Below are positions 1 to 64,000 of a DNA stretch of 64,000 nucleotides, one piece after another (positions within the stretch are counted from its first letter, which is position 1; every line of letters starts with the position of its first letter). A program made the position numbers and the translations under genes. The notes beneath the pieces were generated by a model. That model saw only the letters and a program-made list of their open reading frames with translations, ran no database searches and was not told the DNA's origin. The DNA comes from an uncultured Rhodospirillales bacterium (GTDB lineage Bacteria > Pseudomonadota > Alphaproteobacteria > ATCC43930 > CGMCC-115725), in NCBI GenBank assembly GCA_903828515.1, contig CAIKMD010000007.1:744001-808000 (forward strand), read 5' to 3'.

Positions 1-3000
1 ACCGTCCAGGCAACGGTCGATGTGACAACGGCTTTCACCCTCGACGTGACGATCGACACAACCTCGACTATCCTTTCGACATCGTCGGTGCTTTCCGCCG
101 GCGACACCACGCTGCAGGATCATTTCACCTTCAAGACCGACAGCGTCGATGTCACCGCAACCGTGTCGGCGACGATCCCGCTTCATCAGGAATTCGATCT
201 GGGCCTGCTCACGCTCGAGACGACGTCGGCGGCGCCGCTTTCCTATACCGGCGCCGTCAATCTCGAATTCGATAACGTGGCGGCCAGTGGTATTGCGACC
301 GCCGCGCCGACGGTGACGGTTCCGGGCGGCGGCGATCCCGTCGTCAGCCTCCATCTCGGCCTCGACCTGGCGGCCGCGGATATGGGCGTGCCGGGGCTCA
401 CCAGCGGTTTCGTCGGGGCGCTGGATGTCAGCGGCACGGTTCTCGACGGCAACTGGTCGACTCAGGTTTCGCGCACGTCGGGGCTCAGTCTCGATGCCCT
501 GCAGAACTTCGCGACCTTCGACCCCGGCAAGGTGGTCGCCGCCTTCCAGAGCCTCGACAGCTACATCAATCATTTGGCGAGCGCGCAACTGACCAACGTG
601 ACGATCCCGTTCACCAACACGACGATCGGCGACGTCATCAATTTCGCGCAGAATTTCCAGACCGACGTCGTCGACAAGCTGGAATCGTCCGGCCAGCTTC
701 TCGGCTTTCCGCATGGGATTACGACGACCGCGCCGGACGGCAGCCACGGCGTCAGCATCGTGGTGACGCCACAGGATCTGACGAACGATCCGTTGCCGGC
801 CAATTTCTCGCTCAACGTCGCGGGCACCGGCATCGACGGCGGCAATCTCCTGACCTCGGCGGCGGTCATCTCGCTGACCAATCAGTATAACGGACATAAC
901 ATCGCCAGCGTCGCCGACCTCGTCGGCGAGATCAATCAGGTGCTGGCCGCTGCCGGCGGCACGACGGCGCTCGGCCAACTGCATTCGATTCTGACGGTCA
1001 AGACGGTCTACAGCGCCGACGAAGCGCTGACCGTCTCGGGGCAGTCGGTCACCGTCGCGTTTGCCTCAGGCGCGACCACCGCGAATAACGGCGATCACGT
1101 CCAACTGACGCTCACCAACCCGGCGATCAACGGCGGTAGCGTGACGGTCACGTATGTGACCAAGGATACCGACGATGCGACGGCCGTCGCCGCCGGACTC
1201 GCTTCGGCGATCAACGGCAACACCGCGCTTCAGGCAGCGGGCATTAGCGCGACGAACGCAAACGGCACGCTGGCCGTCGTTCCGAATAACGGCGCGACGA
1301 CGCTGACCGTTCCGACCTCGACCGGCCCCGACAATTCGGTCGAGTTCGACATCGCCCAGACCGGCAATGGCGCGGCGCCCGCGAATCTTGCCCTCGCGGC
1401 GCCGGCGGCTTCGTTCGGCAGCCTCGCCGAGTTCGCCGAAAATCTCGGTGCCGCCTTGGGGTATGCCGATGCGACGACGGCGGTCGCCAACGCGATTGCC
1501 GATCTCGGCCTGCAATACGACCCGACGCTGAACGCGATCGAATTCAATCTGAACTACGGCGCCAGCCTGTCGCTCGGCAACGATCCGACCGAGACGCTGA
1601 CCGCCGCCAACGACACGGTGATCATCGGCGGCAAGGTTGCAACCGGCGATCAACTCTCGATGGCTGTCGGCTATGGCAGCGGTTCGTCCGAAACGGTCAG
1701 CTATACGACCATCGCGGGCGACACGACGTCGACGGTGACGACGGCGCTGGCGCATGCGATCAATACCGATGCGACGTTGCAGGGGCAGGGGATCACGGCG
1801 ACCGGCGTCGGCAGCACGCTGCAGGTTTCGAATACCGGACACACAGCGACGCTGGCCGGCACGGTGGGGACCGGCAAGGAGACCCTCGATACGACCGTAA
1901 CGATCGGCGGCACCGCGACGGCCGGCGACATCGTCGATATCGTGGTGCAGAACTCGGTGTTGCCCGGCGGCTCGGTGACCGTCACCTATACGACGCGCGC
2001 GGGCGACACACCCGGCGATGTCGCCGCCGCGCTGGCCGCTGCCATCAACGGCAACGACGCGCTGAAAACCGCGAAGATCACCAGCAGCTATGACGGCACC
2101 GTCGCGCCCGACCTGATCAACGTCGTCACACCGGGCAGCGTCGTGGGCGCGACGACCCTGACGACCGGCGCCAGCGGTTCGATCGCGTTCGATGTCGGGT
2201 TCAATCTCGGCGATATCGCCAGCCTCGCGGGCAGCGGCAATCTGACGATCGCGGCCTCGGTCGGGCTCAGCATGACCGTCGGGTTCAGTCTCGATCCGCT
2301 GGGCGCACAGGCGAACGGCGATCCGCTGTTGATCGACGGCGCGCCGATCGGCACCAACACGGTGCTCTTCGATCTGCCGGTTTGGCCGAGCGCGACGGCG
2401 ACCGCGCCGATCGCGTTGGTTACCGCAGATCAGATCGCCAATGAGACCGGTCTTCCCGATTTCGAGATCATCCTGCGCGACGGCACGCTCGGCACGGTCG
2501 AGGTTCAGCACGGCGCGATCATCGATCATGTCGGCGCCACGACGACCGTCATTCAGGGCAGTGGCAGCGACCTGACGAGTCTCAATATCGGCGGCGCCGT
2601 TGCTGTCGGCGATCATTTATCGGTCACCGTCGGCTATGGCAGCGGCCTCACCAAGATCGTCACCTACACGACGACGGCGGCCGACAATTCATCGACGGCG
2701 GCAACCCATCTCGCCGCCGCGATCAACGCCGATACGACCCTGCAGGCGGCCGGCGTTACCGCGGCCTCGGCCGCCAACACGCTTCACATCACGGCCGCGA
2801 GCGGCACGCTCACCCTGTCGGGTCACGCGACGAGCGGTAGCGAGACTTTCGATACGCAGGCGATCACGCTCGGCGATCTGCTGACCGCGTTCGACGACAT
2901 CAAATCCGCCAATGTCGACGTGACGGTCGCCGGCAAGATCACCGGCGGCGATTTGATGACGCTCGCTATCGCGGGTGCTGGCCTCGCGAACCCGGTTGTT

Positions 3001-6000
3001 GTCAGTTACGTCGTCAAGACGACCGACGACGTGACCCAGGTCGCCCAGGGCCTCGCCGACGCGGTCAACGCCAACACGACGCTTCAGGCCGCTCATGTGA
3101 CGGCGACCGCGCTGACGGGTGCGACGTTCGGCGTCACCGGCGGCGTCAGCGTCACGACCAATCCGGGCACCGCGACCACCGCGTCCGCCGGCACCGACAT
3201 CACGGTGACCGGCAAGGCCGCGGCCGGCGATACCGTCGCGCTCAAGGTCACGCCGTCGGGCAATCCGGCGCAGACCGTGTCCTACGCGCTTCAATCGGGC
3301 GACACGACGACCGATGGCGTCGCGCACCTGGTCGATCAGATCAATCAGATCGCGGGCGTCACCGCGACGGTGAGCGCGTCGATCACGGGCGCCACGGCCG
3401 TCGTGCTGCCGAATACGGGCGCGAACACGATCGATCTCGTGCTGGGCGTGGGCAACACGATCACGGTCACCACCGCGCAGGTCGGCGATGCGCTGTCGCT
3501 GACGGTCGACGGGCAAAATATCGCCTATGTCGTGAAAGCGAATCTCACGTCGGCCGCCGATGTCGCCGCCGGTCTGGTCGATGCGATCAATCATGCGAAC
3601 CTCAGCGGCGTCAGCGCGGCGATGACGGTCGCGGTAACGGGCGCGACACTGGCGGTGCCGCCGCCGGCGACCGAAACCGTCACGGTGGCGCCCGGCGACG
3701 GCGTGACCGCGATCTACAACCCCACGACCGCCGAAATCCAGGTTCAGGACGGGACGCTGCTGAGCACCGAGACGCCGGTCTCGCTCGGGTTCCAGGCCAA
3801 TCAGGGCGCGTCGGCGGCGGCGCTGTCGAGCGCGCCGGTGGGAGCGGTTTCCGCCAATGCCTATTATCAGGCGGTTCTGAGCGCGACGGCGCCGGCCGGC
3901 GTGGATTACACCGCCGCCAATCAATTCCTGATTTATCTCGGCAACCTGCCGCCCGCCGAAGTGACGGTGGCGGCAGCGGCAGGGCGCGATGCGGCGGGTT
4001 TCGCGACGGCGATCGACACGGCGCTGACCGGTATCGCGATCGATCCGACGATGATCGGCCTGTCGCCCAGCTTCACGGTCGCGGTTCCCGGTTCATCGCA
4101 GGCCGGCGACACGCTGACCTTCGCGGTTCACAACGTCAATCTGCCGAACGGCGAAGCCGATGTTTCCTACGTCGTGCAAAGTGGCGACCACGCGAGCAAT
4201 ATCGCGACCGGCCTGGTCAACGCGATCAAGAACAACACGACGCTGACCACGGCGGGGGTCATTGCGACCGTTCCCACCGGTGGAACCGTCGTCACGGTCG
4301 CCAGCACGATAGACGGCACGACCACGGTCAATGCCAGCGTGAGCGGCACGCACGAGACGCTGACCGCCGTCACGATTCCCTATTCGCAACTGCTCACGGC
4401 GACGAGCGGGACCAACGGTCTGGTCTTCTCGACGACGATGTACAACGTCGTCAGCGCCAGTTCCGGCAGTTCGGCATCGATGGCCGCGGCGCATTTCGGC
4501 GTGACCATCAATCCGGTCAATACCACGCTCTGGGCGCTCAACAGCTCCGCCTTCACCGGCGATTTTGCCTTCAGCGGCACCGATCTGAACGGGTCGAGCC
4601 TGCCGGTCGGCCTGCTGCAAAGCGGCCCGCTCTACGCCGAGACGCTGGCCGACCGATTCTTCTTCGACAATACCGGGATCACCGCCAACTTCACCCTGAC
4701 GCTGGCCAATCTCGACGTGCAGGGCACGCTCGGTTTCATCGGCTTCGAGGCGCAAGGATCGGGTTATGTGAACCTGAGCGCGGCGCTGATGCTGACCAAT
4801 CCATCGGGTGGCACGTTCGTCACGTTCCACGATCTCGAAAACGCGCTGACGAACGACGATCTGTCGTCTTTGTGGTCGTTCACCGTCGGGGCGGGCGCGC
4901 CGGGACAGCCCTGGGCCGATCTCAATTTCAGTTCCATCCAGTTGACCGGCAGCGGCACCGCCGGGTCGATCATTGCGGAACTCGCCGGCTCGCTCGCGCC
5001 CAACCCGACGATCGATATCAGTTTCAGCACGCCACTCACCAGCATCAGCGCGCTGCTTCATGCGACGCCCGATGTGACGACCACGGGACTCGACAGCCTG
5101 AAAGGCATCTCGCATCTCGGTTTTGCCGATATCGTCGCGGGCTTGCAGGCGGTGCTCGGCGTCATCGACAACCAGACTGGGTCGTCGATCCTGACGACGC
5201 CGATTCCGCTGATCGGCCTGAGCCTCCACGATGTGCTCGATTACGCGACGGACTTCGCCAATTTCATCACCGAGCTGCAGAACGATCCGGCGACCGCGAT
5301 CGCGCAGGTCAACGACATCATCCATACCGCGCTCGAGAGCGTGATCGGTGCGGCGGCCCAGGATGTCAATCTGACCTACAGCAGCGGCTCGCTCTTTTTG
5401 AGCTTCCAGTTCAATCCCAGCGTGACCGAATCGCTCCCGTTCTCGCTCGATCTTGCGACGCTGGCGCAGGATGTCGGCGTCACGCTGCCGTCGTCGGTCA
5501 CCGATCTCGTCAGCGCCGACGGCAGCGGCATGCTCAGCGTGACCGCCGGCGCGGCGCTCGGCGTGTCGGTCGGCTTCCAGATCAATCCCGCGCCTGCGGT
5601 CGGCACCACCCCGCTCTCGACACTCAACAGCGGCAAGGGTGTCGCCACCAACGGGACGGGCGCGGCCGACCTCGCCTTCCTCGCCAACGGCACGCAATTC
5701 GCCGTCAATCTGGATGCGCTCGCCACGACGACGACGGTCGCGGTCAGCGGCCATACCGGCTTTACCGTCGGCGGCACGCCGGGCGAGGGCGAACAGTTGA
5801 GCGTGACGCTCGACAATGCCACGCTCGACGGCACCAAGGGCGCGGGCAGCGGCGCCATCGTCGTCACCTATACGGTGGGTCACGGCGACACCGTGACGAA
5901 CGCCGCGAACGCGCTGGCCCAAGCGATCAACGCAAACGATGCGCTCGGGAATGCCGGGATCACGGCCACCGTGTCCGGCGCCGTCGTCACCGTCGCGGGC

Positions 6001-9000
6001 GCCACGACCGTCACCAGTTCGGTCGGCGCCAATCTTCAGGAAGTCGTCGATGCGATCAACGCGGCATCGACCGGCGCCGGCGCGCATGTCGTCGCCAGCA
6101 TCAACGCGTCGGGCTCGATCGTCTTTACCGACAGTTCGGCCGCCGCATCGACGACGCCGGATGCGGCAACCGATCTCGGCTTTACCCAGACGATCGCCGT
6201 TGCGGGCGCCAATACCGTCGCCGTCGCGACCAGCGTCGGCGCGACCGAAACGGTCACCAGCAACGGCACGCAATTCACCGTCGGCGGCACCGTGCATGCC
6301 GGCGACCAGTTGACCGTGACGGTCAACGGTCAGGCCGCGACGCCTTATACGGTGAGTGCGACCGACAAGCTCGCCGATGTGAATGCCGGGCTGGTTCAAG
6401 CGATCAACAACCTCAACCTCGTCGGCGTCACCGCCACGGCCGGCGGCGAGGCCGGGGTCAAGGTGGCGAACGACGCGGTGCTGATCGGTGGAACGACCAA
6501 CGCCGGCGATCAGGTCAGTCTCACCGTCCATTACGGCGGCGCCAGCAGCGAGACGGTGAGCTATACCGTCGTGAAGGGCGATACCGCCGATACCATCGCA
6601 TCGGCGCTCGCGACCAAGATCGCCGCCGACACGACGCTGAATGGCGCGCACATCACCGCGATCGCGACCGGCAGCGCCGTGACGCTGGTGGCAAGCAGTG
6701 GCGCGCCGACCCTGACCGGCAGCGTCGCGCCCGCCACGTCGGGCGGACCGACGCCCGAGACCGTGACGGTCGGCGGCAGCGAACAGATCGCCGCGACTTT
6801 GCCGGCCGGCGCCGACGCCAAGGCCGAATATCAATTCAACCTCTCGATCGACGGCAACCCCGTGACGGTAACCGTCGGTGCCAACCAGGCCCGCGCCACG
6901 CCGGCCGATCTCGTCGCTGCGATCAATCAGGCGCTGGCCTTCACCTCGATCGATGGCGGGCTGGTCGATCCCGCTAAGGTCGGAACCCACGCGGTTCTGT
7001 CGAATCTCGTCGGCGCGACGCTGGTCGGCGGCCAGATCGTTTTCGCCGGCGCTGATGGATCGCTCGGCGCATCGCCCTCGCTCGACATCGCCAATGCGCC
7101 GCCGCCGCCGGTGGGGATCGGCGCGCTTGGCTTCTCGGGACCGACGACCGGAACCGATTCCGGCGGGCACACCACGCTGACGGCGACGTTGCCCGCGCAT
7201 ACCGACTTCACCCGCGAATACTCGTTCGTGCTGACCGTCAACGGGCATGACTCGACGATCGATGTCCCCGCCGATGCCAGCCGCACGACGGAGTCCGGCT
7301 TCATCAAGGCGCTCAACCTCGCCATCGGCTCGACCATCGTCGCGAAATCCGATCTCAATCTCGGCGCGTCCGGCAGCGTTCTTCTCGGGCAATTGATCCG
7401 CGCGACGGGCGTCGGCACGACGCTCACGCTGACCGCTTCGGACTCGCAACTCGGCTCGTCGCATGCTCTCGCGATCAAGGACGTGACGCAAACCGGCAAG
7501 GTCGGGTTGGCGGTCGCCGATCTCGGCGACAGCGGCACGGCCGAAGCCCTCGGCTTCACGAGCGCCAACGATACGATCCAGGCCCCCGGCAGCACGGCGC
7601 GCGTTCTCACCGGCACCGCGCTGACCGACAGCGCCAACGAGCATCAGTTCTTCATCGATACCACCGCAACCGGATTGACCCTCAATCTGGGGGTGTCCGC
7701 GTCGAACCTCAGCTTCTCGACGAATTTCGGGCCGCTATCGATTTCGATCAGCAATGGCAGCGCCATTCTCGGCGCCGAAACCGCCCTCGACAGCCACGGC
7801 AATCCGGTGTCGGCCACCGATCCGAACTTCGCGGTCAGTGGGCCGGGCAGCCTGATCTTCGGACTTCATGACGGCGTCGCGCTCGGCGAAGCGGGCGACA
7901 GCCCGGTTGCGGGCCGCCTGACCTTCGGCGAGATCAGCGCCTCGACCAGCCTCTTTACGGTCAAGATCGGCGGCACCGAGACGGCGGGCGATTCGGTTTC
8001 CCTGACATTGTCGGGCAACAAGATTTCGGGAAGCCAGCCGGTCAGCTACACGATCGCCAGTGGCGATACGGCAGCGTCGGTCGCCACCCATCTCGCGGAC
8101 AACATCAACGCGCTGCACCTGACCGGCGTGTCGGCGCGGGCGAACGGCGATACGGTGGTGATCGACGGCGCCGGCAAGGTGACCGATACGCTCAGCGGCA
8201 CCACCGAGAAGGTCGCGATCGTTTCGGGCCTGTCGAACCTGCTCGACGTATCGAGCAATTTCGCGGTGAAGGTCGACCTGCCGGTTTCGTTCCTCGGCCT
8301 GGCGCCGGTCGACGTCAAGATCGCGATCGGCAACGTTCTCGGGGGTCCCAGCGGCTGGGCGCTCGATCCGACGCCGTGGACGCTGGACCTGCCGAATTTC
8401 TCCACGCTGCTCGGCCAACTGACCAGTCAGTTCAGCGTTCTCAACTTCCTCAACAGCCCGGAAGCGGTCATCACCGGGCTCGACACGTTGCTCGGCACGC
8501 TCGACACGATCTTCACGCAGCAAGTCTTCGGTTATCAATTGCCGCTGATCGGGCCCGCTTTGGACGATGCCGGCGATTTCATCGGCGTCTTCCGCGGCAA
8601 TCTGATCGGCTATCTCGACGGCCTGGTCGCCGATTTCAAGCAATCCCATCCCACCGAAGAACCGACCACCCTCAACATCATCGACGGCGGCATCAACGCG
8701 CTCTTGTCGAAGATCGGCTTCACCGGGGGGATTACCGGCTCGATCGACAATGCTGCCCAGCAGATCAACTTCAATCTCGACATCACGAAAGATCTGTTCA
8801 ACGGGATGATCAACCTGTCGGGGAATCTCGGCATTCCCGGACTCGGCATCTCGGTATCCAACGGCCAGATCGGTCTCGACCTGTCGACCACCATCGATTT
8901 GAGTTTCGGTTACAGCATCGCCAAGGGCTTCTTCCTCGAGCCCACGCTGTCGGGCGACCATATGCTGGCGCTCAACTTCGCGGTGACCGTGCCGCAGACC

Positions 9001-12000
9001 TTCAGCGCCGCGCTGACCCTCGGCATCCTGCAGGTCACCGGCACCAACGGGAACTACGCCTTCACCAATGCCGGCAACGTCACGTCCAACGGCACGTCGC
9101 TGTCCGGCGGCGTCTTCGTCGATCTCCATCCGAAGACGTCCAATACGCTGGCCGACCTCGGTGCGAAGACCAGCGACATGGCGACCCCGACCAGCTTCGA
9201 GATCGACGGTGTCGCGAGCAGCAACAACGAAGTCGTCACCCTGACCCTGCCGAGCGATTTCAGCGACGCGGACGCGCAGGCGGCTTTCAATTTCAACGTC
9301 GTGATCGACGGAACCTCGGTGTCGGTGAGCGTGGCCGCTGACAGCAGCCGCCACATCGCGGACCTCCCGACCGCGATCAACACGGCGCTGCACACGGCGA
9401 CGGTCAAGCAGACGGTGATCGACCCGCATCACGGCAACGCCGGCACCAACGTGGCGCTCGACACGCTCGTCACGGCGGCGTTGAGCGGTCACACCCTGAC
9501 CTTCACCGCGACCGATGCCGCGCTCGGCATGGCCAATGGCGTGACGCCGACGCTGGCGCTGGCCGACGCGCCGCTCGCTTTCTCGGGCCTGAGCAAGAGT
9601 TTGCGCGTCGAGATCGCGGCCAATCTCGACCTCGACATCGCTTTGACCGCGGCGGTCGGGCTCGGCTCGGCGGTTCAGCTTCCCTCGGTCAGCACCGAAC
9701 TCATTTTCCAGTATCAGCTCGACAAGGTCCTCGTCGGCACCGATCCCGACGCGATCAGCGGCGTCATCATTCCGTTCACCTTCAAGGACGTGACGATCGA
9801 TCTCGGCAGCTTCCTCACCGGTTTCCTCAAGCCGATTCTCGACGAAGCGAACAGCCTGATCGCCCCGCTGATGCCGATGCTCAACTTCCTGACCGCGCCG
9901 CTGCCGGGCATTTCCGACATCGTCGGTCATTCGGTGACGCTACTCGACATCGCGTCGCTGCTGGGCGGCGACAGCAAGCAGGTCAAGGCGATCGTCGACG
10001 CGGTTCAGGAAATCGACGACGTCGCCAATCTGGTTACCGCGATCGAGAACCTGACGGGCAGCGGCTCGATCAAATACGATTTCGGAACCTTCGAGTTCGG
10101 CAAGGCGTCGATCGGAACGGCTTCGGTCGCGGGCGCGCATCAGGCGAGCAGCGATGCGAATTCGACCTTCGACCCGATCTCGGGCAAAGCGACGCTCGCC
10201 AAACAGAATGTCGATACCAACGGCGTCAGCGCCGTGGCGCCGACTCACGACGACACCGCGAACGCGAGTCAGGCGAACGCCGCCAACCAGATCCAGAAAC
10301 AGATCGGCAAAGGCAGCTTCGAATTCCCGTTCCTCCAAAATCCTCTCGGCGTGCTCGAGCTGATCATGGGGCAGACGCAGAACCCGGTGACGCTGTTCGA
10401 ATGGAACCTGCCGAGCATCACCTGGACGTTCAGCAAGCAATGGTCGTTCCCGCTGGCCAGCGTCGCGGTCGCCAGCGTCGACGCCGTGGTGGGCCTCGGC
10501 ATCAGCGTGTCGATCCATGTCAGCATCGGTTACGACACTTACGGCATCAGCGAGTACATTCAGACCCACGATCCGGTCTTCATCTTCGACGGGTTCTTCG
10601 TCGACGATACGAAGGGCCCGCAGTTGACCGCCAACGTGTCGATTACAGCGGGCGCGGAACTCGACCTGACGCTGGTGCAGGTCTCGCTGACCGGCACGAT
10701 CGGCGGCATCATCAATCTCGAACTCTTCGATCCCAATCACGACGGCAAGGTCCGGCCGTCCGAAATCATCGGCCTGCTCGAGGCCAATCCGAACCCGCTC
10801 GGTCTGTTCGAGGTGTCGGGCTCGATCTACGCCGAACTCGATCTCAGTGTCTGGGTCGGCGCCGGTCCGTTCACGATCTTCTCCGAGGACTGGACGATCG
10901 TCAAAGGCACGCTCGTGTCGTTCGATATTCAGCCGACGCCGGGCACCGTTCTGGCAACCACGGTCGGCGGCGTCGTATCGCTCAACATGGGACCGCTCGC
11001 CAGCCAGCGCCTGTCCGGCGACATCAGCGGCACCAATGGCGAAAATTACCTGATCACCGGCCACAACAACAACGACATCACCATCGATTTCTTCGGCGAC
11101 AGCCCGCACGCGGTTCAGACGGTCAACGGCGCCACCCAGATTCTGGTCAATTTCGGCGAGGACAACGCGATCCTCAGTTTCTCCGCCGCCGGCGGTGGGA
11201 TCACCCTGCCGGTCACCCCCGGTCAGCCGTCGATCATCATCACGGGCGGTGACGGCAACAACTTCATCGACCTGACCGGGATCAACGACGCGGTCGTCAT
11301 CCTCGGCAATGGCAACAACATAATCATCGGAACCGGAATCGGCGACACGATCACGGTCGGCGACGGCAACAACACGATCATCGACGGCGCCGGCAACGAC
11401 ATCATCATGGCCGGCGCCGGCAACAACTACATCGATGCCGGCGGCGGCGACGACAAGGTCACGGTCGGCAACGGCAACAACACGATCGTCGGCGGGACCG
11501 GCAAGAACACGATCACCGCCGGCACCGGCAACAACATGATCATCGCCGGAAGCGCGTCGAGTGTCGCAGGCTCGGTCATCGATCCGGATACGAGCGCGAT
11601 CTATACGGTTTTCGGCGTCGATCCCGCGAGCCATATGCTGTCGAATCAGGCGGACCCGGCCGACGACAACAGCCAGGTCACGATCATCGGCGGCGCGGGC
11701 GACAACATCATCCTCGGCAGCAGCAAGGCCGATACGTTCAAGCTCGGCGGCTCGGGCGACGACATCATCGTCGGCGATATCGGCACGATTACTTTCGCGG
11801 CGGGCCAGGATTTCGCGACGGTTGGGCATACCGCCATCGTCTCGATCGCGGCGACCGGATTGGTCGGCGGTAACGATACGATCGACGCGACGGTGACGAC
11901 CGGCGACATCATGGTCCTCGGCGGGGCCGGCAATGACTCCATCGCGGCGGGCACCGGCACGGCCATCCTGCTGGGCGACGACGGCGCCGTGGATGGCGCG

Positions 12001-15000
12001 GCCGGCGGATCGGGTGGACAGTTCTCGATCGTCTCGACGTCGATCGCCAGCGGTAACGATACAATGACCGGCGGTGTGCTCGCCGACGTCATTCTGGGTG
12101 GCCCGGGCAACGATACGCTGGACGGCGCTTCGGGCAACGACATCATCCTCGGCGACGACGGCACGGTGATCCGAACGGCGGCGCTGGGCAGTGCCGCGGC
12201 CCTGGTCAGCGTCACGGAAACTCAGGATGCAGTGGCCGGCGGCGCCGATGCGATCGAGGGCGGTTCGGGCAACGACATCATCCTGGGCGGCGGCGGCGCC
12301 GATTCGATCGACGGCGGCACCGGCAACGACATTCTGATCGGCGATTACGCGACGGTGACGCCGCCCGATGGCGCGCATTACGACGTTCTCGGAATCGACC
12401 AATCCGCTTCGGATGCCGGTAACGATACGATCACCGCCGGCGTCGGACAGAGCGTGGTGATGGGCGGCGGCGGCGGCGATTCATTGATCGGCGGCGCCGG
12501 CAATGCCGTGATCTTCGGCGATTCCGGCGAGGTCGAACGCACGGCGGCGCTTGCCATCGTCAACGCGAACACGGTCGACGGCACCGGTCTCGGCGAGGAA
12601 TCGCTCGGCGGCGACGATATCGTCAGCATCACCGGCGACGGCAGCAATCTCGTCTTCGGCGGTGCCGGCAATGACTCGCTGACCATTACCGGTGCCGGCA
12701 ACAACGTGGTGCTGGGCGATCTCGGCGCGGTGAACTTCGCCGGCTCGGTCATGACGGTGTCGGGCTACAACGCCGCGGGCGATACCGGTACGTCGTCCTA
12801 TGCCGCGACCGACACGATCACGGTGTCGGGCAACGGCAGCAACGTCGCGTTCGGCGGCGCGGGTGATGACTCGATCGGCGCGTCGGGTGCCGGTGCCAAC
12901 TATCTCCTCGGCGATTCCGGCGTGGCCGTCCTCAACGTCATCAACGCGGTCGCGAGCCTGGTCAGCGTCACCACGGTCGACTCCGTCACCGGCGGCGAAG
13001 AAGCGATCGGCGGCAACGACACGATCGCGCTCGCGGGCGCCAGCAACAACGTCGCGTTCGGCGGCGCGGGCAACGACATTTTCACGATTACCGGTACCGG
13101 CGATAACGTCGCGATGGGCGATCTCGGCACCGCGTCGGTGACCGGCACGACGCTGACCGTCGCCGGACACAACGCGACGATCGGCGGCAGCGATACCCTG
13201 ACCGTTGGCGCGGGCGCCAGCGGCAACAACATCCTGATGGGCGAGGCCGGGATCGACACACTGACCGTCAATGGCGGCGGCAACAATATTCTATTGGGCG
13301 ATGCCGGTACCGCGACGGTGACGGTCGGCACGCTGGCGCTCGGTACGGTGACCACGGTCGATGGCAGCTCGGGCGGCGAGGAAGCCATCGGCGGGAACGA
13401 CCTCATCACCGTCAACGGCAACGGTAACAACATCGGCATGGGCGGCTTCGGTCAGGACCTGCTGACCGTCAACGGTACCGGCAACAACGTGATGCTGGGC
13501 GATCTCGGCACCGCATCGGTGAGCGGCGCGATATTGACGGTCGCCGGACATAACGCGAGCCTCGGCGGCAACGACACTTTGCTCGTCGGCGGTTCCGCCA
13601 GCGGCAACAACATCCTGATGGGCGAGGCCGGCGCCGACACGCTGACCGTCAATGGCGGCGGCAACAATATTCTGCTCGGCGACGCCGGCACGGCGGCGGT
13701 TACCGTCGGCACGCTGGCCCCCGGCACGGTGACGACCGTCGACGGCAGCGTCGGCGGTCAGGAAACGGTGGGCGGCAACGACCTCATCACCGTCAACGGC
13801 AACGGCAACAACGTCGCGATGGGCGGGTTCGGCCAGGATCTGCTGACGGTCAATGGCGGCGGCAACAATACGATGATGGGCGATCTCGGTGTCGTCACCG
13901 GCATCGTGGTCGATGGCGTCGCCGGACTGGATATTATCGGTCACAACACGGCGCTGGGCGACGGCAACACCAACTACAACGACAGGATCACGGTGGCCGC
14001 CGGCGCGCTCGGCAACAACACGCTGATGGGCGAGGCAGGCGCCGATACGCTGCAGGTTTACGCTGCCGGTACCTACCTCAATTCGGGCAACAACGTCGTC
14101 TTCGGCGACACCGCCGAGGTCACGCGCGCTGCGATGGTCGCGATCGCCGGGCCGATTGGCGACACGATCACGATCACGCCGTCGGTCGTCGGCGCCGGCG
14201 GCAATGCCGCGACCGAAACCGTGATCGCCAACGGCGCGACCAATTCGTTCGAGATTCGCGGATCGGCCACCGCCGGCGACAGAGTGAGCGTGACCCTCCT
14301 CGATACCATCAGCGGTGTCACAATCACCGCAAGCCATACGGTCGTGGCGGGCGACACGCTGCAGATCATCGCGCAAAATCTGGCGGCGGCGATCAATCCG
14401 CAATTGATCGGATCGTTCTTTGGCCTGTCAGCTTCGGGGTGGTTCGGGCCGCTCGCGGAATCGGTCGATGAAGCGCATGGCGGCAACGATTCGATCGTGA
14501 TCGGACGGCCCGGCAATCCCGATCTGACCGACGGCGAAAACGTGGTCATCGGCGGTTTCGGCAGCGATACGGTCGATGTCTATGGCAAGGGCGACAACAC
14601 GATCCTCGGCGATCAGGGCCTGATCACGCCGCCGACCGGCACGCATCCCGATGCGTTCGGCCGCGATACCTCGATCGGCGACGCGGATATCCTCACCCTC
14701 GACGCCGGCGCCGATGGCAACAACGTGGTGATGGGCGAGGCGGGCAACGATACGATCTCAAGCGTCGGCACCGGACTCGACGTGTTCTACGGCGACACCG
14801 CGATCGTCACGCATCAGGTCATCGGCAACCGGCTCTATCCGTTGACGATCGCCTCGACCGATCCCGGGCAGGGCGGCACCGACACCATCCTCGTGTCGCA
14901 GGGAACCAACTTCATCGACGGCGGCTCGGGCGACGACACGCTCAACGGCGGGGCGGGCAACGACTACCTTATGGGCGACAACGGCACCTTCATCTTCGGC

Positions 15001-16230
15001 GCGAATGTGGCGACCGCGATGACGCCGATCGAGATGCGCACGACCGATTTCGCTTATGGCGGCAACGACGTCATCAACACCGGCGGTGGCGCCTATAATT
15101 ACGCCTTCGGTGGCACTGGCGCGGACATGCTGCAGGGCGAGGGCGGTGCCGACGCGCTGGCCGGCGACCAGGCGGCGTTCCTCTGGAACCCCGACGGCAC
15201 GCGATTCGAGATGACCTCGCTCAACGAAAATCCGACGGGGAACGCGAATGATTCGCTCGACGGCGGCGCCGGCAACGACGATCTGATCGGCGGCAAGGGC
15301 ACCGACCAGCTCACGGGCGACGCCGGTAACGACATCATCTTCGGCGATGACGGTCATATCTTCTATAAGAACAATTTCGAGAGCATGGCCGAGACCCTCA
15401 ACCAGCTCTCGGAGAGCGGCGATACGATCTCGGGTGGCGACGGCAGCAACTATCTCTTCGGCGGCGGCCCGAACAACAATCATTTCTTCGCGAATCCGTT
15501 GCGCGATCTGATCTTCAATACCGACGGTCATATCGATTTCACCAACGGTAACGATCCGAACAACCCGACGCCGACGGTTCAGTGGAACATGCCGCCCTTC
15601 ATCGGCAATCCGATTACCTCGGCGATCGGCAACTGGTTCAACTGGGTGCTTTACACCGAGGACGGCACCCAGATCGGCAGCAGCAATCTCTATGAGGACG
15701 TCTCGGTCTCGATCCAGGCGCAATACCTCGCGCAGCTCGGTCACGAGGAGACGCCGCCCGGCGCGCCGGACTACGTGGCGCCTCCGCCGCCTCCTGCGCT
15801 TCTCGGCGCGATCGAGGCGCTATTCGGTCTCATCGAGAATGGCTCCGATTCCTCCGATCCTCTCGGCGGCAACGACAATTCGGATTTCCTCAGCGAAGGC
15901 GGCGATACGAATTACGCGTCGGCTGATGACGGCGCCGGCGCCGGTGCGGTCGACTATGCGTTGATTCCGGCGCTGCCGCTCGAAGTAGCGGATTCGAGCG
16001 GCGATTCCGCGGCCATTCTGCATTTCGCACAAGGCGCCTTTACCACGACGCTCGATGCGCCCGTCGCGTCGGAACCCGTTACACAAACGGCGGCGGCAAC
16101 GCTTATCTTCGACAGCAACACCGGTTTATGGGTTGCGGATGACAACAATGGCGACGGACCGCAGCTTTTATTGAACGGCGAGATGCCCAGCATCGAATTA
16201 GCTTTGGCGGGAGCCGCTCTCGCGGCATAA
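1..16230 (+). CDS. Giant RTX-type repeat protein, 5' end outside window
   Basis: The reading frame is open from base 1 to the TAA at 16230. A GTG at 22 lies inside the frame, so the true start is almost certainly further left. At least 5,400 residues are visible. Roughly the first two thirds is Ala/Thr/Gly/Val-rich beta-type sequence with about 13 degenerate ~90-residue modules (AGD, VSYTV, GDT, AIN motifs) near 1020, 1600, 1890, 2580, 2910, 3190, 3450, 4070, 5740, 6260, 6470, 7950 and 14240. Leu-rich amphipathic segments recur near 500-690, 5090-5350, 8400-8640 and 9800-10070. An EF-hand loop sits at 10729-10764, followed by RTX-like GGxGxD / GNNxIxG repeats to about 15480. Cys is essentially absent. 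Secretion genes follow, so it is inferred to be an exported, calcium-stabilised surface adhesin or matrix protein. The C-terminus ends in a short acidic then hydrophobic segment, compatible with a type I signal. The function is inferred, not shown. Confidence 0.9.
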   Translation, partial: TVQATVDVTTAFTLDVTIDTTSTILSTSSVLSAGDTTLQDHFTFKTDSVDVTATVSATIPLHQEFDLGLLTLETTSAAPLSYTGAVNLEFDNVAASGIATAAPTVTVPGGGDPVVSLHLGLDLAAADMGVPGLTSGFVGALDVSGTVLDGNWSTQVSRTSGLSLDALQNFATFDPGKVVAAFQSLDSYINHLASAQLTNVTIPFTNTTIGDVINFAQNFQTDVVDKLESSGQLLGFPHGITTTAPDGSHGVSIVVTPQDLTNDPLPANFSLNVAGTGIDGGNLLTSAAVISLTNQYNGHNIASVADLVGEINQVLAAAGGTTALGQLHSILTVKTVYSADEALTVSGQSVTVAFASGATTANNGDHVQLTLTNPAINGGSVTVTYVTKDTDDATAVAAGLASAINGNTALQAAGISATNANGTLAVVPNNGATTLTVPTSTGPDNSVEFDIAQTGNGAAPANLALAAPAASFGSLAEFAENLGAALGYADATTAVANAIADLGLQYDPTLNAIEFNLNYGASLSLGNDPTETLTAANDTVIIGGKVATGDQLSMAVGYGSGSSETVSYTTIAGDTTSTVTTALAHAINTDATLQGQGITATGVGSTLQVSNTGHTATLAGTVGTGKETLDTTVTIGGTATAGDIVDIVVQNSVLPGGSVTVTYTTRAGDTPGDVAAALAAAINGNDALKTAKITSSYDGTVAPDLINVVTPGSVVGATTLTTGASGSIAFDVGFNLGDIASLAGSGNLTIAASVGLSMTVGFSLDPLGAQANGDPLLIDGAPIGTNTVLFDLPVWPSATATAPIALVTADQIANETGLPDFEIILRDGTLGTVEVQHGAIIDHVGATTTVIQGSGSDLTSLNIGGAVAVGDHLSVTVGYGSGLTKIVTYTTTAADNSSTAATHLAAAINADTTLQAAGVTAASAANTLHITAASGTLTLSGHATSGSETFDTQAITLGDLLTAFDDIKSANVDVTVAGKITGGDLMTLAIAGAGLANPVVVSYVVKTTDDVTQVAQGLADAVNANTTLQAAHVTATALTGATFGVTGGVSVTTNPGTATTASAGTDITVTGKAAAGDTVALKVTPSGNPAQTVSYALQSGDTTTDGVAHLVDQINQIAGVTATVSASITGATAVVLPNTGANTIDLVLGVGNTITVTTAQVGDALSLTVDGQNIAYVVKANLTSAADVAAGLVDAINHANLSGVSAAMTVAVTGATLAVPPPATETVTVAPGDGVTAIYNPTTAEIQVQDGTLLSTETPVSLGFQANQGASAAALSSAPVGAVSANAYYQAVLSATAPAGVDYTAANQFLIYLGNLPPAEVTVAAAAGRDAAGFATAIDTALTGIAIDPTMIGLSPSFTVAVPGSSQAGDTLTFAVHNVNLPNGEADVSYVVQSGDHASNIATGLVNAIKNNTTLTTAGVIATVPTGGTVVTVASTIDGTTTVNASVSGTHETLTAVTIPYSQLLTATSGTNGLVFSTTMYNVVSASSGSSASMAAAHFGVTINPVNTTLWALNSSAFTGDFAFSGTDLNGSSLPVGLLQSGPLYAETLADRFFFDNTGITANFTLTLANLDVQGTLGFIGFEAQGSGYVNLSAALMLTNPSGGTFVTFHDLENALTNDDLSSLWSFTVGAGAPGQPWADLNFSSIQLTGSGTAGSIIAELAGSLAPNPTIDISFSTPLTSISALLHATPDVTTTGLDSLKGISHLGFADIVAGLQAVLGVIDNQTGSSILTTPIPLIGLSLHDVLDYATDFANFITELQNDPATAIAQVNDIIHTALESVIGAAAQDVNLTYSSGSLFLSFQFNPSVTESLPFSLDLATLAQDVGVTLPSSVTDLVSADGSGMLSVTAGAALGVSVGFQINPAPAVGTTPLSTLNSGKGVATNGTGAADLAFLANGTQFAVNLDALATTTTVAVSGHTGFTVGGTPGEGEQLSVTLDNATLDGTKGAGSGAIVVTYTVGHGDTVTNAANALAQAINANDALGNAGITATVSGAVVTVAGATTVTSSVGANLQEVVDAINAASTGAGAHVVASINASGSIVFTDSSAAASTTPDAATDLGFTQTIAVAGANTVAVATSVGATETVTSNGTQFTVGGTVHAGDQLTVTVNGQAATPYTVSATDKLADVNAGLVQAINNLNLVGVTATAGGEAGVKVANDAVLIGGTTNAGDQVSLTVHYGGASSETVSYTVVKGDTADTIASALATKIAADTTLNGAHITAIATGSAVTLVASSGAPTLTGSVAPATSGGPTPETVTVGGSEQIAATLPAGADAKAEYQFNLSIDGNPVTVTVGANQARATPADLVAAINQALAFTSIDGGLVDPAKVGTHAVLSNLVGATLVGGQIVFAGADGSLGASPSLDIANAPPPPVGIGALGFSGPTTGTDSGGHTTLTATLPAHTDFTREYSFVLTVNGHDSTIDVPADASRTTESGFIKALNLAIGSTIVAKSDLNLGASGSVLLGQLIRATGVGTTLTLTASDSQLGSSHALAIKDVTQTGKVGLAVADLGDSGTAEALGFTSANDTIQAPGSTARVLTGTALTDSANEHQFFIDTTATGLTLNLGVSASNLSFSTNFGPLSISISNGSAILGAETALDSHGNPVSATDPNFAVSGPGSLIFGLHDGVALGEAGDSPVAGRLTFGEISASTSLFTVKIGGTETAGDSVSLTLSGNKISGSQPVSYTIASGDTAASVATHLADNINALHLTGVSARANGDTVVIDGAGKVTDTLSGTTEKVAIVSGLSNLLDVSSNFAVKVDLPVSFLGLAPVDVKIAIGNVLGGPSGWALDPTPWTLDLPNFSTLLGQLTSQFSVLNFLNSPEAVITGLDTLLGTLDTIFTQQVFGYQLPLIGPALDDAGDFIGVFRGNLIGYLDGLVADFKQSHPTEEPTTLNIIDGGINALLSKIGFTGGITGSIDNAAQQINFNLDITKDLFNGMINLSGNLGIPGLGISVSNGQIGLDLSTTIDLSFGYSIAKGFFLEPTLSGDHMLALNFAVTVPQTFSAALTLGILQVTGTNGNYAFTNAGNVTSNGTSLSGGVFVDLHPKTSNTLADLGAKTSDMATPTSFEIDGVASSNNEVVTLTLPSDFSDADAQAAFNFNVVIDGTSVSVSVAADSSRHIADLPTAINTALHTATVKQTVIDPHHGNAGTNVALDTLVTAALSGHTLTFTATDAALGMANGVTPTLALADAPLAFSGLSKSLRVEIAANLDLDIALTAAVGLGSAVQLPSVSTELIFQYQLDKVLVGTDPDAISGVIIPFTFKDVTIDLGSFLTGFLKPILDEANSLIAPLMPMLNFLTAPLPGISDIVGHSVTLLDIASLLGGDSKQVKAIVDAVQEIDDVANLVTAIENLTGSGSIKYDFGTFEFGKASIGTASVAGAHQASSDANSTFDPISGKATLAKQNVDTNGVSAVAPTHDDTANASQANAANQIQKQIGKGSFEFPFLQNPLGVLELIMGQTQNPVTLFEWNLPSITWTFSKQWSFPLASVAVASVDAVVGLGISVSIHVSIGYDTYGISEYIQTHDPVFIFDGFFVDDTKGPQLTANVSITAGAELDLTLVQVSLTGTIGGIINLELFDPNHDGKVRPSEIIGLLEANPNPLGLFEVSGSIYAELDLSVWVGAGPFTIFSEDWTIVKGTLVSFDIQPTPGTVLATTVGGVVSLNMGPLASQRLSGDISGTNGENYLITGHNNNDITIDFFGDSPHAVQTVNGATQILVNFGEDNAILSFSAAGGGITLPVTPGQPSIIITGGDGNNFIDLTGINDAVVILGNGNNIIIGTGIGDTITVGDGNNTIIDGAGNDIIMAGAGNNYIDAGGGDDKVTVGNGNNTIVGGTGKNTITAGTGNNMIIAGSASSVAGSVIDPDTSAIYTVFGVDPASHMLSNQADPADDNSQVTIIGGAGDNIILGSSKADTFKLGGSGDDIIVGDIGTITFAAGQDFATVGHTAIVSIAATGLVGGNDTIDATVTTGDIMVLGGAGNDSIAAGTGTAILLGDDGAVDGAAGGSGGQFSIVSTSIASGNDTMTGGVLADVILGGPGNDTLDGASGNDIILGDDGTVIRTAALGSAAALVSVTETQDAVAGGADAIEGGSGNDIILGGGGADSIDGGTGNDILIGDYATVTPPDGAHYDVLGIDQSASDAGNDTITAGVGQSVVMGGGGGDSLIGGAGNAVIFGDSGEVERTAALAIVNANTVDGTGLGEESLGGDDIVSITGDGSNLVFGGAGNDSLTITGAGNNVVLGDLGAVNFAGSVMTVSGYNAAGDTGTSSYAATDTITVSGNGSNVAFGGAGDDSIGASGAGANYLLGDSGVAVLNVINAVASLVSVTTVDSVTGGEEAIGGNDTIALAGASNNVAFGGAGNDIFTITGTGDNVAMGDLGTASVTGTTLTVAGHNATIGGSDTLTVGAGASGNNILMGEAGIDTLTVNGGGNNILLGDAGTATVTVGTLALGTVTTVDGSSGGEEAIGGNDLITVNGNGNNIGMGGFGQDLLTVNGTGNNVMLGDLGTASVSGAILTVAGHNASLGGNDTLLVGGSASGNNILMGEAGADTLTVNGGGNNILLGDAGTAAVTVGTLAPGTVTTVDGSVGGQETVGGNDLITVNGNGNNVAMGGFGQDLLTVNGGGNNTMMGDLGVVTGIVVDGVAGLDIIGHNTALGDGNTNYNDRITVAAGALGNNTLMGEAGADTLQVYAAGTYLNSGNNVVFGDTAEVTRAAMVAIAGPIGDTITITPSVVGAGGNAATETVIANGATNSFEIRGSATAGDRVSVTLLDTISGVTITASHTVVAGDTLQIIAQNLAAAINPQLIGSFFGLSASGWFGPLAESVDEAHGGNDSIVIGRPGNPDLTDGENVVIGGFGSDTVDVYGKGDNTILGDQGLITPPTGTHPDAFGRDTSIGDADILTLDAGADGNNVVMGEAGNDTISSVGTGLDVFYGDTAIVTHQVIGNRLYPLTIASTDPGQGGTDTILVSQGTNFIDGGSGDDTLNGGAGNDYLMGDNGTFIFGANVATAMTPIEMRTTDFAYGGNDVINTGGGAYNYAFGGTGADMLQGEGGADALAGDQAAFLWNPDGTRFEMTSLNENPTGNANDSLDGGAGNDDLIGGKGTDQLTGDAGNDIIFGDDGHIFYKNNFESMAETLNQLSESGDTISGGDGSNYLFGGGPNNNHFFANPLRDLIFNTDGHIDFTNGNDPNNPTPTVQWNMPPFIGNPITSAIGNWFNWVLYTEDGTQIGSSNLYEDVSVSIQAQYLAQLGHEETPPGAPDYVAPPPPPALLGAIEALFGLIENGSDSSDPLGGNDNSDFLSEGGDTNYASADDGAGAGAVDYALIPALPLEVADSSGDSAAILHFAQGAFTTTLDAPVASEPVTQTAAATLIFDSNTGLWVADDNNGDGPQLLLNGEMPSIELALAGAALAA
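10729..10764 (+). other. EF-hand / dockerin-type calcium loop codons
   Basis: The codons give DPNHDGKVRPSE, a complete 12-residue EF-hand loop with acidic or polar ligands at positions 1, 3, 5 and 12 and Gly at 6. It is followed by a short helix (IIGLLEANP). It lies between the Leu-rich/beta stalk and the RTX array. Confidence 0.7.
11236..15480 (+). repeat. RTX-like calcium-binding repeat region of the giant protein
   Basis: The encoded protein carries dense, imperfect nonapeptide-like repeats of the GGxGxDxL / GNGNNxIxGG type, characteristic of hemolysin-type calcium-binding beta-rolls. Many repeats have Asn where classical RTX repeats have Asp (GNNxIxG), so calcium affinity may vary along the array. 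The blocks are interrupted by 30-60-residue spacers of the form GD(L/A)GxxxV...TTVDG. One AGD/GDT module is inserted near 14240. Confidence 0.85.
12718..13881 (+). repeat. Long tandem repeats inside the RTX region (402, 381, 381 bp)
   Basis: The motif gatctcggc recurs at 12718, 13120 and 13501, and a gatctcggt at 13882. This gives units of 402, 381 and 381 bp, all multiples of three. The 13120 and 13501 units are very similar at nucleotide level (for example cggcaacaacatcctgatgg at 13221 and 13602), implying recent in-frame duplication. The first unit is more diverged and carries length changes. Confidence 0.8.
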
Positions 16231-16290
16231 CTTCGCCCTGGGATCGGGCGCTCGGCGCCGCTCCCCTCGAATGCATGACAGGAGATGTTA

Positions 16291-16614
16291 ATGGCTGAGA
16301 ACGGTAAACCGATGACCCCCGAGCTTGCCCGGACTGCCGGCAGCGGGACCACGACCACGGTCGGCGGCACCAAGATCCGCTGGGACGACAGCAAGATGCG
16401 CAGTTCCTACGCGAATGTCTGCAACGTCGCGACGACGCGGGAAGAGATCATGCTGCTCTTCGGGACCAATCAGGCTTGGAGCAAGATGAATGAGGAAGTC
16501 GCCATCGAATTGAGCGACCGGATCATCCTCAATCCCTTCGCGGCGAAACGGCTGCTGGCCCTGCTCGCCAAGACGGTCGAGGAATACGAGAAAGCCTATG
16601 GCAGTCTCGGCTAA
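16291..16614 (+). CDS. DUF3467-like small protein
   Basis: A 107-residue cytoplasmic-looking protein with no signal peptide or membrane segment. The core SSYANVCNVATTREEIMLLFG followed by DRIILNPFAAKRLLALL resembles the DUF3467 family, whose function is unknown to me. AGGAG at 16280-16284 is six bases before ATG 16291, so that start is preferred over ATG 16285, which has no spacing. It lies 60 bp downstream of the giant gene and 31 bp upstream of the GAF/HlyD gene. It is therefore probably co-transcribed, and it may be a chaperone or accessory factor for the giant substrate. That role is inferred from position only. Confidence 0.75.
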   Translation: MAENGKPMTPELARTAGSGTTTTVGGTKIRWDDSKMRSSYANVCNVATTREEIMLLFGTNQAWSKMNEEVAIELSDRIILNPFAAKRLLALLAKTVEEYEKAYGSLG

Positions 16615-16645
16615 TCGGCCGAACTGACACGCTTCGTTCACGGCC

Positions 16646-18547
16646 ATGAGTACCAACCCCCGCGACAACGAACCGCAACCGGTGCCCGGCGATGCCGCCG
16701 CGCGCTTCGGCGACGCGGCGGTGTGGCGTCGGCTGCTGTCGTCGGATTCGCTGGAATCCTTCAGCAGCGCGTGGCTGGAAATCTTTTGCGCCGAGATCGA
16801 TCTTGCCTTGGGGCCGCTGATCGGCCGCGACAAGGTCGTCTACCAGGCGATGGTCGCGCTGGGCGATCCGGAAACCAATAAATACGCCCGGACCGGTTCC
16901 TATGGCGGCGAGAAAGAGGCAAGCCTTCTGCTCGCGAAGGCGGCCGAGCGCGCGATGCAGTTGCGCCGGGGCACGGTGCAGCGCGACGACACGCGCGAGG
17001 TACCGTGTCAGCTCGGTCATCCGATCATGGTTGGCGAACGGTTGCGCGGTGTCGTCGCGATCGAACTGGCGCCGGGCGCACGCGATCATCTCGATCACGC
17101 GATGCGCCTCGCCCAATGGGCCACGCCCTGGTTCGCGCGACTGTTTCAGCCGGGTCACGAAGTCGTTCCCGGCACGCGGATCGACGCGCTGGAAATCGAG
17201 GCGGTTCGTCTCGCCGGTGCCGGGCAGACCGCGTCGGGTGCGGCCGAGGCGCTGGCGACGAATTTGGGCGCGCGGCTTAATCTGCGAAAAGTCAGCTTCG
17301 GCGTCCGCCGTCACCTGCAAACCAAATTGCTCGCCGTCTCCGATGGCGGGTTCGCGTCGGTTCTGAACGACTATCTGTCGGTCATCGTATCGGCGATGGA
17401 CGAGGCGGCGGATTCCGATGCCCCGATCTTCTATCCGCTGGCCGTCGGCGCGCTGGCTCGGCCACATGCCGCGCATGCGCGGCTTTGCCGCGAGCACGAG
17501 TGCGATTGGGCGCAATCGGTTTCGGCGACGGTTCCGTGGACGAGGCTGCAGGACGCGCGGCTGGTCCTGACCGCCGAAGGGGTGGGGACACCACCCGAGA
17601 GCACGGAGCGGACGCTCGAAACTGTTCTTACCGCCGTCGCGCCGATCATCCTCGCGCGGTTGCGGGCCGAACGCTCCTTTCCGACCCATCTCGGCGAAAG
17701 CGTCCGTTATGTGTGGCATCGAAATTTCGCGGCCGGAGCGGGCGCGCGGCGCTGGCTGCTCATCGCGAGCGCGGGTGTCCTTGCTTTCATCAGCATGGTT
17801 CCCGTGCCCTATCACGTTTCCGCCGAAGCCTCGCTCGAGGGCGTGGTTCGTCGCGCGTTGGTGGCGCCGTTCGACGGCTATGTTGCCGACGCGACGGCGC
17901 GTCCGGGCGACCGGATGACCGCCGGCGCCGTTCTCGCCCGGCTCGAGGATCGCGAACTCCGGCTGCAAAAGAACGATCTTCAGGCGCGGATTGCCGAGGC
18001 GCAAAAGCAGATCAGCGAAGCGATGGGCGACCGCGACAACGCCAAGGTCAATATCCTGACCGCGCGGCTCGATCAGGCGCAGGCGGAACTCAATCTCGTG
18101 CAGGACAATCTTGGGCGGACGCAGTTGACCGCGCCGTTCGATTCCATCGTCGTTTCCGGCGACAGGACCCAATCGATCGGTGCGCCGGTCCGTCGCGGGG
18201 ATACGCTCTACGAGGTGTCGCCGCTCGACGATTTCCGCGTCGCCATCGACGTGCCGCAGGCGGATTTCGGCGATGTCGATATCGGACAGGCGGGGAACCT
18301 TCTCCTGTCGTCGGTGCCCTATCGCAGTTTTGCCTTCGTGGTCGAGCGAATCACGCCGATCGCCAGCGCGCGTGAAGGCAAAACCACCTTTCGGGTCGAG
18401 GCCCGGCTCGTCGACAAGGATGCGTTGATGCGTCCGGGCATGCAGGGTGTCGCCAATGTTTCCGTCGGCTGGCATCCGATGATCTGGATCGGCACCCATC
18501 ACATCGTCGACTGGTTGCGCATCAAGCTCTGGGCCTGGCTGCCGTGA
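16646..18547 (+). CDS. GAF-like / HlyD hybrid membrane-fusion protein
   Basis: A 633-residue protein in two halves. Residues about 30-345 form a soluble region resembling a GAF sensory fold. A single membrane segment follows near 368-388 (WLLIASAGVLAFISM). After it comes a periplasmic HlyD/biotinyl-lipoyl adaptor part with the half-lipoyl signature (VVRRALVAPFDGYV, then LTAPFDSIVVSG) around a coiled coil rich in QKQISEAM and LDQAQAEL sequence. HlyD-type adaptors bridge an inner-membrane exporter to a TolC channel; a large cytoplasmic sensor-like domain on one is unusual. No clear Shine-Dalgarno precedes the ATG. The stop overlaps the next GTG start (GTGA), so the two are translationally coupled. 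Confidence 0.82.
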   Translation: MSTNPRDNEPQPVPGDAAARFGDAAVWRRLLSSDSLESFSSAWLEIFCAEIDLALGPLIGRDKVVYQAMVALGDPETNKYARTGSYGGEKEASLLLAKAAERAMQLRRGTVQRDDTREVPCQLGHPIMVGERLRGVVAIELAPGARDHLDHAMRLAQWATPWFARLFQPGHEVVPGTRIDALEIEAVRLAGAGQTASGAAEALATNLGARLNLRKVSFGVRRHLQTKLLAVSDGGFASVLNDYLSVIVSAMDEAADSDAPIFYPLAVGALARPHAAHARLCREHECDWAQSVSATVPWTRLQDARLVLTAEGVGTPPESTERTLETVLTAVAPIILARLRAERSFPTHLGESVRYVWHRNFAAGAGARRWLLIASAGVLAFISMVPVPYHVSAEASLEGVVRRALVAPFDGYVADATARPGDRMTAGAVLARLEDRELRLQKNDLQARIAEAQKQISEAMGDRDNAKVNILTARLDQAQAELNLVQDNLGRTQLTAPFDSIVVSGDRTQSIGAPVRRGDTLYEVSPLDDFRVAIDVPQADFGDVDIGQAGNLLLSSVPYRSFAFVVERITPIASAREGKTTFRVEARLVDKDALMRPGMQGVANVSVGWHPMIWIGTHHIVDWLRIKLWAWLP

Positions 18548-20700
18548 GCAACGCGTTCGGAGCTTTGCAGCTCAAGCCGCAACTCAAGCCCAACGTCGAT
18601 GTTTTCCGCCATGTCTATCGCGGCGAGGTTTGGTATCTGTTTCACGATCGCAGCGTCGACCGCTTTTACCGCATGTCGGCGGCGGGTGCCGACATCGTCG
18701 CGGCGATGGATGGAAAACGCAGCCTCGCCGATATTTTCGACGATTATAGCGCACAGAGCGCGAATGACGAGATCGATCCGCAACGCGGCACGCAGTTCCT
18801 CGCGCAATTGAATGCCCTCGGCCTGATGCGCCTCGATACCGCGCCCGATGCGGAGGCGCTCGAACGCAAGCGCGATATGATTCGCCAGCGCCGGTTGTTT
18901 GCGTCGCTCAAAAGTCCGCTGACGCTACGCATTCCGTTGATCGATCCGACCCCGGTCCTGCGCCTGCTCGAGAAAATAAGTCCTTATCTCTTCAATCCGC
19001 TGGGTTTGACGCTCTGGGCGCTCGTCGTGCTGACCGGCGCCATTGTCGGCGGGTTGCATTGGGGCGAGTTGACGATCGATCTGACGGACCGGTTGCTGTC
19101 GCTGCAAAATCTGGCGGTCGCGGCGTTCGTCTATCCGTTCATCAAGGTCGTTCACGAATTCGCCCACGCCCTGGTGCTGCGCCATTACGGTGGCGAGGTA
19201 CGCCGCATGGGCGTCATCGTCGTGGGCTTCATGCCGGTTCCTTACGTCGATGCGTCGTCTTCGGTGGTGCTGTCGAACAAGTATTGGCGGATCATGGTCG
19301 ATGCCGCCGGCATCATGTCCGAACTCTTCATCGCGGCCTTGGCGATCATCGGCTGGTCGATGGCCGAGCCGAGCTTCTTTCGCACCGTTTGCTACGACAT
19401 CGTGATGATCAGCGGATTGTCGACGCTGCTCTTCAACGGCAACCCGCTGCAACGCTACGACGGTTACTACATCCTGTCGGACTGGGCCGAAATTCCCGGC
19501 CTCGGCATGCGGGCGGCGCAGCAGATGATGTACTACGTTCGGCGTTATCTGCTCGCCGACGACCAGGCGCAGCCGCCGGCGGCAACGCCGGGCGAGCGCA
19601 TCTGGTTCCTGATCTATGGACCGGCATCCTTCCTCTATCGGACGGCGTTGGTCTTCACCATCGTCTTCTATGTGATGCATGCCTATCCGCTGATCGGTAC
19701 CGCGCTCGGTATCTGGACCTTCGCCGGCGTGTTGGGGGCCCCGGCGACCGCTCTGGTTCGGGTGGCGCGCACGCCCGATCGGACGCGGCGCGGTAACGCG
19801 GGCAAGCGGCTGGTCCTCGTCATCGGCGCGGTTTGCCTCTTGCTGTTTGTCGTGCCGGTTCCGTCGGGCGTGGTGACGAGCGGCGTGGTGTGGCTGCCCG
19901 ACGATGCGAATGCCCGGCCGCTGACCGCCGGCGAGGTGATCGAGGTGATGGCCGCGCCGGGCATGACGGTCGAGGCCGGTGCTCCGATCCTCCGTCTCGA
20001 AAACCGCGAGACGGCGATGCGGGTGGCCAAGGCTCAGGCCGCGTTGGCGGAAATGAATGCCGCTTATACGCAGGCCTTTGCCGAGAGCCGGGTCCAGGCG
20101 GCGATCTACGCCGACAAGGTGATCCAGGCACAGAAAGCATTGGTCGAGGCGAAGGAGGAACAAAACGGATTGCTCCTGCGCAGCCCGGCTACCGGCCGAA
20201 TCATCTTCTCGAACTATCCCGATCTGCCGGGTCGCTATCTCGGCAAGGGCGAGGTCGCGGCGGTGATCTGGAACGGCGGCAAAGTCACCGTCCGCGCGAT
20301 GGTGCCGATGGGCGAGATCGATCAGATTCGCGCGGGGACGAAGAGTGTCGGGATACGGCTTGCCTACGATCCGATGACGGAAATTCCGGCGCGGATATCG
20401 CGGATCGTCCCGGCGGCGACCGACGAATTGCCGAGCGCCGTGTTGTCGCTCGAAGGCGGTGGACCGTTCGCCGTCGCGATGGACTCGCCGGCCCCCGGCA
20501 TGCGCGGGAATAATGTCGTCGATCGTGCGCCCCATATGAGCGAAGCGATGTTCGAGGTCGATGTTCAGGCCGACCGGCCGCTTCCCGTCGAATTTCTCAA
20601 CGGCGCGGCGAATGTCCGTTTCGATCTCGGTTGGGAACCCGCGGGTATTCAACTCTATCGTTATGCGCGGCTGGTATTTTTGAGGTACTTCAATGTCTGA
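18544..20700 (+). CDS. PqqD-like / M50 zinc protease / HlyD triple-fusion membrane protein
   Basis: A 718-residue protein. Residues about 10-100 resemble a PqqD-type winged helix (peptide-recognition RRE fold): FHDRSVDRFYRMS, then MDGKRSLADIFDDY. Residues about 140-430 hold several membrane helices with the site-2-protease signature HEFAH (H204, E205, H208) and the matching NGNPLQRYDG (N298...D306-G307), so all zinc ligands and the catalytic Glu are present. The C-terminal third, after a membrane helix near 425, is a lipoyl/HlyD-type adaptor with a coiled coil. The GTG start overlaps the previous stop and the end overlaps the next ATG. It probably forms the inner-membrane core of the export complex; whether it cleaves or simply binds substrate is unknown. 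Confidence 0.83.
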   Translation: MSNAFGALQLKPQLKPNVDVFRHVYRGEVWYLFHDRSVDRFYRMSAAGADIVAAMDGKRSLADIFDDYSAQSANDEIDPQRGTQFLAQLNALGLMRLDTAPDAEALERKRDMIRQRRLFASLKSPLTLRIPLIDPTPVLRLLEKISPYLFNPLGLTLWALVVLTGAIVGGLHWGELTIDLTDRLLSLQNLAVAAFVYPFIKVVHEFAHALVLRHYGGEVRRMGVIVVGFMPVPYVDASSSVVLSNKYWRIMVDAAGIMSELFIAALAIIGWSMAEPSFFRTVCYDIVMISGLSTLLFNGNPLQRYDGYYILSDWAEIPGLGMRAAQQMMYYVRRYLLADDQAQPPAATPGERIWFLIYGPASFLYRTALVFTIVFYVMHAYPLIGTALGIWTFAGVLGAPATALVRVARTPDRTRRGNAGKRLVLVIGAVCLLLFVVPVPSGVVTSGVVWLPDDANARPLTAGEVIEVMAAPGMTVEAGAPILRLENRETAMRVAKAQAALAEMNAAYTQAFAESRVQAAIYADKVIQAQKALVEAKEEQNGLLLRSPATGRIIFSNYPDLPGRYLGKGEVAAVIWNGGKVTVRAMVPMGEIDQIRAGTKSVGIRLAYDPMTEIPARISRIVPAATDELPSAVLSLEGGGPFAVAMDSPAPGMRGNNVVDRAPHMSEAMFEVDVQADRPLPVEFLNGAANVRFDLGWEPAGIQLYRYARLVFLRYFNV

Positions 20701-21532
20701 CCGGATCATCGCTGCACGGGTTCTGTTATTGGTGACTCTGTCGTTGGCCGGCGCCACGCGCGCCCTGGCGGCGGACGCATCCATCGACGGCTATCCCTGC
20801 CAGGTCGTTGCCAGCGAGACGGTGGAACTGGCGAGCCCCGTACCGGGCGTTCTCGAGAGCCTCAAGGTCGATCGCGGCGATAAGGTAACCAAGGGACAGG
20901 TGCTCGCAACCTTGCGCGCCGATGTCGAGCGCGCCGGTCTGGCGCTGGCGTTGGCACGTGTCGCGGCGACCGGGGAACTTTCGGCCAAGCGCGCCAAGCT
21001 CGCTTATGCATCGCGGCGATTGGAGCGCAACGAGAAGCTTTATCAAACGCATCTTGTTTCCGAAAACGACATCGACGAACTGAGGACCGATCGCTCGGTC
21101 GCGGCGCTCGAGGTTCAAGCCGCCGAAGAAGCAATCCGCGTCGCGTCCAAGGAAGCGGATCGGGCCAAGGCCGAAGTCGACATTCACGTCATCTACAGCC
21201 CGATCGACGGTTTCGTCACCGCGCGCAAATTATCGGCGGGCGAACTGGTCCGCGACCAATCGATCATGGTCATCCAGAAGATCGACCCGCTCTTCGTCGA
21301 GACGGCATTGCCGGTCAGCCTGCTCGGCCAGGTGAAGGTCGGGTCCGAAGGTCAGGTGAGTTTTGACGCGCCCAACGTGGCCGCGCGCGCGGGAAAGGTC
21401 ACGCTCGTCGATCCCGTCATCGAGCCGCGCAGCAATACCGTCGGGGTCCGCATCGTTCTCGACAACAAGAACGCGGCGACGCCGTCGGGCACGAAATGCA
21501 GCGTCCGTTTCGGCACCCTCGCGTCGCATTGA
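20693..21532 (+). CDS. HlyD/RND-type periplasmic adaptor protein
   Basis: A 279-residue adaptor of usual single-lipoyl size. The N-terminus has a Sec signal (VLLLVTLSLAGATRALAA). The half-lipoyl motif (LASPVPGVLESLKVDRGDKV) is followed by a coiled coil (about residues 75-160), then the second lipoyl half (VIYSPIDGFVTARKLSAGEL) and a beta-barrel. The ATG at 20693 overlaps the TGA of the M50/HlyD gene by eight bases, so it belongs to the same operon. It is the third HlyD-domain protein in a row and probably contacts the TolC-like protein encoded downstream. Confidence 0.88.
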   Translation: MSDRIIAARVLLLVTLSLAGATRALAADASIDGYPCQVVASETVELASPVPGVLESLKVDRGDKVTKGQVLATLRADVERAGLALALARVAATGELSAKRAKLAYASRRLERNEKLYQTHLVSENDIDELRTDRSVAALEVQAAEEAIRVASKEADRAKAEVDIHVIYSPIDGFVTARKLSAGELVRDQSIMVIQKIDPLFVETALPVSLLGQVKVGSEGQVSFDAPNVAARAGKVTLVDPVIEPRSNTVGVRIVLDNKNAATPSGTKCSVRFGTLASH

Positions 21533-21599
21533 CCGAAGCGATACCGGACGTTCCGCCCTCGTGGGTGGCGTTGTCGCGCGTGTGTGCCGGTTTTCGTGA

Positions 21600-21770
21600 G
21601 TAAAGATTTCCATCGATGACAATGAATTCTAAGTAGAAACACTTATATCGCTGATATATATAGACAAAATACGGTAAATATTTTATTTTATCTTAGGGAA
21701 AACGATATTAGGCAACAATAGAAAGCCAAGTATCGTTTCGATGTAAATAATACTGACGGTTCGACAGCTA
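21600..21770 (+). promoter_or_regulatory. AT-rich intergenic region upstream of the TolC-like gene
   Basis: The 296 bp between the adaptor and the TolC-like gene contains about 170 bp that is far more AT-rich than the rest of the window, with runs such as gatatatatagac and ttttattttatctt. No credible ORF is present. It is a likely promoter and possible nucleoid-protein binding region (H-NS/MucR-like silencing is an inference). No perfect operator can be named from it. Confidence 0.5.
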
Positions 21771-21828
21771 TCTCCCTCGGCCTGTCCAGGCTCGTGTCGA
21801 ACCTGTTGTGTTTCGGTAGGGGATTGGT

Positions 21829-23418
21829 ATGCGGCGTGTTTGGTTTATCGGCGTGGCGCTTCTGACCGGATCGGTCGCGGCCCACGCGCAGACGGCCACG
21901 AACGGCGCAGCCAATGGCGCGCCCCTCGTGCTCGTCGCGACGCAGGCAGAGCCCGCTCCCGCACCCACGGCGGCGCCAACGCCGGCACCGCCGCCCGAAC
22001 ACATCTCGGTGCCGGCGCCGTCGCTCGATATCAAGCTGCGCCACGCGGGTGGGCTCAACGCGCAGGATTTGGCGCCAGCCCCGCGACAGACCGCGCAGGA
22101 GATCGCGCGCCCCACCGCGATGAGCCTGATCGAGGTCTTCACCGCGGCCAACAAGGGCGCGCCCTCGGTCGAGGCCGCCAAGGCCGGTTCCGACGCCGCG
22201 ACCTATGGACTTCACGACGCTTATTTCGGCTTTCTGCCGCGCGCCCAGGTCACGTTCAGCAAGCAGCGCGAAGAACAGCAGGTCCTGCGCACGGACAACC
22301 CGGTCTATCAGACCGGCCGCGGCTGGTTCAGCAATTCGGATCGCACGCTTCAGGTCGTTCAGCCGATTCTCGACGGACGGCTTTTCGCGCAACTCGAAGG
22401 CGCCTACGCGGTCCGCAACCGGGCCGGCTATGAACTGACCCTGGCCGGCCAGAAGATCATCGACGACACGATCGAATCGTATTTGCTCGGTCTGGCGGCG
22501 CTCGACGATCTTCACCTGGCCCAGGAAGAAGTGCGGGTCCTCGAAAATCATTCGAACGATTTGAAGCAGCGGCTGGCGCGCGGGCTCGGCAACGATTCCG
22601 AACTGCACGACCTGACGGCCCGGCTCGAAAAAGCACGTGCCGACGTCTTCTCGGCCGATTCGAATTTCGACAAAGCGTTGGCCGATCTGCGCAAGGTCAG
22701 CGGCGTCGTCGTGCCGAACCTTTATCCGCTGCGGACCGATTTTGGGATGCCACCGCCCGAACCGAACAACCAGGACGATTGGGTCTCGGCGGCGGGCCGG
22801 CGCAATCCCGAACTGGCGGCTCTGCGCGCGGGTGCCGATGCGGCCGAGGCGGATTATCACAAGGCGATCGGCGCGGTTCTGCCGCGTGTTGACGTGTTCG
22901 CGACGGATGACCGACTCGATGCCGGCGGCAGCCTCTTCGGCGGCGGTGCGCTGACGGATCAGCGCACTTTCGAAATCCGCCTGACGGTTCCGCTCTTCAA
23001 CGCCGACGGGCAGGGTTACCCGCTCTTCCAGATGGCGGCCAAGGCGAGGCAGCAACGGTATAGCGGCCTCGATCGTCAACGCGACGTCGAGACCAAAGTC
23101 CGGGCGGCATTCATCCAGTCGACGTCGAATGCGAAACGATCTCAGGCGTTGCTTGCCTCGATGAAAAGCCGGGATCAGTTTACAGACGACCTGAACAAGC
23201 GCTTTAATGCCGGCGTCGGATCTTTCAGCGATGTGCTCGATGCCGAGCGCGACGCGTTCCGGGCCCGGCGGGAACTCTTGAGCAGCCACTACAACTATCT
23301 TGTCTCGATGATGCAGCTCAAATACTACGCAGGCGCGATCAACGGCGACGATATTGTGTTCATCAATGGTTTGCTCGACATACCGCCAGGCGGGGGGCGC
23401 GCGTCACCGCGATCGTAA
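21829..23418 (+). CDS. TolC-family outer-membrane channel protein
   Basis: A 529-residue protein with a Sec signal (FIGVALLTGSVAAHAQ), a Pro/Ala-rich linker to about residue 90, then the outer-membrane efflux protein fold. Two similar halves each contain long alpha-helical segments, for example LKQRLARGLGNDSELHDL and FNAGVGSFSDVLDAERD. The second is the typical TolC helix signature with the G.....DVLDA pattern. AGGGGA precedes ATG 21829. It would supply the outer-membrane exit for the HlyD-type adaptors upstream, and has its own promoter region. The stop codon overlaps the next ATG. Confidence 0.88.
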   Translation: MRRVWFIGVALLTGSVAAHAQTATNGAANGAPLVLVATQAEPAPAPTAAPTPAPPPEHISVPAPSLDIKLRHAGGLNAQDLAPAPRQTAQEIARPTAMSLIEVFTAANKGAPSVEAAKAGSDAATYGLHDAYFGFLPRAQVTFSKQREEQQVLRTDNPVYQTGRGWFSNSDRTLQVVQPILDGRLFAQLEGAYAVRNRAGYELTLAGQKIIDDTIESYLLGLAALDDLHLAQEEVRVLENHSNDLKQRLARGLGNDSELHDLTARLEKARADVFSADSNFDKALADLRKVSGVVVPNLYPLRTDFGMPPPEPNNQDDWVSAAGRRNPELAALRAGADAAEADYHKAIGAVLPRVDVFATDDRLDAGGSLFGGGALTDQRTFEIRLTVPLFNADGQGYPLFQMAAKARQQRYSGLDRQRDVETKVRAAFIQSTSNAKRSQALLASMKSRDQFTDDLNKRFNAGVGSFSDVLDAERDAFRARRELLSSHYNYLVSMMQLKYYAGAINGDDIVFINGLLDIPPGGGRASPRS

Positions 23419-24791
23419 TGGCTGATACGCCGCCGCGCTCGGCCGCGGCCCTGCTCCAGGAAGCGCGCGCGCTCTATGGGGCGCAGCGCTACGCCGACGC
23501 GGCATCGGCGGCCTTCGTCGCTCTCAAGGATTCACCGCGCGATCCCGATGTCTGGAACGCGCTCGGCGTTTTTTTGCGCTCGGACGGCAAGCCCGAGGAA
23601 TCGATCGCCTGTTATCGCCGCGCGCTGGCGATCGCACCGGCCCATGCCGGCGCCTGGACCAATCTCGGCAATTCGCTCAAGGACATGAAACAGGTCGAGA
23701 GCGCCATCGCGTGCCATCGTCGCGCGCTGGCGCTGCAGCCGGAAAACGGCAGCTTTCATCACAACATGGGCATCGCCCTGGTGGCGGCGGGTCGTTTCCG
23801 CGAGGCGCTGGCCGCCTATCATCGCGGCCTGCTGTTCCGGCCGAACGACCCGCATCTCCGGTGGGATCGGGCGTTGGCCCAGTTGCAGCTCGGCGAGTTC
23901 GCCGGGGCCTGGGTCGATTACGCCGCCCGGTTCGAGACCGGCGAATTGCCCAAGCGTGCCGCACCGGGTCAGCCGTGGAACGGGCAGCGTTTTACCGACA
24001 AGCGTCTCGTGGTTCTCTCCGAGCAGGGTTTCGGCGACGCGATCTGGGCGGCGCGCTATTTCGATCGCACCCGCGGCCTCGGTGGCACGTTGATCGTCGA
24101 ATCGCGCCGCGAATTGATTCCGCTTTTTGCCGGGATGAATGTCGCGGCCGAACTCCCCGAGAAGAACAGCGCGCTGCCGGACGCCGACTGGCATTGCCAT
24201 TTGTGTAGTCTGCCGGGTGTCTTCACCGCGACGGTATCGGACATTTCGGGCAAGCCCTATCTGACGGCGCCGGCCGATCGCCAAGCGAAATTTGCCTCGG
24301 CGATGGAGCGCGGCAGCGGCAAGCTGCGCGTCGGCATCGTTTGGTCCGGCAGCACGACGTTCAAGGGCAATCGCGAACGGGCCGTGCCGCTGACCACGTT
24401 CGTCGAGTTCTTCGCCCAAACCGGCGTGCAGCTCTACAGCCTTCAGAAAAGTCCGCCGAAAGAAGAGGCGAGCATTCTCCAGGAGAACGCGATCATCGAT
24501 CTCGGGCCGCTGCTCGGCGACTTCGCCGATACGGCGGCGGCGGTCTCGCTGCTCGATCTCGTCATCATGACCGACAGCGCCGTCGCGCATCTGGCGGGCG
24601 CGCTGGGCTGTCCGGTGTGGGTGCTGGTCGGCAAATCGCCGTTCTGGATCTGGGGTGGTGAAGGGCAGACCACGCCGTGGTATGATTCGGTTCGGATTTT
24701 CCGGGCGCCGGCCTGGAACGCGTGGAACAGTGTCTTCGACGAAGCATCCGGCGCCTTGATCGATCTCCTCTCCCAAACCAACGAGCGATAA
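23418..24791 (+). CDS. TPR protein with GT9-like glycosyltransferase domain
   Basis: A 457-residue protein. Residues about 10-160 contain four tetratricopeptide repeats (for example PDVWNALGVFLRSDGKPEES and AGAWTNLGNSLKDMKQ). Residues about 180-450 resemble the heptosyltransferase (GT9) fold: LRVGIVWSGS, then a late nucleotide-sugar site MTDSAVAHLAGALGCPVWVL. No membrane segment is present. ATG 23418 overlaps the TolC stop (TAATG), so it is translationally coupled to the channel gene. TPR-glycosyltransferases can modify secreted proteins or cell-surface polysaccharide. Coupling to a secretion channel suggests the giant protein or its anchor as substrate, which is inference. Confidence 0.75.
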   Translation: MADTPPRSAAALLQEARALYGAQRYADAASAAFVALKDSPRDPDVWNALGVFLRSDGKPEESIACYRRALAIAPAHAGAWTNLGNSLKDMKQVESAIACHRRALALQPENGSFHHNMGIALVAAGRFREALAAYHRGLLFRPNDPHLRWDRALAQLQLGEFAGAWVDYAARFETGELPKRAAPGQPWNGQRFTDKRLVVLSEQGFGDAIWAARYFDRTRGLGGTLIVESRRELIPLFAGMNVAAELPEKNSALPDADWHCHLCSLPGVFTATVSDISGKPYLTAPADRQAKFASAMERGSGKLRVGIVWSGSTTFKGNRERAVPLTTFVEFFAQTGVQLYSLQKSPPKEEASILQENAIIDLGPLLGDFADTAAAVSLLDLVIMTDSAVAHLAGALGCPVWVLVGKSPFWIWGGEGQTTPWYDSVRIFRAPAWNAWNSVFDEASGALIDLLSQTNER

Positions 24792-24795
24792 ACAA

Positions 24796-25719
24796 ATGCG
24801 ACTTTTTTCCTATACGAGCGGCGGTAACGCGCATGTCGGCGTGATCACCGGAGACGATAGCTTTATCGCGCTCGATGAGGCGGCGCCCGATCTGCCGCAT
24901 AGTCTGCGCGGGATCCTCGAAAAGAAGGATGGAATGGCGCGGGTCCGCGATGCCGTCGCCGGGAAGACCGGCGGGCGCAGTTTGCGCGACGTCGAATTCC
25001 TGCCTGTGATCGTCGACCCGCAAGTCACCTGGGCGCTCGCGCTCAACTTCAAGACGCATATCGAGGAAACCGGCCTCACGACGTCGCGCGAATTTCCCCA
25101 TCTGTTCATGCGTCAGCCGTCGTCGATCGTCGGCCACCGCCGGCCGCTGCTCGCGCCGCCCACCGACGTTGCCAAGGAATTTTCCTATGAGGGCGAACTC
25201 GCGGTCATCATCGGCAAAGGCGGCCGGCACGTTCCGCTCGAGAAGGCATTCGAACACATCGCGGGTTTTACCGTCTGCAACGAAGGCTCGATCCGCGACT
25301 ACCAACGCCACAACCGTAATTTCGGCCTGGGCAAAAACTTCGAACAATCCGGCAGCACCGGTCCGTGGATGATGACGACCGAGGAATTCGGCGATCCGCA
25401 GGCGCAACGCGTGATCACGCGGCTGAATGGCATCGAGCGGCAAAACGCGCCGCTCTCGGACATGCTGTTCCCGGTCGAGCGGCTCATCCAGTATCTGTCG
25501 AGCGGTTATAATTTGCGGCCTGGCGATGTCATCATGATGGGTACGCCGGGCGCGCTGCCGCCGCACCCGGGCGAGAACCTTACGCCGTCGGGACGGCACA
25601 AGATCTTGGGTCAGGTCAACATGAAGCCCGGCGATCGGGTCGAAGTCGAGATCACCGGGCTCGGCGTGCTCGCTAATAATATCGTCGCCGACGAACCCGC
25701 CACGTATCGACCGGGCTAA
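24796..25719 (+). CDS. Fumarylacetoacetate hydrolase (FAH) family protein
   Basis: A 307-residue FAH-family enzyme. The N-terminal cap is followed by the core from about residue 70 with the metal-binding pattern YEGELAVIIGK (Glu ligands), then TVCNEGSIRDYQ and RPGDVIMMGTPGALP. Members hydrolyse C-C bonds in 2-oxo acids or hydrate or decarboxylate ring-cleavage products. It starts only 4 bp after the TPR gene, so it may be co-transcribed although its chemistry is unrelated to secretion. It is a paralogue-type counterpart of the FAH gene at 61567-62520. The substrate cannot be assigned. Confidence 0.85.
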   Translation: MRLFSYTSGGNAHVGVITGDDSFIALDEAAPDLPHSLRGILEKKDGMARVRDAVAGKTGGRSLRDVEFLPVIVDPQVTWALALNFKTHIEETGLTTSREFPHLFMRQPSSIVGHRRPLLAPPTDVAKEFSYEGELAVIIGKGGRHVPLEKAFEHIAGFTVCNEGSIRDYQRHNRNFGLGKNFEQSGSTGPWMMTTEEFGDPQAQRVITRLNGIERQNAPLSDMLFPVERLIQYLSSGYNLRPGDVIMMGTPGALPPHPGENLTPSGRHKILGQVNMKPGDRVEVEITGLGVLANNIVADEPATYRPG

Positions 25720-25737
25720 TTTCGCGCAATAACAAAA

Positions 25738-25768
25738 CGGCTCCGGGTGGACGCCCGGAGCCGTTTTT
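25738..25768 (+). terminator. Strong rho-independent terminator, probably bidirectional
   Basis: The ten-base stem cggctccggg / cccggagccg has a six-base loop and is followed by TTTTT on the plus strand. AAAA precedes the stem, so a U-run also follows it on the minus strand. It separates the FAH gene (plus) from the small secreted protein gene (minus). Confidence 0.9.
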
Positions 25769-25791
25769 CGATCCGAAATGGTGCGGACGGT

Positions 25792-26133
25792 TTAGCGAAC
25801 AGTCGCGCCTGCCGAGCCGTTGACGCTGCCCGACGTATTGCCGCCCGTTGCGCCGTTCAGGGTGGTGCCGGTCGAACTGCCGACGCCGACCGACCCGTTT
25901 ATGCCCGTGCCGGTGTTCACGCCGGCACCGACACCGGTATTGATGCCTGTGTTGACCCCTGGCTGCGCGCTGAGTTGCCCGCCTGTGCTCATGTTGCTGC
26001 TGGCGCCGCTGGTCGCACCGGCACCGACCGAACTCGAACTCGAGGCCCCCGCGCTGCCGCCCACCGATTGAGCGAACGCCGCCGGAGCGAACGCCATCGC
26101 CAGTATCGTCGCTGTCGTCAAAATCTTTTTCAT
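25792..26133 (-). CDS. Small Gly/Ser/Thr-rich secreted protein
   Basis: A 113-residue protein with a clear Sec signal (MKKILTTATILAMAFAPAAF, cleavage near AFA-QS). The mature part is low-complexity Gly, Ser, Thr, Ala and Asn, with internal NTGI/NTGV/NTGT and GSVG repeats and no Cys. Such proteins are common as short exported hypotheticals in Alphaproteobacteria; no function is known to me. It is monocistronic and ends at the shared terminator. The codon periodicity and signal peptide support it being real. Confidence 0.75.
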   Translation of the reverse strand: MKKILTTATILAMAFAPAAFAQSVGGSAGASSSSSVGAGATSGASSNMSTGGQLSAQPGVNTGINTGVGAGVNTGTGINGSVGVGSSTGTTLNGATGGNTSGSVNGSAGATVR

Positions 26134-26254
26134 AACGCGTATCCTCGTCGTGTCATTGTTGGGGTATCGCCGATCGCCGGGGGCGTCGGCAGTCTTGGAG
26201 CAACACGGACGCGAGCATGGAGTTCCACCGGCGTCGCGACCGTCCGGCTCTCCT

Positions 26255-26470
26255 TTAAGAGGCCATCTTCGTGGTGTTGACCAGATAAAGCAGGCGGCGC
26301 GCCGACCGATGCTTTTGCTGTTTCTTGCGTTCGATCGAAAGCGCGGCCTTCAATGCTTTGCGATTCATCTCGAGGCAGACCAGATCTTCGGCGAATCCCA
26401 CGTCGGGGTTGAGCGCGGCGATCAATTCTTCGACCACGCGAAGTTCGTGCTTAATCTCACCGAGATCCAT
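26255..26470 (-). CDS. Small hypothetical protein, helical
   Basis: A 71-residue protein starting MDLGEIKHELRVVEELIAAL. GGAGGAAGAGA immediately upstream of the ATG at 26470 is a strong ribosome binding site, so this start is chosen over an upstream ATG at 26509. The sequence is charged and helical with a basic C-terminal third (ERKKQQKHRSARRL). It has no signal peptide or recognisable domain. The function is unknown. Confidence 0.6.
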   Translation of the reverse strand: MDLGEIKHELRVVEELIAALNPDVGFAEDLVCLEMNRKALKAALSIERKKQQKHRSARRLLYLVNTTKMAS

Positions 26471-26569
26471 TCTCTTCCTCCAAGGATTAAACGACGGCAG
26501 GAGGATCAAGGGGAAGTGGAGCCATAATGTGGCGAAAAACGGAAATCCGCATGAAATTGCGACATTGAT

Positions 26570-26986
26570 TCAGTGAATCGCCTTCTTCTTCGTCTTGAGA
26601 AAGGCATGCAATTCGGCTTCGACGGCCTCGCCCGATTTTTCCCAGTTCACGGTACGGGTCCGGATTTCGTTGGCGAGCGCGAGGGCTTCCTCGCGTAACC
26701 GGCGCATATCCGCTTCGACGGCCTCGACAGGCTGTCGCTCACGTCGCAGTTCGAACTCGGCGTCGGCATCGCCGGCATTCTGTTGGGCATCGGCGTCGCC
26801 CCAATTGGCGTACCAGTGGCGGTGGGCGCGGATCCATTCCACCTGGAGCGCGTCGAGATCGCACGCGCCGAATTTGCGGCCGCGCGCGACATAGGCGGCG
26901 ATCCGATCCATTCCCTTGCTTTGAATCCAGGCGGCGAGCATTTCGTCCAAGTGCGCGTCGCCGTCTTTTGCGTCGTCGTCCGCCAT
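26570..26986 (-). CDS. Hypothetical acidic helical protein
   Basis: A 138-residue protein from ATG 26986 (MADDDAKDGDAHLDEMLAAW), preceded by GAGG. The frame extends 36 codons further upstream, but that segment looks non-coding. The protein is rich in Asp, Glu and Ala with Trp-containing helices (WIRAHRHWYANWGDAD) and a basic tail (KTKKKAIH). No domain is recognised. It lies divergently from the AsmA gene. Confidence 0.6.
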   Translation of the reverse strand: MADDDAKDGDAHLDEMLAAWIQSKGMDRIAAYVARGRKFGACDLDALQVEWIRAHRHWYANWGDADAQQNAGDADAEFELRRERQPVEAVEADMRRLREEALALANEIRTRTVNWEKSGEAVEAELHAFLKTKKKAIH

Positions 26987-27214
26987 TGCGGTTGCCTCGG
27001 CTTCCGGTCGATCTTTCGCTCGCCCGGTAGTAACCGCTGGGGTTTTTATCTGGTTCCACACCGGAAGAAAGGAGGCGAAATCCGCCGCTTTCACGGAACC
27101 AAACCGATCTTTCGCGCCTTATGTCCTTGCCGGTGAACGGGAGAGGCCGATTCGCGCCCGCGCGCTGGCGCCTCGATCGTTTTCGTACCTCACCGGGCAG
27201 GGGAAAGCCGCGCT

Positions 27215-29206
27215 ATGATTGCTGCAAGACACCGCTATGGATTGATCGGTTCGGCGGCGGCCGTTGGGATTGTGGTTGTCATCGCCTTGGTCTGGAACTG
27301 GAATTGGTTCAGGCCGATGGTCGAGCGGCGAATTTCCGCGCAACTCGACCGACCGGTTCAACTTGGGCATTTCGATATCAAAGGCCTGTTGTCCTTTCAT
27401 CCGCTTGTCGTTCTCGACGCGGTGTCGATCGGCAACCCGCCCGATTTCCCCAACGGCACGCAGTTCGGATCGATCGATCGATTGAGCGCGCGGGTGGATT
27501 TGTGGGCGTTGCTGTGGAGCCGAGGTGGTGACGTGGTGCTGCCCGAAATCGCCATAGAGCACCCGAACGGCGATCTTCGCCCCGGCCCGAAGGGCAATCC
27601 GAATTGGGTTTTCGGATTGCCCGCTTCGTCGAATCCCCAGGGGACGCCGATGCCGCGGATCGGCGGCATCGTCATTACCGAGGGCAATTTCCATGTCGCC
27701 GATCCGAAGCTTCAAGCCGATTTCATCGTCGCCGTTCATACCGAGGCGCCGAAAAATGGCGGCGAAGAGAAACTCGTCGCCAATATTCATGGGACCTACG
27801 CCAAACAACCGATAAGCGCGACATTCACGGGCGGGGCGTTGCTGTCCTTGCGCGACCCTAATAAGCCTTATCCGGTCGATTTGCGCATCGATAACGGCGA
27901 AACCCATATCCTGATGAAAGGTACGATCCAGGACCCGCTCCATCTCGATGGTGCCGCGTTGCAGCTCGAACTCGACGGTAAGAACCTTGCGGACCTCTAT
28001 CCCTTGATCGGCATACCATTGGCGCCGACGCCGCCGTTCCAATTGGTCGGTCACGTCGACTACACCGACAATCGAATCCGCTTCCAGAAATTCGCCGGCA
28101 TGGTGGGACAAAGCGATCTCGAAGGCGATTTCGAGGTCGAGCGCGCGGGCCGCGAGCGGCCGCTGGTTACCGCGAACCTGACGTCGCGCAAGGTGGTCCT
28201 CGCCGATCTGGCCGGGTTCATCGGCGCCACGCCGGGTAAGGAAGACGCGGCCAACGACACTCTAGAGCTGAAGCAGAAGCGTGCCGCGCAGCGGTCAAAC
28301 CCGAAGCTCATTCCCGACGTGCCGGTCGATCTGCCGAAGCTCGAGGTGGCGGACTTCAAAGTCACCTATGTCGCCCATAGCATTCAAAGCGATGCGACGC
28401 CGTTCGACAATCTGCGAGCCAACCTGACGATCGAGAACGGCAAGGTCAGTCTTCTGCCGCTGAGCTTCGGCATCGGCCAAAGCTCGATTTCCGGCAACAT
28501 TCATCTCGATCCGGTCAGCGGCGATCAGGTTCACGCCGTCGCGGATATCGATTTCCGCCAACTCGATCTCAAAAAACTTCTGCAAAAAATTACCGATTTC
28601 AACGGCGACGGCTTTGTCGGCGGCGAGGCCCATATCAAGGGTACCGGCAACTCGCTGTCGCAAATGCTCGGCAACGGCGACGGCACGCTCAAGATGTTCA
28701 TGTCCGGCGGCGACGTCAGCGCCTTTCTCATCGATCTTGCCGGGCTAGATCTCGGAAAGTCGGTTCTGTCGTGGCTGGGTCTACCGGATCGCGCGCCGCT
28801 GCGCTGCATGATCGGCGATTTCGCGCTCGATCAGGGAATGCTGAAAACCCGCAATCTCCTGCTGGATACGACCGAGGCCAATCTCATCGGCAAAGGCGGT
28901 GTGAACATGAAGGACGAGGCGGTCGCCATCGAACTGACGACCCAGCCGAAACATCCGAGTTTCGGCCGTCTACCCTTGCCGATCGATGTCGGCGGCACGC
29001 TCAAAGACCCGAGTGTGGGTCCGGGGCTGCGCCTCGTGGGACAGGATGGCGCGGCGGCGACCCTGCTCAGTCTTCTGACCATCCAGCTTGGGACGGGCAA
29101 GGACAACGATTGTCAGACCATTCTCAAGGGCGCGACGAACGCCGCTCTGTCGGTGCCGGACGCCACATCGGCCGCCGCGAACGCTGTCGCGCCGCCGCGG
29201 CCCTAG
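27215..29206 (+). CDS. AsmA family protein
   Basis: A 663-residue protein with one N-terminal membrane anchor (about residues 9-28, LIGSAAAVGIVVVIALVW), followed by a long periplasmic region. The AsmA N-terminal pattern (RPVQLGHFDIKGLLSF) and the C-terminal AsmA-like block near residues 440-600 (GEAHIKGTGNSLSQMLGNGD, LLLDTTEANLIGKGGVN) are clear. AsmA/TamB-type proteins are implicated in outer-membrane phospholipid transport and membrane homeostasis. It appears to be transcribed alone, ending 5 bp before the convergent hydrolase gene. Confidence 0.88.
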   Translation: MIAARHRYGLIGSAAAVGIVVVIALVWNWNWFRPMVERRISAQLDRPVQLGHFDIKGLLSFHPLVVLDAVSIGNPPDFPNGTQFGSIDRLSARVDLWALLWSRGGDVVLPEIAIEHPNGDLRPGPKGNPNWVFGLPASSNPQGTPMPRIGGIVITEGNFHVADPKLQADFIVAVHTEAPKNGGEEKLVANIHGTYAKQPISATFTGGALLSLRDPNKPYPVDLRIDNGETHILMKGTIQDPLHLDGAALQLELDGKNLADLYPLIGIPLAPTPPFQLVGHVDYTDNRIRFQKFAGMVGQSDLEGDFEVERAGRERPLVTANLTSRKVVLADLAGFIGATPGKEDAANDTLELKQKRAAQRSNPKLIPDVPVDLPKLEVADFKVTYVAHSIQSDATPFDNLRANLTIENGKVSLLPLSFGIGQSSISGNIHLDPVSGDQVHAVADIDFRQLDLKKLLQKITDFNGDGFVGGEAHIKGTGNSLSQMLGNGDGTLKMFMSGGDVSAFLIDLAGLDLGKSVLSWLGLPDRAPLRCMIGDFALDQGMLKTRNLLLDTTEANLIGKGGVNMKDEAVAIELTTQPKHPSFGRLPLPIDVGGTLKDPSVGPGLRLVGQDGAAATLLSLLTIQLGTGKDNDCQTILKGATNAALSVPDATSAAANAVAPPRP

Positions 29207-29211
29207 CGTCG

Positions 29212-30018
29212 CTATTCGGCTGCTCTCGCTTCGGTAACCGCTTTCAGATTTCGGGCGAGAAACGGCATGACGCGCTGAAGCGAATGGCGCGTGGCCTCGG
29301 CGTTGTAGCCGGCGGAATCGGGCACGAGGCTGAAACCGTGGTCGGCCTCGTAGACGTAATAGGTGAATTCCTTGCCCGCGGCTTTCATCGCCGCGGCAAA
29401 ACCGGGAATCCTGCCGGTGATGCCGTGATCGGTCGATGCGTAATGACCCTGTAAGACGCCGCGGATATTCGGAACCAGATCGAGCTTCGGCGGCCCACCG
29501 TAATAGATCACGCCGGCGGCGAGATCGACGCCGCTGACGGCAAGTTCGCCGACCAATCTTCCGCCCATGCAATAGCCGACGGTACCGATCGCGCCGACTT
29601 CGGCGCGCGACTTCAGGTGATCGAAACAACCGCGGATGATGTCGATATAGGTGGAGCCCGGCCGGTGGTCCACCCAGTCGCGGGCGCGGACGATCTCCGC
29701 GCGCTTTTCGGGGGGCTGCTTCGTCAGGAATTTATTCTGGCGTTCGGGATCGCCGCCCATATGAACCGCCGACGTGACGACGTCGAAAGCGAAGGTGTGA
29801 AAGAGCGCGTCGTTGGAATAGATATCCGGGACGACCGTGTAATAGCCCTCGGCGGCGACGGCGGCCGCCTTCGCTTCGGTGTGTGCCCCAACCCCGTTGG
29901 CGCCATGAATGAGAATGATGGTGGGCCAGGGCGGTGGGCCGTTCGGCCGGATCGCGAAGGTGTTGATCGTGCCCGTGTGGGGCGTGGCGTAGGTAAACCG
30001 CTCGCTGCTGCCGCTCAT
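29212..30018 (-). CDS. Dienelactone hydrolase family protein
   Basis: A 268-residue alpha/beta hydrolase. The nucleophile elbow is TVGYCMGGRL with Cys150, and a late HG-containing loop (EADHGFSL) supplies the His, matching the Cys-His-Asp triad of dienelactone hydrolases. There is no signal peptide. It lies divergently from the LigJ-like amidohydrolase gene, with a 110 bp shared promoter region between them, consistent with an aromatic or dicarboxylate catabolic set. The physiological lactone or ester is unknown. Confidence 0.87.
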   Translation of the reverse strand: MSGSSERFTYATPHTGTINTFAIRPNGPPPWPTIILIHGANGVGAHTEAKAAAVAAEGYYTVVPDIYSNDALFHTFAFDVVTSAVHMGGDPERQNKFLTKQPPEKRAEIVRARDWVDHRPGSTYIDIIRGCFDHLKSRAEVGAIGTVGYCMGGRLVGELAVSGVDLAAGVIYYGGPPKLDLVPNIRGVLQGHYASTDHGITGRIPGFAAAMKAAGKEFTYYVYEADHGFSLVPDSAGYNAEATRHSLQRVMPFLARNLKAVTEARAAE

Positions 30019-30128
30019 ATCGTTTCTCGCTCGTTGTAGGCGCGCCTTTCGATGCTAGCAGCGCGATTATCCAATTGCCAGTTGACCATCGCGTCGGTAC
30101 CGTGCGCCCAAACCTAGGGGAGGAATTC

Positions 30129-31151
30129 ATGATCATCGATTCACACGGACATGTCAGCGCACCGGCCGAGCTTTATGCCTATAAGGCCGTGCTGCTCTCG
30201 GCGCGCGGCTCGCACGGGCGCGGCAAGGTCAAGATCAGCGACGATCAATTGCGCGAGGCGGTCGAGAAACAACCCTTCGGTCCCTACAGCCATCTCGACT
30301 ATCTGAACAAGATCGGCACGAACCTGCAGGCGATCAGCCCGCGGCCGTTTCAGATGATGCATTCCGAAAAGCCCGCGAAGATCATCCAGTGGTTCCACGA
30401 GGAAGTGAACAACGTCATCCATCGCGAGGTCCAGCTCTATCCCGACCGCTTTTTCGGTATCGCCGGGTTGCCGCAACCGGCCGGCGAGCCGCTCGACATG
30501 GCGATCAAGGAACTCGAGCGCTGCGTGAAGGAGCTCGGCTTCAAAGGGTGCCTGCTCAATCCCGATCCGTATGAGAATTCCGGCATCCAGCCGCCAGCGA
30601 TGGGCGATCGCTATTGGTATCCGCTCTACGAAAAGCTCTGCGAACTCGACGTGCCGGCGCATATTCACGGCACGGGTTCGCATGCCGATCGCGAGCCCTA
30701 CACGCTTCATTTCATCAACGAGGAAACCACCACCGTCTTCGGCCTCGTCAACTCCAAGGTGTTCGACGATTTCCCGAACCTGAAGATCATCATCAGCCAT
30801 GGCGGCGGCGCGATGCCGTATCAGGTCGGGCGGTTCAACGCCGGCAGCATCATGCACGCGGCGGGAGCGACAGCGAATCTCTTCGCCGAACGGATGAAGA
30901 AACTCTATTACGACACGGTGCTCTATACGCAGGACGCCAATGAATTACTGATCAAGACGGTGGGCGTCGATCGTTGCCTGTTCGGCGCCGAGTGCCCCGG
31001 CACCGGCTCGGTCCGGGATCCGCGCGACGGCCGTCTGGTCGACGACGTGGCGCCGCTGATCAACGGCATCACCTGGCTGTCCGACGGCGACAAGAAGAAG
31101 ATCCTGTCCGAAAACGCGATTAAGCTGTTCAAGCTCGACGTGAAGGGCTGA
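30129..31151 (+). CDS. LigJ-like amidohydrolase (4-oxalomesaconate hydratase type)
   Basis: A 340-residue protein starting MIIDSHGHVSAP; GGGGAGGA upstream of ATG 30129 fixes the start. The HxH metal motif (DSHGH), the strand ELERCVKELGFKGCLLNPDP, WYPLYEKLCELDVPAHIHG, the loop ISHGGGAMPYQ and the late LFGAECPGTG with Glu at the usual Asp position all resemble LigJ from protocatechuate 4,5-cleavage rather than simple decarboxylases. It may hydrate a ring-cleavage product. The neighbouring hydrolases and Rieske gene fit this. The exact substrate is inferred. Confidence 0.8.
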   Translation: MIIDSHGHVSAPAELYAYKAVLLSARGSHGRGKVKISDDQLREAVEKQPFGPYSHLDYLNKIGTNLQAISPRPFQMMHSEKPAKIIQWFHEEVNNVIHREVQLYPDRFFGIAGLPQPAGEPLDMAIKELERCVKELGFKGCLLNPDPYENSGIQPPAMGDRYWYPLYEKLCELDVPAHIHGTGSHADREPYTLHFINEETTTVFGLVNSKVFDDFPNLKIIISHGGGAMPYQVGRFNAGSIMHAAGATANLFAERMKKLYYDTVLYTQDANELLIKTVGVDRCLFGAECPGTGSVRDPRDGRLVDDVAPLINGITWLSDGDKKKILSENAIKLFKLDVKG

Positions 31152-31164
31152 TCCACTAACAAGG

Positions 31165-31194
31165 ACGCCTCAGGTTGTCGCCAACCTGAGGCGT
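31165..31194. terminator. Perfect 13-bp hairpin between convergent genes
   Basis: The stem acgcctcaggttg / caacctgaggcgt has a four-base loop (tcgc), placed between the convergent LigJ-like and Rieske genes. No T-run follows on either strand, so it may act as a transcript-stabilising or weak bidirectional terminator. Confidence 0.6.
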
Positions 31195-31217
31195 GATCTT
31201 GCCGCGATAAAGGCCGC

Positions 31218-32426
31218 TTAGGCGTCTGGCGCGGGCCCGAGCGCTTCCCACAGCGATGACGGACGCTTCCAGTCGCGCAACGGCTTTCCGGCGGCGAAAG
31301 CCGTCAACTCGATCTTCCACAACCGGCGGAGATGGGCGATCGCGAGATCGGTCTGGCCCAGCATCTCCTTGTGCTCGCGGGTCGTCATCGGACCCATGCT
31401 GGTCATGACCGTGCAATCCTGAATCGTCGTCAATGAAGCGCCGCCGATCGACGGATCGTCCTTCAGCATCTGGAAGTCCATCTCGCCGGCGATGATCTTC
31501 TGCGAAGCTTCGCCGGTCTTGCCGATGACGCGCGGCGGGTTTTGCTTCAGCACCTTTTCGGTGAAGGCCGCGTCATCCTTGTCGCCGAACGGGAAGACGC
31601 GATAGTCGAAGCGGATATGCGATTCGTCGTCATAGGGAATGCGCCAGCTCCGCGCGAAGTTTCCCATCGACGGATCCTTGCCCGGCGGGCCGGCCCATTC
31701 ATGCGTGTTGGGCATCACGAAATACATCGTGTCGTAATGGATCGCCGTATCGCTCAAGCCCGGCACGACCACTTTGACGCCATAGGGCCGCTCGTTGACC
31801 TCGATCCGTTCCGGCGTCTTGAAATGGAAATGCCAGTGCAGGAATTCGGTGTGCGCGTAATCGACCGCGTTCTCGAGCTGCGTCCAATAATTCGCCGGCC
31901 AGATATCGGTGGTGACGAGGGTGAAATATTTGTCGCTTTCGAATTCAGGCGAACGGGGGAATTCCGGCGGCTCGCCGTCGCCGAGATACGCGAAGACCAG
32001 GCCGAGATATTCCTGCGTCGGGTAGACGCGGATTTTGACCTTGTCGCAGAACGGACGCGGCTCGGCCGGCTGCTTCACGCATTGGCCGGTCTGGTCGTAG
32101 CTCCAAGCATGGTAGGCGCATTTGATGTTGTTGCCGTCGACCCAGCCGACCGAGAGCTTGGCGCCACGATGCGCGCAACGTGCTTCGACCATCGTCGCCT
32201 TGCCGTTCTCGCCGCGATAGATCGCGAAATCCTCGCTCATGATCTTCAGCGGCTTGGCCTTGCCCTTGGGCACGTCGACGCCGCGGCAGACCGGTTGCCA
32301 GAACGAGCGCAGATATTTTCCGCCGATCGTATCGGGGCCGGTCTTGAGGAAATCGTGGAACGTGATCTCGGGCTGACCTTGCCGATTATGGCCGACCGGT
32401 GCTGGGCTTGTTTCTGTGATGGACAT
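31218..32426 (-). CDS. Rieske oxygenase alpha subunit (aromatic ring-hydroxylating type)
   Basis: A 402-residue oxygenase. The Rieske [2Fe-2S] motif is CAHRG...CAYHAW (CxH, 17 residues, CxxH). The mononuclear-iron facial triad begins at NAVDYAHTEFLHWH, with two His, and the Asp expected later. GGGAAGGAAAACAGC before ATG 32426 supports the start. The enzyme would need a separate reductase, and none is adjacent. It lies 28 bp downstream of the alpha/beta hydrolase gene on the same strand, in a likely two-gene operon. Confidence 0.88.
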   Translation of the reverse strand: MSITETSPAPVGHNRQGQPEITFHDFLKTGPDTIGGKYLRSFWQPVCRGVDVPKGKAKPLKIMSEDFAIYRGENGKATMVEARCAHRGAKLSVGWVDGNNIKCAYHAWSYDQTGQCVKQPAEPRPFCDKVKIRVYPTQEYLGLVFAYLGDGEPPEFPRSPEFESDKYFTLVTTDIWPANYWTQLENAVDYAHTEFLHWHFHFKTPERIEVNERPYGVKVVVPGLSDTAIHYDTMYFVMPNTHEWAGPPGKDPSMGNFARSWRIPYDDESHIRFDYRVFPFGDKDDAAFTEKVLKQNPPRVIGKTGEASQKIIAGEMDFQMLKDDPSIGGASLTTIQDCTVMTSMGPMTTREHKEMLGQTDLAIAHLRRLWKIELTAFAAGKPLRDWKRPSSLWEALGPAPDA

Positions 32427-32454
32427 GCTGTTTTCCTTCCCTGTCGTGTGAATT

Positions 32455-33261
32455 CTAATGATGTGAACGCAAAAAGTCGTCGGCCAAGTGCCAGGTGCGG
32501 GCCGGCTGATCGTGCTGCGGCCAATGCCCGCATTGGCGCAGAAGGTGAAGTTCGGCGCCTGGAATTGCGCTCAAAAGCCCAAGCGCGCGTTCCGGCGTTG
32601 CCCCGGGGTCGTCGGCGCCCCACAGGAGGAGGGACGGGACCCGTAAACCGTGCAACTCGCCGTAGATCGGTTTTGGCCGGGGCGCTGCCCGGCGTCCGTG
32701 TTCGGCCGTCTCGTTCTTGCCGCTGCTCGCCGCGCAGAATGCTGCGACAAGCTCGTCCGTGATTTTAGTTTGATCGACGAGTACGAGCGAGAGGAGCGCG
32801 CGGGCATTCTCGATGGTTGGGGTGTAGCGCTGAACCACGGCGCCGACATTGGGGCCGCTGCGCGTCGCGGTTGCCGGCGGCGGCAGGACGTTGCTCGGCA
32901 TGATGATCAACCGTTCGACCCGCCTGTCCTCGAGCGCGATCTGGGCGCCGATATAGGTACCCATCGAACAACCCCAGATGGCATAGCGCTCGGGCGCAAC
33001 GAAATCGACGAAGGCGACGGCGTGCGCGATGCGTCCCTCGACCGCGTAATCGGACGGGTTGTCAGTCTGGCCGAAGCCGGCGAGATCGGGGGCATAGACC
33101 GCATAGCCGAGGCCGGCAAAGTGATCGACGGTCGCGCCGAACTCGATCTCGGCGGTCGAGCCGGGAAGCTGTCCATGCAATAGAATCAGGGTCGGGCCGT
33201 GCCCTGCATGGAGGTAATGGGTCTTCAGCCCGCCGATTGTCGCGAACGATTTGGCCGCCAC
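32455..33261 (-). CDS. Alpha/beta hydrolase
   Basis: A 268-residue alpha/beta-hydrolase fold protein with oxyanion region LILLHGQLPGS, nucleophile elbow IWGCSMGTYIG (Ser in GxSxG) and C-terminal His in LLRQCGHWPQHDQP. It starts at GTG 33261 behind GGGAG. The size and motifs fit meta-cleavage-product hydrolases or general esterases. Its position upstream of the Rieske oxygenase suggests hydrolysis of an oxidised intermediate. Confidence 0.85.
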   Translation of the reverse strand: MAAKSFATIGGLKTHYLHAGHGPTLILLHGQLPGSTAEIEFGATVDHFAGLGYAVYAPDLAGFGQTDNPSDYAVEGRIAHAVAFVDFVAPERYAIWGCSMGTYIGAQIALEDRRVERLIIMPSNVLPPPATATRSGPNVGAVVQRYTPTIENARALLSLVLVDQTKITDELVAAFCAASSGKNETAEHGRRAAPRPKPIYGELHGLRVPSLLLWGADDPGATPERALGLLSAIPGAELHLLRQCGHWPQHDQPARTWHLADDFLRSHH

Positions 33262-33393
33262 CGTACTCCCGTCCCCTCCGGTTCCCCTATCGCGCCGGGC
33301 GCGAAGGGGAGTATGTTGTCATGACACCTATGATGTCGATCCCGTCGGAGGCGGTCAACGCCCATAAAAGACGGCGGTCCGGGGAGAGAAACG

Positions 33394-34470
33394 ATGAGAC
33401 TGGTGCCGGTAATCGTGTTGGTATTGGGTTGGGCCGGTGCCGCGATGGCGCAGGACACGAAGACGATTGCCGCCGCCGAGGCCGAGGGCAGCCTCGTCAT
33501 CTACTCGCAGCCCAATCTTCTCGCCCAGCAATACGTCCAGCGCGAATGGACCAAGCTCTATCCCAAAATCGGCGTCACGATGAACGTGATGCCCAGCTCG
33601 CAATTCGTCGTGCGCTTCCGCACCGAGCGGCAATCGGGAAAATTCCTGTGGGACCTCGGCTTCGCGGGCGGCGAGGGCGGCTACATCCTGTCGAAGGAAG
33701 GCGCGATCGATCCGTTCCTTCCCGAGTTGGTCGATCCCGGCGTCAACGATCCGGCGATCTGGGGCGGTTGGGACGAGGCCTTCGTCGACGTTGCCAAGAA
33801 ATACGTCTTCGCCATGTCGCGCTACATTCGTGGGCCCTGGTACAACGCGGCCTTCGTCTCGCCCGAGAAGGTCGCGAGCCAAGGGCTCAAGGTCATGCTC
33901 GACCCGGCCTATAAGGGCAAAACCGTGTGGAACGATCCATTGGTGCCCGGAACCGGCCAGACTCAGGCGTTGGTGATGCGGCGCGAGCTGGGCGACGCGG
34001 GGCTCAAGCAACTGGTCATCGACCAGAAGATGGTTTTCGTCCAGCAGCAGCAGCAGGTGGTCGAGGCCATGGCGCGCGGCACGGCGTGGATCGGGCTCGG
34101 CGCGCCGGTGAAGGGACTGATCCAGCCTTACCTGCAAGCCGGCGTCAAAGCCGATATCCGGTCCTTCGGCAACAAGCCCAATGTGAACATCGAAAGCCAG
34201 GGCGGCTCGACGCTTTTTCTGTTTGAGCATCGCCCGCATCCGAATGCGACCCGCCTCTTCGTCAATTGGATCTTGAGCGAGAAGGTGCAGGCCGATCTCG
34301 GCAAGCTGCTCGATCAGGATTCGCGCCGCCGGGACGTGCCGCCGATGGCGGATGCCGACGAGACGGCGATTCCGGGCGCTCACTACTACGCGTTTCAGCG
34401 CGAAGAATATCTGAGCGAGTTGAAAGAGGCGGTCGAGTACATCCGCCAGTTGAGGCAGCAAGCGCAATAG
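33394..34470 (+). CDS. ABC transporter substrate-binding protein (first of tandem pair)
   Basis: A 358-residue periplasmic binding protein with a Sec signal (VIVLVLGWAGAAMAQ). The fold resembles the Fe(III)/thiamine class of bacterial extracellular solute-binding proteins (EGSLVIYSQPNLLAQQ, then GKTVWNDPLVPGTGQ). GGAGAG precedes ATG 33394. It is followed 23 bp later by a close paralogue with the same motifs in the same order, then convergently by a permease gene. The ligand is unknown; an aromatic or organic acid is possible from context. Confidence 0.85.
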   Translation: MRLVPVIVLVLGWAGAAMAQDTKTIAAAEAEGSLVIYSQPNLLAQQYVQREWTKLYPKIGVTMNVMPSSQFVVRFRTERQSGKFLWDLGFAGGEGGYILSKEGAIDPFLPELVDPGVNDPAIWGGWDEAFVDVAKKYVFAMSRYIRGPWYNAAFVSPEKVASQGLKVMLDPAYKGKTVWNDPLVPGTGQTQALVMRRELGDAGLKQLVIDQKMVFVQQQQQVVEAMARGTAWIGLGAPVKGLIQPYLQAGVKADIRSFGNKPNVNIESQGGSTLFLFEHRPHPNATRLFVNWILSEKVQADLGKLLDQDSRRRDVPPMADADETAIPGAHYYAFQREEYLSELKEAVEYIRQLRQQAQ

Positions 34471-34493
34471 CAACGGTCGGAAGGGAGGACAAA

Positions 34494-35609
34494 ATGACGA
34501 AGACAAAGAGTCTCGTAGGGCGGTTATCGGCGGCGCTGTTCATGGTGACGGCCGCAACGGGCTCGGCTTTCGCGCAGGACTGGAAAACCGATTTCGCCCG
34601 CATCGTCGACGCGGCCAATCAGGAAGGCTCGCTCGTCCTCAATTCGCAGCCCAATCAGGCGGCGCGCGATTTCCTGATCAAGGAATTCCCCAAGGCTTAT
34701 CCCAAGATCACCCTGTCGCTCTCGGTGATCAATACCGGCGAATTCGTCCAGCGCATTCGTACCGAGCGTCAGGCCGGCAAATATCTGTGGGATGTTTCTT
34801 TGGCCGGACCACCGACCGGATTCATCCTTGCGCGCGACGGGGTGCTCGATCCCATCCTGCCGGAATTCGTCGATCCCGAGATCAAGAACCCCGACACCTG
34901 GGGCGGTTGGGATCAGGCCTTCGTCGATCAGGAAGGAAAATACGAATTCGCGATGTCTAAATACATCGCGGGGCCTTGGTACGACGCGCTGAAAGTACCG
35001 CCCGAAAAAGTGGCCGCGATGGGCATGAAGGTGCTGCTCGATCCCTCGTTGAAGGGCAAGATCATGTGGCACGATCCGACCCAGCCCGGCTCGGGCACGT
35101 CCTATTCCTATCTCGCCCGCGTCAAACTCGGGGATGACGGGCTGAAACAGCTCATCGTCGATCAGAAGATCGCCTTCGTCTCACAGCAGTTCCAGGTGGT
35201 CGAGGCGATGGCGCGCGGCACGGCCTGGATCGGCATGGGGCCGCCGGTGCGGTCGCTCATCGCGCCCTATGCGCAGGCCGGCATCAAGACCGACATTCGT
35301 ACCTTCGGCAACGGAGCCGACGTGGCGCTCGAAGGGATCGGCGGGTCGGGCCTCTTCACGTTCAAAAACCGGCCGCATCCCAATGCGACGCGCGTCTTCA
35401 TCAACTGGCTTTTGAGCAAAGACGTCCAGCATGACCTCGCCGTGGCGCTCGATCAGGATTCGCGCCGTCAGGATCTGCCGTCGATCGCGCAGCCGGATTC
35501 GGTGCCGATCAAAGGCGCCAAATATGTCGCGCCGCAACGCGAGGATGTGGCGAAGGCGGTCGAGGAAACCGTCAAGCTGATCACCGAGGACCGCAAGCTC
35601 GTTCAATAG
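34494..35609 (+). CDS. ABC transporter substrate-binding protein (second of tandem pair)
   Basis: A 371-residue paralogue of the preceding gene with a signal peptide (LSAALFMVTAATGSAFAQ). Shared blocks include EGSLVLNSQPNQAARD, TWGGWDQAFVD and QFQVVEAMARGTAWIG. The frame extends further upstream, but GGGAGG before ATG 34494 and the signal peptide fix the start. Tandem duplication implies either two ligands or altered affinity with shared transport. The permease gene converges 9 bp downstream. Confidence 0.87.
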   Translation: MTKTKSLVGRLSAALFMVTAATGSAFAQDWKTDFARIVDAANQEGSLVLNSQPNQAARDFLIKEFPKAYPKITLSLSVINTGEFVQRIRTERQAGKYLWDVSLAGPPTGFILARDGVLDPILPEFVDPEIKNPDTWGGWDQAFVDQEGKYEFAMSKYIAGPWYDALKVPPEKVAAMGMKVLLDPSLKGKIMWHDPTQPGSGTSYSYLARVKLGDDGLKQLIVDQKIAFVSQQFQVVEAMARGTAWIGMGPPVRSLIAPYAQAGIKTDIRTFGNGADVALEGIGGSGLFTFKNRPHPNATRVFINWLLSKDVQHDLAVALDQDSRRQDLPSIAQPDSVPIKGAKYVAPQREDVAKAVEETVKLITEDRKLVQ

Positions 35610-35618
35610 GCAGGCGGG

Positions 35619-37376
35619 TCAGCCGCCGGGACCGGCCCGCACGCCGAAGCGCACGCTGATCATCCGGACGATGGCAGCGGCGATGATGCTGATCAGCACG
35701 ATGATGACGCCGACAACGGCGGCGGGGCCAAGCCGTCCATCGGTCAGGAAGTCGAGCTGAAGGATCGCGAGAACGCGCGTCTCGCCGGTCGATAGCAGGA
35801 TCACCGAACCGATCTGACGGATGGTCGAGGCAAAGACCAGGACGGCGACCACCGCGACTGCGGGCGAGGTCAGCGGGAGAATGACGGTGCGAAACGTGGT
35901 GAGCCACGACGCGCCGGCGGTCCGCCCGGCTTCTTCGATTTCGGCGCCGAGCTGAAGCATGTGGACCTTGATGACCTGGACGCCCAGCGTCATCGCCGAG
36001 AGGAAGCTCACCAGAATCATCACCCCGATCGTGCCGTAGAGCGGCGCGAAAATCGGCACCTGGATCACCATGAAGAGATAGCCGAATCCGAGGATCACGC
36101 CGGGGATCGAAATCGGCAGCCAGCTCAGGATGTCGAACACGGCCTGCCAGCGCGATTTCAGGCGCACGGCGCAATAAGCGACGAAAGTATAGACGAAGAC
36201 CGCGATCGCGGCCGTGCCCAGCCCCAGTTCGATCATGTTGCGGAAGCTCGAGGTGAAAGTGACTTCGGCGAACGTGTCGCGCCAATGGTCGAGCGTCCAC
36301 ATTTCCTGAAGGCCGAAAAACCCGAAGAGCTTCATGAAGCTTCCGGTCAGCAGAAGACCAAGCGGCAGAAGGCTCATCGAGAGCACGATCGCGATCGTCG
36401 CGAAAAAGGCTGGCCAGCGCCACGGCCCGAGCCGGTTGACGCGCGCGGCATATTTCCCAGAGACCACGGCGAAGTTGCGCCGCGTCGCCGCCCAGCGCTG
36501 AAGCAGGATCAGCGGCAGGATCATGATCAGCACCGACGAGGCCAGCACGCCGCCTTCGGAATAGGCGGGGGGCGCGTGGACGATCAGCTGATAGATCTTG
36601 GTCGAATAGACATAGAAGTTGAACGGCACGCCGAGGAACAGCTCGATCTCGAAGGCCTCGAGTCCGCGAATGAGGGACATCAAGAGGACGACCAGGATCG
36701 CCGGCATCATGATCGGCACGACGATGCGCGTCAGGGTGCGCGCCGAACTGGCGCCCGACATGCGGGCGGCTTCCTCGATCGCGCCGTCGAGATTGCGGAA
36801 GGCCGGCGCCAGCAGCATCACCTTGATCGACAGCGCATAGGTCGTCATGTGGGCGAACACGATTCCCCAATAGGAATACATATTGAAGGGCGGGCTGCTG
36901 ACGATCCCGGCCTCCATCAGCCATTTGTTCACGAGCCCGTAATTCGGATCAAAGAACAGCAACCAGCCTTGCGTGACGCCTAACGCGGGCAGGAAGAAGA
37001 GAATCCAGAAGCCGAATTCCAGCCAGCGCGCGAAAGGCACGTCGGTCCGCGCCAGAATACAGGCAATGCCGATGGCGAGCGGCAGCGAGATGCCCTGCAC
37101 GGCGAGCTGAACCGCGAGCGTGTTGATGATCGCCCGCCACACGTCGGGGTCCGAGAAGGCGATGCGCCAGGCGGCGAGCCCCAGACCCTGAAACACGCTC
37201 GACGGCAGGATGCTGTTCACGATCACCGCGATGATCGGATAAAGCACCATGAAGCCGAGCGACAGGGCCAGGGCCGCAACCAGGATTTGTTCGGGTGCGA
37301 ACGGCATCCGCCGCGCCAAACGGGCTCGGGTACCGCCGCGCAATGGCGGTGCCGGGATTAATTCTGTCTGCGCCAT
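35619..37376 (-). CDS. Fused two-domain ABC permease (FbpB/iron-type fold)
   Basis: A 585-residue inner-membrane protein with about 12 membrane segments in two homologous halves. Each half ends in an EAA-type loop (GAIEEAARMSGASSARTL near 225 and AEIEEAGRTAGASWLTTF near 485), which contacts the ATPase. This fused arrangement is typical of iron(III), thiamine and related importers. It probably serves the two adjacent binding proteins. No ATPase gene is in the window, so one must be supplied elsewhere. Confidence 0.88.
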   Translation of the reverse strand: MAQTELIPAPPLRGGTRARLARRMPFAPEQILVAALALSLGFMVLYPIIAVIVNSILPSSVFQGLGLAAWRIAFSDPDVWRAIINTLAVQLAVQGISLPLAIGIACILARTDVPFARWLEFGFWILFFLPALGVTQGWLLFFDPNYGLVNKWLMEAGIVSSPPFNMYSYWGIVFAHMTTYALSIKVMLLAPAFRNLDGAIEEAARMSGASSARTLTRIVVPIMMPAILVVLLMSLIRGLEAFEIELFLGVPFNFYVYSTKIYQLIVHAPPAYSEGGVLASSVLIMILPLILLQRWAATRRNFAVVSGKYAARVNRLGPWRWPAFFATIAIVLSMSLLPLGLLLTGSFMKLFGFFGLQEMWTLDHWRDTFAEVTFTSSFRNMIELGLGTAAIAVFVYTFVAYCAVRLKSRWQAVFDILSWLPISIPGVILGFGYLFMVIQVPIFAPLYGTIGVMILVSFLSAMTLGVQVIKVHMLQLGAEIEEAGRTAGASWLTTFRTVILPLTSPAVAVVAVLVFASTIRQIGSVILLSTGETRVLAILQLDFLTDGRLGPAAVVGVIIVLISIIAAAIVRMISVRFGVRAGPGG

Positions 37377-37455
37377 ATGCCTGTTTGCCCCGTTCGGATA
37401 CGCCGGCGCTGTTGCCGGTGGCTCCTCTTCCTCATCACGGCGCGGCGGGTTTGGC

Positions 37456-38310
37456 TTAGGAGGTTCGTCTCTTTGTTACGCCCGTCCGCGCGGGCCTACT
37501 TTCGCCGAAGATGGCCCAGCGCTCAATCAAAAGCTGAAGGGCGGCAAGACCCTCGGACAGTGCAATGGGGCCGGGAGCGAGGATCAGCGAGGAAGGGATT
37601 TCGTGGATCGCGCCGCGCATGACCGCGGGAATCGCGGCAAACGTGGCGCGCGCCTTGACCTGCTCGGGCCGGAATTTCTTGCCGCACCAGGATCCGATAA
37701 TGATATCCGGCGCGCCCGCCGCGATTTCGACGGCGGTCACGGTTCGATCCCGGGCCGCCGCGTTTCCCGCGCGGGTCGCGAAGATATCGGTGCCGCCCGC
37801 GATCCCGATCAACTCGGACACCCAACCGATGCCGGCGATCAAAGGCTCGTTCCATTCCTCGAAATAGACCTTGGGATGATAGGCGAGGGCGCGGCCGCGC
37901 TTGCGAGCCTTGTCGAGGCGCTTCGCGATCGTCGCGGCCAGTCTCGCTGCCCGCGCGGGCACGCCGGTCAGTGCGCCCAGCGTGCGGATCATGGCGAGGA
38001 TGCCGGCGATGTCGCGCTGATTGAAGGCATGGACCGCGATGCCCTTGCGCATGAGCTCGGCGACGATCTCGCTCTGGAGGTCGCAGAAGGCGAGGACGAG
38101 ATCGGGTTTGAGCGCGAGTATTTTTCCGATATCGGCGGCGGTGAATGCCGACACACGCGGTTTGTCGCGACGTGCTTCGGGTGGATGCACGGCATAACCG
38201 GTGATGCCGACGATGCGATCCTGTTGCCCGAGTCGATAGAGCGTCTCGACTGTCTCAGCGGTCAGACAGACGATGCGTCGGGGCGGATAGGGGCTTCGGA
38301 TCGAAGGCAT
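37456..38310 (-). CDS. BtuF-like periplasmic-binding-fold protein without signal peptide
   Basis: A 284-residue protein with the BtuF/FhuD pattern: PPRRIVCLTAETVETLYRLG near the start, LALKPDLVLAF, and the closing ALQLLIERW. No Sec signal is visible from ATG 38310, so it would be cytoplasmic as read; the frame extends 13 codons upstream with basic residues, not a signal. It is a cobalamin-binding-protein-type annotation in many Alphaproteobacteria. It lies 80 bp upstream of the permease on the same strand, and shared transcription is possible. Confidence 0.75.
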   Translation of the reverse strand: MPSIRSPYPPRRIVCLTAETVETLYRLGQQDRIVGITGYAVHPPEARRDKPRVSAFTAADIGKILALKPDLVLAFCDLQSEIVAELMRKGIAVHAFNQRDIAGILAMIRTLGALTGVPARAARLAATIAKRLDKARKRGRALAYHPKVYFEEWNEPLIAGIGWVSELIGIAGGTDIFATRAGNAAARDRTVTAVEIAAGAPDIIIGSWCGKKFRPEQVKARATFAAIPAVMRGAIHEIPSSLILAPGPIALSEGLAALQLLIERWAIFGESRPARTGVTKRRTS

Positions 38311-38390
38311 GCGCCGTCGCCTCGATAGTGTTAGAACCCTCCATCTCACTTCAGCCGCGAAATGTCAAAGCGGCCATGAAAGGGACGACA

Positions 38391-39461
38391 ATGGCCGATG
38401 CCGCGACGCGTTCGTTTATGCCACAGGATGGTCGAGCGTTCATCGTGCGGGCTTATGAAGCGGTCGGGATGCCGCGCGATGATGCCGCAAGCGTCGCGGA
38501 CCTGATGCTGCAGGCCGACCTGCGGGGCACCGACACGCATGGGATCGCGCGCCTGCCGATCTATGTGCAAAGGCTCAAGACCGGCGCGATCAACAAGACG
38601 CCCAACATCCGCATCGTCGAGGAAGCGCCGGCGACCGCGCTGATCGACGGCGATAACGGCATGGGCCATCTGGTGATGAAGCGGGCGGCGGAACTCGCGG
38701 TCGAAAAAGCCAGGGTCAACGGCATCGGCTGGGTCGGTGCGCGCGCCAGCAATCACGCGGGCGCCGCCGCTCCCTATGCGATGATTCCTCTCGCGCACGA
38801 CATGATCGGGCTTTATCTGGCGGTCGCCGAGGTCAATCACATGGCGCCGACCGGCGGGATCGAAGCCTTGCTCGGCACCAATCCGGTTGCCTTCGCGATC
38901 CCGACTCAGGACGAGCCGCCGATCGTCCACGACATCGCGACCACGGTCGCGTCCAACGGCCGCGTCGGCGCGGTGACTGAAAGCGGCGGCGCCTTTCCTG
39001 AAGGCTGGATGATCGATCGCGAAGGCAATCCGGTCACCGATCCGAAACGCACGCAAGGGGGCACGCTGCTGCCGATCGGCGGATACAAGGGCTATGGGTT
39101 ATCCCTGGTGTTCGCGCTGATGGGCGGCGCGCTCAACGGCACGCCGGTTGGGCGCGACGCGGGAAGCCCGGCCGGCCCGCCGCGCCAGGGGCCGTCCAAT
39201 ACCGGCCAGGCGATCATGGCGCTCGATATCGCGCGCTTTGGTCCGCCCGAACGGTTCAAGCGTTATGTCGACCAGGTCGCGCGCGAACTGCGCCAATCGC
39301 AGCCGTTTCCCGGCGGCGAAGCGGTGCGGTATCCGGGGTTGCGCGGCCATGCGAAGACGGTGGCGGCGCAGGCGGAGGGGATCGAGTTGCGGCCGGTGAC
39401 GTTGGCCGCGCTGGAGAAGCTTGCGGGTGGTCTGGGGATCGAAGGGCTGAAACTACGCTAG
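38391..39461 (+). CDS. Ldh family NAD(P)-dependent malate/lactate-type dehydrogenase
   Basis: A 356-residue member of the Ldh/YlbC/ComC family, not the classical Rossmann LDH. Signatures include LMLQADLRGTDTHGIARLPI, HLVMKRAAELAVEKAR, ASNHAGAAAPYA with a catalytic His, and GTNPVAFAIPT. AAAGGG upstream supports ATG 38391. Enzymes of this class oxidise 2-hydroxy acids or reduce imino acids or oxo acids. It lies divergently from the BtuF-like gene with an 80 bp gap. The substrate is not determinable. Confidence 0.88.
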   Translation: MADAATRSFMPQDGRAFIVRAYEAVGMPRDDAASVADLMLQADLRGTDTHGIARLPIYVQRLKTGAINKTPNIRIVEEAPATALIDGDNGMGHLVMKRAAELAVEKARVNGIGWVGARASNHAGAAAPYAMIPLAHDMIGLYLAVAEVNHMAPTGGIEALLGTNPVAFAIPTQDEPPIVHDIATTVASNGRVGAVTESGGAFPEGWMIDREGNPVTDPKRTQGGTLLPIGGYKGYGLSLVFALMGGALNGTPVGRDAGSPAGPPRQGPSNTGQAIMALDIARFGPPERFKRYVDQVARELRQSQPFPGGEAVRYPGLRGHAKTVAAQAEGIELRPVTLAALEKLAGGLGIEGLKLR

Positions 39462-39477
39462 AGAGAACGCGAGATGG

Positions 39478-39705
39478 TTAAGGGGTTAGCCTTGTCGCCG
39501 CGTTCGCCTGTCCGATAAACGGCGAGATCGCATTCGCCGCCGTGCGGATGGCGCTCTGGCCTTCCTTGCTCGTCAGGAGCTGGATTTCGAGCTGCACCAT
39601 GTTCGGCCCCATCGCACCCGACCAGACGATGGTGGCTGCCGACGCGATCATGCCAAGACCCAGCACCGCGGCGCCCGTTGCACCCAGTTTCAAGATGTTC
39701 TCCAT
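39478..39705 (-). CDS. Small membrane or exported protein, paralogue-like to 43064-43360
   Basis: A 75-residue protein beginning MENILKLGATGAAVLGLGMI, with one hydrophobic segment then a polar stretch (IQLLTSKEGQSAIRTAANAI). No ribosome binding site is obvious before ATG 39705. The reading frame continues upstream, but that part overlaps the decayed LLM fragment. The segment order and spacing resemble the start of the minus-strand protein at 43064-43360 (LGxxGAxV...MIAxAxTIV). Whether it is translated is uncertain. Confidence 0.5.
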   Translation of the reverse strand: MENILKLGATGAAVLGLGMIASAATIVWSGAMGPNMVQLEIQLLTSKEGQSAIRTAANAISPFIGQANAATRLTP

Positions 39706-39826
39706 GAATACTTGCGAGGAGAAGCATATGGCGTAAGGCGGTCGGACCGTTAGTCTTTCCGCATCCCAAGCGACAACTATCGTTTTGGATTTTCCCGGTT
39801 TTGCAGCGATATACGAAAGTATCGCA

Positions 39827-39972
39827 TCAAAGCGTGCCGAGCTTCGGCATCGCCTCCGCACGGAACAGGTCGAGCGAACGCTTGGCGTCGGCATAGCTCC
39901 AATAAGCGAGAAGATAGTTAATACCCGTTGGTGTTCGATTCCCGCCGGCACGGTCGCGGGCTTGCCGGCGAT
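39827..39972 (-). pseudogene. Decayed 3' fragment of an LLM flavin monooxygenase gene
   Basis: This stretch aligns with the last roughly 170 bp of the intact LLM gene at 45965-47017: both carry gatcgagcgaacgc-like and cacggtcgcgggcttgccgg strings in the same order. Two small deletions put the parts in different frames. One frame gives INYLLAYWSYADAKRSLDL, matching NYLLAYMFFGTLSYADARRS in the intact copy; another gives IAGKPATV. No 5' portion remains. It is a relic of duplication or of a lost gene. Confidence 0.8.
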
Positions 39973-39998
39973 TTCGGCATCGCGCCGCTGACGCTTCG

Positions 39999-40409
39999 CT
40001 AGGCGACGCGGTCGGCCGGGGTGGCACGCGATTCCAGACAAAGCCTGACGCGGTCGAGTAATTCGCGGGGATCGAACGGCTTGCGGATGACATCCGACGC
40101 GCCCAATTGATGTGCCATCGTCAGGAAATCGACATCGCCCATCCGGCCGCCGCCCGACATGGCGAGGATTTTCGTGCCGGGCCGTTCGCGCAGCATCTGC
40201 CGGATCGTTTCGATTCCTTCACGCTCGGGCATGATGATGTCGGTAATGACGAGATCGGGATGTTCCCGGCGAAAGCGCGCCAGACCATCGGCGCCGTCGT
40301 TGGCGGTGACGATGTCGTAATGGGCCCGTTGCAGAATCCGCGTGATCGTCGTCCGCATCATCCGCTCGTCGTCGATTACCAGGATTTTGATCACGTCGTT
40401 CATGTCCAT
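39999..40409 (-). CDS. CheY-like response regulator
   Basis: A 136-residue single-domain receiver protein. The acidic pocket is in KILVIDDERMM, the phosphoacceptor Asp57 in LVITDIIMPE, and the switch Lys in DVIRKPFDP. It has no output domain. It starts 29 bp after the histidine kinase stop on the same strand and is very probably its partner, acting by phosphorelay or protein contact. Confidence 0.92.
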   Translation of the reverse strand: MDMNDVIKILVIDDERMMRTTITRILQRAHYDIVTANDGADGLARFRREHPDLVITDIIMPEREGIETIRQMLRERPGTKILAMSGGGRMGDVDFLTMAHQLGASDVIRKPFDPRELLDRVRLCLESRATPADRVA

Positions 40410-40438
40410 TTTATCTTTTGTTGCAACGGTGAAAGCCG

Positions 40439-42802
40439 TCAGATGACGGCTTCCATGGCTTCACGGTTGCCGGTCGGTATGTCCCATGTCGGCAGGAAGA
40501 TCGTGAATTCGCTGCCTTGACCCGGCGTGCTGCGCACCTCGATGCGCCCGCCATGTCCGGCGACGATACCGAGCGCTACCGAAAGACCGAGGCCGGTTCC
40601 GGAATCGACTTCCTTGGTGGTGAAAAACGGTTCGAAGATGCGGCTGATGGTCGTGTCGGTCATGCCGTGCCCCGTATCCGACACCGACAGCCGCAATTCG
40701 TCTTTCGCATCCATCTCGGCCGTGCGCACGGTCGAGAGCGTGACCGCGATTCGTCCCGACTTGTCGCATAAAGCTTGCGCGGCATTACCGATCACATTGA
40801 CGAGCACTTGTTGGAGTTGGCCGGCGTCGCCGAACATGGGCGGAACGGGCTCGATCCGGTCGATCATCTCGATCGTCGCGGGCAACGAGGCATGCATCAT
40901 CTGCAATACGCGCGATGTCACACCCGCGAGATCGATCACCCGCTTGTCGAGTTGCTGCTTGCGGCTGAAGGCGAGGATCTGGCGGACGAGATCGCGGGCG
41001 CGCTCGCTCGCCATCACCACCAATTCGAGGTCGTCGCGGGCGCCGCTGTCGATGGGAAGTTCTTCGATGGTCAGTTTGGACAGGGCGAGAACCGGCGCCA
41101 GGATATTGTTGAGTTCGTGCGCGATCCCACCCGCCAACGTGCCCAGTGCCTCGAGCCTCTGCGAATGAAGCAATTGCATTTCGAGATCGTGCGCGCGGCG
41201 CTCCGCCGTGCGAGTCTCCGTAACGTCCTGTACGGTACTAACGATATGTATCGGCGTGCCCGTCGAATCGGCGATAACTTCGTTCTCGCGGCGCACGATC
41301 CGCAATTCACCGTCGGGACGAATGATGCGGAATTCGATCGGCGCGGCTGAACGCTCCCGAGCAAGACTGCGCCAATGATCGTTCACGCGATCACAGTCCT
41401 CCGGATGAAGAAGGGCGATGAATTCCTCGCCCTGAGGCGGAAATTTCTTCAAATCAATCCCGAAAATCCGATAAGCCTCGTTGGACCAGATCAGCTTCTT
41501 CGTCTGCAATTCGTAATCGGAGGAACCGACGCGCGCGATTCGCTGCGCGTCGTCGAGGCGGCGTTGGCTCTTGTCGAGCGCCGCCTGGATCCGCTTCAAA
41601 TCGGTAATGTCGGTCCGGAGGCCGGCGGTACCGCCGTCGCTCATTCGACGCTCCGAGACCAGAGCCCAGCGTCCGTTGCAAAGACGTTGCTCGACGGAGC
41701 CGTCGAGTTGCCGGTGCTGACGCATCCGCTCGGCGAGGAATTCCCCTTCGCAACCCTTCGCTTCGGCATATTGCCCGTTGGCTAGGCCGCCCCGCACGAC
41801 GGCCTCGAAGGTGGAGCCGGCGACGATCCAGGGCGCGCTTTCGGGATACATCCGCCGAAAGGCGTCGTTGCACATGACCAATCGGTCGTCGCGATCGAAA
41901 ATGACGAAGCCTTCGGAGATGCTGTCGATCGCGTCGCGCAGCAACCGGTCGGCGCGGCTGGCGCGACCCTGGGCTTCGATGAATTCGGTTTCGTTGGTGG
42001 CCGTGCCGCGATAGCCATGGAACGTGCCGTTCTCGTCGAAGATGGGCTTGCCGCTGCACGATAGATGCGCGGTGCCGCCCGCGATCAGAATTGTCGTATA
42101 GCGAAAGTTGCGAAAGCTGCGCCGCGCATCGAGATCGGCCTTGTGGGATTGCCAATGTTTTTCCTGATCGGGGTCGACACGCGCGATTTCCCAGCGCGTC
42201 TTGCCGAGGAGCGGGCTGCGCGGCGCGTTCGACAGGAATGTAAAGCGATGCTCGGCATCCGACTCCCAGATCCAATCGCCCGCGACCTCGGCGATGTCGC
42301 GGAACCGCCTCTCGCTGCGGCGCAACGCCTCCTCGGTGCGGCGGTGGGAGAGTTCGCCGGCGCGTGCCCGTTCCATTGCGCGTAGGCCTTCCGCATGCAG
42401 CGCGCGCTCCCGCGCCTTGTAAGCCGATGCGTATCGGGCGAGGCGATGATTGGCGACTAGGCACCGCCACCACGAACCGGCGACGACACCCACGCAGAGA
42501 ACGATGGCCGCGAGCAAAACCAACTCGTCACCCGCGACGGCGACCATCCGCAATCGCGAAACGTCGTAAGCGCCGATGGCGAGCAACGTGGCGGTCGCGA
42601 CCGATCCGCCGATAGCGACGGTGCCGGACCAACGTTCCGACCCGCGCGCTTGGCGCGATGCCGGGGGCCGCGCGGCGACGCTCATGAATCGCTGCACGAA
42701 ACGAAACGTGTTTCGCGGCACGGCATAAAGACGGTCATGCATCATGGCCTCGGTTGGTCCGTCGGACTTGACGCTTGTGCGGAGCCGTTTTGACGGGCGC
42801 AT
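40439..42802 (-). CDS. PAS-domain sensor histidine kinase
   Basis: A 787-residue sensor kinase. Two membrane segments lie near residues 62-120, followed by a coiled coil (ERALHAEGLRAMERARAGEL) and three PAS domains (about 165-275, 290-395 and 405-530; for example FRDIAEVAGDWIWESDA and DGELRIVRRENEVIAD). The catalytic part has H562 in GGIAHELNN, the N box NVIGNAAQAL, the G1 box SVSDTGHGM and G2 GTGLGLSVAL. The start is uncertain: ATG 42802 has no Shine-Dalgarno, whereas ATG 42745/42742 has GAGG nearby and would remove about 20 residues. The stimulus is unknown. Confidence 0.92.
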   Translation of the reverse strand: MRPSKRLRTSVKSDGPTEAMMHDRLYAVPRNTFRFVQRFMSVAARPPASRQARGSERWSGTVAIGGSVATATLLAIGAYDVSRLRMVAVAGDELVLLAAIVLCVGVVAGSWWRCLVANHRLARYASAYKARERALHAEGLRAMERARAGELSHRRTEEALRRSERRFRDIAEVAGDWIWESDAEHRFTFLSNAPRSPLLGKTRWEIARVDPDQEKHWQSHKADLDARRSFRNFRYTTILIAGGTAHLSCSGKPIFDENGTFHGYRGTATNETEFIEAQGRASRADRLLRDAIDSISEGFVIFDRDDRLVMCNDAFRRMYPESAPWIVAGSTFEAVVRGGLANGQYAEAKGCEGEFLAERMRQHRQLDGSVEQRLCNGRWALVSERRMSDGGTAGLRTDITDLKRIQAALDKSQRRLDDAQRIARVGSSDYELQTKKLIWSNEAYRIFGIDLKKFPPQGEEFIALLHPEDCDRVNDHWRSLARERSAAPIEFRIIRPDGELRIVRRENEVIADSTGTPIHIVSTVQDVTETRTAERRAHDLEMQLLHSQRLEALGTLAGGIAHELNNILAPVLALSKLTIEELPIDSGARDDLELVVMASERARDLVRQILAFSRKQQLDKRVIDLAGVTSRVLQMMHASLPATIEMIDRIEPVPPMFGDAGQLQQVLVNVIGNAAQALCDKSGRIAVTLSTVRTAEMDAKDELRLSVSDTGHGMTDTTISRIFEPFFTTKEVDSGTGLGLSVALGIVAGHGGRIEVRSTPGQGSEFTIFLPTWDIPTGNREAMEAVI

Positions 42803-42966
42803 TGGCGTCCGCGAAAAATAGAATGTGTTTTTAATATGGCATCGTCGCGCGGGCTCGCCGAATCAATCGTTTCAACTGAACGAATGAAACGACAGACCGC
42901 GCGCTGGCAGCGACTGCCTTACACTCTTGAGACGGAAGCTAAAAAATTGTCGCTGAGTGAGACGAC

Positions 42967-43188
42967 ATGTCGAACACCAGGATCGCGAGACAGGACGTTA
43001 CGGCTATCGAGGCCGTCCACGCCGATGTGGTCGTTAATGGCGCACCCAACCGCCTGTCGATCGTTATCGTGGCGGCGGGGCAACAACGTGTGATCGTGCG
43101 GATGGATTCCGGCACCTTGACGCGGCTTCATTCACGCATCGGAAGCGTTCTGTCGCCACGGCGGCTTTATTCGGTGTTGCCCCGGTAG
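42967..43188 (+). CDS. Small hypothetical protein
   Basis: A 73-residue frame with protein-like composition in its centre (VVNGAPNRLSIVIVAAGQQ, then IVRMDSGTLTRLHSRIG), suggestive of a small beta-strand domain. The ribosome site is weak (gagacgac). It overlaps the minus-strand frame at 43064-43360 by 125 bp, so at most one may be real, or they are convergent overlapping genes. No known family. Confidence 0.4.
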   Translation: MSNTRIARQDVTAIEAVHADVVVNGAPNRLSIVIVAAGQQRVIVRMDSGTLTRLHSRIGSVLSPRRLYSVLPR

Positions 43189-43360
43189 TCGGCACGGCGG
43201 CGGACAGCGCTCTGAGCGCGTCCCGGACCACGGCGTTGTTCCATAAAACCCGGTCGAACCGCATTACCGTGGGCGCGTGCGCGGCGGTCGCGACGATCGT
43301 CGTTGCGCCGGCAATCATGATGAGGGCTGTCACGGTCGCGCCCATGGTACCCAGACGCAA
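43064..43360 (-). CDS. Small exported/membrane protein, paralogue-like to 39478-39705
   Basis: A 98-residue frame from TTG 43360 with GGAG about seven bases upstream; ATG 43345 is an alternative. The N-terminus LGTMGATVTALIMIAGATTI is a signal or anchor, followed by RVLWNNAVVRDALRALSAAV. The first roughly 60 residues align in order with the small protein at 39478-39705. The last roughly 35 residues (Arg/Pro-rich) overlap the opposite-strand ORF and look less protein-like, so it may be shortened by a frameshift. The function is unknown. Confidence 0.45.
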   Translation of the reverse strand: MRLGTMGATVTALIMIAGATTIVATAAHAPTVMRFDRVLWNNAVVRDALRALSAAVPTTGATPNKAAVATERFRCVNEAASRCRNPSARSHVVAPPPR

Positions 43361-43628
43361 AGAAGTTCTCCGCCGTTGCTTCGGCAGTTCCCGTTATATC
43401 CGATTGCCAAAAAGTGCCGACGATTCTCTTTCATCGATGTTGGGGAAATCGTTTCGGATTTTTCATGCTTTTGAAGGATGCGCCGCGGAACGGCTTGGCG
43501 AAATATCGCTATTCGCACGCATTTGATTCGTTCGTTCGGTTAGGCGCCGCACGGTTACGATAAAATTAGGGTTACGCAAGCAGCAGCACATCTTCGTAAT
43601 CCCGTATTTGGCACCCCACGGCCACGTC

Positions 43629-44795
43629 ATGGCGAAAATGGATAGCCACGAAATCATCAGGGATGATGCGATCGCTTTGATTTTCGAAGCGGCGCTCGAT
43701 CCCAGCGTGCGCCGCCGTGCGTTGAGTGTCGTCGCGGAATCGCTCGATGCCGCCGCCGCGGTTCATCTCGTATGGGACAAAACGACCGAGCGCGTGCTCT
43801 CTTGCGAAACAGCCGGGATGCTCAAGCCCGAGTTCGCGACGCTCTATCGCGAGCATTACGGCCTGATCGATCCGCGGCGAAAATTTCTCGAGGGCGCTCG
43901 GGTCGAGGGCGTCTTCGTTTCGCACTATGATTTCGATCCGTCCGACTTCAAGGCGACGGCGTTTCAGACCGAGTTTCTCGCGCCGCAGGGCGTGGTGCAC
44001 ACGCTGGCGGCAAATCTGTCGGAGATCGACGGCGAATATGTCCAAATCTACGTGGAACGCAGCGCGGGGCAGCCGCGGTTTTCCGCCGGGGACATCATGG
44101 AATTCCGCCGTTTGGTGCGCCACATGGCAAGCGCCGAGCGGCTGTCGCTGCGGATCAAAACGCAGATGGCGAATCAGGTGATGCCCAAGCTCGTTCTCGA
44201 CAATTTGTCGGTCGGCACGATCGTGACCGACGATGTCGGCCGGGTGGAATTCGCCAATGCCGCCGCCGAGGAGATGCTTCGCGTGGGCGATGGGCTGCAG
44301 CGACGCGAGCAGCGACTGCAGGCGGGGCGGGCGTTCGAGACCAATGGTCTCATGGCACATCTGCGCGATGCGGCGGAGGTCCAGGGCGCCTCGGGGCGGG
44401 ACGGCGGCGCCTTGCTGGTGGCGCGGCCGTCGGGCAAGCGGCCTTATGCGGTGACGGTGATGCCGCTCTGTTCGCCGTCATCGTCGCTCGCGACGAAGTC
44501 GAGTGGCCGGGCGCTGCTTTTTGTCGCCGATCTCGATCACCGGAACGAGGATTTGACCGCGCGGCTCATGCAGCTCTTCGGCCTTTCGCGCGCCGAGGCG
44601 CGGGTCGCCGCCGGGATCGTCGAAGGTCGGCGGCTTCACGAGATCGCGCAGGAATCGGGCGTGCGAATGCCGACGGTGCGCAGTCAGCTCCGGGCGGTGC
44701 TGAGAAAGATCGGGGCAACGCGTCAGGCGGACATGGTTCGGATCGTGCTGGCGTTGCCGCCGTTGGCGCGGCGTGGCGGCGCGCAAAAGACCTAA
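43629..44795 (+). CDS. LuxR-type helix-turn-helix transcriptional regulator
   Basis: A 388-residue protein. A sensory N-terminal region with a PAS-like pocket (about residues 185-300, containing VGTIVTDDVGRVEFANAAA) precedes a LuxR-type HTH at the C-terminus (about 325-385: LFGLSRAEARVAAGIVEGRR, then HEIAQESGVRMPTVRSQLR). No receiver Asp pocket is evident, so it is probably ligand- or redox-sensing. ATG 43629 is chosen, although the frame opens at a TTG upstream. It could control the neighbouring genes or the NRPS operon, which is inference. Confidence 0.85.
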   Translation: MAKMDSHEIIRDDAIALIFEAALDPSVRRRALSVVAESLDAAAAVHLVWDKTTERVLSCETAGMLKPEFATLYREHYGLIDPRRKFLEGARVEGVFVSHYDFDPSDFKATAFQTEFLAPQGVVHTLAANLSEIDGEYVQIYVERSAGQPRFSAGDIMEFRRLVRHMASAERLSLRIKTQMANQVMPKLVLDNLSVGTIVTDDVGRVEFANAAAEEMLRVGDGLQRREQRLQAGRAFETNGLMAHLRDAAEVQGASGRDGGALLVARPSGKRPYAVTVMPLCSPSSSLATKSSGRALLFVADLDHRNEDLTARLMQLFGLSRAEARVAAGIVEGRRLHEIAQESGVRMPTVRSQLRAVLRKIGATRQADMVRIVLALPPLARRGGAQKT

Positions 44796-45178
44796 CGGTC
44801 GGCGAGCGTCCCGATTTTGCCGACCAACGTATCGAGGCCGAAAAGATCGTCGGTGACATAGTAGTGCTCGGCGGCGGACGCCGCCGCGGCGACGGTATGG
44901 GACAGGATTGCCTGCGCGTTCCGTTGCGGATCGGGCGCCAGCAACGTTTCGTCGAGCGCGCCGGTCAGTTCGGCCGCGACCTCGTTCAACACTTTCGCGG
45001 CAAGGCGCCAGGCGTCCTGATCGACCTTATCGATGGCGAAGGCGGTTTGCGTCGAGTCGATCCCGCGTTCGCGCAACCGCGACGCGATGACACGCGAGAA
45101 ATGACGAACCAGCGACCGCTTCACGCCGTCGCCGATCGCGATTTCCAGATAACAATCCGAACAGTCGATGTTGCTCAT
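44792..45178 (-). CDS. Hypothetical helical protein
   Basis: A 128-residue protein starting MSNIDCSDCYLEIAIGDGVK with a CxxC near the N-terminus. The rest is largely helical (VLNEVAAELTGALDE, SHTVAAAASAAEHYY). There is no membrane segment and no recognised family. It converges with the LuxR-type gene, overlapping by four bases. The function is unknown. Confidence 0.6.
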   Translation of the reverse strand: MSNIDCSDCYLEIAIGDGVKRSLVRHFSRVIASRLRERGIDSTQTAFAIDKVDQDAWRLAAKVLNEVAAELTGALDETLLAPDPQRNAQAILSHTVAAAASAAEHYYVTDDLFGLDTLVGKIGTLADR

Positions 45179-45274
45179 GCCGCCCTTGCGGCAGGACGCG
45201 TACGATCACTTCGTCGCGCCGTGCCTGGCGGAAAATCTAGCGGTGGATTGCTTAATGAACGCTTTAGCGATGGA

Positions 45275-45709
45275 CTAGTGCGGCATTGCGAGACCAGGGG
45301 GCAATTCGGTCGAAACGATACGGTGGATTTGGGCCCGGATATGCGCGTCGCCGATATCGTTGGTGGATTCGACCGCGCTGGACACCGAGCGCGCGAGGTC
45401 GACGACCATCAGGCGGCCGTCATTTAATTTTGCATCCACTGCGATGATGCCGTCATACCCCATATGGAGGATTTCACGCCGCAGGGTCCAGGCGCCGGCA
45501 ATGGTGGTGACGTCGTCGCCGGAGTCGGTGCCGTATTTGTCGATCAGCATCCGCACCTGTTTCGAATTCAGGATGAGCGGCACTTCGAGGGTGACATCCT
45601 GCCAACCGCTATCGGCCGGGTTCTCTTCGGTGTCGGGGCGGAAGTAATAAACGCCGACGCCAAGATACGGTGGGATATCCAGTAAACGCTTGGCCATCAT
45701 CCGAAACAT
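45275..45709 (-). CDS. Hypothetical protein
   Basis: A 144-residue soluble protein with well-distributed hydrophobics (LGVGVYYFRPDTEE, VTLEVPLILNSKQVRMLIDK, ILHMGYDGIIAVDAK). The start at ATG 45709 is preceded by GAGG ten bases upstream. No family is recognised. It lies in the same orientation as the preceding small ORF with a 96 bp gap. Confidence 0.55.
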   Translation of the reverse strand: MFRMMAKRLLDIPPYLGVGVYYFRPDTEENPADSGWQDVTLEVPLILNSKQVRMLIDKYGTDSGDDVTTIAGAWTLRREILHMGYDGIIAVDAKLNDGRLMVVDLARSVSSAVESTNDIGDAHIRAQIHRIVSTELPPGLAMPH

Positions 45710-45964
45710 GATGCTTTACCCTCTTTCAAAAGGGGACGTTGGCTGCTCGCAGTCATCCATATGGATGAGTACTGCTCGCGATCGTTGCCCCTTGCCCCGG
45801 CCCCGCGTCGAATACGTGTGACATCGACGAGCCATCTACAATGCATCGCATTCCAATCGAAGAATGCGACCAAAAAGTGGCGGCGAGATTAGGGCAGGAT
45901 TAACATTGCTGGTGGTTTTTGCTGTCTTTTCGTTAACTGCGCCGCGTTCCCCGAAGCCGACGCA

Positions 45965-47017
45965 TCAGAGCGCGTCGAGCTTCGGCTTTACCTCCGCGCT
46001 GAACAGATCGAGCGAACGCCTGGCATCGGCGTAGCTCAACGTGCCGAAGAACATGTAGGCGAGCAGATAATTGACGCCCATCTCTTCGGTCTGACGTTCG
46101 ATCTCCGCCAGCACGGTCGCGGGCTTGCCGGCGATCACCATGCCGTTGCCGACGCATTCCTCGTAGGTCGTGCCGCGTCGCACGTTGAGGCGCGTGGTCA
46201 GATCGCTGCCGCCGACGGCTGCCGCGGCTTTCCGGAGATGATTGAGGCTCTCGAGGTGATACTCGAAAGCGGGCTTGGCGATGTGATGAGCCTCGGCATC
46301 GGTTTCCGCGACCACGATATGGCGCAACGGACCGATCGCGGCGCCGCCCTTGAACTCCGGTTTCGGCATCGCCGCGCTGCCGCGTTTGGCGAATGCCTCC
46401 TTGAACGCGACGACATTCGCCTTGGCGGCCGCAGTCGGGCCGTTGACGGTGAAGTGCATGCCCTGCTCGCCGGCCCAGGTCGAACCGACCTCGTTCGACG
46501 AGCCGTACCAGAACGGCGGATGCGGGGTTTGATAGGGCCGCATCGGCATCGGCACGTCGGTGTAGTTGAAGTATTTCCCTTGATGGCTGAACCGGTCGTG
46601 CGTCAGTCCGGCCTCCAGGCACGCGAACGCCTCCGTGAAGATTTCGCGGGACTCGTCGTGGTCGACCTTGTGGAAATTGAGCTCGTAGGGCGAGACACCG
46701 CGTCCGACGCCGACTTCGAGCCGGCCTCGGCTCAAATGATCGACCATGCAGATTTCCTCGATCAGACGGAGCGGCGAATACAGCGGCAGCAGATAGACCA
46801 GCGGCCCGAAATGAATCTGCTTGGTAAGACGCGCGATCACGCCGAGATAAATGCTCGGAGCCGGCACCATATTGAGCGGCGTGCAATGATGCTCGGCGAC
46901 ATGCGCGCAATAGAAGCCGGCTTCGTCAGCGGCGACGATGAATTTCAGGCGTTCGTCGTAGATGGTGGCAAGCGGGCGGTCCGAACGCTCGACGTGATCG
47001 AATAGGCCGACTTTCAT
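45965..47017 (-). CDS. LLM-class flavin-dependent monooxygenase
   Basis: A 350-residue bacterial-luciferase-like protein starting MKVGLFDHVERSDRPLATIY. The flavin/substrate barrel motifs (AEHHCTPLNMVPAP, FGPLVYLLPLYSPLRLIEE, GRLEVGVGRGVSPYE) are conserved, and a GTTYEECVGNGMVIAGKP helix comes late. It needs reduced FMN from a separate reductase. GAGGAAGC before the ATG supports the start. It lies 36 bp downstream of the PPTase gene on the same strand and probably belongs to the NRPS operon as a tailoring oxidase. It is paralogous to the LLM gene at 55138-56145. Confidence 0.9.
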   Translation of the reverse strand: MKVGLFDHVERSDRPLATIYDERLKFIVAADEAGFYCAHVAEHHCTPLNMVPAPSIYLGVIARLTKQIHFGPLVYLLPLYSPLRLIEEICMVDHLSRGRLEVGVGRGVSPYELNFHKVDHDESREIFTEAFACLEAGLTHDRFSHQGKYFNYTDVPMPMRPYQTPHPPFWYGSSNEVGSTWAGEQGMHFTVNGPTAAAKANVVAFKEAFAKRGSAAMPKPEFKGGAAIGPLRHIVVAETDAEAHHIAKPAFEYHLESLNHLRKAAAAVGGSDLTTRLNVRRGTTYEECVGNGMVIAGKPATVLAEIERQTEEMGVNYLLAYMFFGTLSYADARRSLDLFSAEVKPKLDAL

Positions 47018-47053
47018 GCTTCCTCGCGGGGGCTGGCGATATACCCCGCGATC

Positions 47054-47752
47054 TTAGACCGAAGCGAAGTCGCAGAGAAGATCACGGACGTGAAGCCGGG
47101 GATGAACCGCCATGTTCCATCCGCAATCAGGAGCGACCACGGCGGCGTGGAAGTCGGGAGCCGGCTCGAACGAACGGATGCACCAGCCGTCGCATCCCTG
47201 GAGCAAGGCGGCCGGCTGGCGCGGGTCGACCGAGACATCGAAACTGTCGAGCGGCAACGAAAGACCAAGCCCGCGCGCTTTGATATAGGCTTCCTTGCGG
47301 GTCCAACAATCGAAGAACGCGCGTGCCTGAAGATCCTCGGGCAACCCGCGCAGGGCGGTGACTTCGCGCCCGGAGAAGAGCTGCTCCGCGATGGTTTCTT
47401 CGGCAAAACTCGCATCGCGCCATTCGATATCGCAGCCGACAGCATGGTCGGAGCCGATCGCGATCAGAGCATGCCCGTGCGAATGGGAGATATTGAATTC
47501 CGGGCCGCCGTCGAGCGACGGTTTGCCTTGGGCGTTGAAGGCGAACCGCAGCGCGGCGGGCGAGCTACCGCAAGGGGCGACCAGCAGCGTGCGCAGGACC
47601 GCGTGGCGGACGACGTAGCGGCGGCGGTCGCGGGCGAAACGAAACCGCGCCGCGCGGGCCCGCTCGTCCGGTTCCAGGATCGCTTCGATCCGCTCGGGAT
47701 CGAGGTCGGCCGCATCGAGGTCGATGCAATGGACATGAATGGTGGATGCCAT
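47054..47752 (-). CDS. Sfp-type 4'-phosphopantetheinyl transferase
   Basis: A 232-residue enzyme that transfers phosphopantetheine from CoA to carrier-protein Ser. The Mg-binding motif GCDIEW (106-111) and the WTRKEAYIK motif (150-158) are intact; the usual GVDIE appears with Cys in place of Val. The length is typical for Sfp/AcpT-like enzymes. The ATG lies four bases after the NRPS stop codon, so it is coupled to the NRPS and would activate its two carrier domains. Confidence 0.92.
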   Translation of the reverse strand: MASTIHVHCIDLDAADLDPERIEAILEPDERARAARFRFARDRRRYVVRHAVLRTLLVAPCGSSPAALRFAFNAQGKPSLDGGPEFNISHSHGHALIAIGSDHAVGCDIEWRDASFAEETIAEQLFSGREVTALRGLPEDLQARAFFDCWTRKEAYIKARGLGLSLPLDSFDVSVDPRQPAALLQGCDGWCIRSFEPAPDFHAAVVAPDCGWNMAVHPRLHVRDLLCDFASV

Positions 47753-47756
47753 GGCT

Positions 47757-50700
47757 TCAGCCCGCGGCGCGGCGCGGCGCCTGGCCGCGATTTTGCATTT
47801 GCGCGCGGCGCAGGCAGGCGCTCATGCGGGCGGCGAGTTCGCCGACATAGGGCTCTTCCAGCATCGTGCTGTGGGTGCCGTCGATCTCGAAGGAAGCGAA
47901 GGCGCCGCGCACCACTTCGCGCCAACCGGGACGATAGTCGAGCGCATCGGGACGGTCGGCGGGCTGGAACAAGGCGACGTCGCCGCCATAAGGTTTCGGC
48001 TGATAGCGGATGCCGGCGTGGTCGAGAATCTTGTTGAGCGCGATGGCCTCGCCGGTCGTCGGCGGCACGCGGAAGAATTCGGCGACGCGGTCGCCGACGG
48101 TCGCGAATTTGTCGGCGATGAAGCGCCACCGTGCGCGACCTTTAAGGCGCAGCAGGGTCTTGCCGTGATGTTTCAGCTTGCTCCACCGCCGCCGGCGATC
48201 GCCCATGCGGACGTAATGCACCGGGTTGGTGGCGTGAACGAGCGCGAGCAAACCAACCTCTTCGCCTTCTCGCGTCAGTTGCTGAGCGACCTCATAGCCA
48301 AGGATGCCCGCCGTGCACCAGCCGCCGAGATAATAGGGACCGCGCGGCTGGGCCTCGCGGATCGCGCGCACGAAATAGGCGGCGATATCGGCGAAGGTGG
48401 AATCAAGGGAGAGTTCGCGCTGCTCGTCGAGATCGAGCGCGATGCCGAAGAACGGCTGGTCCTGGCCCATCGCTTCGGCGAGCGGCCTGACGGTCGGCCC
48501 GCCGAAGAGCCAGTAGATCGGCGGACGATTGCCGTTCGGCTGGATATTGATGAGGCGCGGGGGGCGCGTCGCGGCGGGTTCGCCCAAGAGGGCTGCCATC
48601 CGCATCAGCGTCGGGGCATTGAACACGGCGGCCATCGGAAGCCGGTGGCTGAACTCGGCTTCGATCCGGGCCAGAAGCTTCGTGATCAGCAGCGAGTGCC
48701 CGCCGAGATCGTGGAAATTGTCGTGCTGGCCGACCGAGGCGACGCCGAGCACGTCCTTCCAGATTTTGGCGAGCCTGATTTCGTGCTCGCTTTCGGGTGT
48801 CGCACCGATGCTGGGCTCGATCTGTACTTCCGCGTGGGGCAACGCGTTGCGATCCACCTTGCGGTTGGGGGTCATCGGCAACGCATCGAGCCGGACATAG
48901 CGCGACGGAATCATGTAATCGGGAAGCGTTTGGCGCAGGAAGCGGCGAAGCTCGGCCGCGCCGGGCGGTGGGCTTTCGCGCGCGACGATATAGGCGGCAA
49001 GACTGAATTCGCCCGAAGCGTCGGGGCGCGCCTTGATCGCGGCGGCCGCGATCTTCGGATGGAGCGCGAGGGCAGCCTCGATCTCTTCGGTCGCGACGCG
49101 AAACCCGCGGATTTTGACCTGGTTGTCATTGCGCCCCAGGCATTCGATCGCGCCGTCGGCGCGATACCGCGCGAGATCGCCGGTGCGATAGAGAAGTTGA
49201 CCGGGGGCCACGTCGCATTCGATGAAACGCTCGGCGGTCAGATCCGGCCGGTTGCGATACCCGCGCGCGAGTCCGCTGCCGCCGATGAAGAGTTCGCCGG
49301 GCACGCCGGGCGGCACCGGATTGCCGTTGCCGTCGAGAATGAAAATCGTGGTATTGGCGATCGGCTGTCCGATCGGCACCGGCGTGGTGCCGGCTTCAAC
49401 CTTCGCTGCCGTCGACCAGATCGTCGTCTCGGTCGGACCATAGACATTCCACAGTGCCGCGCAGCGCGAGAGCAACCGATCGGCCAACTCGCGCGGCAAT
49501 GCTTCGCCGCCGCAGAGGATGGTCATGCCGGCGCTATCGGTCCAACCGGCATCGAGCAAGCCGCGCCAGGTGGCGGGGGTTGCCTGCATCATCGTCGGAT
49601 GCGCGGCATTCATCTGCGCCAGCAGCCGAACGGGATCGCCGGCGGTTTCGCTGGTGGCGAGAATGACGCGACCACCGCTGACCAGCGGCAGGAAAAGCTC
49701 GAGACCCGCGATATCGAAAGAGAGCGTGGTGACGGCGAGCAGGGAATCGCTCGCGCCAAAGCCCGGACGCTCGCGCATCGCGGCCAGGAGATTGACCAGC
49801 GCGCGATGGGTGATTTCGACGCCCTTGGGCTTGCCCGTCGAACCCGAGGTGTACAGCACATAGGCCAGATTGTCGGGTCCGGCGTTGGATTGAAAGGCAA
49901 CCGCATCGATGTCGGTGACATCGTCGCAGAAGATCAGTCGCGCTGAATTCTTCGGCAGCATGGCGGCGATCGATTGCCGCGTCAGCAGGATCGCCGGTTT
50001 GGCGTCGTCGAGGATGAGCGCCAAGCGATGGGGTGGCAGAGCCGGATCAAGAGGGAGATAGGCACCGCCGGCCTTGAAGATGGCGAGAAGGCTCGACACC
50101 ATCGCAAGCGAACGATCGACGGCGATCGCGACGAGCGTCTCGGGACCGACGCCCTCGAACCGCAACCGCGCGGCCAGCTTCGAGGCGTGCTCATCGAGCT
50201 CGCGATAGGTCCAGGCATCGCCGCCGCATTCGATCGCGACGTCGTCCGGCGTCTCGCGTGCTTGCGCCTCGAACCATTCGTGGAGTGTGGTCGCGGGCAC
50301 GTCGCGTTGCGTCGCGTTCCAATCGACGAGCAACGTCTGACGCTCGGCATCGGTCAGCAATGTCAGTTGCGCGAGCGTGGTGTCGGGATGGGACGCGGCG
50401 TCGTCGAGCAGCGTGCGCCAATGGCCGATCATCGCGCGGATAGTGCCGACGTCGAAAAGATCGGTGTTGTAAAGGAAGCGGCCGATCATGCCGTCGGGCC
50501 GGTCTTCGAGTTCGAGATAGAGATCGAATTTCGAACCGCCGGCGGTCACGTCCATTTGCGTCAGATCCCAGCCGCCGCCGAATTGCGGTGCCGGAGGCTG
50601 GATCGAAAACAGGACCTGGAACAGCGGGTGCCGGCTCGGATCGCCTTTGACATTTGCCTCGCGCACGATGCGGTCGAACGGCACTTCGCTCGCGCCCAAA

Positions 50701-51776
50701 GCGCCCAATACTGTTTCGCGGGTCTGATGGAGGAAATCGCGAAACCGCGTTGTGCCTTGCGGCTTCGTGCGCAGCGGCATCGAAGTGAGGAAATAGCCGG
50801 GCATGTTCTTGAGTTCGGGCCGCCGCCGCGTATCCGTGACGCCACCGACGATGATGTCGTCCTGGCCGCTATAGCGATGGAGCAGCACGTTGAAGCCGGC
50901 GAGCAGCGTCATATAGGGCGTGACGCCCTCGCTGCGGCTCAGTGACTTGATCTTGGCGTCGAGTTCGGGCCCCAGCGCGAACAGTTCCATCGCGCCGCGA
51001 TAGCTGATCTCGGCCGGCCGCGGCCGATCGGTGGGAAGCTGCAGCGCGGGCAGATCGCCCGCGAGAGTCTTGCGCCAGTAATCGGCTTGGGAATCGAGAG
51101 CACCGCTGTCGATCCGCCGCCGGCGCCAGATCGCATAATCGCCGTATTGCAGGGCGGGAACCGGAAGGCGCGGCTGCGTGCCGGCTTCGAAGGCGGCATA
51201 GATCGCCGCGAGTTCCGGCACCAGCACGTCGTAGAGCGATACGCCGTCGAAGATGGCGTGATGAAGCGTCAAAAAGAGGCGGTGGTCATCCTCGGCGAGC
51301 TTCACCGTCAGAATGCGGAACAGCGGCGCCTTGGCGAGGTCGAGCGGCAGACGCGCATCCGCCGCCGCCAGTCGCAAGGCCTCCTGCTCGCGCTGCTCGA
51401 CGGGCAGATCGGTCAAATCGGTCACCGGCAGGGCGACATGGAGGTCGTCGCGAACCACCTGCACGACCTCGCCGCCGATCTCGGCGAATTCGCTGCGCCA
51501 GACTTCGTGCCGGGCAAGGAACGTGTTGAAGCTGCGCTCCATCAGTTCCCGGTCGAAACGGCCTTTGCGATGGATCGTGACGGGTTCGTTATAGATCGGC
51601 TGGGCGGGCGACATCGCCGCGTGAATGCGAACGTTGGTCTGTTCGGGCGACATCGGCGCGGCTGTGCCTTGCGGCCGGGGTACGACACGATCGGTGTCCG
51701 GGCTTGCCTGTCGGCCCGCGAGTTTCTTCTGCAGCAGGGCACGCTTGGCGTCCGATAGCTCCACCTTGGTGCTCAT
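47757..51776 (-). CDS. NRPS module C-A-PCP-TE
   Basis: A 1,339-residue NRPS. A short N-terminal helix (SDAKRALLQKKL) could dock with the upstream protein. The condensation domain has an active HHAIFDG (172-178). The A domain carries YTSGSTGKPKG, NVYGPTETTIW, YRTGDLARY, IRGFRVATEEIEAAL and NRKVDRNAL. My reading of its specificity residues is D-I-L-Q-L-G-V-I-W-K, close to known glycine codes. The PCP Ser1028 is in DLGGHSLL. The thioesterase has a Cys nucleophile (GGWC, Cys1154) where Ser is usual, His at 1181 where the triad Asp is expected, and His1302 (DGTHSTML). It accepts an aminoacyl donor from the A-PCP protein encoded upstream, so it should make a dipeptide ending in Gly. Confidence 0.93.
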   Translation of the reverse strand: MSTKVELSDAKRALLQKKLAGRQASPDTDRVVPRPQGTAAPMSPEQTNVRIHAAMSPAQPIYNEPVTIHRKGRFDRELMERSFNTFLARHEVWRSEFAEIGGEVVQVVRDDLHVALPVTDLTDLPVEQREQEALRLAAADARLPLDLAKAPLFRILTVKLAEDDHRLFLTLHHAIFDGVSLYDVLVPELAAIYAAFEAGTQPRLPVPALQYGDYAIWRRRRIDSGALDSQADYWRKTLAGDLPALQLPTDRPRPAEISYRGAMELFALGPELDAKIKSLSRSEGVTPYMTLLAGFNVLLHRYSGQDDIIVGGVTDTRRRPELKNMPGYFLTSMPLRTKPQGTTRFRDFLHQTRETVLGALGASEVPFDRIVREANVKGDPSRHPLFQVLFSIQPPAPQFGGGWDLTQMDVTAGGSKFDLYLELEDRPDGMIGRFLYNTDLFDVGTIRAMIGHWRTLLDDAASHPDTTLAQLTLLTDAERQTLLVDWNATQRDVPATTLHEWFEAQARETPDDVAIECGGDAWTYRELDEHASKLAARLRFEGVGPETLVAIAVDRSLAMVSSLLAIFKAGGAYLPLDPALPPHRLALILDDAKPAILLTRQSIAAMLPKNSARLIFCDDVTDIDAVAFQSNAGPDNLAYVLYTSGSTGKPKGVEITHRALVNLLAAMRERPGFGASDSLLAVTTLSFDIAGLELFLPLVSGGRVILATSETAGDPVRLLAQMNAAHPTMMQATPATWRGLLDAGWTDSAGMTILCGGEALPRELADRLLSRCAALWNVYGPTETTIWSTAAKVEAGTTPVPIGQPIANTTIFILDGNGNPVPPGVPGELFIGGSGLARGYRNRPDLTAERFIECDVAPGQLLYRTGDLARYRADGAIECLGRNDNQVKIRGFRVATEEIEAALALHPKIAAAAIKARPDASGEFSLAAYIVARESPPPGAAELRRFLRQTLPDYMIPSRYVRLDALPMTPNRKVDRNALPHAEVQIEPSIGATPESEHEIRLAKIWKDVLGVASVGQHDNFHDLGGHSLLITKLLARIEAEFSHRLPMAAVFNAPTLMRMAALLGEPAATRPPRLINIQPNGNRPPIYWLFGGPTVRPLAEAMGQDQPFFGIALDLDEQRELSLDSTFADIAAYFVRAIREAQPRGPYYLGGWCTAGILGYEVAQQLTREGEEVGLLALVHATNPVHYVRMGDRRRRWSKLKHHGKTLLRLKGRARWRFIADKFATVGDRVAEFFRVPPTTGEAIALNKILDHAGIRYQPKPYGGDVALFQPADRPDALDYRPGWREVVRGAFASFEIDGTHSTMLEEPYVGELAARMSACLRRAQMQNRGQAPRRAAG

Positions 51777-51789
51777 CGCGGATCGCCGT

Positions 51790-53040
51790 TTACGCCGCGC
51801 GGAACGAAACGTGCAGCGCCTTCAAGCCGCGCAGTCCGAGGTTTTCGCGCCAGACCAGTTTCTGAGCGTCGAGCGACAAATCGGGCAACCGGCGCAGCAA
51901 GGTCGCGAAGGCGATCTGTCCTTCCATGCGGGCGAGCGGCGCGCCGAAGCAGAAATGCGCGGCCCAGCCGAAAGCGAGATGGCGGTTGTCCTTGCGTGTG
52001 AGGTCGAGCGTGTCGGGATCGGCAAAACGCGCCGGGTCGCGATTTCCCGCCGCCATCACCGCCATGACGGCGCTGCCCTTGCGGATCGCCTTGCCGCCGA
52101 GTTCGCCGTCTTCCGGCGCGATGCGCGCGGTGTGCTGGCTCGGGCTTTCGTAGCGCAGCAATTCTTCGACCGCCGGTTCGATGATCGAGGGATCGTCGCG
52201 AAGCTGGGCCAATGCCGCCGGATTGCGCAGCAGCGTCAGCAGGCCATTGCCGATCAGGTTGGTCGTGGTTTCCTGGCCGCCGACCATGGTGACGATGGTG
52301 TTGGCGATGATCTCTTCTTCGCTGAGGCGCTGGCCGTCGACTTCGGCGGTCATCAGCGATTGGATCAGGCCTTCGCGCGGCAGGCGTTCCTGTTCGCGGA
52401 TCGCGGCCTGGAAATAGGCCGTCATCTCTTCGACGCTTTGCAGAACGCGCGCGGCCCGATCCGGGTTATGCTGGAAATTGCCGAGCATTTCGGCGAAATC
52501 GGCGGACCAGGATTTGAGCATCTCGTGGTCTTCGGTCGGCACGCCGAGCATACCGGCGGTGACGATCGCGGGCAGCGGTGCCGCGAAATCAGCGATCATC
52601 TCCATCCGGCCGCTTTGCGCGACGCGGTCGAGCAGGCGTTCGGTGATGTCCTGGATATGCGCGCGCATGCCTTCGATGCGGCGCGGCGTGAACGCGGTGG
52701 AACAGAGTTTCCGGAGCCGCGTGTGGGCCGGCGCATCCATGAACAACATCTGCTTGGTCATGACCTGCGCGATCGGCGCGAGCGCGCCGATGCCGAGCGC
52801 CTGGATCTGCTCGGGTTTCGGCGTGCGGTCGGCAGAGAATTTATGCAGCACCGTGATGCAGTCGGCATAGCCGGTCACCACCCAGGCATGGAGGAACGGA
52901 TCCCAATGCACCGGATCGGTTTCGCGCAAGCTGCGGTAAAGCGGATAGGGGTCGGCCAGCACCGCCGGGTCCATGAGCCGATAGAGGCTCAGACGCGGAT
53001 CGGGCCGGGACGACGATGCGGACAATGTGTCGGGTGCCAC
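51790..53040 (-). CDS. Cytochrome P450
   Basis: A 416-residue bacterial P450. The heme Cys (about residue 364) is in FGWAAHFCFGAPLAR; the usual FGxGxHxCxG has Ala in place of the second Gly. The I-helix is MVGGQETTTN and the K-helix EELLRYESP. GTG 53040 is preceded by GGAG. It sits between the two NRPS genes, 13 bp upstream of the C-A-PCP-TE gene, so it probably oxidises an amino acid held on the A-PCP carrier or the peptide product. Electron-transfer partners are not adjacent. Confidence 0.92.
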   Translation of the reverse strand: MAPDTLSASSSRPDPRLSLYRLMDPAVLADPYPLYRSLRETDPVHWDPFLHAWVVTGYADCITVLHKFSADRTPKPEQIQALGIGALAPIAQVMTKQMLFMDAPAHTRLRKLCSTAFTPRRIEGMRAHIQDITERLLDRVAQSGRMEMIADFAAPLPAIVTAGMLGVPTEDHEMLKSWSADFAEMLGNFQHNPDRAARVLQSVEEMTAYFQAAIREQERLPREGLIQSLMTAEVDGQRLSEEEIIANTIVTMVGGQETTTNLIGNGLLTLLRNPAALAQLRDDPSIIEPAVEELLRYESPSQHTARIAPEDGELGGKAIRKGSAVMAVMAAGNRDPARFADPDTLDLTRKDNRHLAFGWAAHFCFGAPLARMEGQIAFATLLRRLPDLSLDAQKLVWRENLGLRGLKALHVSFRAA

Positions 53041-53059
53041 GACGGCTTCTCCGCGTGGG

Positions 53060-54928
53060 TTACTTGTCGAGCAGGTTTTGCGCTTCTTCGTCGCTCATCG
53101 CCGCGATCTCGGCGACGAGCAGGTCCTCGATGGTCGCGGCGAGGTTGGCGACCGTCTGGGCCTCGAAGAGGTGCCACAGCGTGAGTTCGACACCGAACGC
53201 CTCGCGGGCGCGGATCACGACTTGCGTGCCGAGCAGCGAATGACCGCCGACCAGGAAGAAATTGTCGTCGGCGCCGACCTGGGGCACGCCGAGAACCTCG
53301 GCGACGATCTGGACCAGCCGTTCCTCGGTCGATGTCGTCGGCGCGCGAAAATGTGCCTGATCGAGCGTGTTGGAACCCGTCGGTTCGGGTAGGGCGGCTT
53401 TATCGAGCTTGCCGTTGCTGTTGAGCGGCAGGGCATCGAGGCCGACGAAGGATGCCGGGATCATGTAATCGGGCAGGGTGGCGCCGAGGAAGTCGCGCAG
53501 TTCTTCCGATGTCGGCTTGAGGTCTTCCGCGGCGACGACATAGGCGACGAGTTGCTTGTCGCCGAACGGCGAGACGCGCGCGATCACCGCACAGGAGCCG
53601 ACGAGTTCGTGCTGATCCAGCGCCGCGGCGATGCCGTCGGGTTCGACGCGATAGCCGCGGATTTTTTCCTGGTTGTCGATGCGGCCGCGGAAGGCGATCT
53701 CGCCGCTCGGCAACAGGCAGCCGAGATCGCCGGTGCGATAGAGACGCGCGCCGGGCTCTTTGCTGAACGGGTCGGGGAGGAAGCGTTCGGCCGTCAGGTC
53801 GGGCCGGCCGCGATAGCCGAGACCGACGCTCGCGCCGCCGATATGAATTTCACCGGGCCAACCGGCGGCGACCGGCTTGCCGTGCTCGTCGAGCAGATGG
53901 ATTTGCGTGTTCGCGATCGGCTTGCCGATCGACGGCATCTCGCCGGGCTCGGCATGGGTCGGCACCGCGCCCGAAGTCGCGACCACGGTGCATTCGGTCG
54001 GGCCATAATTGTTGACGACGGCGAAGGGCAGGCCGGGCCGGGCGAAAGCGTGGAGCGTGTCGGCGCCGGTCAGCAGGTGGCGCAGGGCGGTATCCGCCGG
54101 CCATTGCATCGCGAGCATCGGTTCCGCCAACGCGGTCGGCAGGAAGGCCACCGTGATCTTCTGGGCGACCAGCCAGTCGCGCAATTGCCGGACCGAAGTT
54201 CGCACGAACTCCGGGGCGAGGGTCACACGCGCGCCGGCGGCCAGCGTTGGCCAGATTTCCCAGATCGAGGCATCGAAGCCCAGGCCTGCGAGATGGCTGG
54301 CGTTGTCGTCGGCGGTGACGGCAAAGGCGTCGTGATGCCAGGCGATCAGATTGATCAGGTTTCCGTGGCCGATCGCGACGCCCTTGGGTTCGCCGGTCGA
54401 GCCGGAGGTATAGATGACATAAGCCAAGTCGGTCGCGCTCGCGGGCACCATGGTCTCGCGTTCGCCGAACCGGCCGAAGGATTTCATGTCGGAATCGAGC
54501 GGCACGGCAATCCGGTCGGCGTTGGCGAGACGCTGAACGCTCTCGTTGGGGCCGACGACGACCGTGGCGCGCGCGTCGTCGAGCAACGCGCGCTGGCGCT
54601 CGATTGGCCAACTCGGATCGAGCGGCAGGAAAGCGCCGCCCGCGCGCCACACGGCAAGCGATGCGACGATGCGTTCGATCGAACGGTCGGCAGCGATGCC
54701 GACTACGACATCCTTATCGACGCCGACGGATTGCAGAAGTCCGGCAACCGCGTTGGCGCGCTCGTCCAGATCGGCATAGGTCAGCGACTGCGTGCCGGCT
54801 TGAATGGCGACGGCCGTCGGTGTCTGCCGGGCAAGTTGGTTGAGTCGCCACGCGATGCCGTGCTGGGCCTGCGTTCTGCTGGCTGGCGCACCGTCGGCGG
54901 CGTTCTCGGGTTTGTTCTGGTTCCACAT
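53060..54928 (-). CDS. NRPS initiation protein A-PCP
   Basis: A 622-residue A-PCP protein without a condensation domain, hence a likely starter module. The A domain has YTSGSTGEPKG, YGPTECT, YRTGDLGCL, IRGYRVEPDGIAAAL and SNGKLDKAAL. The PCP Ser564 is in FFLVGGHSLL. The pocket residues I read are D-A-W-A-L-G-N-V-V-K; Asp at the first position implies an alpha-amino acid, but I do not recognise a match. The C-terminal acidic helix (DEEAQNLLDK) could be a docking element for the downstream NRPS. It is the first gene of the minus-strand operon. Confidence 0.92.
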   Translation of the reverse strand: MWNQNKPENAADGAPASRTQAQHGIAWRLNQLARQTPTAVAIQAGTQSLTYADLDERANAVAGLLQSVGVDKDVVVGIAADRSIERIVASLAVWRAGGAFLPLDPSWPIERQRALLDDARATVVVGPNESVQRLANADRIAVPLDSDMKSFGRFGERETMVPASATDLAYVIYTSGSTGEPKGVAIGHGNLINLIAWHHDAFAVTADDNASHLAGLGFDASIWEIWPTLAAGARVTLAPEFVRTSVRQLRDWLVAQKITVAFLPTALAEPMLAMQWPADTALRHLLTGADTLHAFARPGLPFAVVNNYGPTECTVVATSGAVPTHAEPGEMPSIGKPIANTQIHLLDEHGKPVAAGWPGEIHIGGASVGLGYRGRPDLTAERFLPDPFSKEPGARLYRTGDLGCLLPSGEIAFRGRIDNQEKIRGYRVEPDGIAAALDQHELVGSCAVIARVSPFGDKQLVAYVVAAEDLKPTSEELRDFLGATLPDYMIPASFVGLDALPLNSNGKLDKAALPEPTGSNTLDQAHFRAPTTSTEERLVQIVAEVLGVPQVGADDNFFLVGGHSLLGTQVVIRAREAFGVELTLWHLFEAQTVANLAATIEDLLVAEIAAMSDEEAQNLLDK

Positions 54929-54957
54929 TGCTCGTCAAGGAAGCCAGAGACAGATTA

Positions 54958-55097
54958 GATTTCCGTTACCCCATGATATTTAATCGTAATCCCCGTTCTC
55001 CGCGCATCATGGCTAATTTTTCTTTAGATCGATCGCAAGTCGCGCATCTCCGCGCGCTTTTATCCTCAATTTCCGTTTACCCTAATTTCCGTTTACC
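54958..55097. promoter_or_regulatory. Divergent promoter region with repeated operator-like element
   Basis: AATTTCCGTTTACC occurs at 55068-55081 and 55084-55097 with a 16 bp period, and gatttccgttacc at 54958-54970 is a third imperfect copy. The 209 bp between the NRPS operon (minus) and the LLM operon (plus) is AT-richer than the genes around it and must drive both. The repeat could bind a regulator in tandem. No regulator gene is adjacent. Confidence 0.55.
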
Positions 55098-55137
55098 ATG
55101 AGTCGACGCGACGACGTCGCGATGTCGGGAGGAAAGC

Positions 55138-56145
55138 GTGGAGTTCGGGGTTTTCGACCATCTCGATCGCAACGGGTTGCCCTTGCGCGATTTCTACGAA
55201 CAGCGCCTGCAATTCGCCGAGGCCTACGACCGCGGTGGGTTTTATTGCTACCACATGGCCGAGCATCACTGCACGCCGCTGGGCGTGGCATCAGCCCCCA
55301 GCGTCTTCATGGCGGCGCTCGTCCAGCGGACCAAGCAGTTGCGTTTCGGGCCGCTGGTCTACACCCTCACGGTGCACCACCCGCTCAACCTGATCGAAGA
55401 AATCTGCATGCTCGATCAGATGAGCGGCGGGCGGTTCCAATTGGGGGTCGGGCGCGGCGTGTCACCGATCGAGACCGGCTATTTCGGTGTCGCCAACGAC
55501 ACCAAGGCGGCGCTCTACGACGAGACGCTGGCCGCGCTGCTCAAGGGCCTCGCCGGCAAGACGCTCGATTTCGAAGGAAAATTTTTCTCCTTCAAGAACG
55601 TTCCGATGGAACTGGAGCCGTTTCAGAAGCCCTACCCACCGTTGTGGTTCGGCATCACCACGCCGGACAGCGCCGAACGCTCGGGCGGCGCCGGCCATAA
55701 TTTCGTGACGCTGGGCGACACGGGCGAGGTCCGGGTTTTGACCGACCGCTATCGCACGGGCTGGGCCACGTCGGGCCGACCCGGACCGATGCCGAAAATG
55801 GGCATGGGGCGCTTCGTGATCGTCGCGGATACCGACGACGAGGCGTTGACCATCGCGCGCCGCACCTATCCGAAGTGGCATGCCAATTTCAATTACCTTT
55901 TCCGTCTGCATGGAAAGTCGCCGCTCTTCGGCGAGCGGCCGCCCGATTTCGACCAGACCCGCGACGGCGGTCGCGGCGTCGCGGGCTCGCCCGAGACGGT
56001 GGCGCGAACGCTCAAGGCGCAGATCGCGGATGCGGGCGTCAATTACTTCATCGGGCAATTCGCGTTCGGCGATCTCACCTCGCCGGAAGTGTTGCGCTCG
56101 ATCGATCTGTTCACACACCGGGTGATGCCGGCGCTTAGAGACTGA
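55138..56145 (+). CDS. LLM-class flavin-dependent monooxygenase
   Basis: A 335-residue luciferase-like protein starting at GTG 55138 (EFGVFDHLDRNGLPLRDFY) behind GGAGG. Conserved motifs are AEHHCTPLGVASAP, FGPLVYTLTVHHPLNLIEE and GRFQLGVGRGVSPIE. It is a clear paralogue of the LLM gene at 45965-47017. It is the first gene of a plus-strand operon with an amidohydrolase 8 bp downstream, so it belongs to the catabolic set, though its placement opposite the NRPS promoter is suggestive. Confidence 0.9.
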   Translation: MEFGVFDHLDRNGLPLRDFYEQRLQFAEAYDRGGFYCYHMAEHHCTPLGVASAPSVFMAALVQRTKQLRFGPLVYTLTVHHPLNLIEEICMLDQMSGGRFQLGVGRGVSPIETGYFGVANDTKAALYDETLAALLKGLAGKTLDFEGKFFSFKNVPMELEPFQKPYPPLWFGITTPDSAERSGGAGHNFVTLGDTGEVRVLTDRYRTGWATSGRPGPMPKMGMGRFVIVADTDDEALTIARRTYPKWHANFNYLFRLHGKSPLFGERPPDFDQTRDGGRGVAGSPETVARTLKAQIADAGVNYFIGQFAFGDLTSPEVLRSIDLFTHRVMPALRD

Positions 56146-56153
56146 AGGAACCC

Positions 56154-57152
56154 ATGGCAAAGCAAAATCGGCCGCATACGATCGACGTTCACGCACATTA
56201 TTATTCGCAGTCCTATCTCGATCTCATTGCCGAGGAAGGTCCGCGGTTCGGCGCGACCTACAAGATGACGCCGGAGGGCTTCTTCTTCGACACGCGCGGC
56301 GGCTCGGGTGCCAAGATGCCGATGAAATTCATCGACCTCAAACAGCGCTTCGCCGATATGGATAAGGCCAAGGTCGACGTCCATGTTCTGTCGCTGAGCC
56401 AGCCGATGGTGTCCTGGGGCGACGCCGATCTCGCCCATCGCCTGTCGCGGGCCTGGAACGATGCGGCGAGCGCCGCGCATCTCATGCACCCCGACCGGCT
56501 GCTCGCATTCATGGCGCTGCCCATGCTGGATCGCGACCGCGCGCTCGACGAACTCAATCGCGCGGCGAAACTGCCCGGCATGCGCGGGGTCTACCTCGGG
56601 ACCAATATCGACGGACACGATCTCGACGATCCGCTGTTCGATCCGATCTATGCGCGGATCGAAAAGCTCGACCTGCCGATCTTTCTGCATCCGATCCAAC
56701 CGACCGGCGGCAAGCGGCTCGATTTTTTCCTCATGCACAATGCGCTGGGCTTCACCTTCGATACCGCGATCGCGGCGTGCCATCTGATCTTCGGCGGTGT
56801 GCTCGACCGTTACCCGAAGCTCAAGGTGAATCTGCCACATGCCGGCGGCGTGTTGCCGATTTTGATCGGCCGCATCGATCACGCCTATCGCATCACGGGT
56901 GCCGCGAAGAAAATCGCGCACAAGCCGAGCGCCTATCTGAAGCGCTTCTCTTACGACACCATCACCCATTCGGCGCCGATCCTCGATTGGGTGATCTCGC
57001 AAGTGGGCATCAGCCGCGTGATGCTCGGCAGCGATTACTGTTTCCCGATGGGCACCGACAAACCGGTTCAGATCGTCGACAAACTCGACATCACGGCGCG
57101 CGACCGCGCTCTGATCCTGGGCGGCACCGCGGCGAAGCTCCTGAAATTCTGA
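56154..57152 (+). CDS. Amidohydrolase family decarboxylase/hydrolase (ACMSD-like)
   Basis: A 332-residue metal-dependent barrel of the amidohydrolase_2 type. It has the N-terminal HxH (DVHAHYYSQ), a mid-strand His (LPIFLHPIQPTGG), HAGGVLPILIGRIDHAYR, and the late Asp in MLGSDYCFPMG. Family members decarboxylate aromatic or muconate-semialdehyde acids (ACMSD, gamma-resorcylate decarboxylase). It lies between the LLM and UbiD genes in one operon. The true substrate is unknown. Confidence 0.87.
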   Translation: MAKQNRPHTIDVHAHYYSQSYLDLIAEEGPRFGATYKMTPEGFFFDTRGGSGAKMPMKFIDLKQRFADMDKAKVDVHVLSLSQPMVSWGDADLAHRLSRAWNDAASAAHLMHPDRLLAFMALPMLDRDRALDELNRAAKLPGMRGVYLGTNIDGHDLDDPLFDPIYARIEKLDLPIFLHPIQPTGGKRLDFFLMHNALGFTFDTAIAACHLIFGGVLDRYPKLKVNLPHAGGVLPILIGRIDHAYRITGAAKKIAHKPSAYLKRFSYDTITHSAPILDWVISQVGISRVMLGSDYCFPMGTDKPVQIVDKLDITARDRALILGGTAAKLLKF

Positions 57153-57217
57153 CGCCTCTTGATCGCGGTCGCGCGCGGACGGATGATGGCGGCTATTCGC
57201 TCAAGGGAGGATTTGCG

Positions 57218-58792
57218 GTGGTTCAGATGGTGACGGTCGACGGGCGCGAGATCGATCTCGACAAGTTTCGCTTGCGGAATTTCGTCAACAGGCTCAACGA
57301 GCTCGGCGAGCTGGAAGTCCATGACGAGCCCGTCGCGCTGGCCGATCTGAGCCATGCGATCGAGGCGAATCCCAAAGCCAAGCTCTTCAAGAACGCCGGA
57401 CCCGAGGGTTACGAAATTGCCGCCGCGACAGCGGGTAGCCGTAAGCGCCTGGCCGCCGCGTTCGGCGTCGATCCGTCGCAGGTCATCACCGAATATGCGC
57501 GACGCATGGAAAATCCCCAGCCGGTGGTCGAGATTCCGTCGGCCCAGGCGCCGGTGCATCAGGTGGTCAAGAAAGGCGACGAGATCGACCTGACCAAGCT
57601 GCCGTTCCATCCGCAGCACGAATTCGACGGCGGGACCTATATCTCCTCGGGCATCGATTACTGCGTCGATCCGGCGACCGGCCGGGCCAATATCGGATGC
57701 CGCCGCCTGATGCTGCGCTCGAAGAATACGATGCGCTCGAACCTCACGGCGAATTCCGATCTCAAGAAAATCTACAAGGCCTGTGTCGAGCGGAAGGAAA
57801 AGCTTCCCCTGAGCTTCGTCGTCGGCTCGCACCCGCTCGATTTCATGGCGGCAACGCAACGCCGGCCGGGTAATGAGAACGAATTGGTTGCCACCTTGCG
57901 TGGCGAGCCGGTGCCGATGGTACGCGGCCTGACCAACAACATCCTCGTGCCGGCCGATGCCGAGATGGTGCTGGAAGGATATTTCGACGAACTCGGTTAT
58001 CGCGAGATGGAAGGGCCTTACGGTGAGATGTGGGGCTATTACGGGCCGATGCATATCGACCCGGTGTTCACCGTCACCGCGATCACCATGCGCAAGGACG
58101 CACTCTTTCAGACCGTGTTGCATTCCAGCCATGTTCTGGCGCGCGGCGACAGCCCGAACATGAGCTCGCTCGGCGTCGAGATGGCGATCTGGCGTCACCT
58201 GCGCAAAGCCGGAATCGAGCCCGCTGCCGTCGCGATGTCGCCCGGATTGCGGCTGCATGGCCGTGTGGCGCTGAAGCGCGGCAAGCCCGGCGAGGCCCGC
58301 GAGGTGATCAAAATCCTCCACAAGGAAACACCGCTGAAGCACGTCACCGTGGTCGACGACGATGTCGATCCGACGCAAGGCGACGCGGTGGAATGGGCGA
58401 TGTGCACGCGCTTCCGTGCCGACAAGGACCTCATCAGCCAGGGCGGTTTCGAGGGTGCCTATATGGACCCGACCAATTTCGAGAATGAAGGCGGCACGAC
58501 GAAACTCGGTTTCGACGCGACGGCGCCCTATGGGCACGAACACCAGGTCGATTACTGGCGTCCGCACGCGCCGCACCTGACCGGCACGCCGCGCTACCAG
58601 ACCGTGCGTCAGGCGCTCGAGGCCGGGCCCTTGTTCTTCACCCAGTTGATGGATGCCGTCGGCAGCCGCGACGGGCGCGAAATCTCGATGGCGCTCTACG
58701 CCTTGCGCGAGGAAGGCGTTCTCGACCGGCTTCCCAACGGCGAATGGACGTTGGGCAAGACCGGCACCGCCGAAGGCAAATCGGCGCACTGA
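57218..58792 (+). CDS. UbiD family decarboxylase
   Basis: A 524-residue protein starting at GTG 57218 with GGGAGG seven bases upstream. The sequence is UbiD-like: LPFHPQHEFDGGTYISSG, AKLFKNAGPEGYEIA, and the acidic residues near EMEGPYGEMWGYYGP. UbiD enzymes decarboxylate or carboxylate aromatic or unsaturated acids using prenyl-FMN made by UbiX; no UbiX gene is in the window. It is flanked by two amidohydrolases, consistent with aromatic or phthalate-type acid breakdown. Confidence 0.9.
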   Translation: MVQMVTVDGREIDLDKFRLRNFVNRLNELGELEVHDEPVALADLSHAIEANPKAKLFKNAGPEGYEIAAATAGSRKRLAAAFGVDPSQVITEYARRMENPQPVVEIPSAQAPVHQVVKKGDEIDLTKLPFHPQHEFDGGTYISSGIDYCVDPATGRANIGCRRLMLRSKNTMRSNLTANSDLKKIYKACVERKEKLPLSFVVGSHPLDFMAATQRRPGNENELVATLRGEPVPMVRGLTNNILVPADAEMVLEGYFDELGYREMEGPYGEMWGYYGPMHIDPVFTVTAITMRKDALFQTVLHSSHVLARGDSPNMSSLGVEMAIWRHLRKAGIEPAAVAMSPGLRLHGRVALKRGKPGEAREVIKILHKETPLKHVTVVDDDVDPTQGDAVEWAMCTRFRADKDLISQGGFEGAYMDPTNFENEGGTTKLGFDATAPYGHEHQVDYWRPHAPHLTGTPRYQTVRQALEAGPLFFTQLMDAVGSRDGREISMALYALREEGVLDRLPNGEWTLGKTGTAEGKSAH

Positions 58793-58817
58793 CGCGCCTC
58801 AAGAGGATCGCCATCCC

Positions 58818-59627
58818 ATGTTGATCGTCGACGCGCATGTCCATCTTTGGGGCAGCGGCAAACCCAATACCGCTCATCGTCAGATTCCGGTGCAAACGGG
58901 AGAGGCGCTGATCGAGGAGATGGATGCGATCGGCGTCGATGCGGCGGTGATCCAGCCGCCGTCCTGGGACCCGACGGGTAACGAGTTCGCCTCGGCTGCC
59001 GCGGCGAAGCACCCGAAGCGTTTTGCCATCCTCGGCTCGTTCCCGCTCGACAAGCCCGAAAGCCGCTTGCTCGTCGATACCTGGAAACAGCGGCCGGGCA
59101 TGAAAGGCCTGCGCTTCACCTTCGCGCAACCCGGTCAGGACACGTGGCCGACCGACGGCACGATGGATTGGTTGTGGCCGGCGGCGGAGCGGGCGGGATT
59201 GCCGGTCGCGCTGGCGGCGGCGAATTTTCTCCCGACGGTTGGCACGATCGCGGCGCGCTATCCGGGTCTGCGTTTGACCATCGATCATCTCGGCATGCCG
59301 GTGCGCACGACCGACGATGCGGGTTTCGTCAATCTGCCCATGCTGCTCGATCTCGCCAAATACCCGAACGTCGCGGTCAAGACGACGGCGGTGCCGAGCA
59401 ATTCGACGGCGCCCTATCCCTATCGCAACATCCACAAATACCTGCGCCAGATTTACGACTCGTTCGGTCCGGAACGCATGTTCTGGGGCAGCGACATCAC
59501 GCGGCTCAACGCGACGTGGAAACAATGCCTCACGCTCTTCACGGAAGAGTTCGATTGGCTGACGCCGGCGGATAAAGAACTCATCATGGGTCGCGCGCTC
59601 TGCCGCTGGATCGACTGGAATCTGTAG
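58818..59627 (+). CDS. Amidohydrolase family protein (PDC-hydrolase-like)
   Basis: A 269-residue amidohydrolase. ATG 58818 gives MLIVDAHVHLWGSGKPN, with the HxH motif; the upstream frame is not used. Later motifs are LTIDHLGMPV and RMFWGSDITRL. The size and motifs resemble lactone hydrolases such as 2-pyrone-4,6-dicarboxylate hydrolase and other small amidohydrolases; assignment within the family is tentative. The stop overlaps the next GTG by one base, so it is coupled to the FAD monooxygenase. Confidence 0.82.
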   Translation: MLIVDAHVHLWGSGKPNTAHRQIPVQTGEALIEEMDAIGVDAAVIQPPSWDPTGNEFASAAAAKHPKRFAILGSFPLDKPESRLLVDTWKQRPGMKGLRFTFAQPGQDTWPTDGTMDWLWPAAERAGLPVALAAANFLPTVGTIAARYPGLRLTIDHLGMPVRTTDDAGFVNLPMLLDLAKYPNVAVKTTAVPSNSTAPYPYRNIHKYLRQIYDSFGPERMFWGSDITRLNATWKQCLTLFTEEFDWLTPADKELIMGRALCRWIDWNL

Positions 59628-60754
59628 TGGCGGCGGTCCAGAACGTCCTGGTGGTCGGTGGCGGCATTGCCGGCATGACCCTGGCGACGGCTTTGAAACG
59701 CGGTGGCATCAACGCCGAAATCGTCGAGATCACGTCCGCCTGGTCGGTGCTCGGCATCGGCATTTCGGTTCAAGGCCCGACCCTGCGCGCGTTGAGAACG
59801 ATCGGGGTGCTCGACCGCTGTGTCGCCGAGGGGTTCGGCTATTCGAGTCTCGTCGCCTGTGATGTGAACGGCAACGTCACCGGCACGGTGACCTTGCCCA
59901 GCCTCTTGGGTGAGGGCTATCCCGAATGCATCGGCATCATGCGTCCGGCATTACAGGATATTTTGCGCGAGGCGATGATCGCGGCAAAGGTTCCGGTGCG
60001 CCTGGGCGTGACCGTGACGACGATTGATGATCGCGGCGACGGCGTCGATGTCGCTTTCACCGACGGCACGCGAGGGCGTTACGACCTGGTCGTCGGCGCC
60101 GACGGCGTGAATTCGAAAATTCGCGAGATGATCTTCGGCACCGGTATCAAGCCCGAGGATACCGGTCAGGCCGTGTGGCGCGCGATGGTGCCGCGTCAAG
60201 AAACCATTCGCGCCCGGCATATGTTTTACGGGCCGCGTAACAAGGCCGGGTTCAATCCGATCTCCGAAACCGAAATGTATGTCTTTCTGATTCAGCCGAT
60301 CAAGGGCAACGGCCGCATCGCCGATTCCGATCTCGTCGGCGTGATGCGCGAACAATTGGCCGATTACGGCGGCCCGGTCGCGGTGGCGCGCGAGCAGATT
60401 CATGATCCCGAGCGGATTGCCTATCGCCCCTTCGGTTCGATGCTGTTGCCGCCGCCCTGGCATTCCGGCCGCATCGTGCTGATCGGCGACGCGGTCCATA
60501 CGCCGACGCCGCAAATGGCGAGCGGGGCCGGGATCGCGATCGAGGACACGATCGTGCTGGCCGAGCTGTTGCAGCGTGACGAGTCGGTAGAGGCTTTGCT
60601 GAAGGACTTTACGGCACGGCGCTATGAGCGGTGCCGGATGGTGGTCGAGGCATCGCGGCAATTGTCGGAATGGGAAAAAACGCCCGACGCGCCGGGCGCC
60701 GATCCGGTCGGCGTGCTCAACCGTGCGAATGCGGCGCTGGCCGCGCCGATTTGA
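59627..60754 (+). CDS. FAD-dependent monooxygenase (aromatic hydroxylase type)
   Basis: A 375-residue flavoprotein with GGGIAGMTLATALKRGG at the N-terminus, DGVNSKIRE in the middle and LIGDAVHTPTPQMASGAG near residue 285. These are the GxGxxG, DG and GD motifs of class A flavin monooxygenases. It probably hydroxylates an aromatic acid with NAD(P)H. GTG overlaps the preceding TAG. It is the last plus-strand gene and converges with the GST gene 18 bp away. Confidence 0.9.
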   Translation: MAAVQNVLVVGGGIAGMTLATALKRGGINAEIVEITSAWSVLGIGISVQGPTLRALRTIGVLDRCVAEGFGYSSLVACDVNGNVTGTVTLPSLLGEGYPECIGIMRPALQDILREAMIAAKVPVRLGVTVTTIDDRGDGVDVAFTDGTRGRYDLVVGADGVNSKIREMIFGTGIKPEDTGQAVWRAMVPRQETIRARHMFYGPRNKAGFNPISETEMYVFLIQPIKGNGRIADSDLVGVMREQLADYGGPVAVAREQIHDPERIAYRPFGSMLLPPPWHSGRIVLIGDAVHTPTPQMASGAGIAIEDTIVLAELLQRDESVEALLKDFTARRYERCRMVVEASRQLSEWEKTPDAPGADPVGVLNRANAALAAPI

Positions 60755-60772
60755 GACATCGGGCCGTTTCGT

Positions 60773-61555
60773 TCAAACGCCGAGAAGCTGTTGGACGCGT
60801 GGCCATGCCTCGCGGCCCTTCTCGTCCATCAGCGGCAGGTATTTTGGATTGAACCATTTGACGAGCGCGTCCTGATAGGACTTCCGCGCGCGCATGCGGT
60901 CGTACCATGCGGCAACGCGCGGTCGCTTCTCGGTCATGCCGGGAAGGAAGGTCAAATGGTCAAGCCGTGTGACATAGGGCGCATAGGCGGCGTCGGCGAG
61001 CGTATAGGCGTTGCCGACGAGCCAGGGACCGGCGGTGTCGCCGAGTGCTTGCTCCATGTCGGCGAGCATTTTGTCGAGGCGCTTGATCGCTGCCGGAAAG
61101 GCGGGGTTCTCGGTACCCTTCTGGAGTTGTCGGAGATGGGCCAGCCAGCCTGGCCGCGCCTTTTCCATCGTGTCGTAAACCTCGGGCCGATATTGATGGT
61201 GGAACGCGATCGACATCGAAACCGTGCCCGTCGACGGGAAGATCGCCGCGTCGATGAATTTGGTGAACCAGCGCATGCGCGCGCGTCCCTGCGCGTCCGC
61301 CGGTTTCAGCGGCCGTTCGGGAAACGCGTCGTCGATATATTCGCAGATGACGGTCGATTCGATGACGACGAAGCCGTCATGCACCAGGGTCGGGACGTAG
61401 CCGTTCGAGTTCAGTTTCAGATAATCGGGCTGCTTTTGATCGCCGGCGCGCAGATTGAGGTGTTTGTCCTCGTAGGGAAGCTCCTTGTCGGCAAGGGTGA
61501 GCCGTACCTTCTGGGCACAGACCGACATGTCGTTGTGATAGAGCGTGAGCGCCAT
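60773..61555 (-). CDS. Glutathione S-transferase family protein
   Basis: A 260-residue GST. The N-terminal thioredoxin fold has the active-site region LYHNDMSVCAQKVRLTLADK and the cis-Pro loop NGYVPTLVHDG, with ESTVICEYID for glutathione gamma-Glu. The C-terminal helical domain follows. It starts at ATG 61555 behind AGGGAG and lies 11 bp downstream of the FAH gene. GSTs in catabolic clusters isomerise or dehalogenate ring-cleavage products (maleylpyruvate-isomerase-like chemistry is an inference). Confidence 0.88.
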   Translation of the reverse strand: MALTLYHNDMSVCAQKVRLTLADKELPYEDKHLNLRAGDQKQPDYLKLNSNGYVPTLVHDGFVVIESTVICEYIDDAFPERPLKPADAQGRARMRWFTKFIDAAIFPSTGTVSMSIAFHHQYRPEVYDTMEKARPGWLAHLRQLQKGTENPAFPAAIKRLDKMLADMEQALGDTAGPWLVGNAYTLADAAYAPYVTRLDHLTFLPGMTEKRPRVAAWYDRMRARKSYQDALVKWFNPKYLPLMDEKGREAWPRVQQLLGV

Positions 61556-61566
61556 CGCTGTCTCCC

Positions 61567-62520
61567 TCAGGCTTCCTTGTCGCGGATGATCGGCGTCGTG
61601 AGCGTGCCCAGATTGCCGATGGTCAGCGTAACGATATCGCCCTGTTCGAGAAAGAGGCCGCGTGGCCGGCCGACGCCGAGGCAGGTGCCGGTGGCGATCA
61701 CGTCGCCGGGCCGCAGGGTCAGGCGCTCGCTGAGATATTCGATCTGCTCGGCGACGGTGAACACCATGTTTTTGGTCGAGCTGTCCTGCATCGTCTCGCC
61801 CTTGGTGACGGTCTTGAGCGACAGGTTTTGCGGGTCGGCCACGTCCTCGGCCGGGGTGATCCACGGTCCCATCGGCGCCGCGCCGTCGAAGCACTTGGTG
61901 CGGAACCAGTCGATGCCGAAGCGCGACCCGTAAATGTCGGTGCGGCGCTGCGCCTGATCGGTCGCGTCGGACAGGTCGAGTACGTTGGTGTAGCCCGCGA
62001 CGTATTCAAGCGCGCGCGACGCCGGAACGCTGCGGGCGGTCTTGCCGATGACGACGCCGAGTTCACCTTCCCAGAACACCATGTTCTGCGCCGGCCGCAG
62101 ATGCGCGGCCTCGCCCGAGCCGACGATCGAATGCTCGGTGGTCTTCAGGAAGAAACACGGGCGCGTCACGGATTTGTCGGGCGCGTCACCCATCTTCATC
62201 TCTTTGAGATGATCGGTGTAATTCGCGGTCGCGCCGAAAAGGGCGCCGGGATAGAGGATCGGTGCACAAAGCTTGGTTGTCGCGAGCGGCTGCGATGTGA
62301 CGCCCGCCGGTTTTTCGTCGGCAATGGCTTTGAGGATCGGCTTCGCCGCATCCCAGTGGCGCAGCGTGTCCTTGACGTCGATGCCCGAAAAGCCCGGCGC
62401 AATCTTATGTGCGCTTGCATAAGCCGCGATCGCGGCTTCGAGGTCGATCACCTGATCGCCGATCAAAAGTCCCGCACGCGGACCGGTCGGGGCGGCGTAG
62501 GTGAGAAGGCGATAGCTCAT
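61567..62520 (-). CDS. FAH family hydrolase/decarboxylase
   Basis: A 317-residue FAH-fold enzyme starting MSYRLLTYAAPTGPRAGLLI at ATG 62520 behind AAGGAA. Metal ligands lie in FWEGELGVVIGKTAR, and the C-terminal fold motif is LRPGDVIATGTCLGVG. Such enzymes hydrolyse fumarylpyruvate or decarboxylate/hydrate 2-hydroxy-muconates after ring cleavage. It lies 13 bp downstream of the VOC dioxygenase, so the two genes probably act in sequence. Confidence 0.9.
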   Translation of the reverse strand: MSYRLLTYAAPTGPRAGLLIGDQVIDLEAAIAAYASAHKIAPGFSGIDVKDTLRHWDAAKPILKAIADEKPAGVTSQPLATTKLCAPILYPGALFGATANYTDHLKEMKMGDAPDKSVTRPCFFLKTTEHSIVGSGEAAHLRPAQNMVFWEGELGVVIGKTARSVPASRALEYVAGYTNVLDLSDATDQAQRRTDIYGSRFGIDWFRTKCFDGAAPMGPWITPAEDVADPQNLSLKTVTKGETMQDSSTKNMVFTVAEQIEYLSERLTLRPGDVIATGTCLGVGRPRGLFLEQGDIVTLTIGNLGTLTTPIIRDKEA

Positions 62521-62533
62521 GGTGGGTTCCTTT

Positions 62534-63742
62534 TCAGCCGAGCGGGCCGAGAAACGGCTCGCCCATATAAGTGTCGGCCATCGGTTCAAGCGTGTCGGGC
62601 CAGGTGCCGGAAACGATCTTGCGGCGTTGCGCGGCCGGCCGGACGCGACCGTCCCAGCCGACCTGCTCCATGTAGTAATAGAGTTCGAGCGCATGGCCGT
62701 CGGGATCGAAGACGCAGGCCGCGTAATCGACGCCCGGCCGCAATTCGGGCGGCAGCTCGACGATGCGCTGGCCATTGGCTTTGAGAAAAGCGATGGCGTC
62801 CTTCAATTGCTTGTAACTGCCCATCTGCAAGCCGAACGACAGGCAGTTGGTATGCGCGGAAAGCCCCAGCGTCGCGCGCAGCTCGATCGGATAGAGCGCC
62901 ACGGTGTGATGCTCGGTATTGCACCGGAGGAACACGCAGCGCTGGCCTTGCCACACGACTTCCTCGGTTGGGATGAGGCCGAGCCGGTCGCGATAGAACG
63001 CTTCCGCCTTCGCCATGTCCTTGACGAAGAGCCGGACCGGGCCGATGCGCACGATCTTGAACGGGCGCGGCAGCATCACGCCGCCGACCTCGTATTTCGA
63101 CGGCAGCGTTTCGAGGCCGCGATGACCGGAACTCAGCACGATGCCCTTCTTCAAGGCTTCGTCGATTTCGTCGCGCTCCGAGGGTTGGGGCAGGGTCGCG
63201 ACCTCGAAGAACGGACGCGACACCTTGAATTCGGGCTTGGCCTGGCCGTCCCAGCCGACCTGTTCGATGCCGTAATAGAGCTCGGCGACGTGATCGTCGG
63301 GATCGTAGACATAGGTGTGCCAGTTCGAGCCCAGCGGATCGCGGCCGGCGCGCTGGATTTCGATGTCGTTGCCTTTGAAATAATCGTGGCCTTCGACCAC
63401 CTCGCGCAGCGAGCCGACCTGGAAGGTGATTTGGTTGGTCGTGACCTCGGGATTGGACGGGCGATGGCTCAGCGCCTGACGCACCCGACGCGGGAAGAGG
63501 GCGAAGGCGTGATGGTCGCTGCCATAGCGCAGCATGTAGCCGTTGGTGTCGCCCAAACCCTCGATGGTCTTCGGGTCGCGCGCCACGCGGTTGAAGCTCA
63601 ACACGTCGGAGAGGCGAAACCCCAACAGGTCGGTGTAGAAGGCAAGGCTTTCCGCCATCGCCACGTTGTCGAAGCCGAAATGGCCGAGGCGGCGGATCTT
63701 GAACGGCCGTTCGAGCAGGACGCCGCCGACATCGTAGCTCAT
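62534..63742 (-). CDS. Two-domain VOC (extradiol-type) dioxygenase
   Basis: A 402-residue protein of two repeated VOC domains (YDVGGVLLERPFKIRRLG and YEVGGVMLPRPFKIVRIG). The N-terminal domain has an H-H-E set: H21 in RLGHFGF, SDHHAFAL, and DHVAELYYG. The C-terminal domain has GPVRLFV, lacking the first His, but keeps EHHTVAL and HALELYYYMEQ. It is inferred to cleave a catechol-like ring. The ATG overlaps the stop of the Rieske gene (ATGA). Confidence 0.87.
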   Translation of the reverse strand: MSYDVGGVLLERPFKIRRLGHFGFDNVAMAESLAFYTDLLGFRLSDVLSFNRVARDPKTIEGLGDTNGYMLRYGSDHHAFALFPRRVRQALSHRPSNPEVTTNQITFQVGSLREVVEGHDYFKGNDIEIQRAGRDPLGSNWHTYVYDPDDHVAELYYGIEQVGWDGQAKPEFKVSRPFFEVATLPQPSERDEIDEALKKGIVLSSGHRGLETLPSKYEVGGVMLPRPFKIVRIGPVRLFVKDMAKAEAFYRDRLGLIPTEEVVWQGQRCVFLRCNTEHHTVALYPIELRATLGLSAHTNCLSFGLQMGSYKQLKDAIAFLKANGQRIVELPPELRPGVDYAACVFDPDGHALELYYYMEQVGWDGRVRPAAQRRKIVSGTWPDTLEPMADTYMGEPFLGPLG

Positions 63743-64000
63743 GATTTTTCCCGCTCCGCGAATTCTCGGACCAAACGCCGCATCGCGAGATGCGGCGCAT
63801 CGAACCGGATATCGATGGTCGGCGCGTCCGGCATCGCGTCATTGGCGCGCTGTTGCGCTTCGAGGATCACCACGTCCTCGTCGAACACGCCGCGCGAATC
63901 GCGCCGAAAGCGGTCGGTGAAGGCGGCATCCTCGACGCCGAAATTGCGGATCTGCGCATAAAAGAGATAGGAGGTGCTTTCGGTCTCGGGTGTCGCGGTC
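63739..64000 (-). CDS. VanA-like Rieske oxygenase, C-terminal 86 residues (partial)
   Basis: The frame is open to the right edge and ends at the TGA overlapping the VOC start. Read on the minus strand it gives ETESTSYLFYAQIRNFGVED, then DEDVVILEAQQRAN and APTIDIRFDAPHLAMRRL, which resembles the C-terminus of vanillate-demethylase-type (VanA) Rieske oxygenases, including the conserved EAQQR. The catalytic domain and Rieske motif lie outside the window. Translational coupling to the VOC dioxygenase suggests O-demethylation or hydroxylation followed by ring cleavage. Confidence 0.75.
   Translation of the reverse strand, partial: TATPETESTSYLFYAQIRNFGVEDAAFTDRFRRDSRGVFDEDVVILEAQQRANDAMPDAPTIDIRFDAPHLAMRRLVREFAEREKS

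Follow-up and report, generated by a model that had tools for sequence, protein, structure and literature searches.

The described proteins closest to the one analysed here come from RiPP pathways: they are the RRE-dependent intramembrane leader peptidases MpaP of daptides (NF041824) and EpeP/YydH/LiaK of epipeptides, in which a PqqD/RRE-type N-terminus is followed by an M50 core. MpaP is reported to be an intramembrane leader peptidase that depends on an RRE (PMC10036551), and for the M50 enzyme EpeP both cleavage and export of EpeX have been proposed (PMC10885120). Type I secretion systems (HlyB/HlyD/TolC and the Lap-type systems with LssB) combine HlyD adaptors and a TolC-type channel with giant repeat or RTX substrates that have no Sec signal peptide, and ABC, RND and MFS pumps are the energised transporter classes listed for TolC-linked systems in a 2021 Chem Rev review (PMC8277102). 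In accessory SecA2 systems, a second, dedicated SecA-family ATPase is encoded beside the substrate gene. Many environmental bacteria encode giant proteins with an LEPR-XLL tag (NF012209), some in frames of more than 10,000 codons, and a passage of one report notes the LEPR-XLL domain in a Vibrio giant protein (PMC10868602). We found no export route for this tag in the open-access literature.

The locus described here, in a window of 64,000 nucleotides (the whole stretch of DNA that was analysed), combines parts of these systems. Its central gene encodes a protein with the RRE-M50 order of the RiPP leader peptidases, but this protein adds a HlyD adaptor, and its gene adjoins TolC, HlyD and giant-protein genes rather than RiPP modification enzymes. 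The HlyD adaptors, the TolC-type channel and the presumed giant substrate with RTX-like repeats and no Sec signal peptide are shared with type I secretion, whereas the cassette has no ABC ATPase in its core operon, carries a conserved tag at the N-terminus of the presumed substrate and includes an S2P/RRE inner-membrane protein and, in most relatives, a SecA-like ATPase. The likeness to accessory SecA2 systems applies to those relatives and not to the window, and there the ATPase is a protein of about 668 amino acids without the scaffold/wing region, encoded beside HlyD and S2P genes in diderm bacteria. No description of this cassette was found in the open-access literature.

Domain architecture and active site of the fusion protein

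The gene at 18544..20700, on the forward strand like all other features given here, encodes a 718-residue protein with a GTG start. A sequence-only reading had placed a PqqD-like domain, a site-2 protease and a HlyD arm in this one protein, and the open reading frame, profile searches, alignments and an AlphaFold2 model (mean pLDDT 88.7) all agree with that anatomy. In the model, residues 12–97 (18577..18834) adopt the three-strand, three-helix winged-helix fold of PqqD/RRE domains and match the lasso-peptide RRE TbiB1 with its leader (5v1v; Z 11.0, rmsd 2.5 Å over 86 residues) as well as another leader-bound lasso RRE (6jx3; Z 10.4). At the other end, residues 438–701 (19855..20646) contain the lipoyl, beta-barrel and helical-hairpin elements of a HlyD/MexA-type adaptor, with the hairpin at residues 488–541. 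The structural match to MacA/MexA, with a Z of about 14.8, covers residues 438–705, and a MacA-MexA profile matches with an E of 2.6e-8. Both of the terminal folds proposed from the letters are therefore present in the predicted structure. Across 59 members of the family, Pfam detects M50 in all 59 (E<0.1), PqqD in 52 and HlyD_3 in 55.

The protease core carries the HEFAH zinc/catalytic motif at residues 204–208 (19153..19167) and the third-ligand motif NGNPLQRYDG at residues 298–307 (19435..19464), exactly where they had been read, with the ligands and the catalytic Glu intact. Together they give the HExxH and NPxxxxDG-type pattern expected in the membrane helices of the site-2 protease/M50 family. 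H204, E205, H208, N298, P301 and D306 are unchanged in 39 of 39 diverse aligned family members, the window copy counted, and the same six residues are also invariant in a second alignment of 59 members. Because the key residues are invariant in both alignments, the two motifs are not chance matches. The window copy itself scores 17.6 bits against Pfam M50, under the 27.2-bit cut-off. Over residues 13–409 the protein matches NF041824, the model for the daptide intramembrane metalloprotease, whose family is described as RRE-dependent (E 4.2e-42); its 144.6 bits are below the curated equivalog cut-off of 300 bits. Relatives were collected at 80 loci by an alignment-based search of genome contigs, where a single-sequence search had yielded no confirmed relative.

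The conserved cassette and its ATPase

The fusion gene belongs to a conserved cassette that encodes a giant protein, a DUF3467 protein, a GAF-HlyD protein, the RRE-S2P-HlyD fusion protein, in many loci a SecA-like ATPase, a HlyD protein and a TolC-type channel. In the window, the giant is encoded by the open reading frame at 1..16230; it is a secreted-type protein with more than 5,400 residues inside the window and the presumed substrate. The DUF3467 protein (16285..16614; 109 amino acids; PF11950, E 2.9e-23) has its gene at 39 of 90 close-relative loci. A SecB-type chaperone role was suspected for it from the SecA neighbour; a SecB fold is not claimed, and its model (pLDDT 74.7) matches nothing in the PDB (best Z 3.4). 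Directly upstream of the fusion gene, as at 85 of 90 close loci, lies the gene for the GAF-HlyD protein (16646..18547; 633 amino acids), in which an N-terminal GAF-family region is followed by a HlyD adaptor (HlyD_3, E 1e-16). GAF is detected in 18 of 22 members of this family, and the window copy gives no GAF match.

Downstream are a HlyD-type periplasmic adaptor of 279 amino acids (20693..21532; HlyD_D23, E 2.8e-20) and a TolC-type outer-membrane channel of 529 amino acids (21829..23418; OEP, E 3.6e-39). The channel also matches type_I_sec_TolC with an E of 7.9e-57 and 193 bits, under the 225-bit cut-off. The window cassette thus has the HlyD adaptor and TolC-type channel of type I secretion, but an ABC ATPase or exporter encoded with them is absent from it and from the core operons of relatives, where occasional ABC genes occur in the flanks only. 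The adjoining gene at 23418..24791 encodes, by Pfam, a TPR protein with a weak glycosyltransferase-9 tail, and its membership in the system is uncertain. At one relative locus, L063, a longer open reading frame related to this TPR gene lies downstream of the cassette.

At 82 of 89 close loci, the fusion gene is followed by a gene for a truncated SecA-like ATPase. The representative inspected, of about 668 amino acids, carries SecA_DEAD, PP_bind and P-loop domains; SecA_SW (scaffold/wing) was not found in it at E<=0.01, so the full SecA domain set is not present. The SecA-like gene is missing from the window clade and from the distant subfamily, so a single motor is not enough to account for every member. 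In the window clade this gene was either lost or never present. The idea that the window genome might have a dedicated SecA elsewhere was rejected, as the housekeeping copy alone was found, and this housekeeping SecA is a candidate motor there.

It had been suggested that a single protein may recognise, clip and export a substrate. The anatomy and the genomic context fit these three activities, but the fusion protein is not a one-protein device, because it is regularly accompanied by one or two more HlyD-type adaptors, in the window by a TolC-type channel and in most relatives by a dedicated SecA-like ATPase.

The giant protein and its LEPR-XLL tag

The giant is the likely substrate of the fusion protein, and its N-terminal LEPR-XLL tag is the element likely to be recognised. 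The tag lies just upstream of the window, out of view of the sequence-only reading, at about −490 to −437 (contig 743510–743563), in a frame offset from the giant ORF by one apparent frameshift near −320. It matches NF012209 at the N-terminus with 21.9 bits, above the curated cut-off of 17, and was also found in a whole-genome search. None of 20 inspected leaders has a hydrophobic stretch, the highest 19-residue mean in the first 200 residues being 1.45. As for a possible C-terminal secretion signal of the type I kind, an (I/V)xW motif lies near the C-terminus in 26 of the 43 giants encoded beside a SecA-like gene versus 10% of background windows, and the giants of the window clade end differently.

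We examined co-occurrence in 398 genomes across the phylum, counting LEPR-XLL matches at E<=0.01 in frames of at least 300 amino acids. The fusion protein is present in 50 of the 51 LEPR-XLL genomes versus 92 of 398 overall (p ~1e-36, with the genomes not being independent samples). Thirty-five of 77 LEPR-XLL matches lie within 15 kb of the fusion gene, and many others are on separate contigs of broken assemblies; some 41 genomes that encode the fusion protein lack a match at this cut-off. A class-level sample gave only two matches at E<=1e-3, each from a genome that encodes the fusion protein and together too few to add much, and four weaker ones in genomes without it. The tag variant (LLSAD versus MFDGA) covaries with the fusion-protein subfamily to which the giant is linked. 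LEPRxxxD is found in all 21 giants linked to the distant subfamily, whereas that D is replaced by S or N in 17 of 18 giants linked to the close/intermediate subfamily (p 3.5e-10).

A proposed dedicated export system and its alternatives

Taken together, we consider the fusion protein probably to be the inner-membrane core of a dedicated, ABC-independent system for the export and leader processing of LEPR-XLL giants. In the course of events that we infer, the cytoplasmic PqqD/RRE domain would bind the basic, non-hydrophobic N-terminal leader carrying LEPRxLLSxD, and the polypeptide would then pass outward, with the adjoining truncated SecA-like ATPase as the threading motor in most relatives. 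The periplasmic HlyD domain and the two other adaptors, GAF-HlyD and the small HlyD protein, would join to the TolC-type channel, and the S2P active site would cut at the leader or close to it and so release the giant from the export machinery. More tentatively, the cassette may represent a widespread, undescribed secretion type that works without an ABC, RND or MFS pump. In it, the RRE-S2P-adaptor protein would both read the LEPR-XLL leader and cut it, and giants that can reach many thousands of residues would be driven through TolC by a truncated SecA-like motor or by something in its place.

SecYEG could instead be the giant's way across the inner membrane, with the SecA-like ATPase or the housekeeping SecA as the motor, LEPR-XLL acting as an unusual Sec-type signal and the fusion protein replacing signal peptidase and passing the chain to TolC. 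The three SecA-type domains of the adjoining ATPase are consistent with such a route, and the one housekeeping SecA of the window genome could serve clades without the SecA-like gene. We nevertheless find this route unlikely, given that the leaders have no hydrophobic core and that the SecA-like protein has no scaffold/wing region. In SecA, this helical region carries the two-helix finger that engages SecY. Less probable still is that an unlinked LssB-type ABC exporter secretes the giant as a normal type I substrate, with the fusion protein only trimming or regulating it. The RTX-like repeats near the giant's C-terminus would suit this explanation, as would the complete canonical LssB-type system of the window genome, an LssB/HlyD/TolC/LapG-like locus with its own partners about 700 kb from the cassette. 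However, LssB, the sole T1SS ATPase family in the co-occurrence control, is weakly tied to LEPR-XLL, with an odds ratio of 2.7 versus 379 for the fusion protein. It is missing from 22 genomes that have both LEPR-XLL and the fusion protein, and LEPR-XLL occurs in 0 of 90 genomes that have LssB without the fusion protein. Adaptors are also encoded in the cassette itself, as is a TolC in the window. The co-occurrence control disfavours LssB as the exporter of LEPR-XLL giants.

A dead scaffold or structural channel without proteolysis, which the sequence-only reading had also raised, seems very improbable. An S2P fold could conceivably offer a water-filled path through the membrane, and the window protein does fall under the Pfam M50 cut-off. 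Dead enzymes usually lose residues of the active site, whereas the zinc ligands and the catalytic Glu are constant in every aligned member of this family, and on this sequence evidence the scaffold explanation appears disfavoured.

If the ABC-independent system operates as proposed, its dedicated reader, protease and adaptor would supply an export route for LEPR-XLL giants. RiPP-style leader reading would then be linked to bulk protein secretion, in a TolC-linked system powered by none of the ABC, RND or MFS pumps.

Anatomy and active site of the fusion protein

The fusion gene (window 18544–20700, + strand) encodes a 718-residue protein that carries both motifs picked out by the sequence-only reading, HEFAH at residues 204–208 and NGNPLQRYDG at residues 298–307. 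Taken alone, the protein gives weak scores in Pfam (M50, E 0.0025; PqqD, E 0.053; HlyD_3, E 1.6e-7), and its residues 13–409 match the NCBIfam daptide metalloprotease with an E of 4.2e-42. Across 59 family members, M50 was detected in all 59, PqqD in 52 and HlyD_3 in 55, making the domain make-up of the family as a whole clear at the level of sequence profiles. The structure model (mean pLDDT 88.7) bore out the PqqD-like N-terminus and the C-terminal adaptor proposed earlier: residues 12–97 match leader-bound lasso-peptide RREs (5v1v, Z 11.0; 6jx3, Z 10.4), and residues 438–705 match MacA/MexA with a Z of about 14.8. Because the adaptor matches take up the structural list, the site-2 protease (S2P) core was assigned from sequence rather than from a structural match. 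Seven long helices lie between about residues 152 and 436, a topology that would put the RRE on the inner side of the membrane and the adaptor on the outer side.

Whether the protease fold works or serves only as a scaffold was addressed through conservation. H204, E205, H208, N298, P301 and D306 do not change in 39 aligned family members, which are ~25–39% identical to the window protein, and are invariant again in a second alignment of 59. Because these key residues never vary in either alignment, the comparison speaks for a working protease over a scaffold.

The cassette, its spread and its motor

Window positions 16285–23418 hold a tight run of genes for DUF3467, GAF-HlyD, the fusion protein, a small HlyD and TolC, preceded by the giant gene; the GAF-HlyD and fusion genes overlap by 4 bases. 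Directly after TolC lies a TPR protein with a glycosyltransferase-9-like tail (23418–24791), and a longer related ORF is found downstream of the cassette at locus L063.

Relatives of the fusion protein are common (92/398 genomes sampled across the phylum). At least 529 candidate loci were confirmed in GTDB representatives, and the 80 retrieved come from Alpha-, Beta- and Gammaproteobacteria, Thermodesulfobacteriota, Myxococcota-labelled MAGs, Nitrospirota and Omnitrophota. Among close relatives, GAF-HlyD lies directly upstream of the fusion gene in 85/90 loci, DUF3467 is present in 39/90, and a SecA-like ATPase (median length 668 aa) lies downstream in 82/89. One SecA-like representative carries SecA_DEAD, SecA_PP_bind and P-loop_SecA; the scaffold/wing domain was not found in it. 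Loci of a distant subfamily have HlyD + HlyD and often TolC genes, with neither a SecA-like gene nor DUF3467 found.

In a tree of 117 proteins, the window protein groups with MAGs of Rhizobiales, Rhodospirillales and Acetobacteraceae, and also with genome G631, where gene order and gene sizes at the locus match those at the Vibrio rhodolitus locus. The members of this clade (support 98–99) are without the SecA-like gene. The presence of the gene in an outgroup suggests that it was lost in the window's clade, with independent gain as the alternative. The sole SecA of the window genome is the housekeeping copy.

Pairing of LEPR-XLL giants with the fusion protein

The giant (window 1–16230, + strand) carries its N-terminal tag upstream of the window (...LVIEAIEPRLLMSAS...), a match to NCBIfam LEPR-XLL at 21.9 bits (cut-off 17). 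Tag and main body lie in different frames (L103:17570–17790 in the window's own locus; window about −430 to −210), with one apparent frameshift, an assembly error or real, near L103:17680, about 320 bases before the window. In 20 giants of other genomes, the tag lies at residue 11–101; the stretch before it is rich in Arg/Lys in most, and no hydrophobic segment was seen in these N-terminal leaders.

A fusion protein occurs in 50 of the 51 genomes with a LEPR-XLL match (E<=0.01, frame of at least 300 aa) versus the 92/398 overall (p 1e-36), and in 40/41 under a stricter cut-off (E<=0.001, any frame length). The match lies within 15 kb of the fusion gene in 35 of 77 cases, the giant typically just upstream. 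Some complete genomes hold additional, unlinked giants, and one machine may serve several LEPR-XLL clients. For the LssB ATPase of canonical type I secretion, taken as a control, the odds ratio with LEPR-XLL is 2.7; LssB is absent from 22 genomes having both LEPR-XLL and the fusion protein, and LEPR-XLL was found in none of the 90 genomes with LssB but without the fusion protein. In the window genome, a complete canonical LssB/HlyD/TolC locus lies about 700 kb from the cassette (L238:3890–11785) and has an adaptor, a TolC and a LapG-like peptidase of its own.

The tag also varies with the subfamily. Giants linked to the distant subfamily have LEPRxxxD in 21/21, nearly always followed by (G/A)A, and S or N replaces that D in 17/18 of the giants whose linked fusion protein belongs to the close or intermediate subfamily (p 3.5e-10, from counts that are not independent, shared ancestry contributing). 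Covariation of this kind would be expected between a tag and its reader, with ancestry partly behind it.

The best-supported course, resting on anatomy, context, co-occurrence and covariation, is that the RRE domain would read the giant's leader, the SecA-like motor, in relatives having one, would thread the giant, which would then pass through the adaptors and TolC, and the S2P site would cut the leader. This cleavage step is plausible because RRE-dependent intramembrane leader peptidases are known from RiPP pathways (PMC10036551, PMC10885120). No paper describing the cassette was found in the openly accessible literature, the scope of our search and hence of any judgment of novelty.

Further features of the giants

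The uninterrupted reading frames that hold LEPR-XLL matches reach 19,427 codons (G377:C115:112865, G336:C1:496108 and G330:C1:2799186, as genome:contig:position, among others). In LEPR-XLL proteins DUF4347 often comes next, e.g. at loci L088:1469–8503 (+) and L093:15249–16127 (−); the H(I/L)LSHG motif conserved there is reminiscent of caspase-like self-processing domains. Just upstream of the window's giant gene lies an 866-aa autotransporter-like protein (L103:14110–16710). A C-terminal (I/V)(D/N/Q)W motif is present in 26 of 43 giants with SecA-like neighbours versus a 10% background (L066, L068, L126, L154, L193 and other loci); giants of the window's clade have a different end, FDxxxGxWV...GPxLLLxG.
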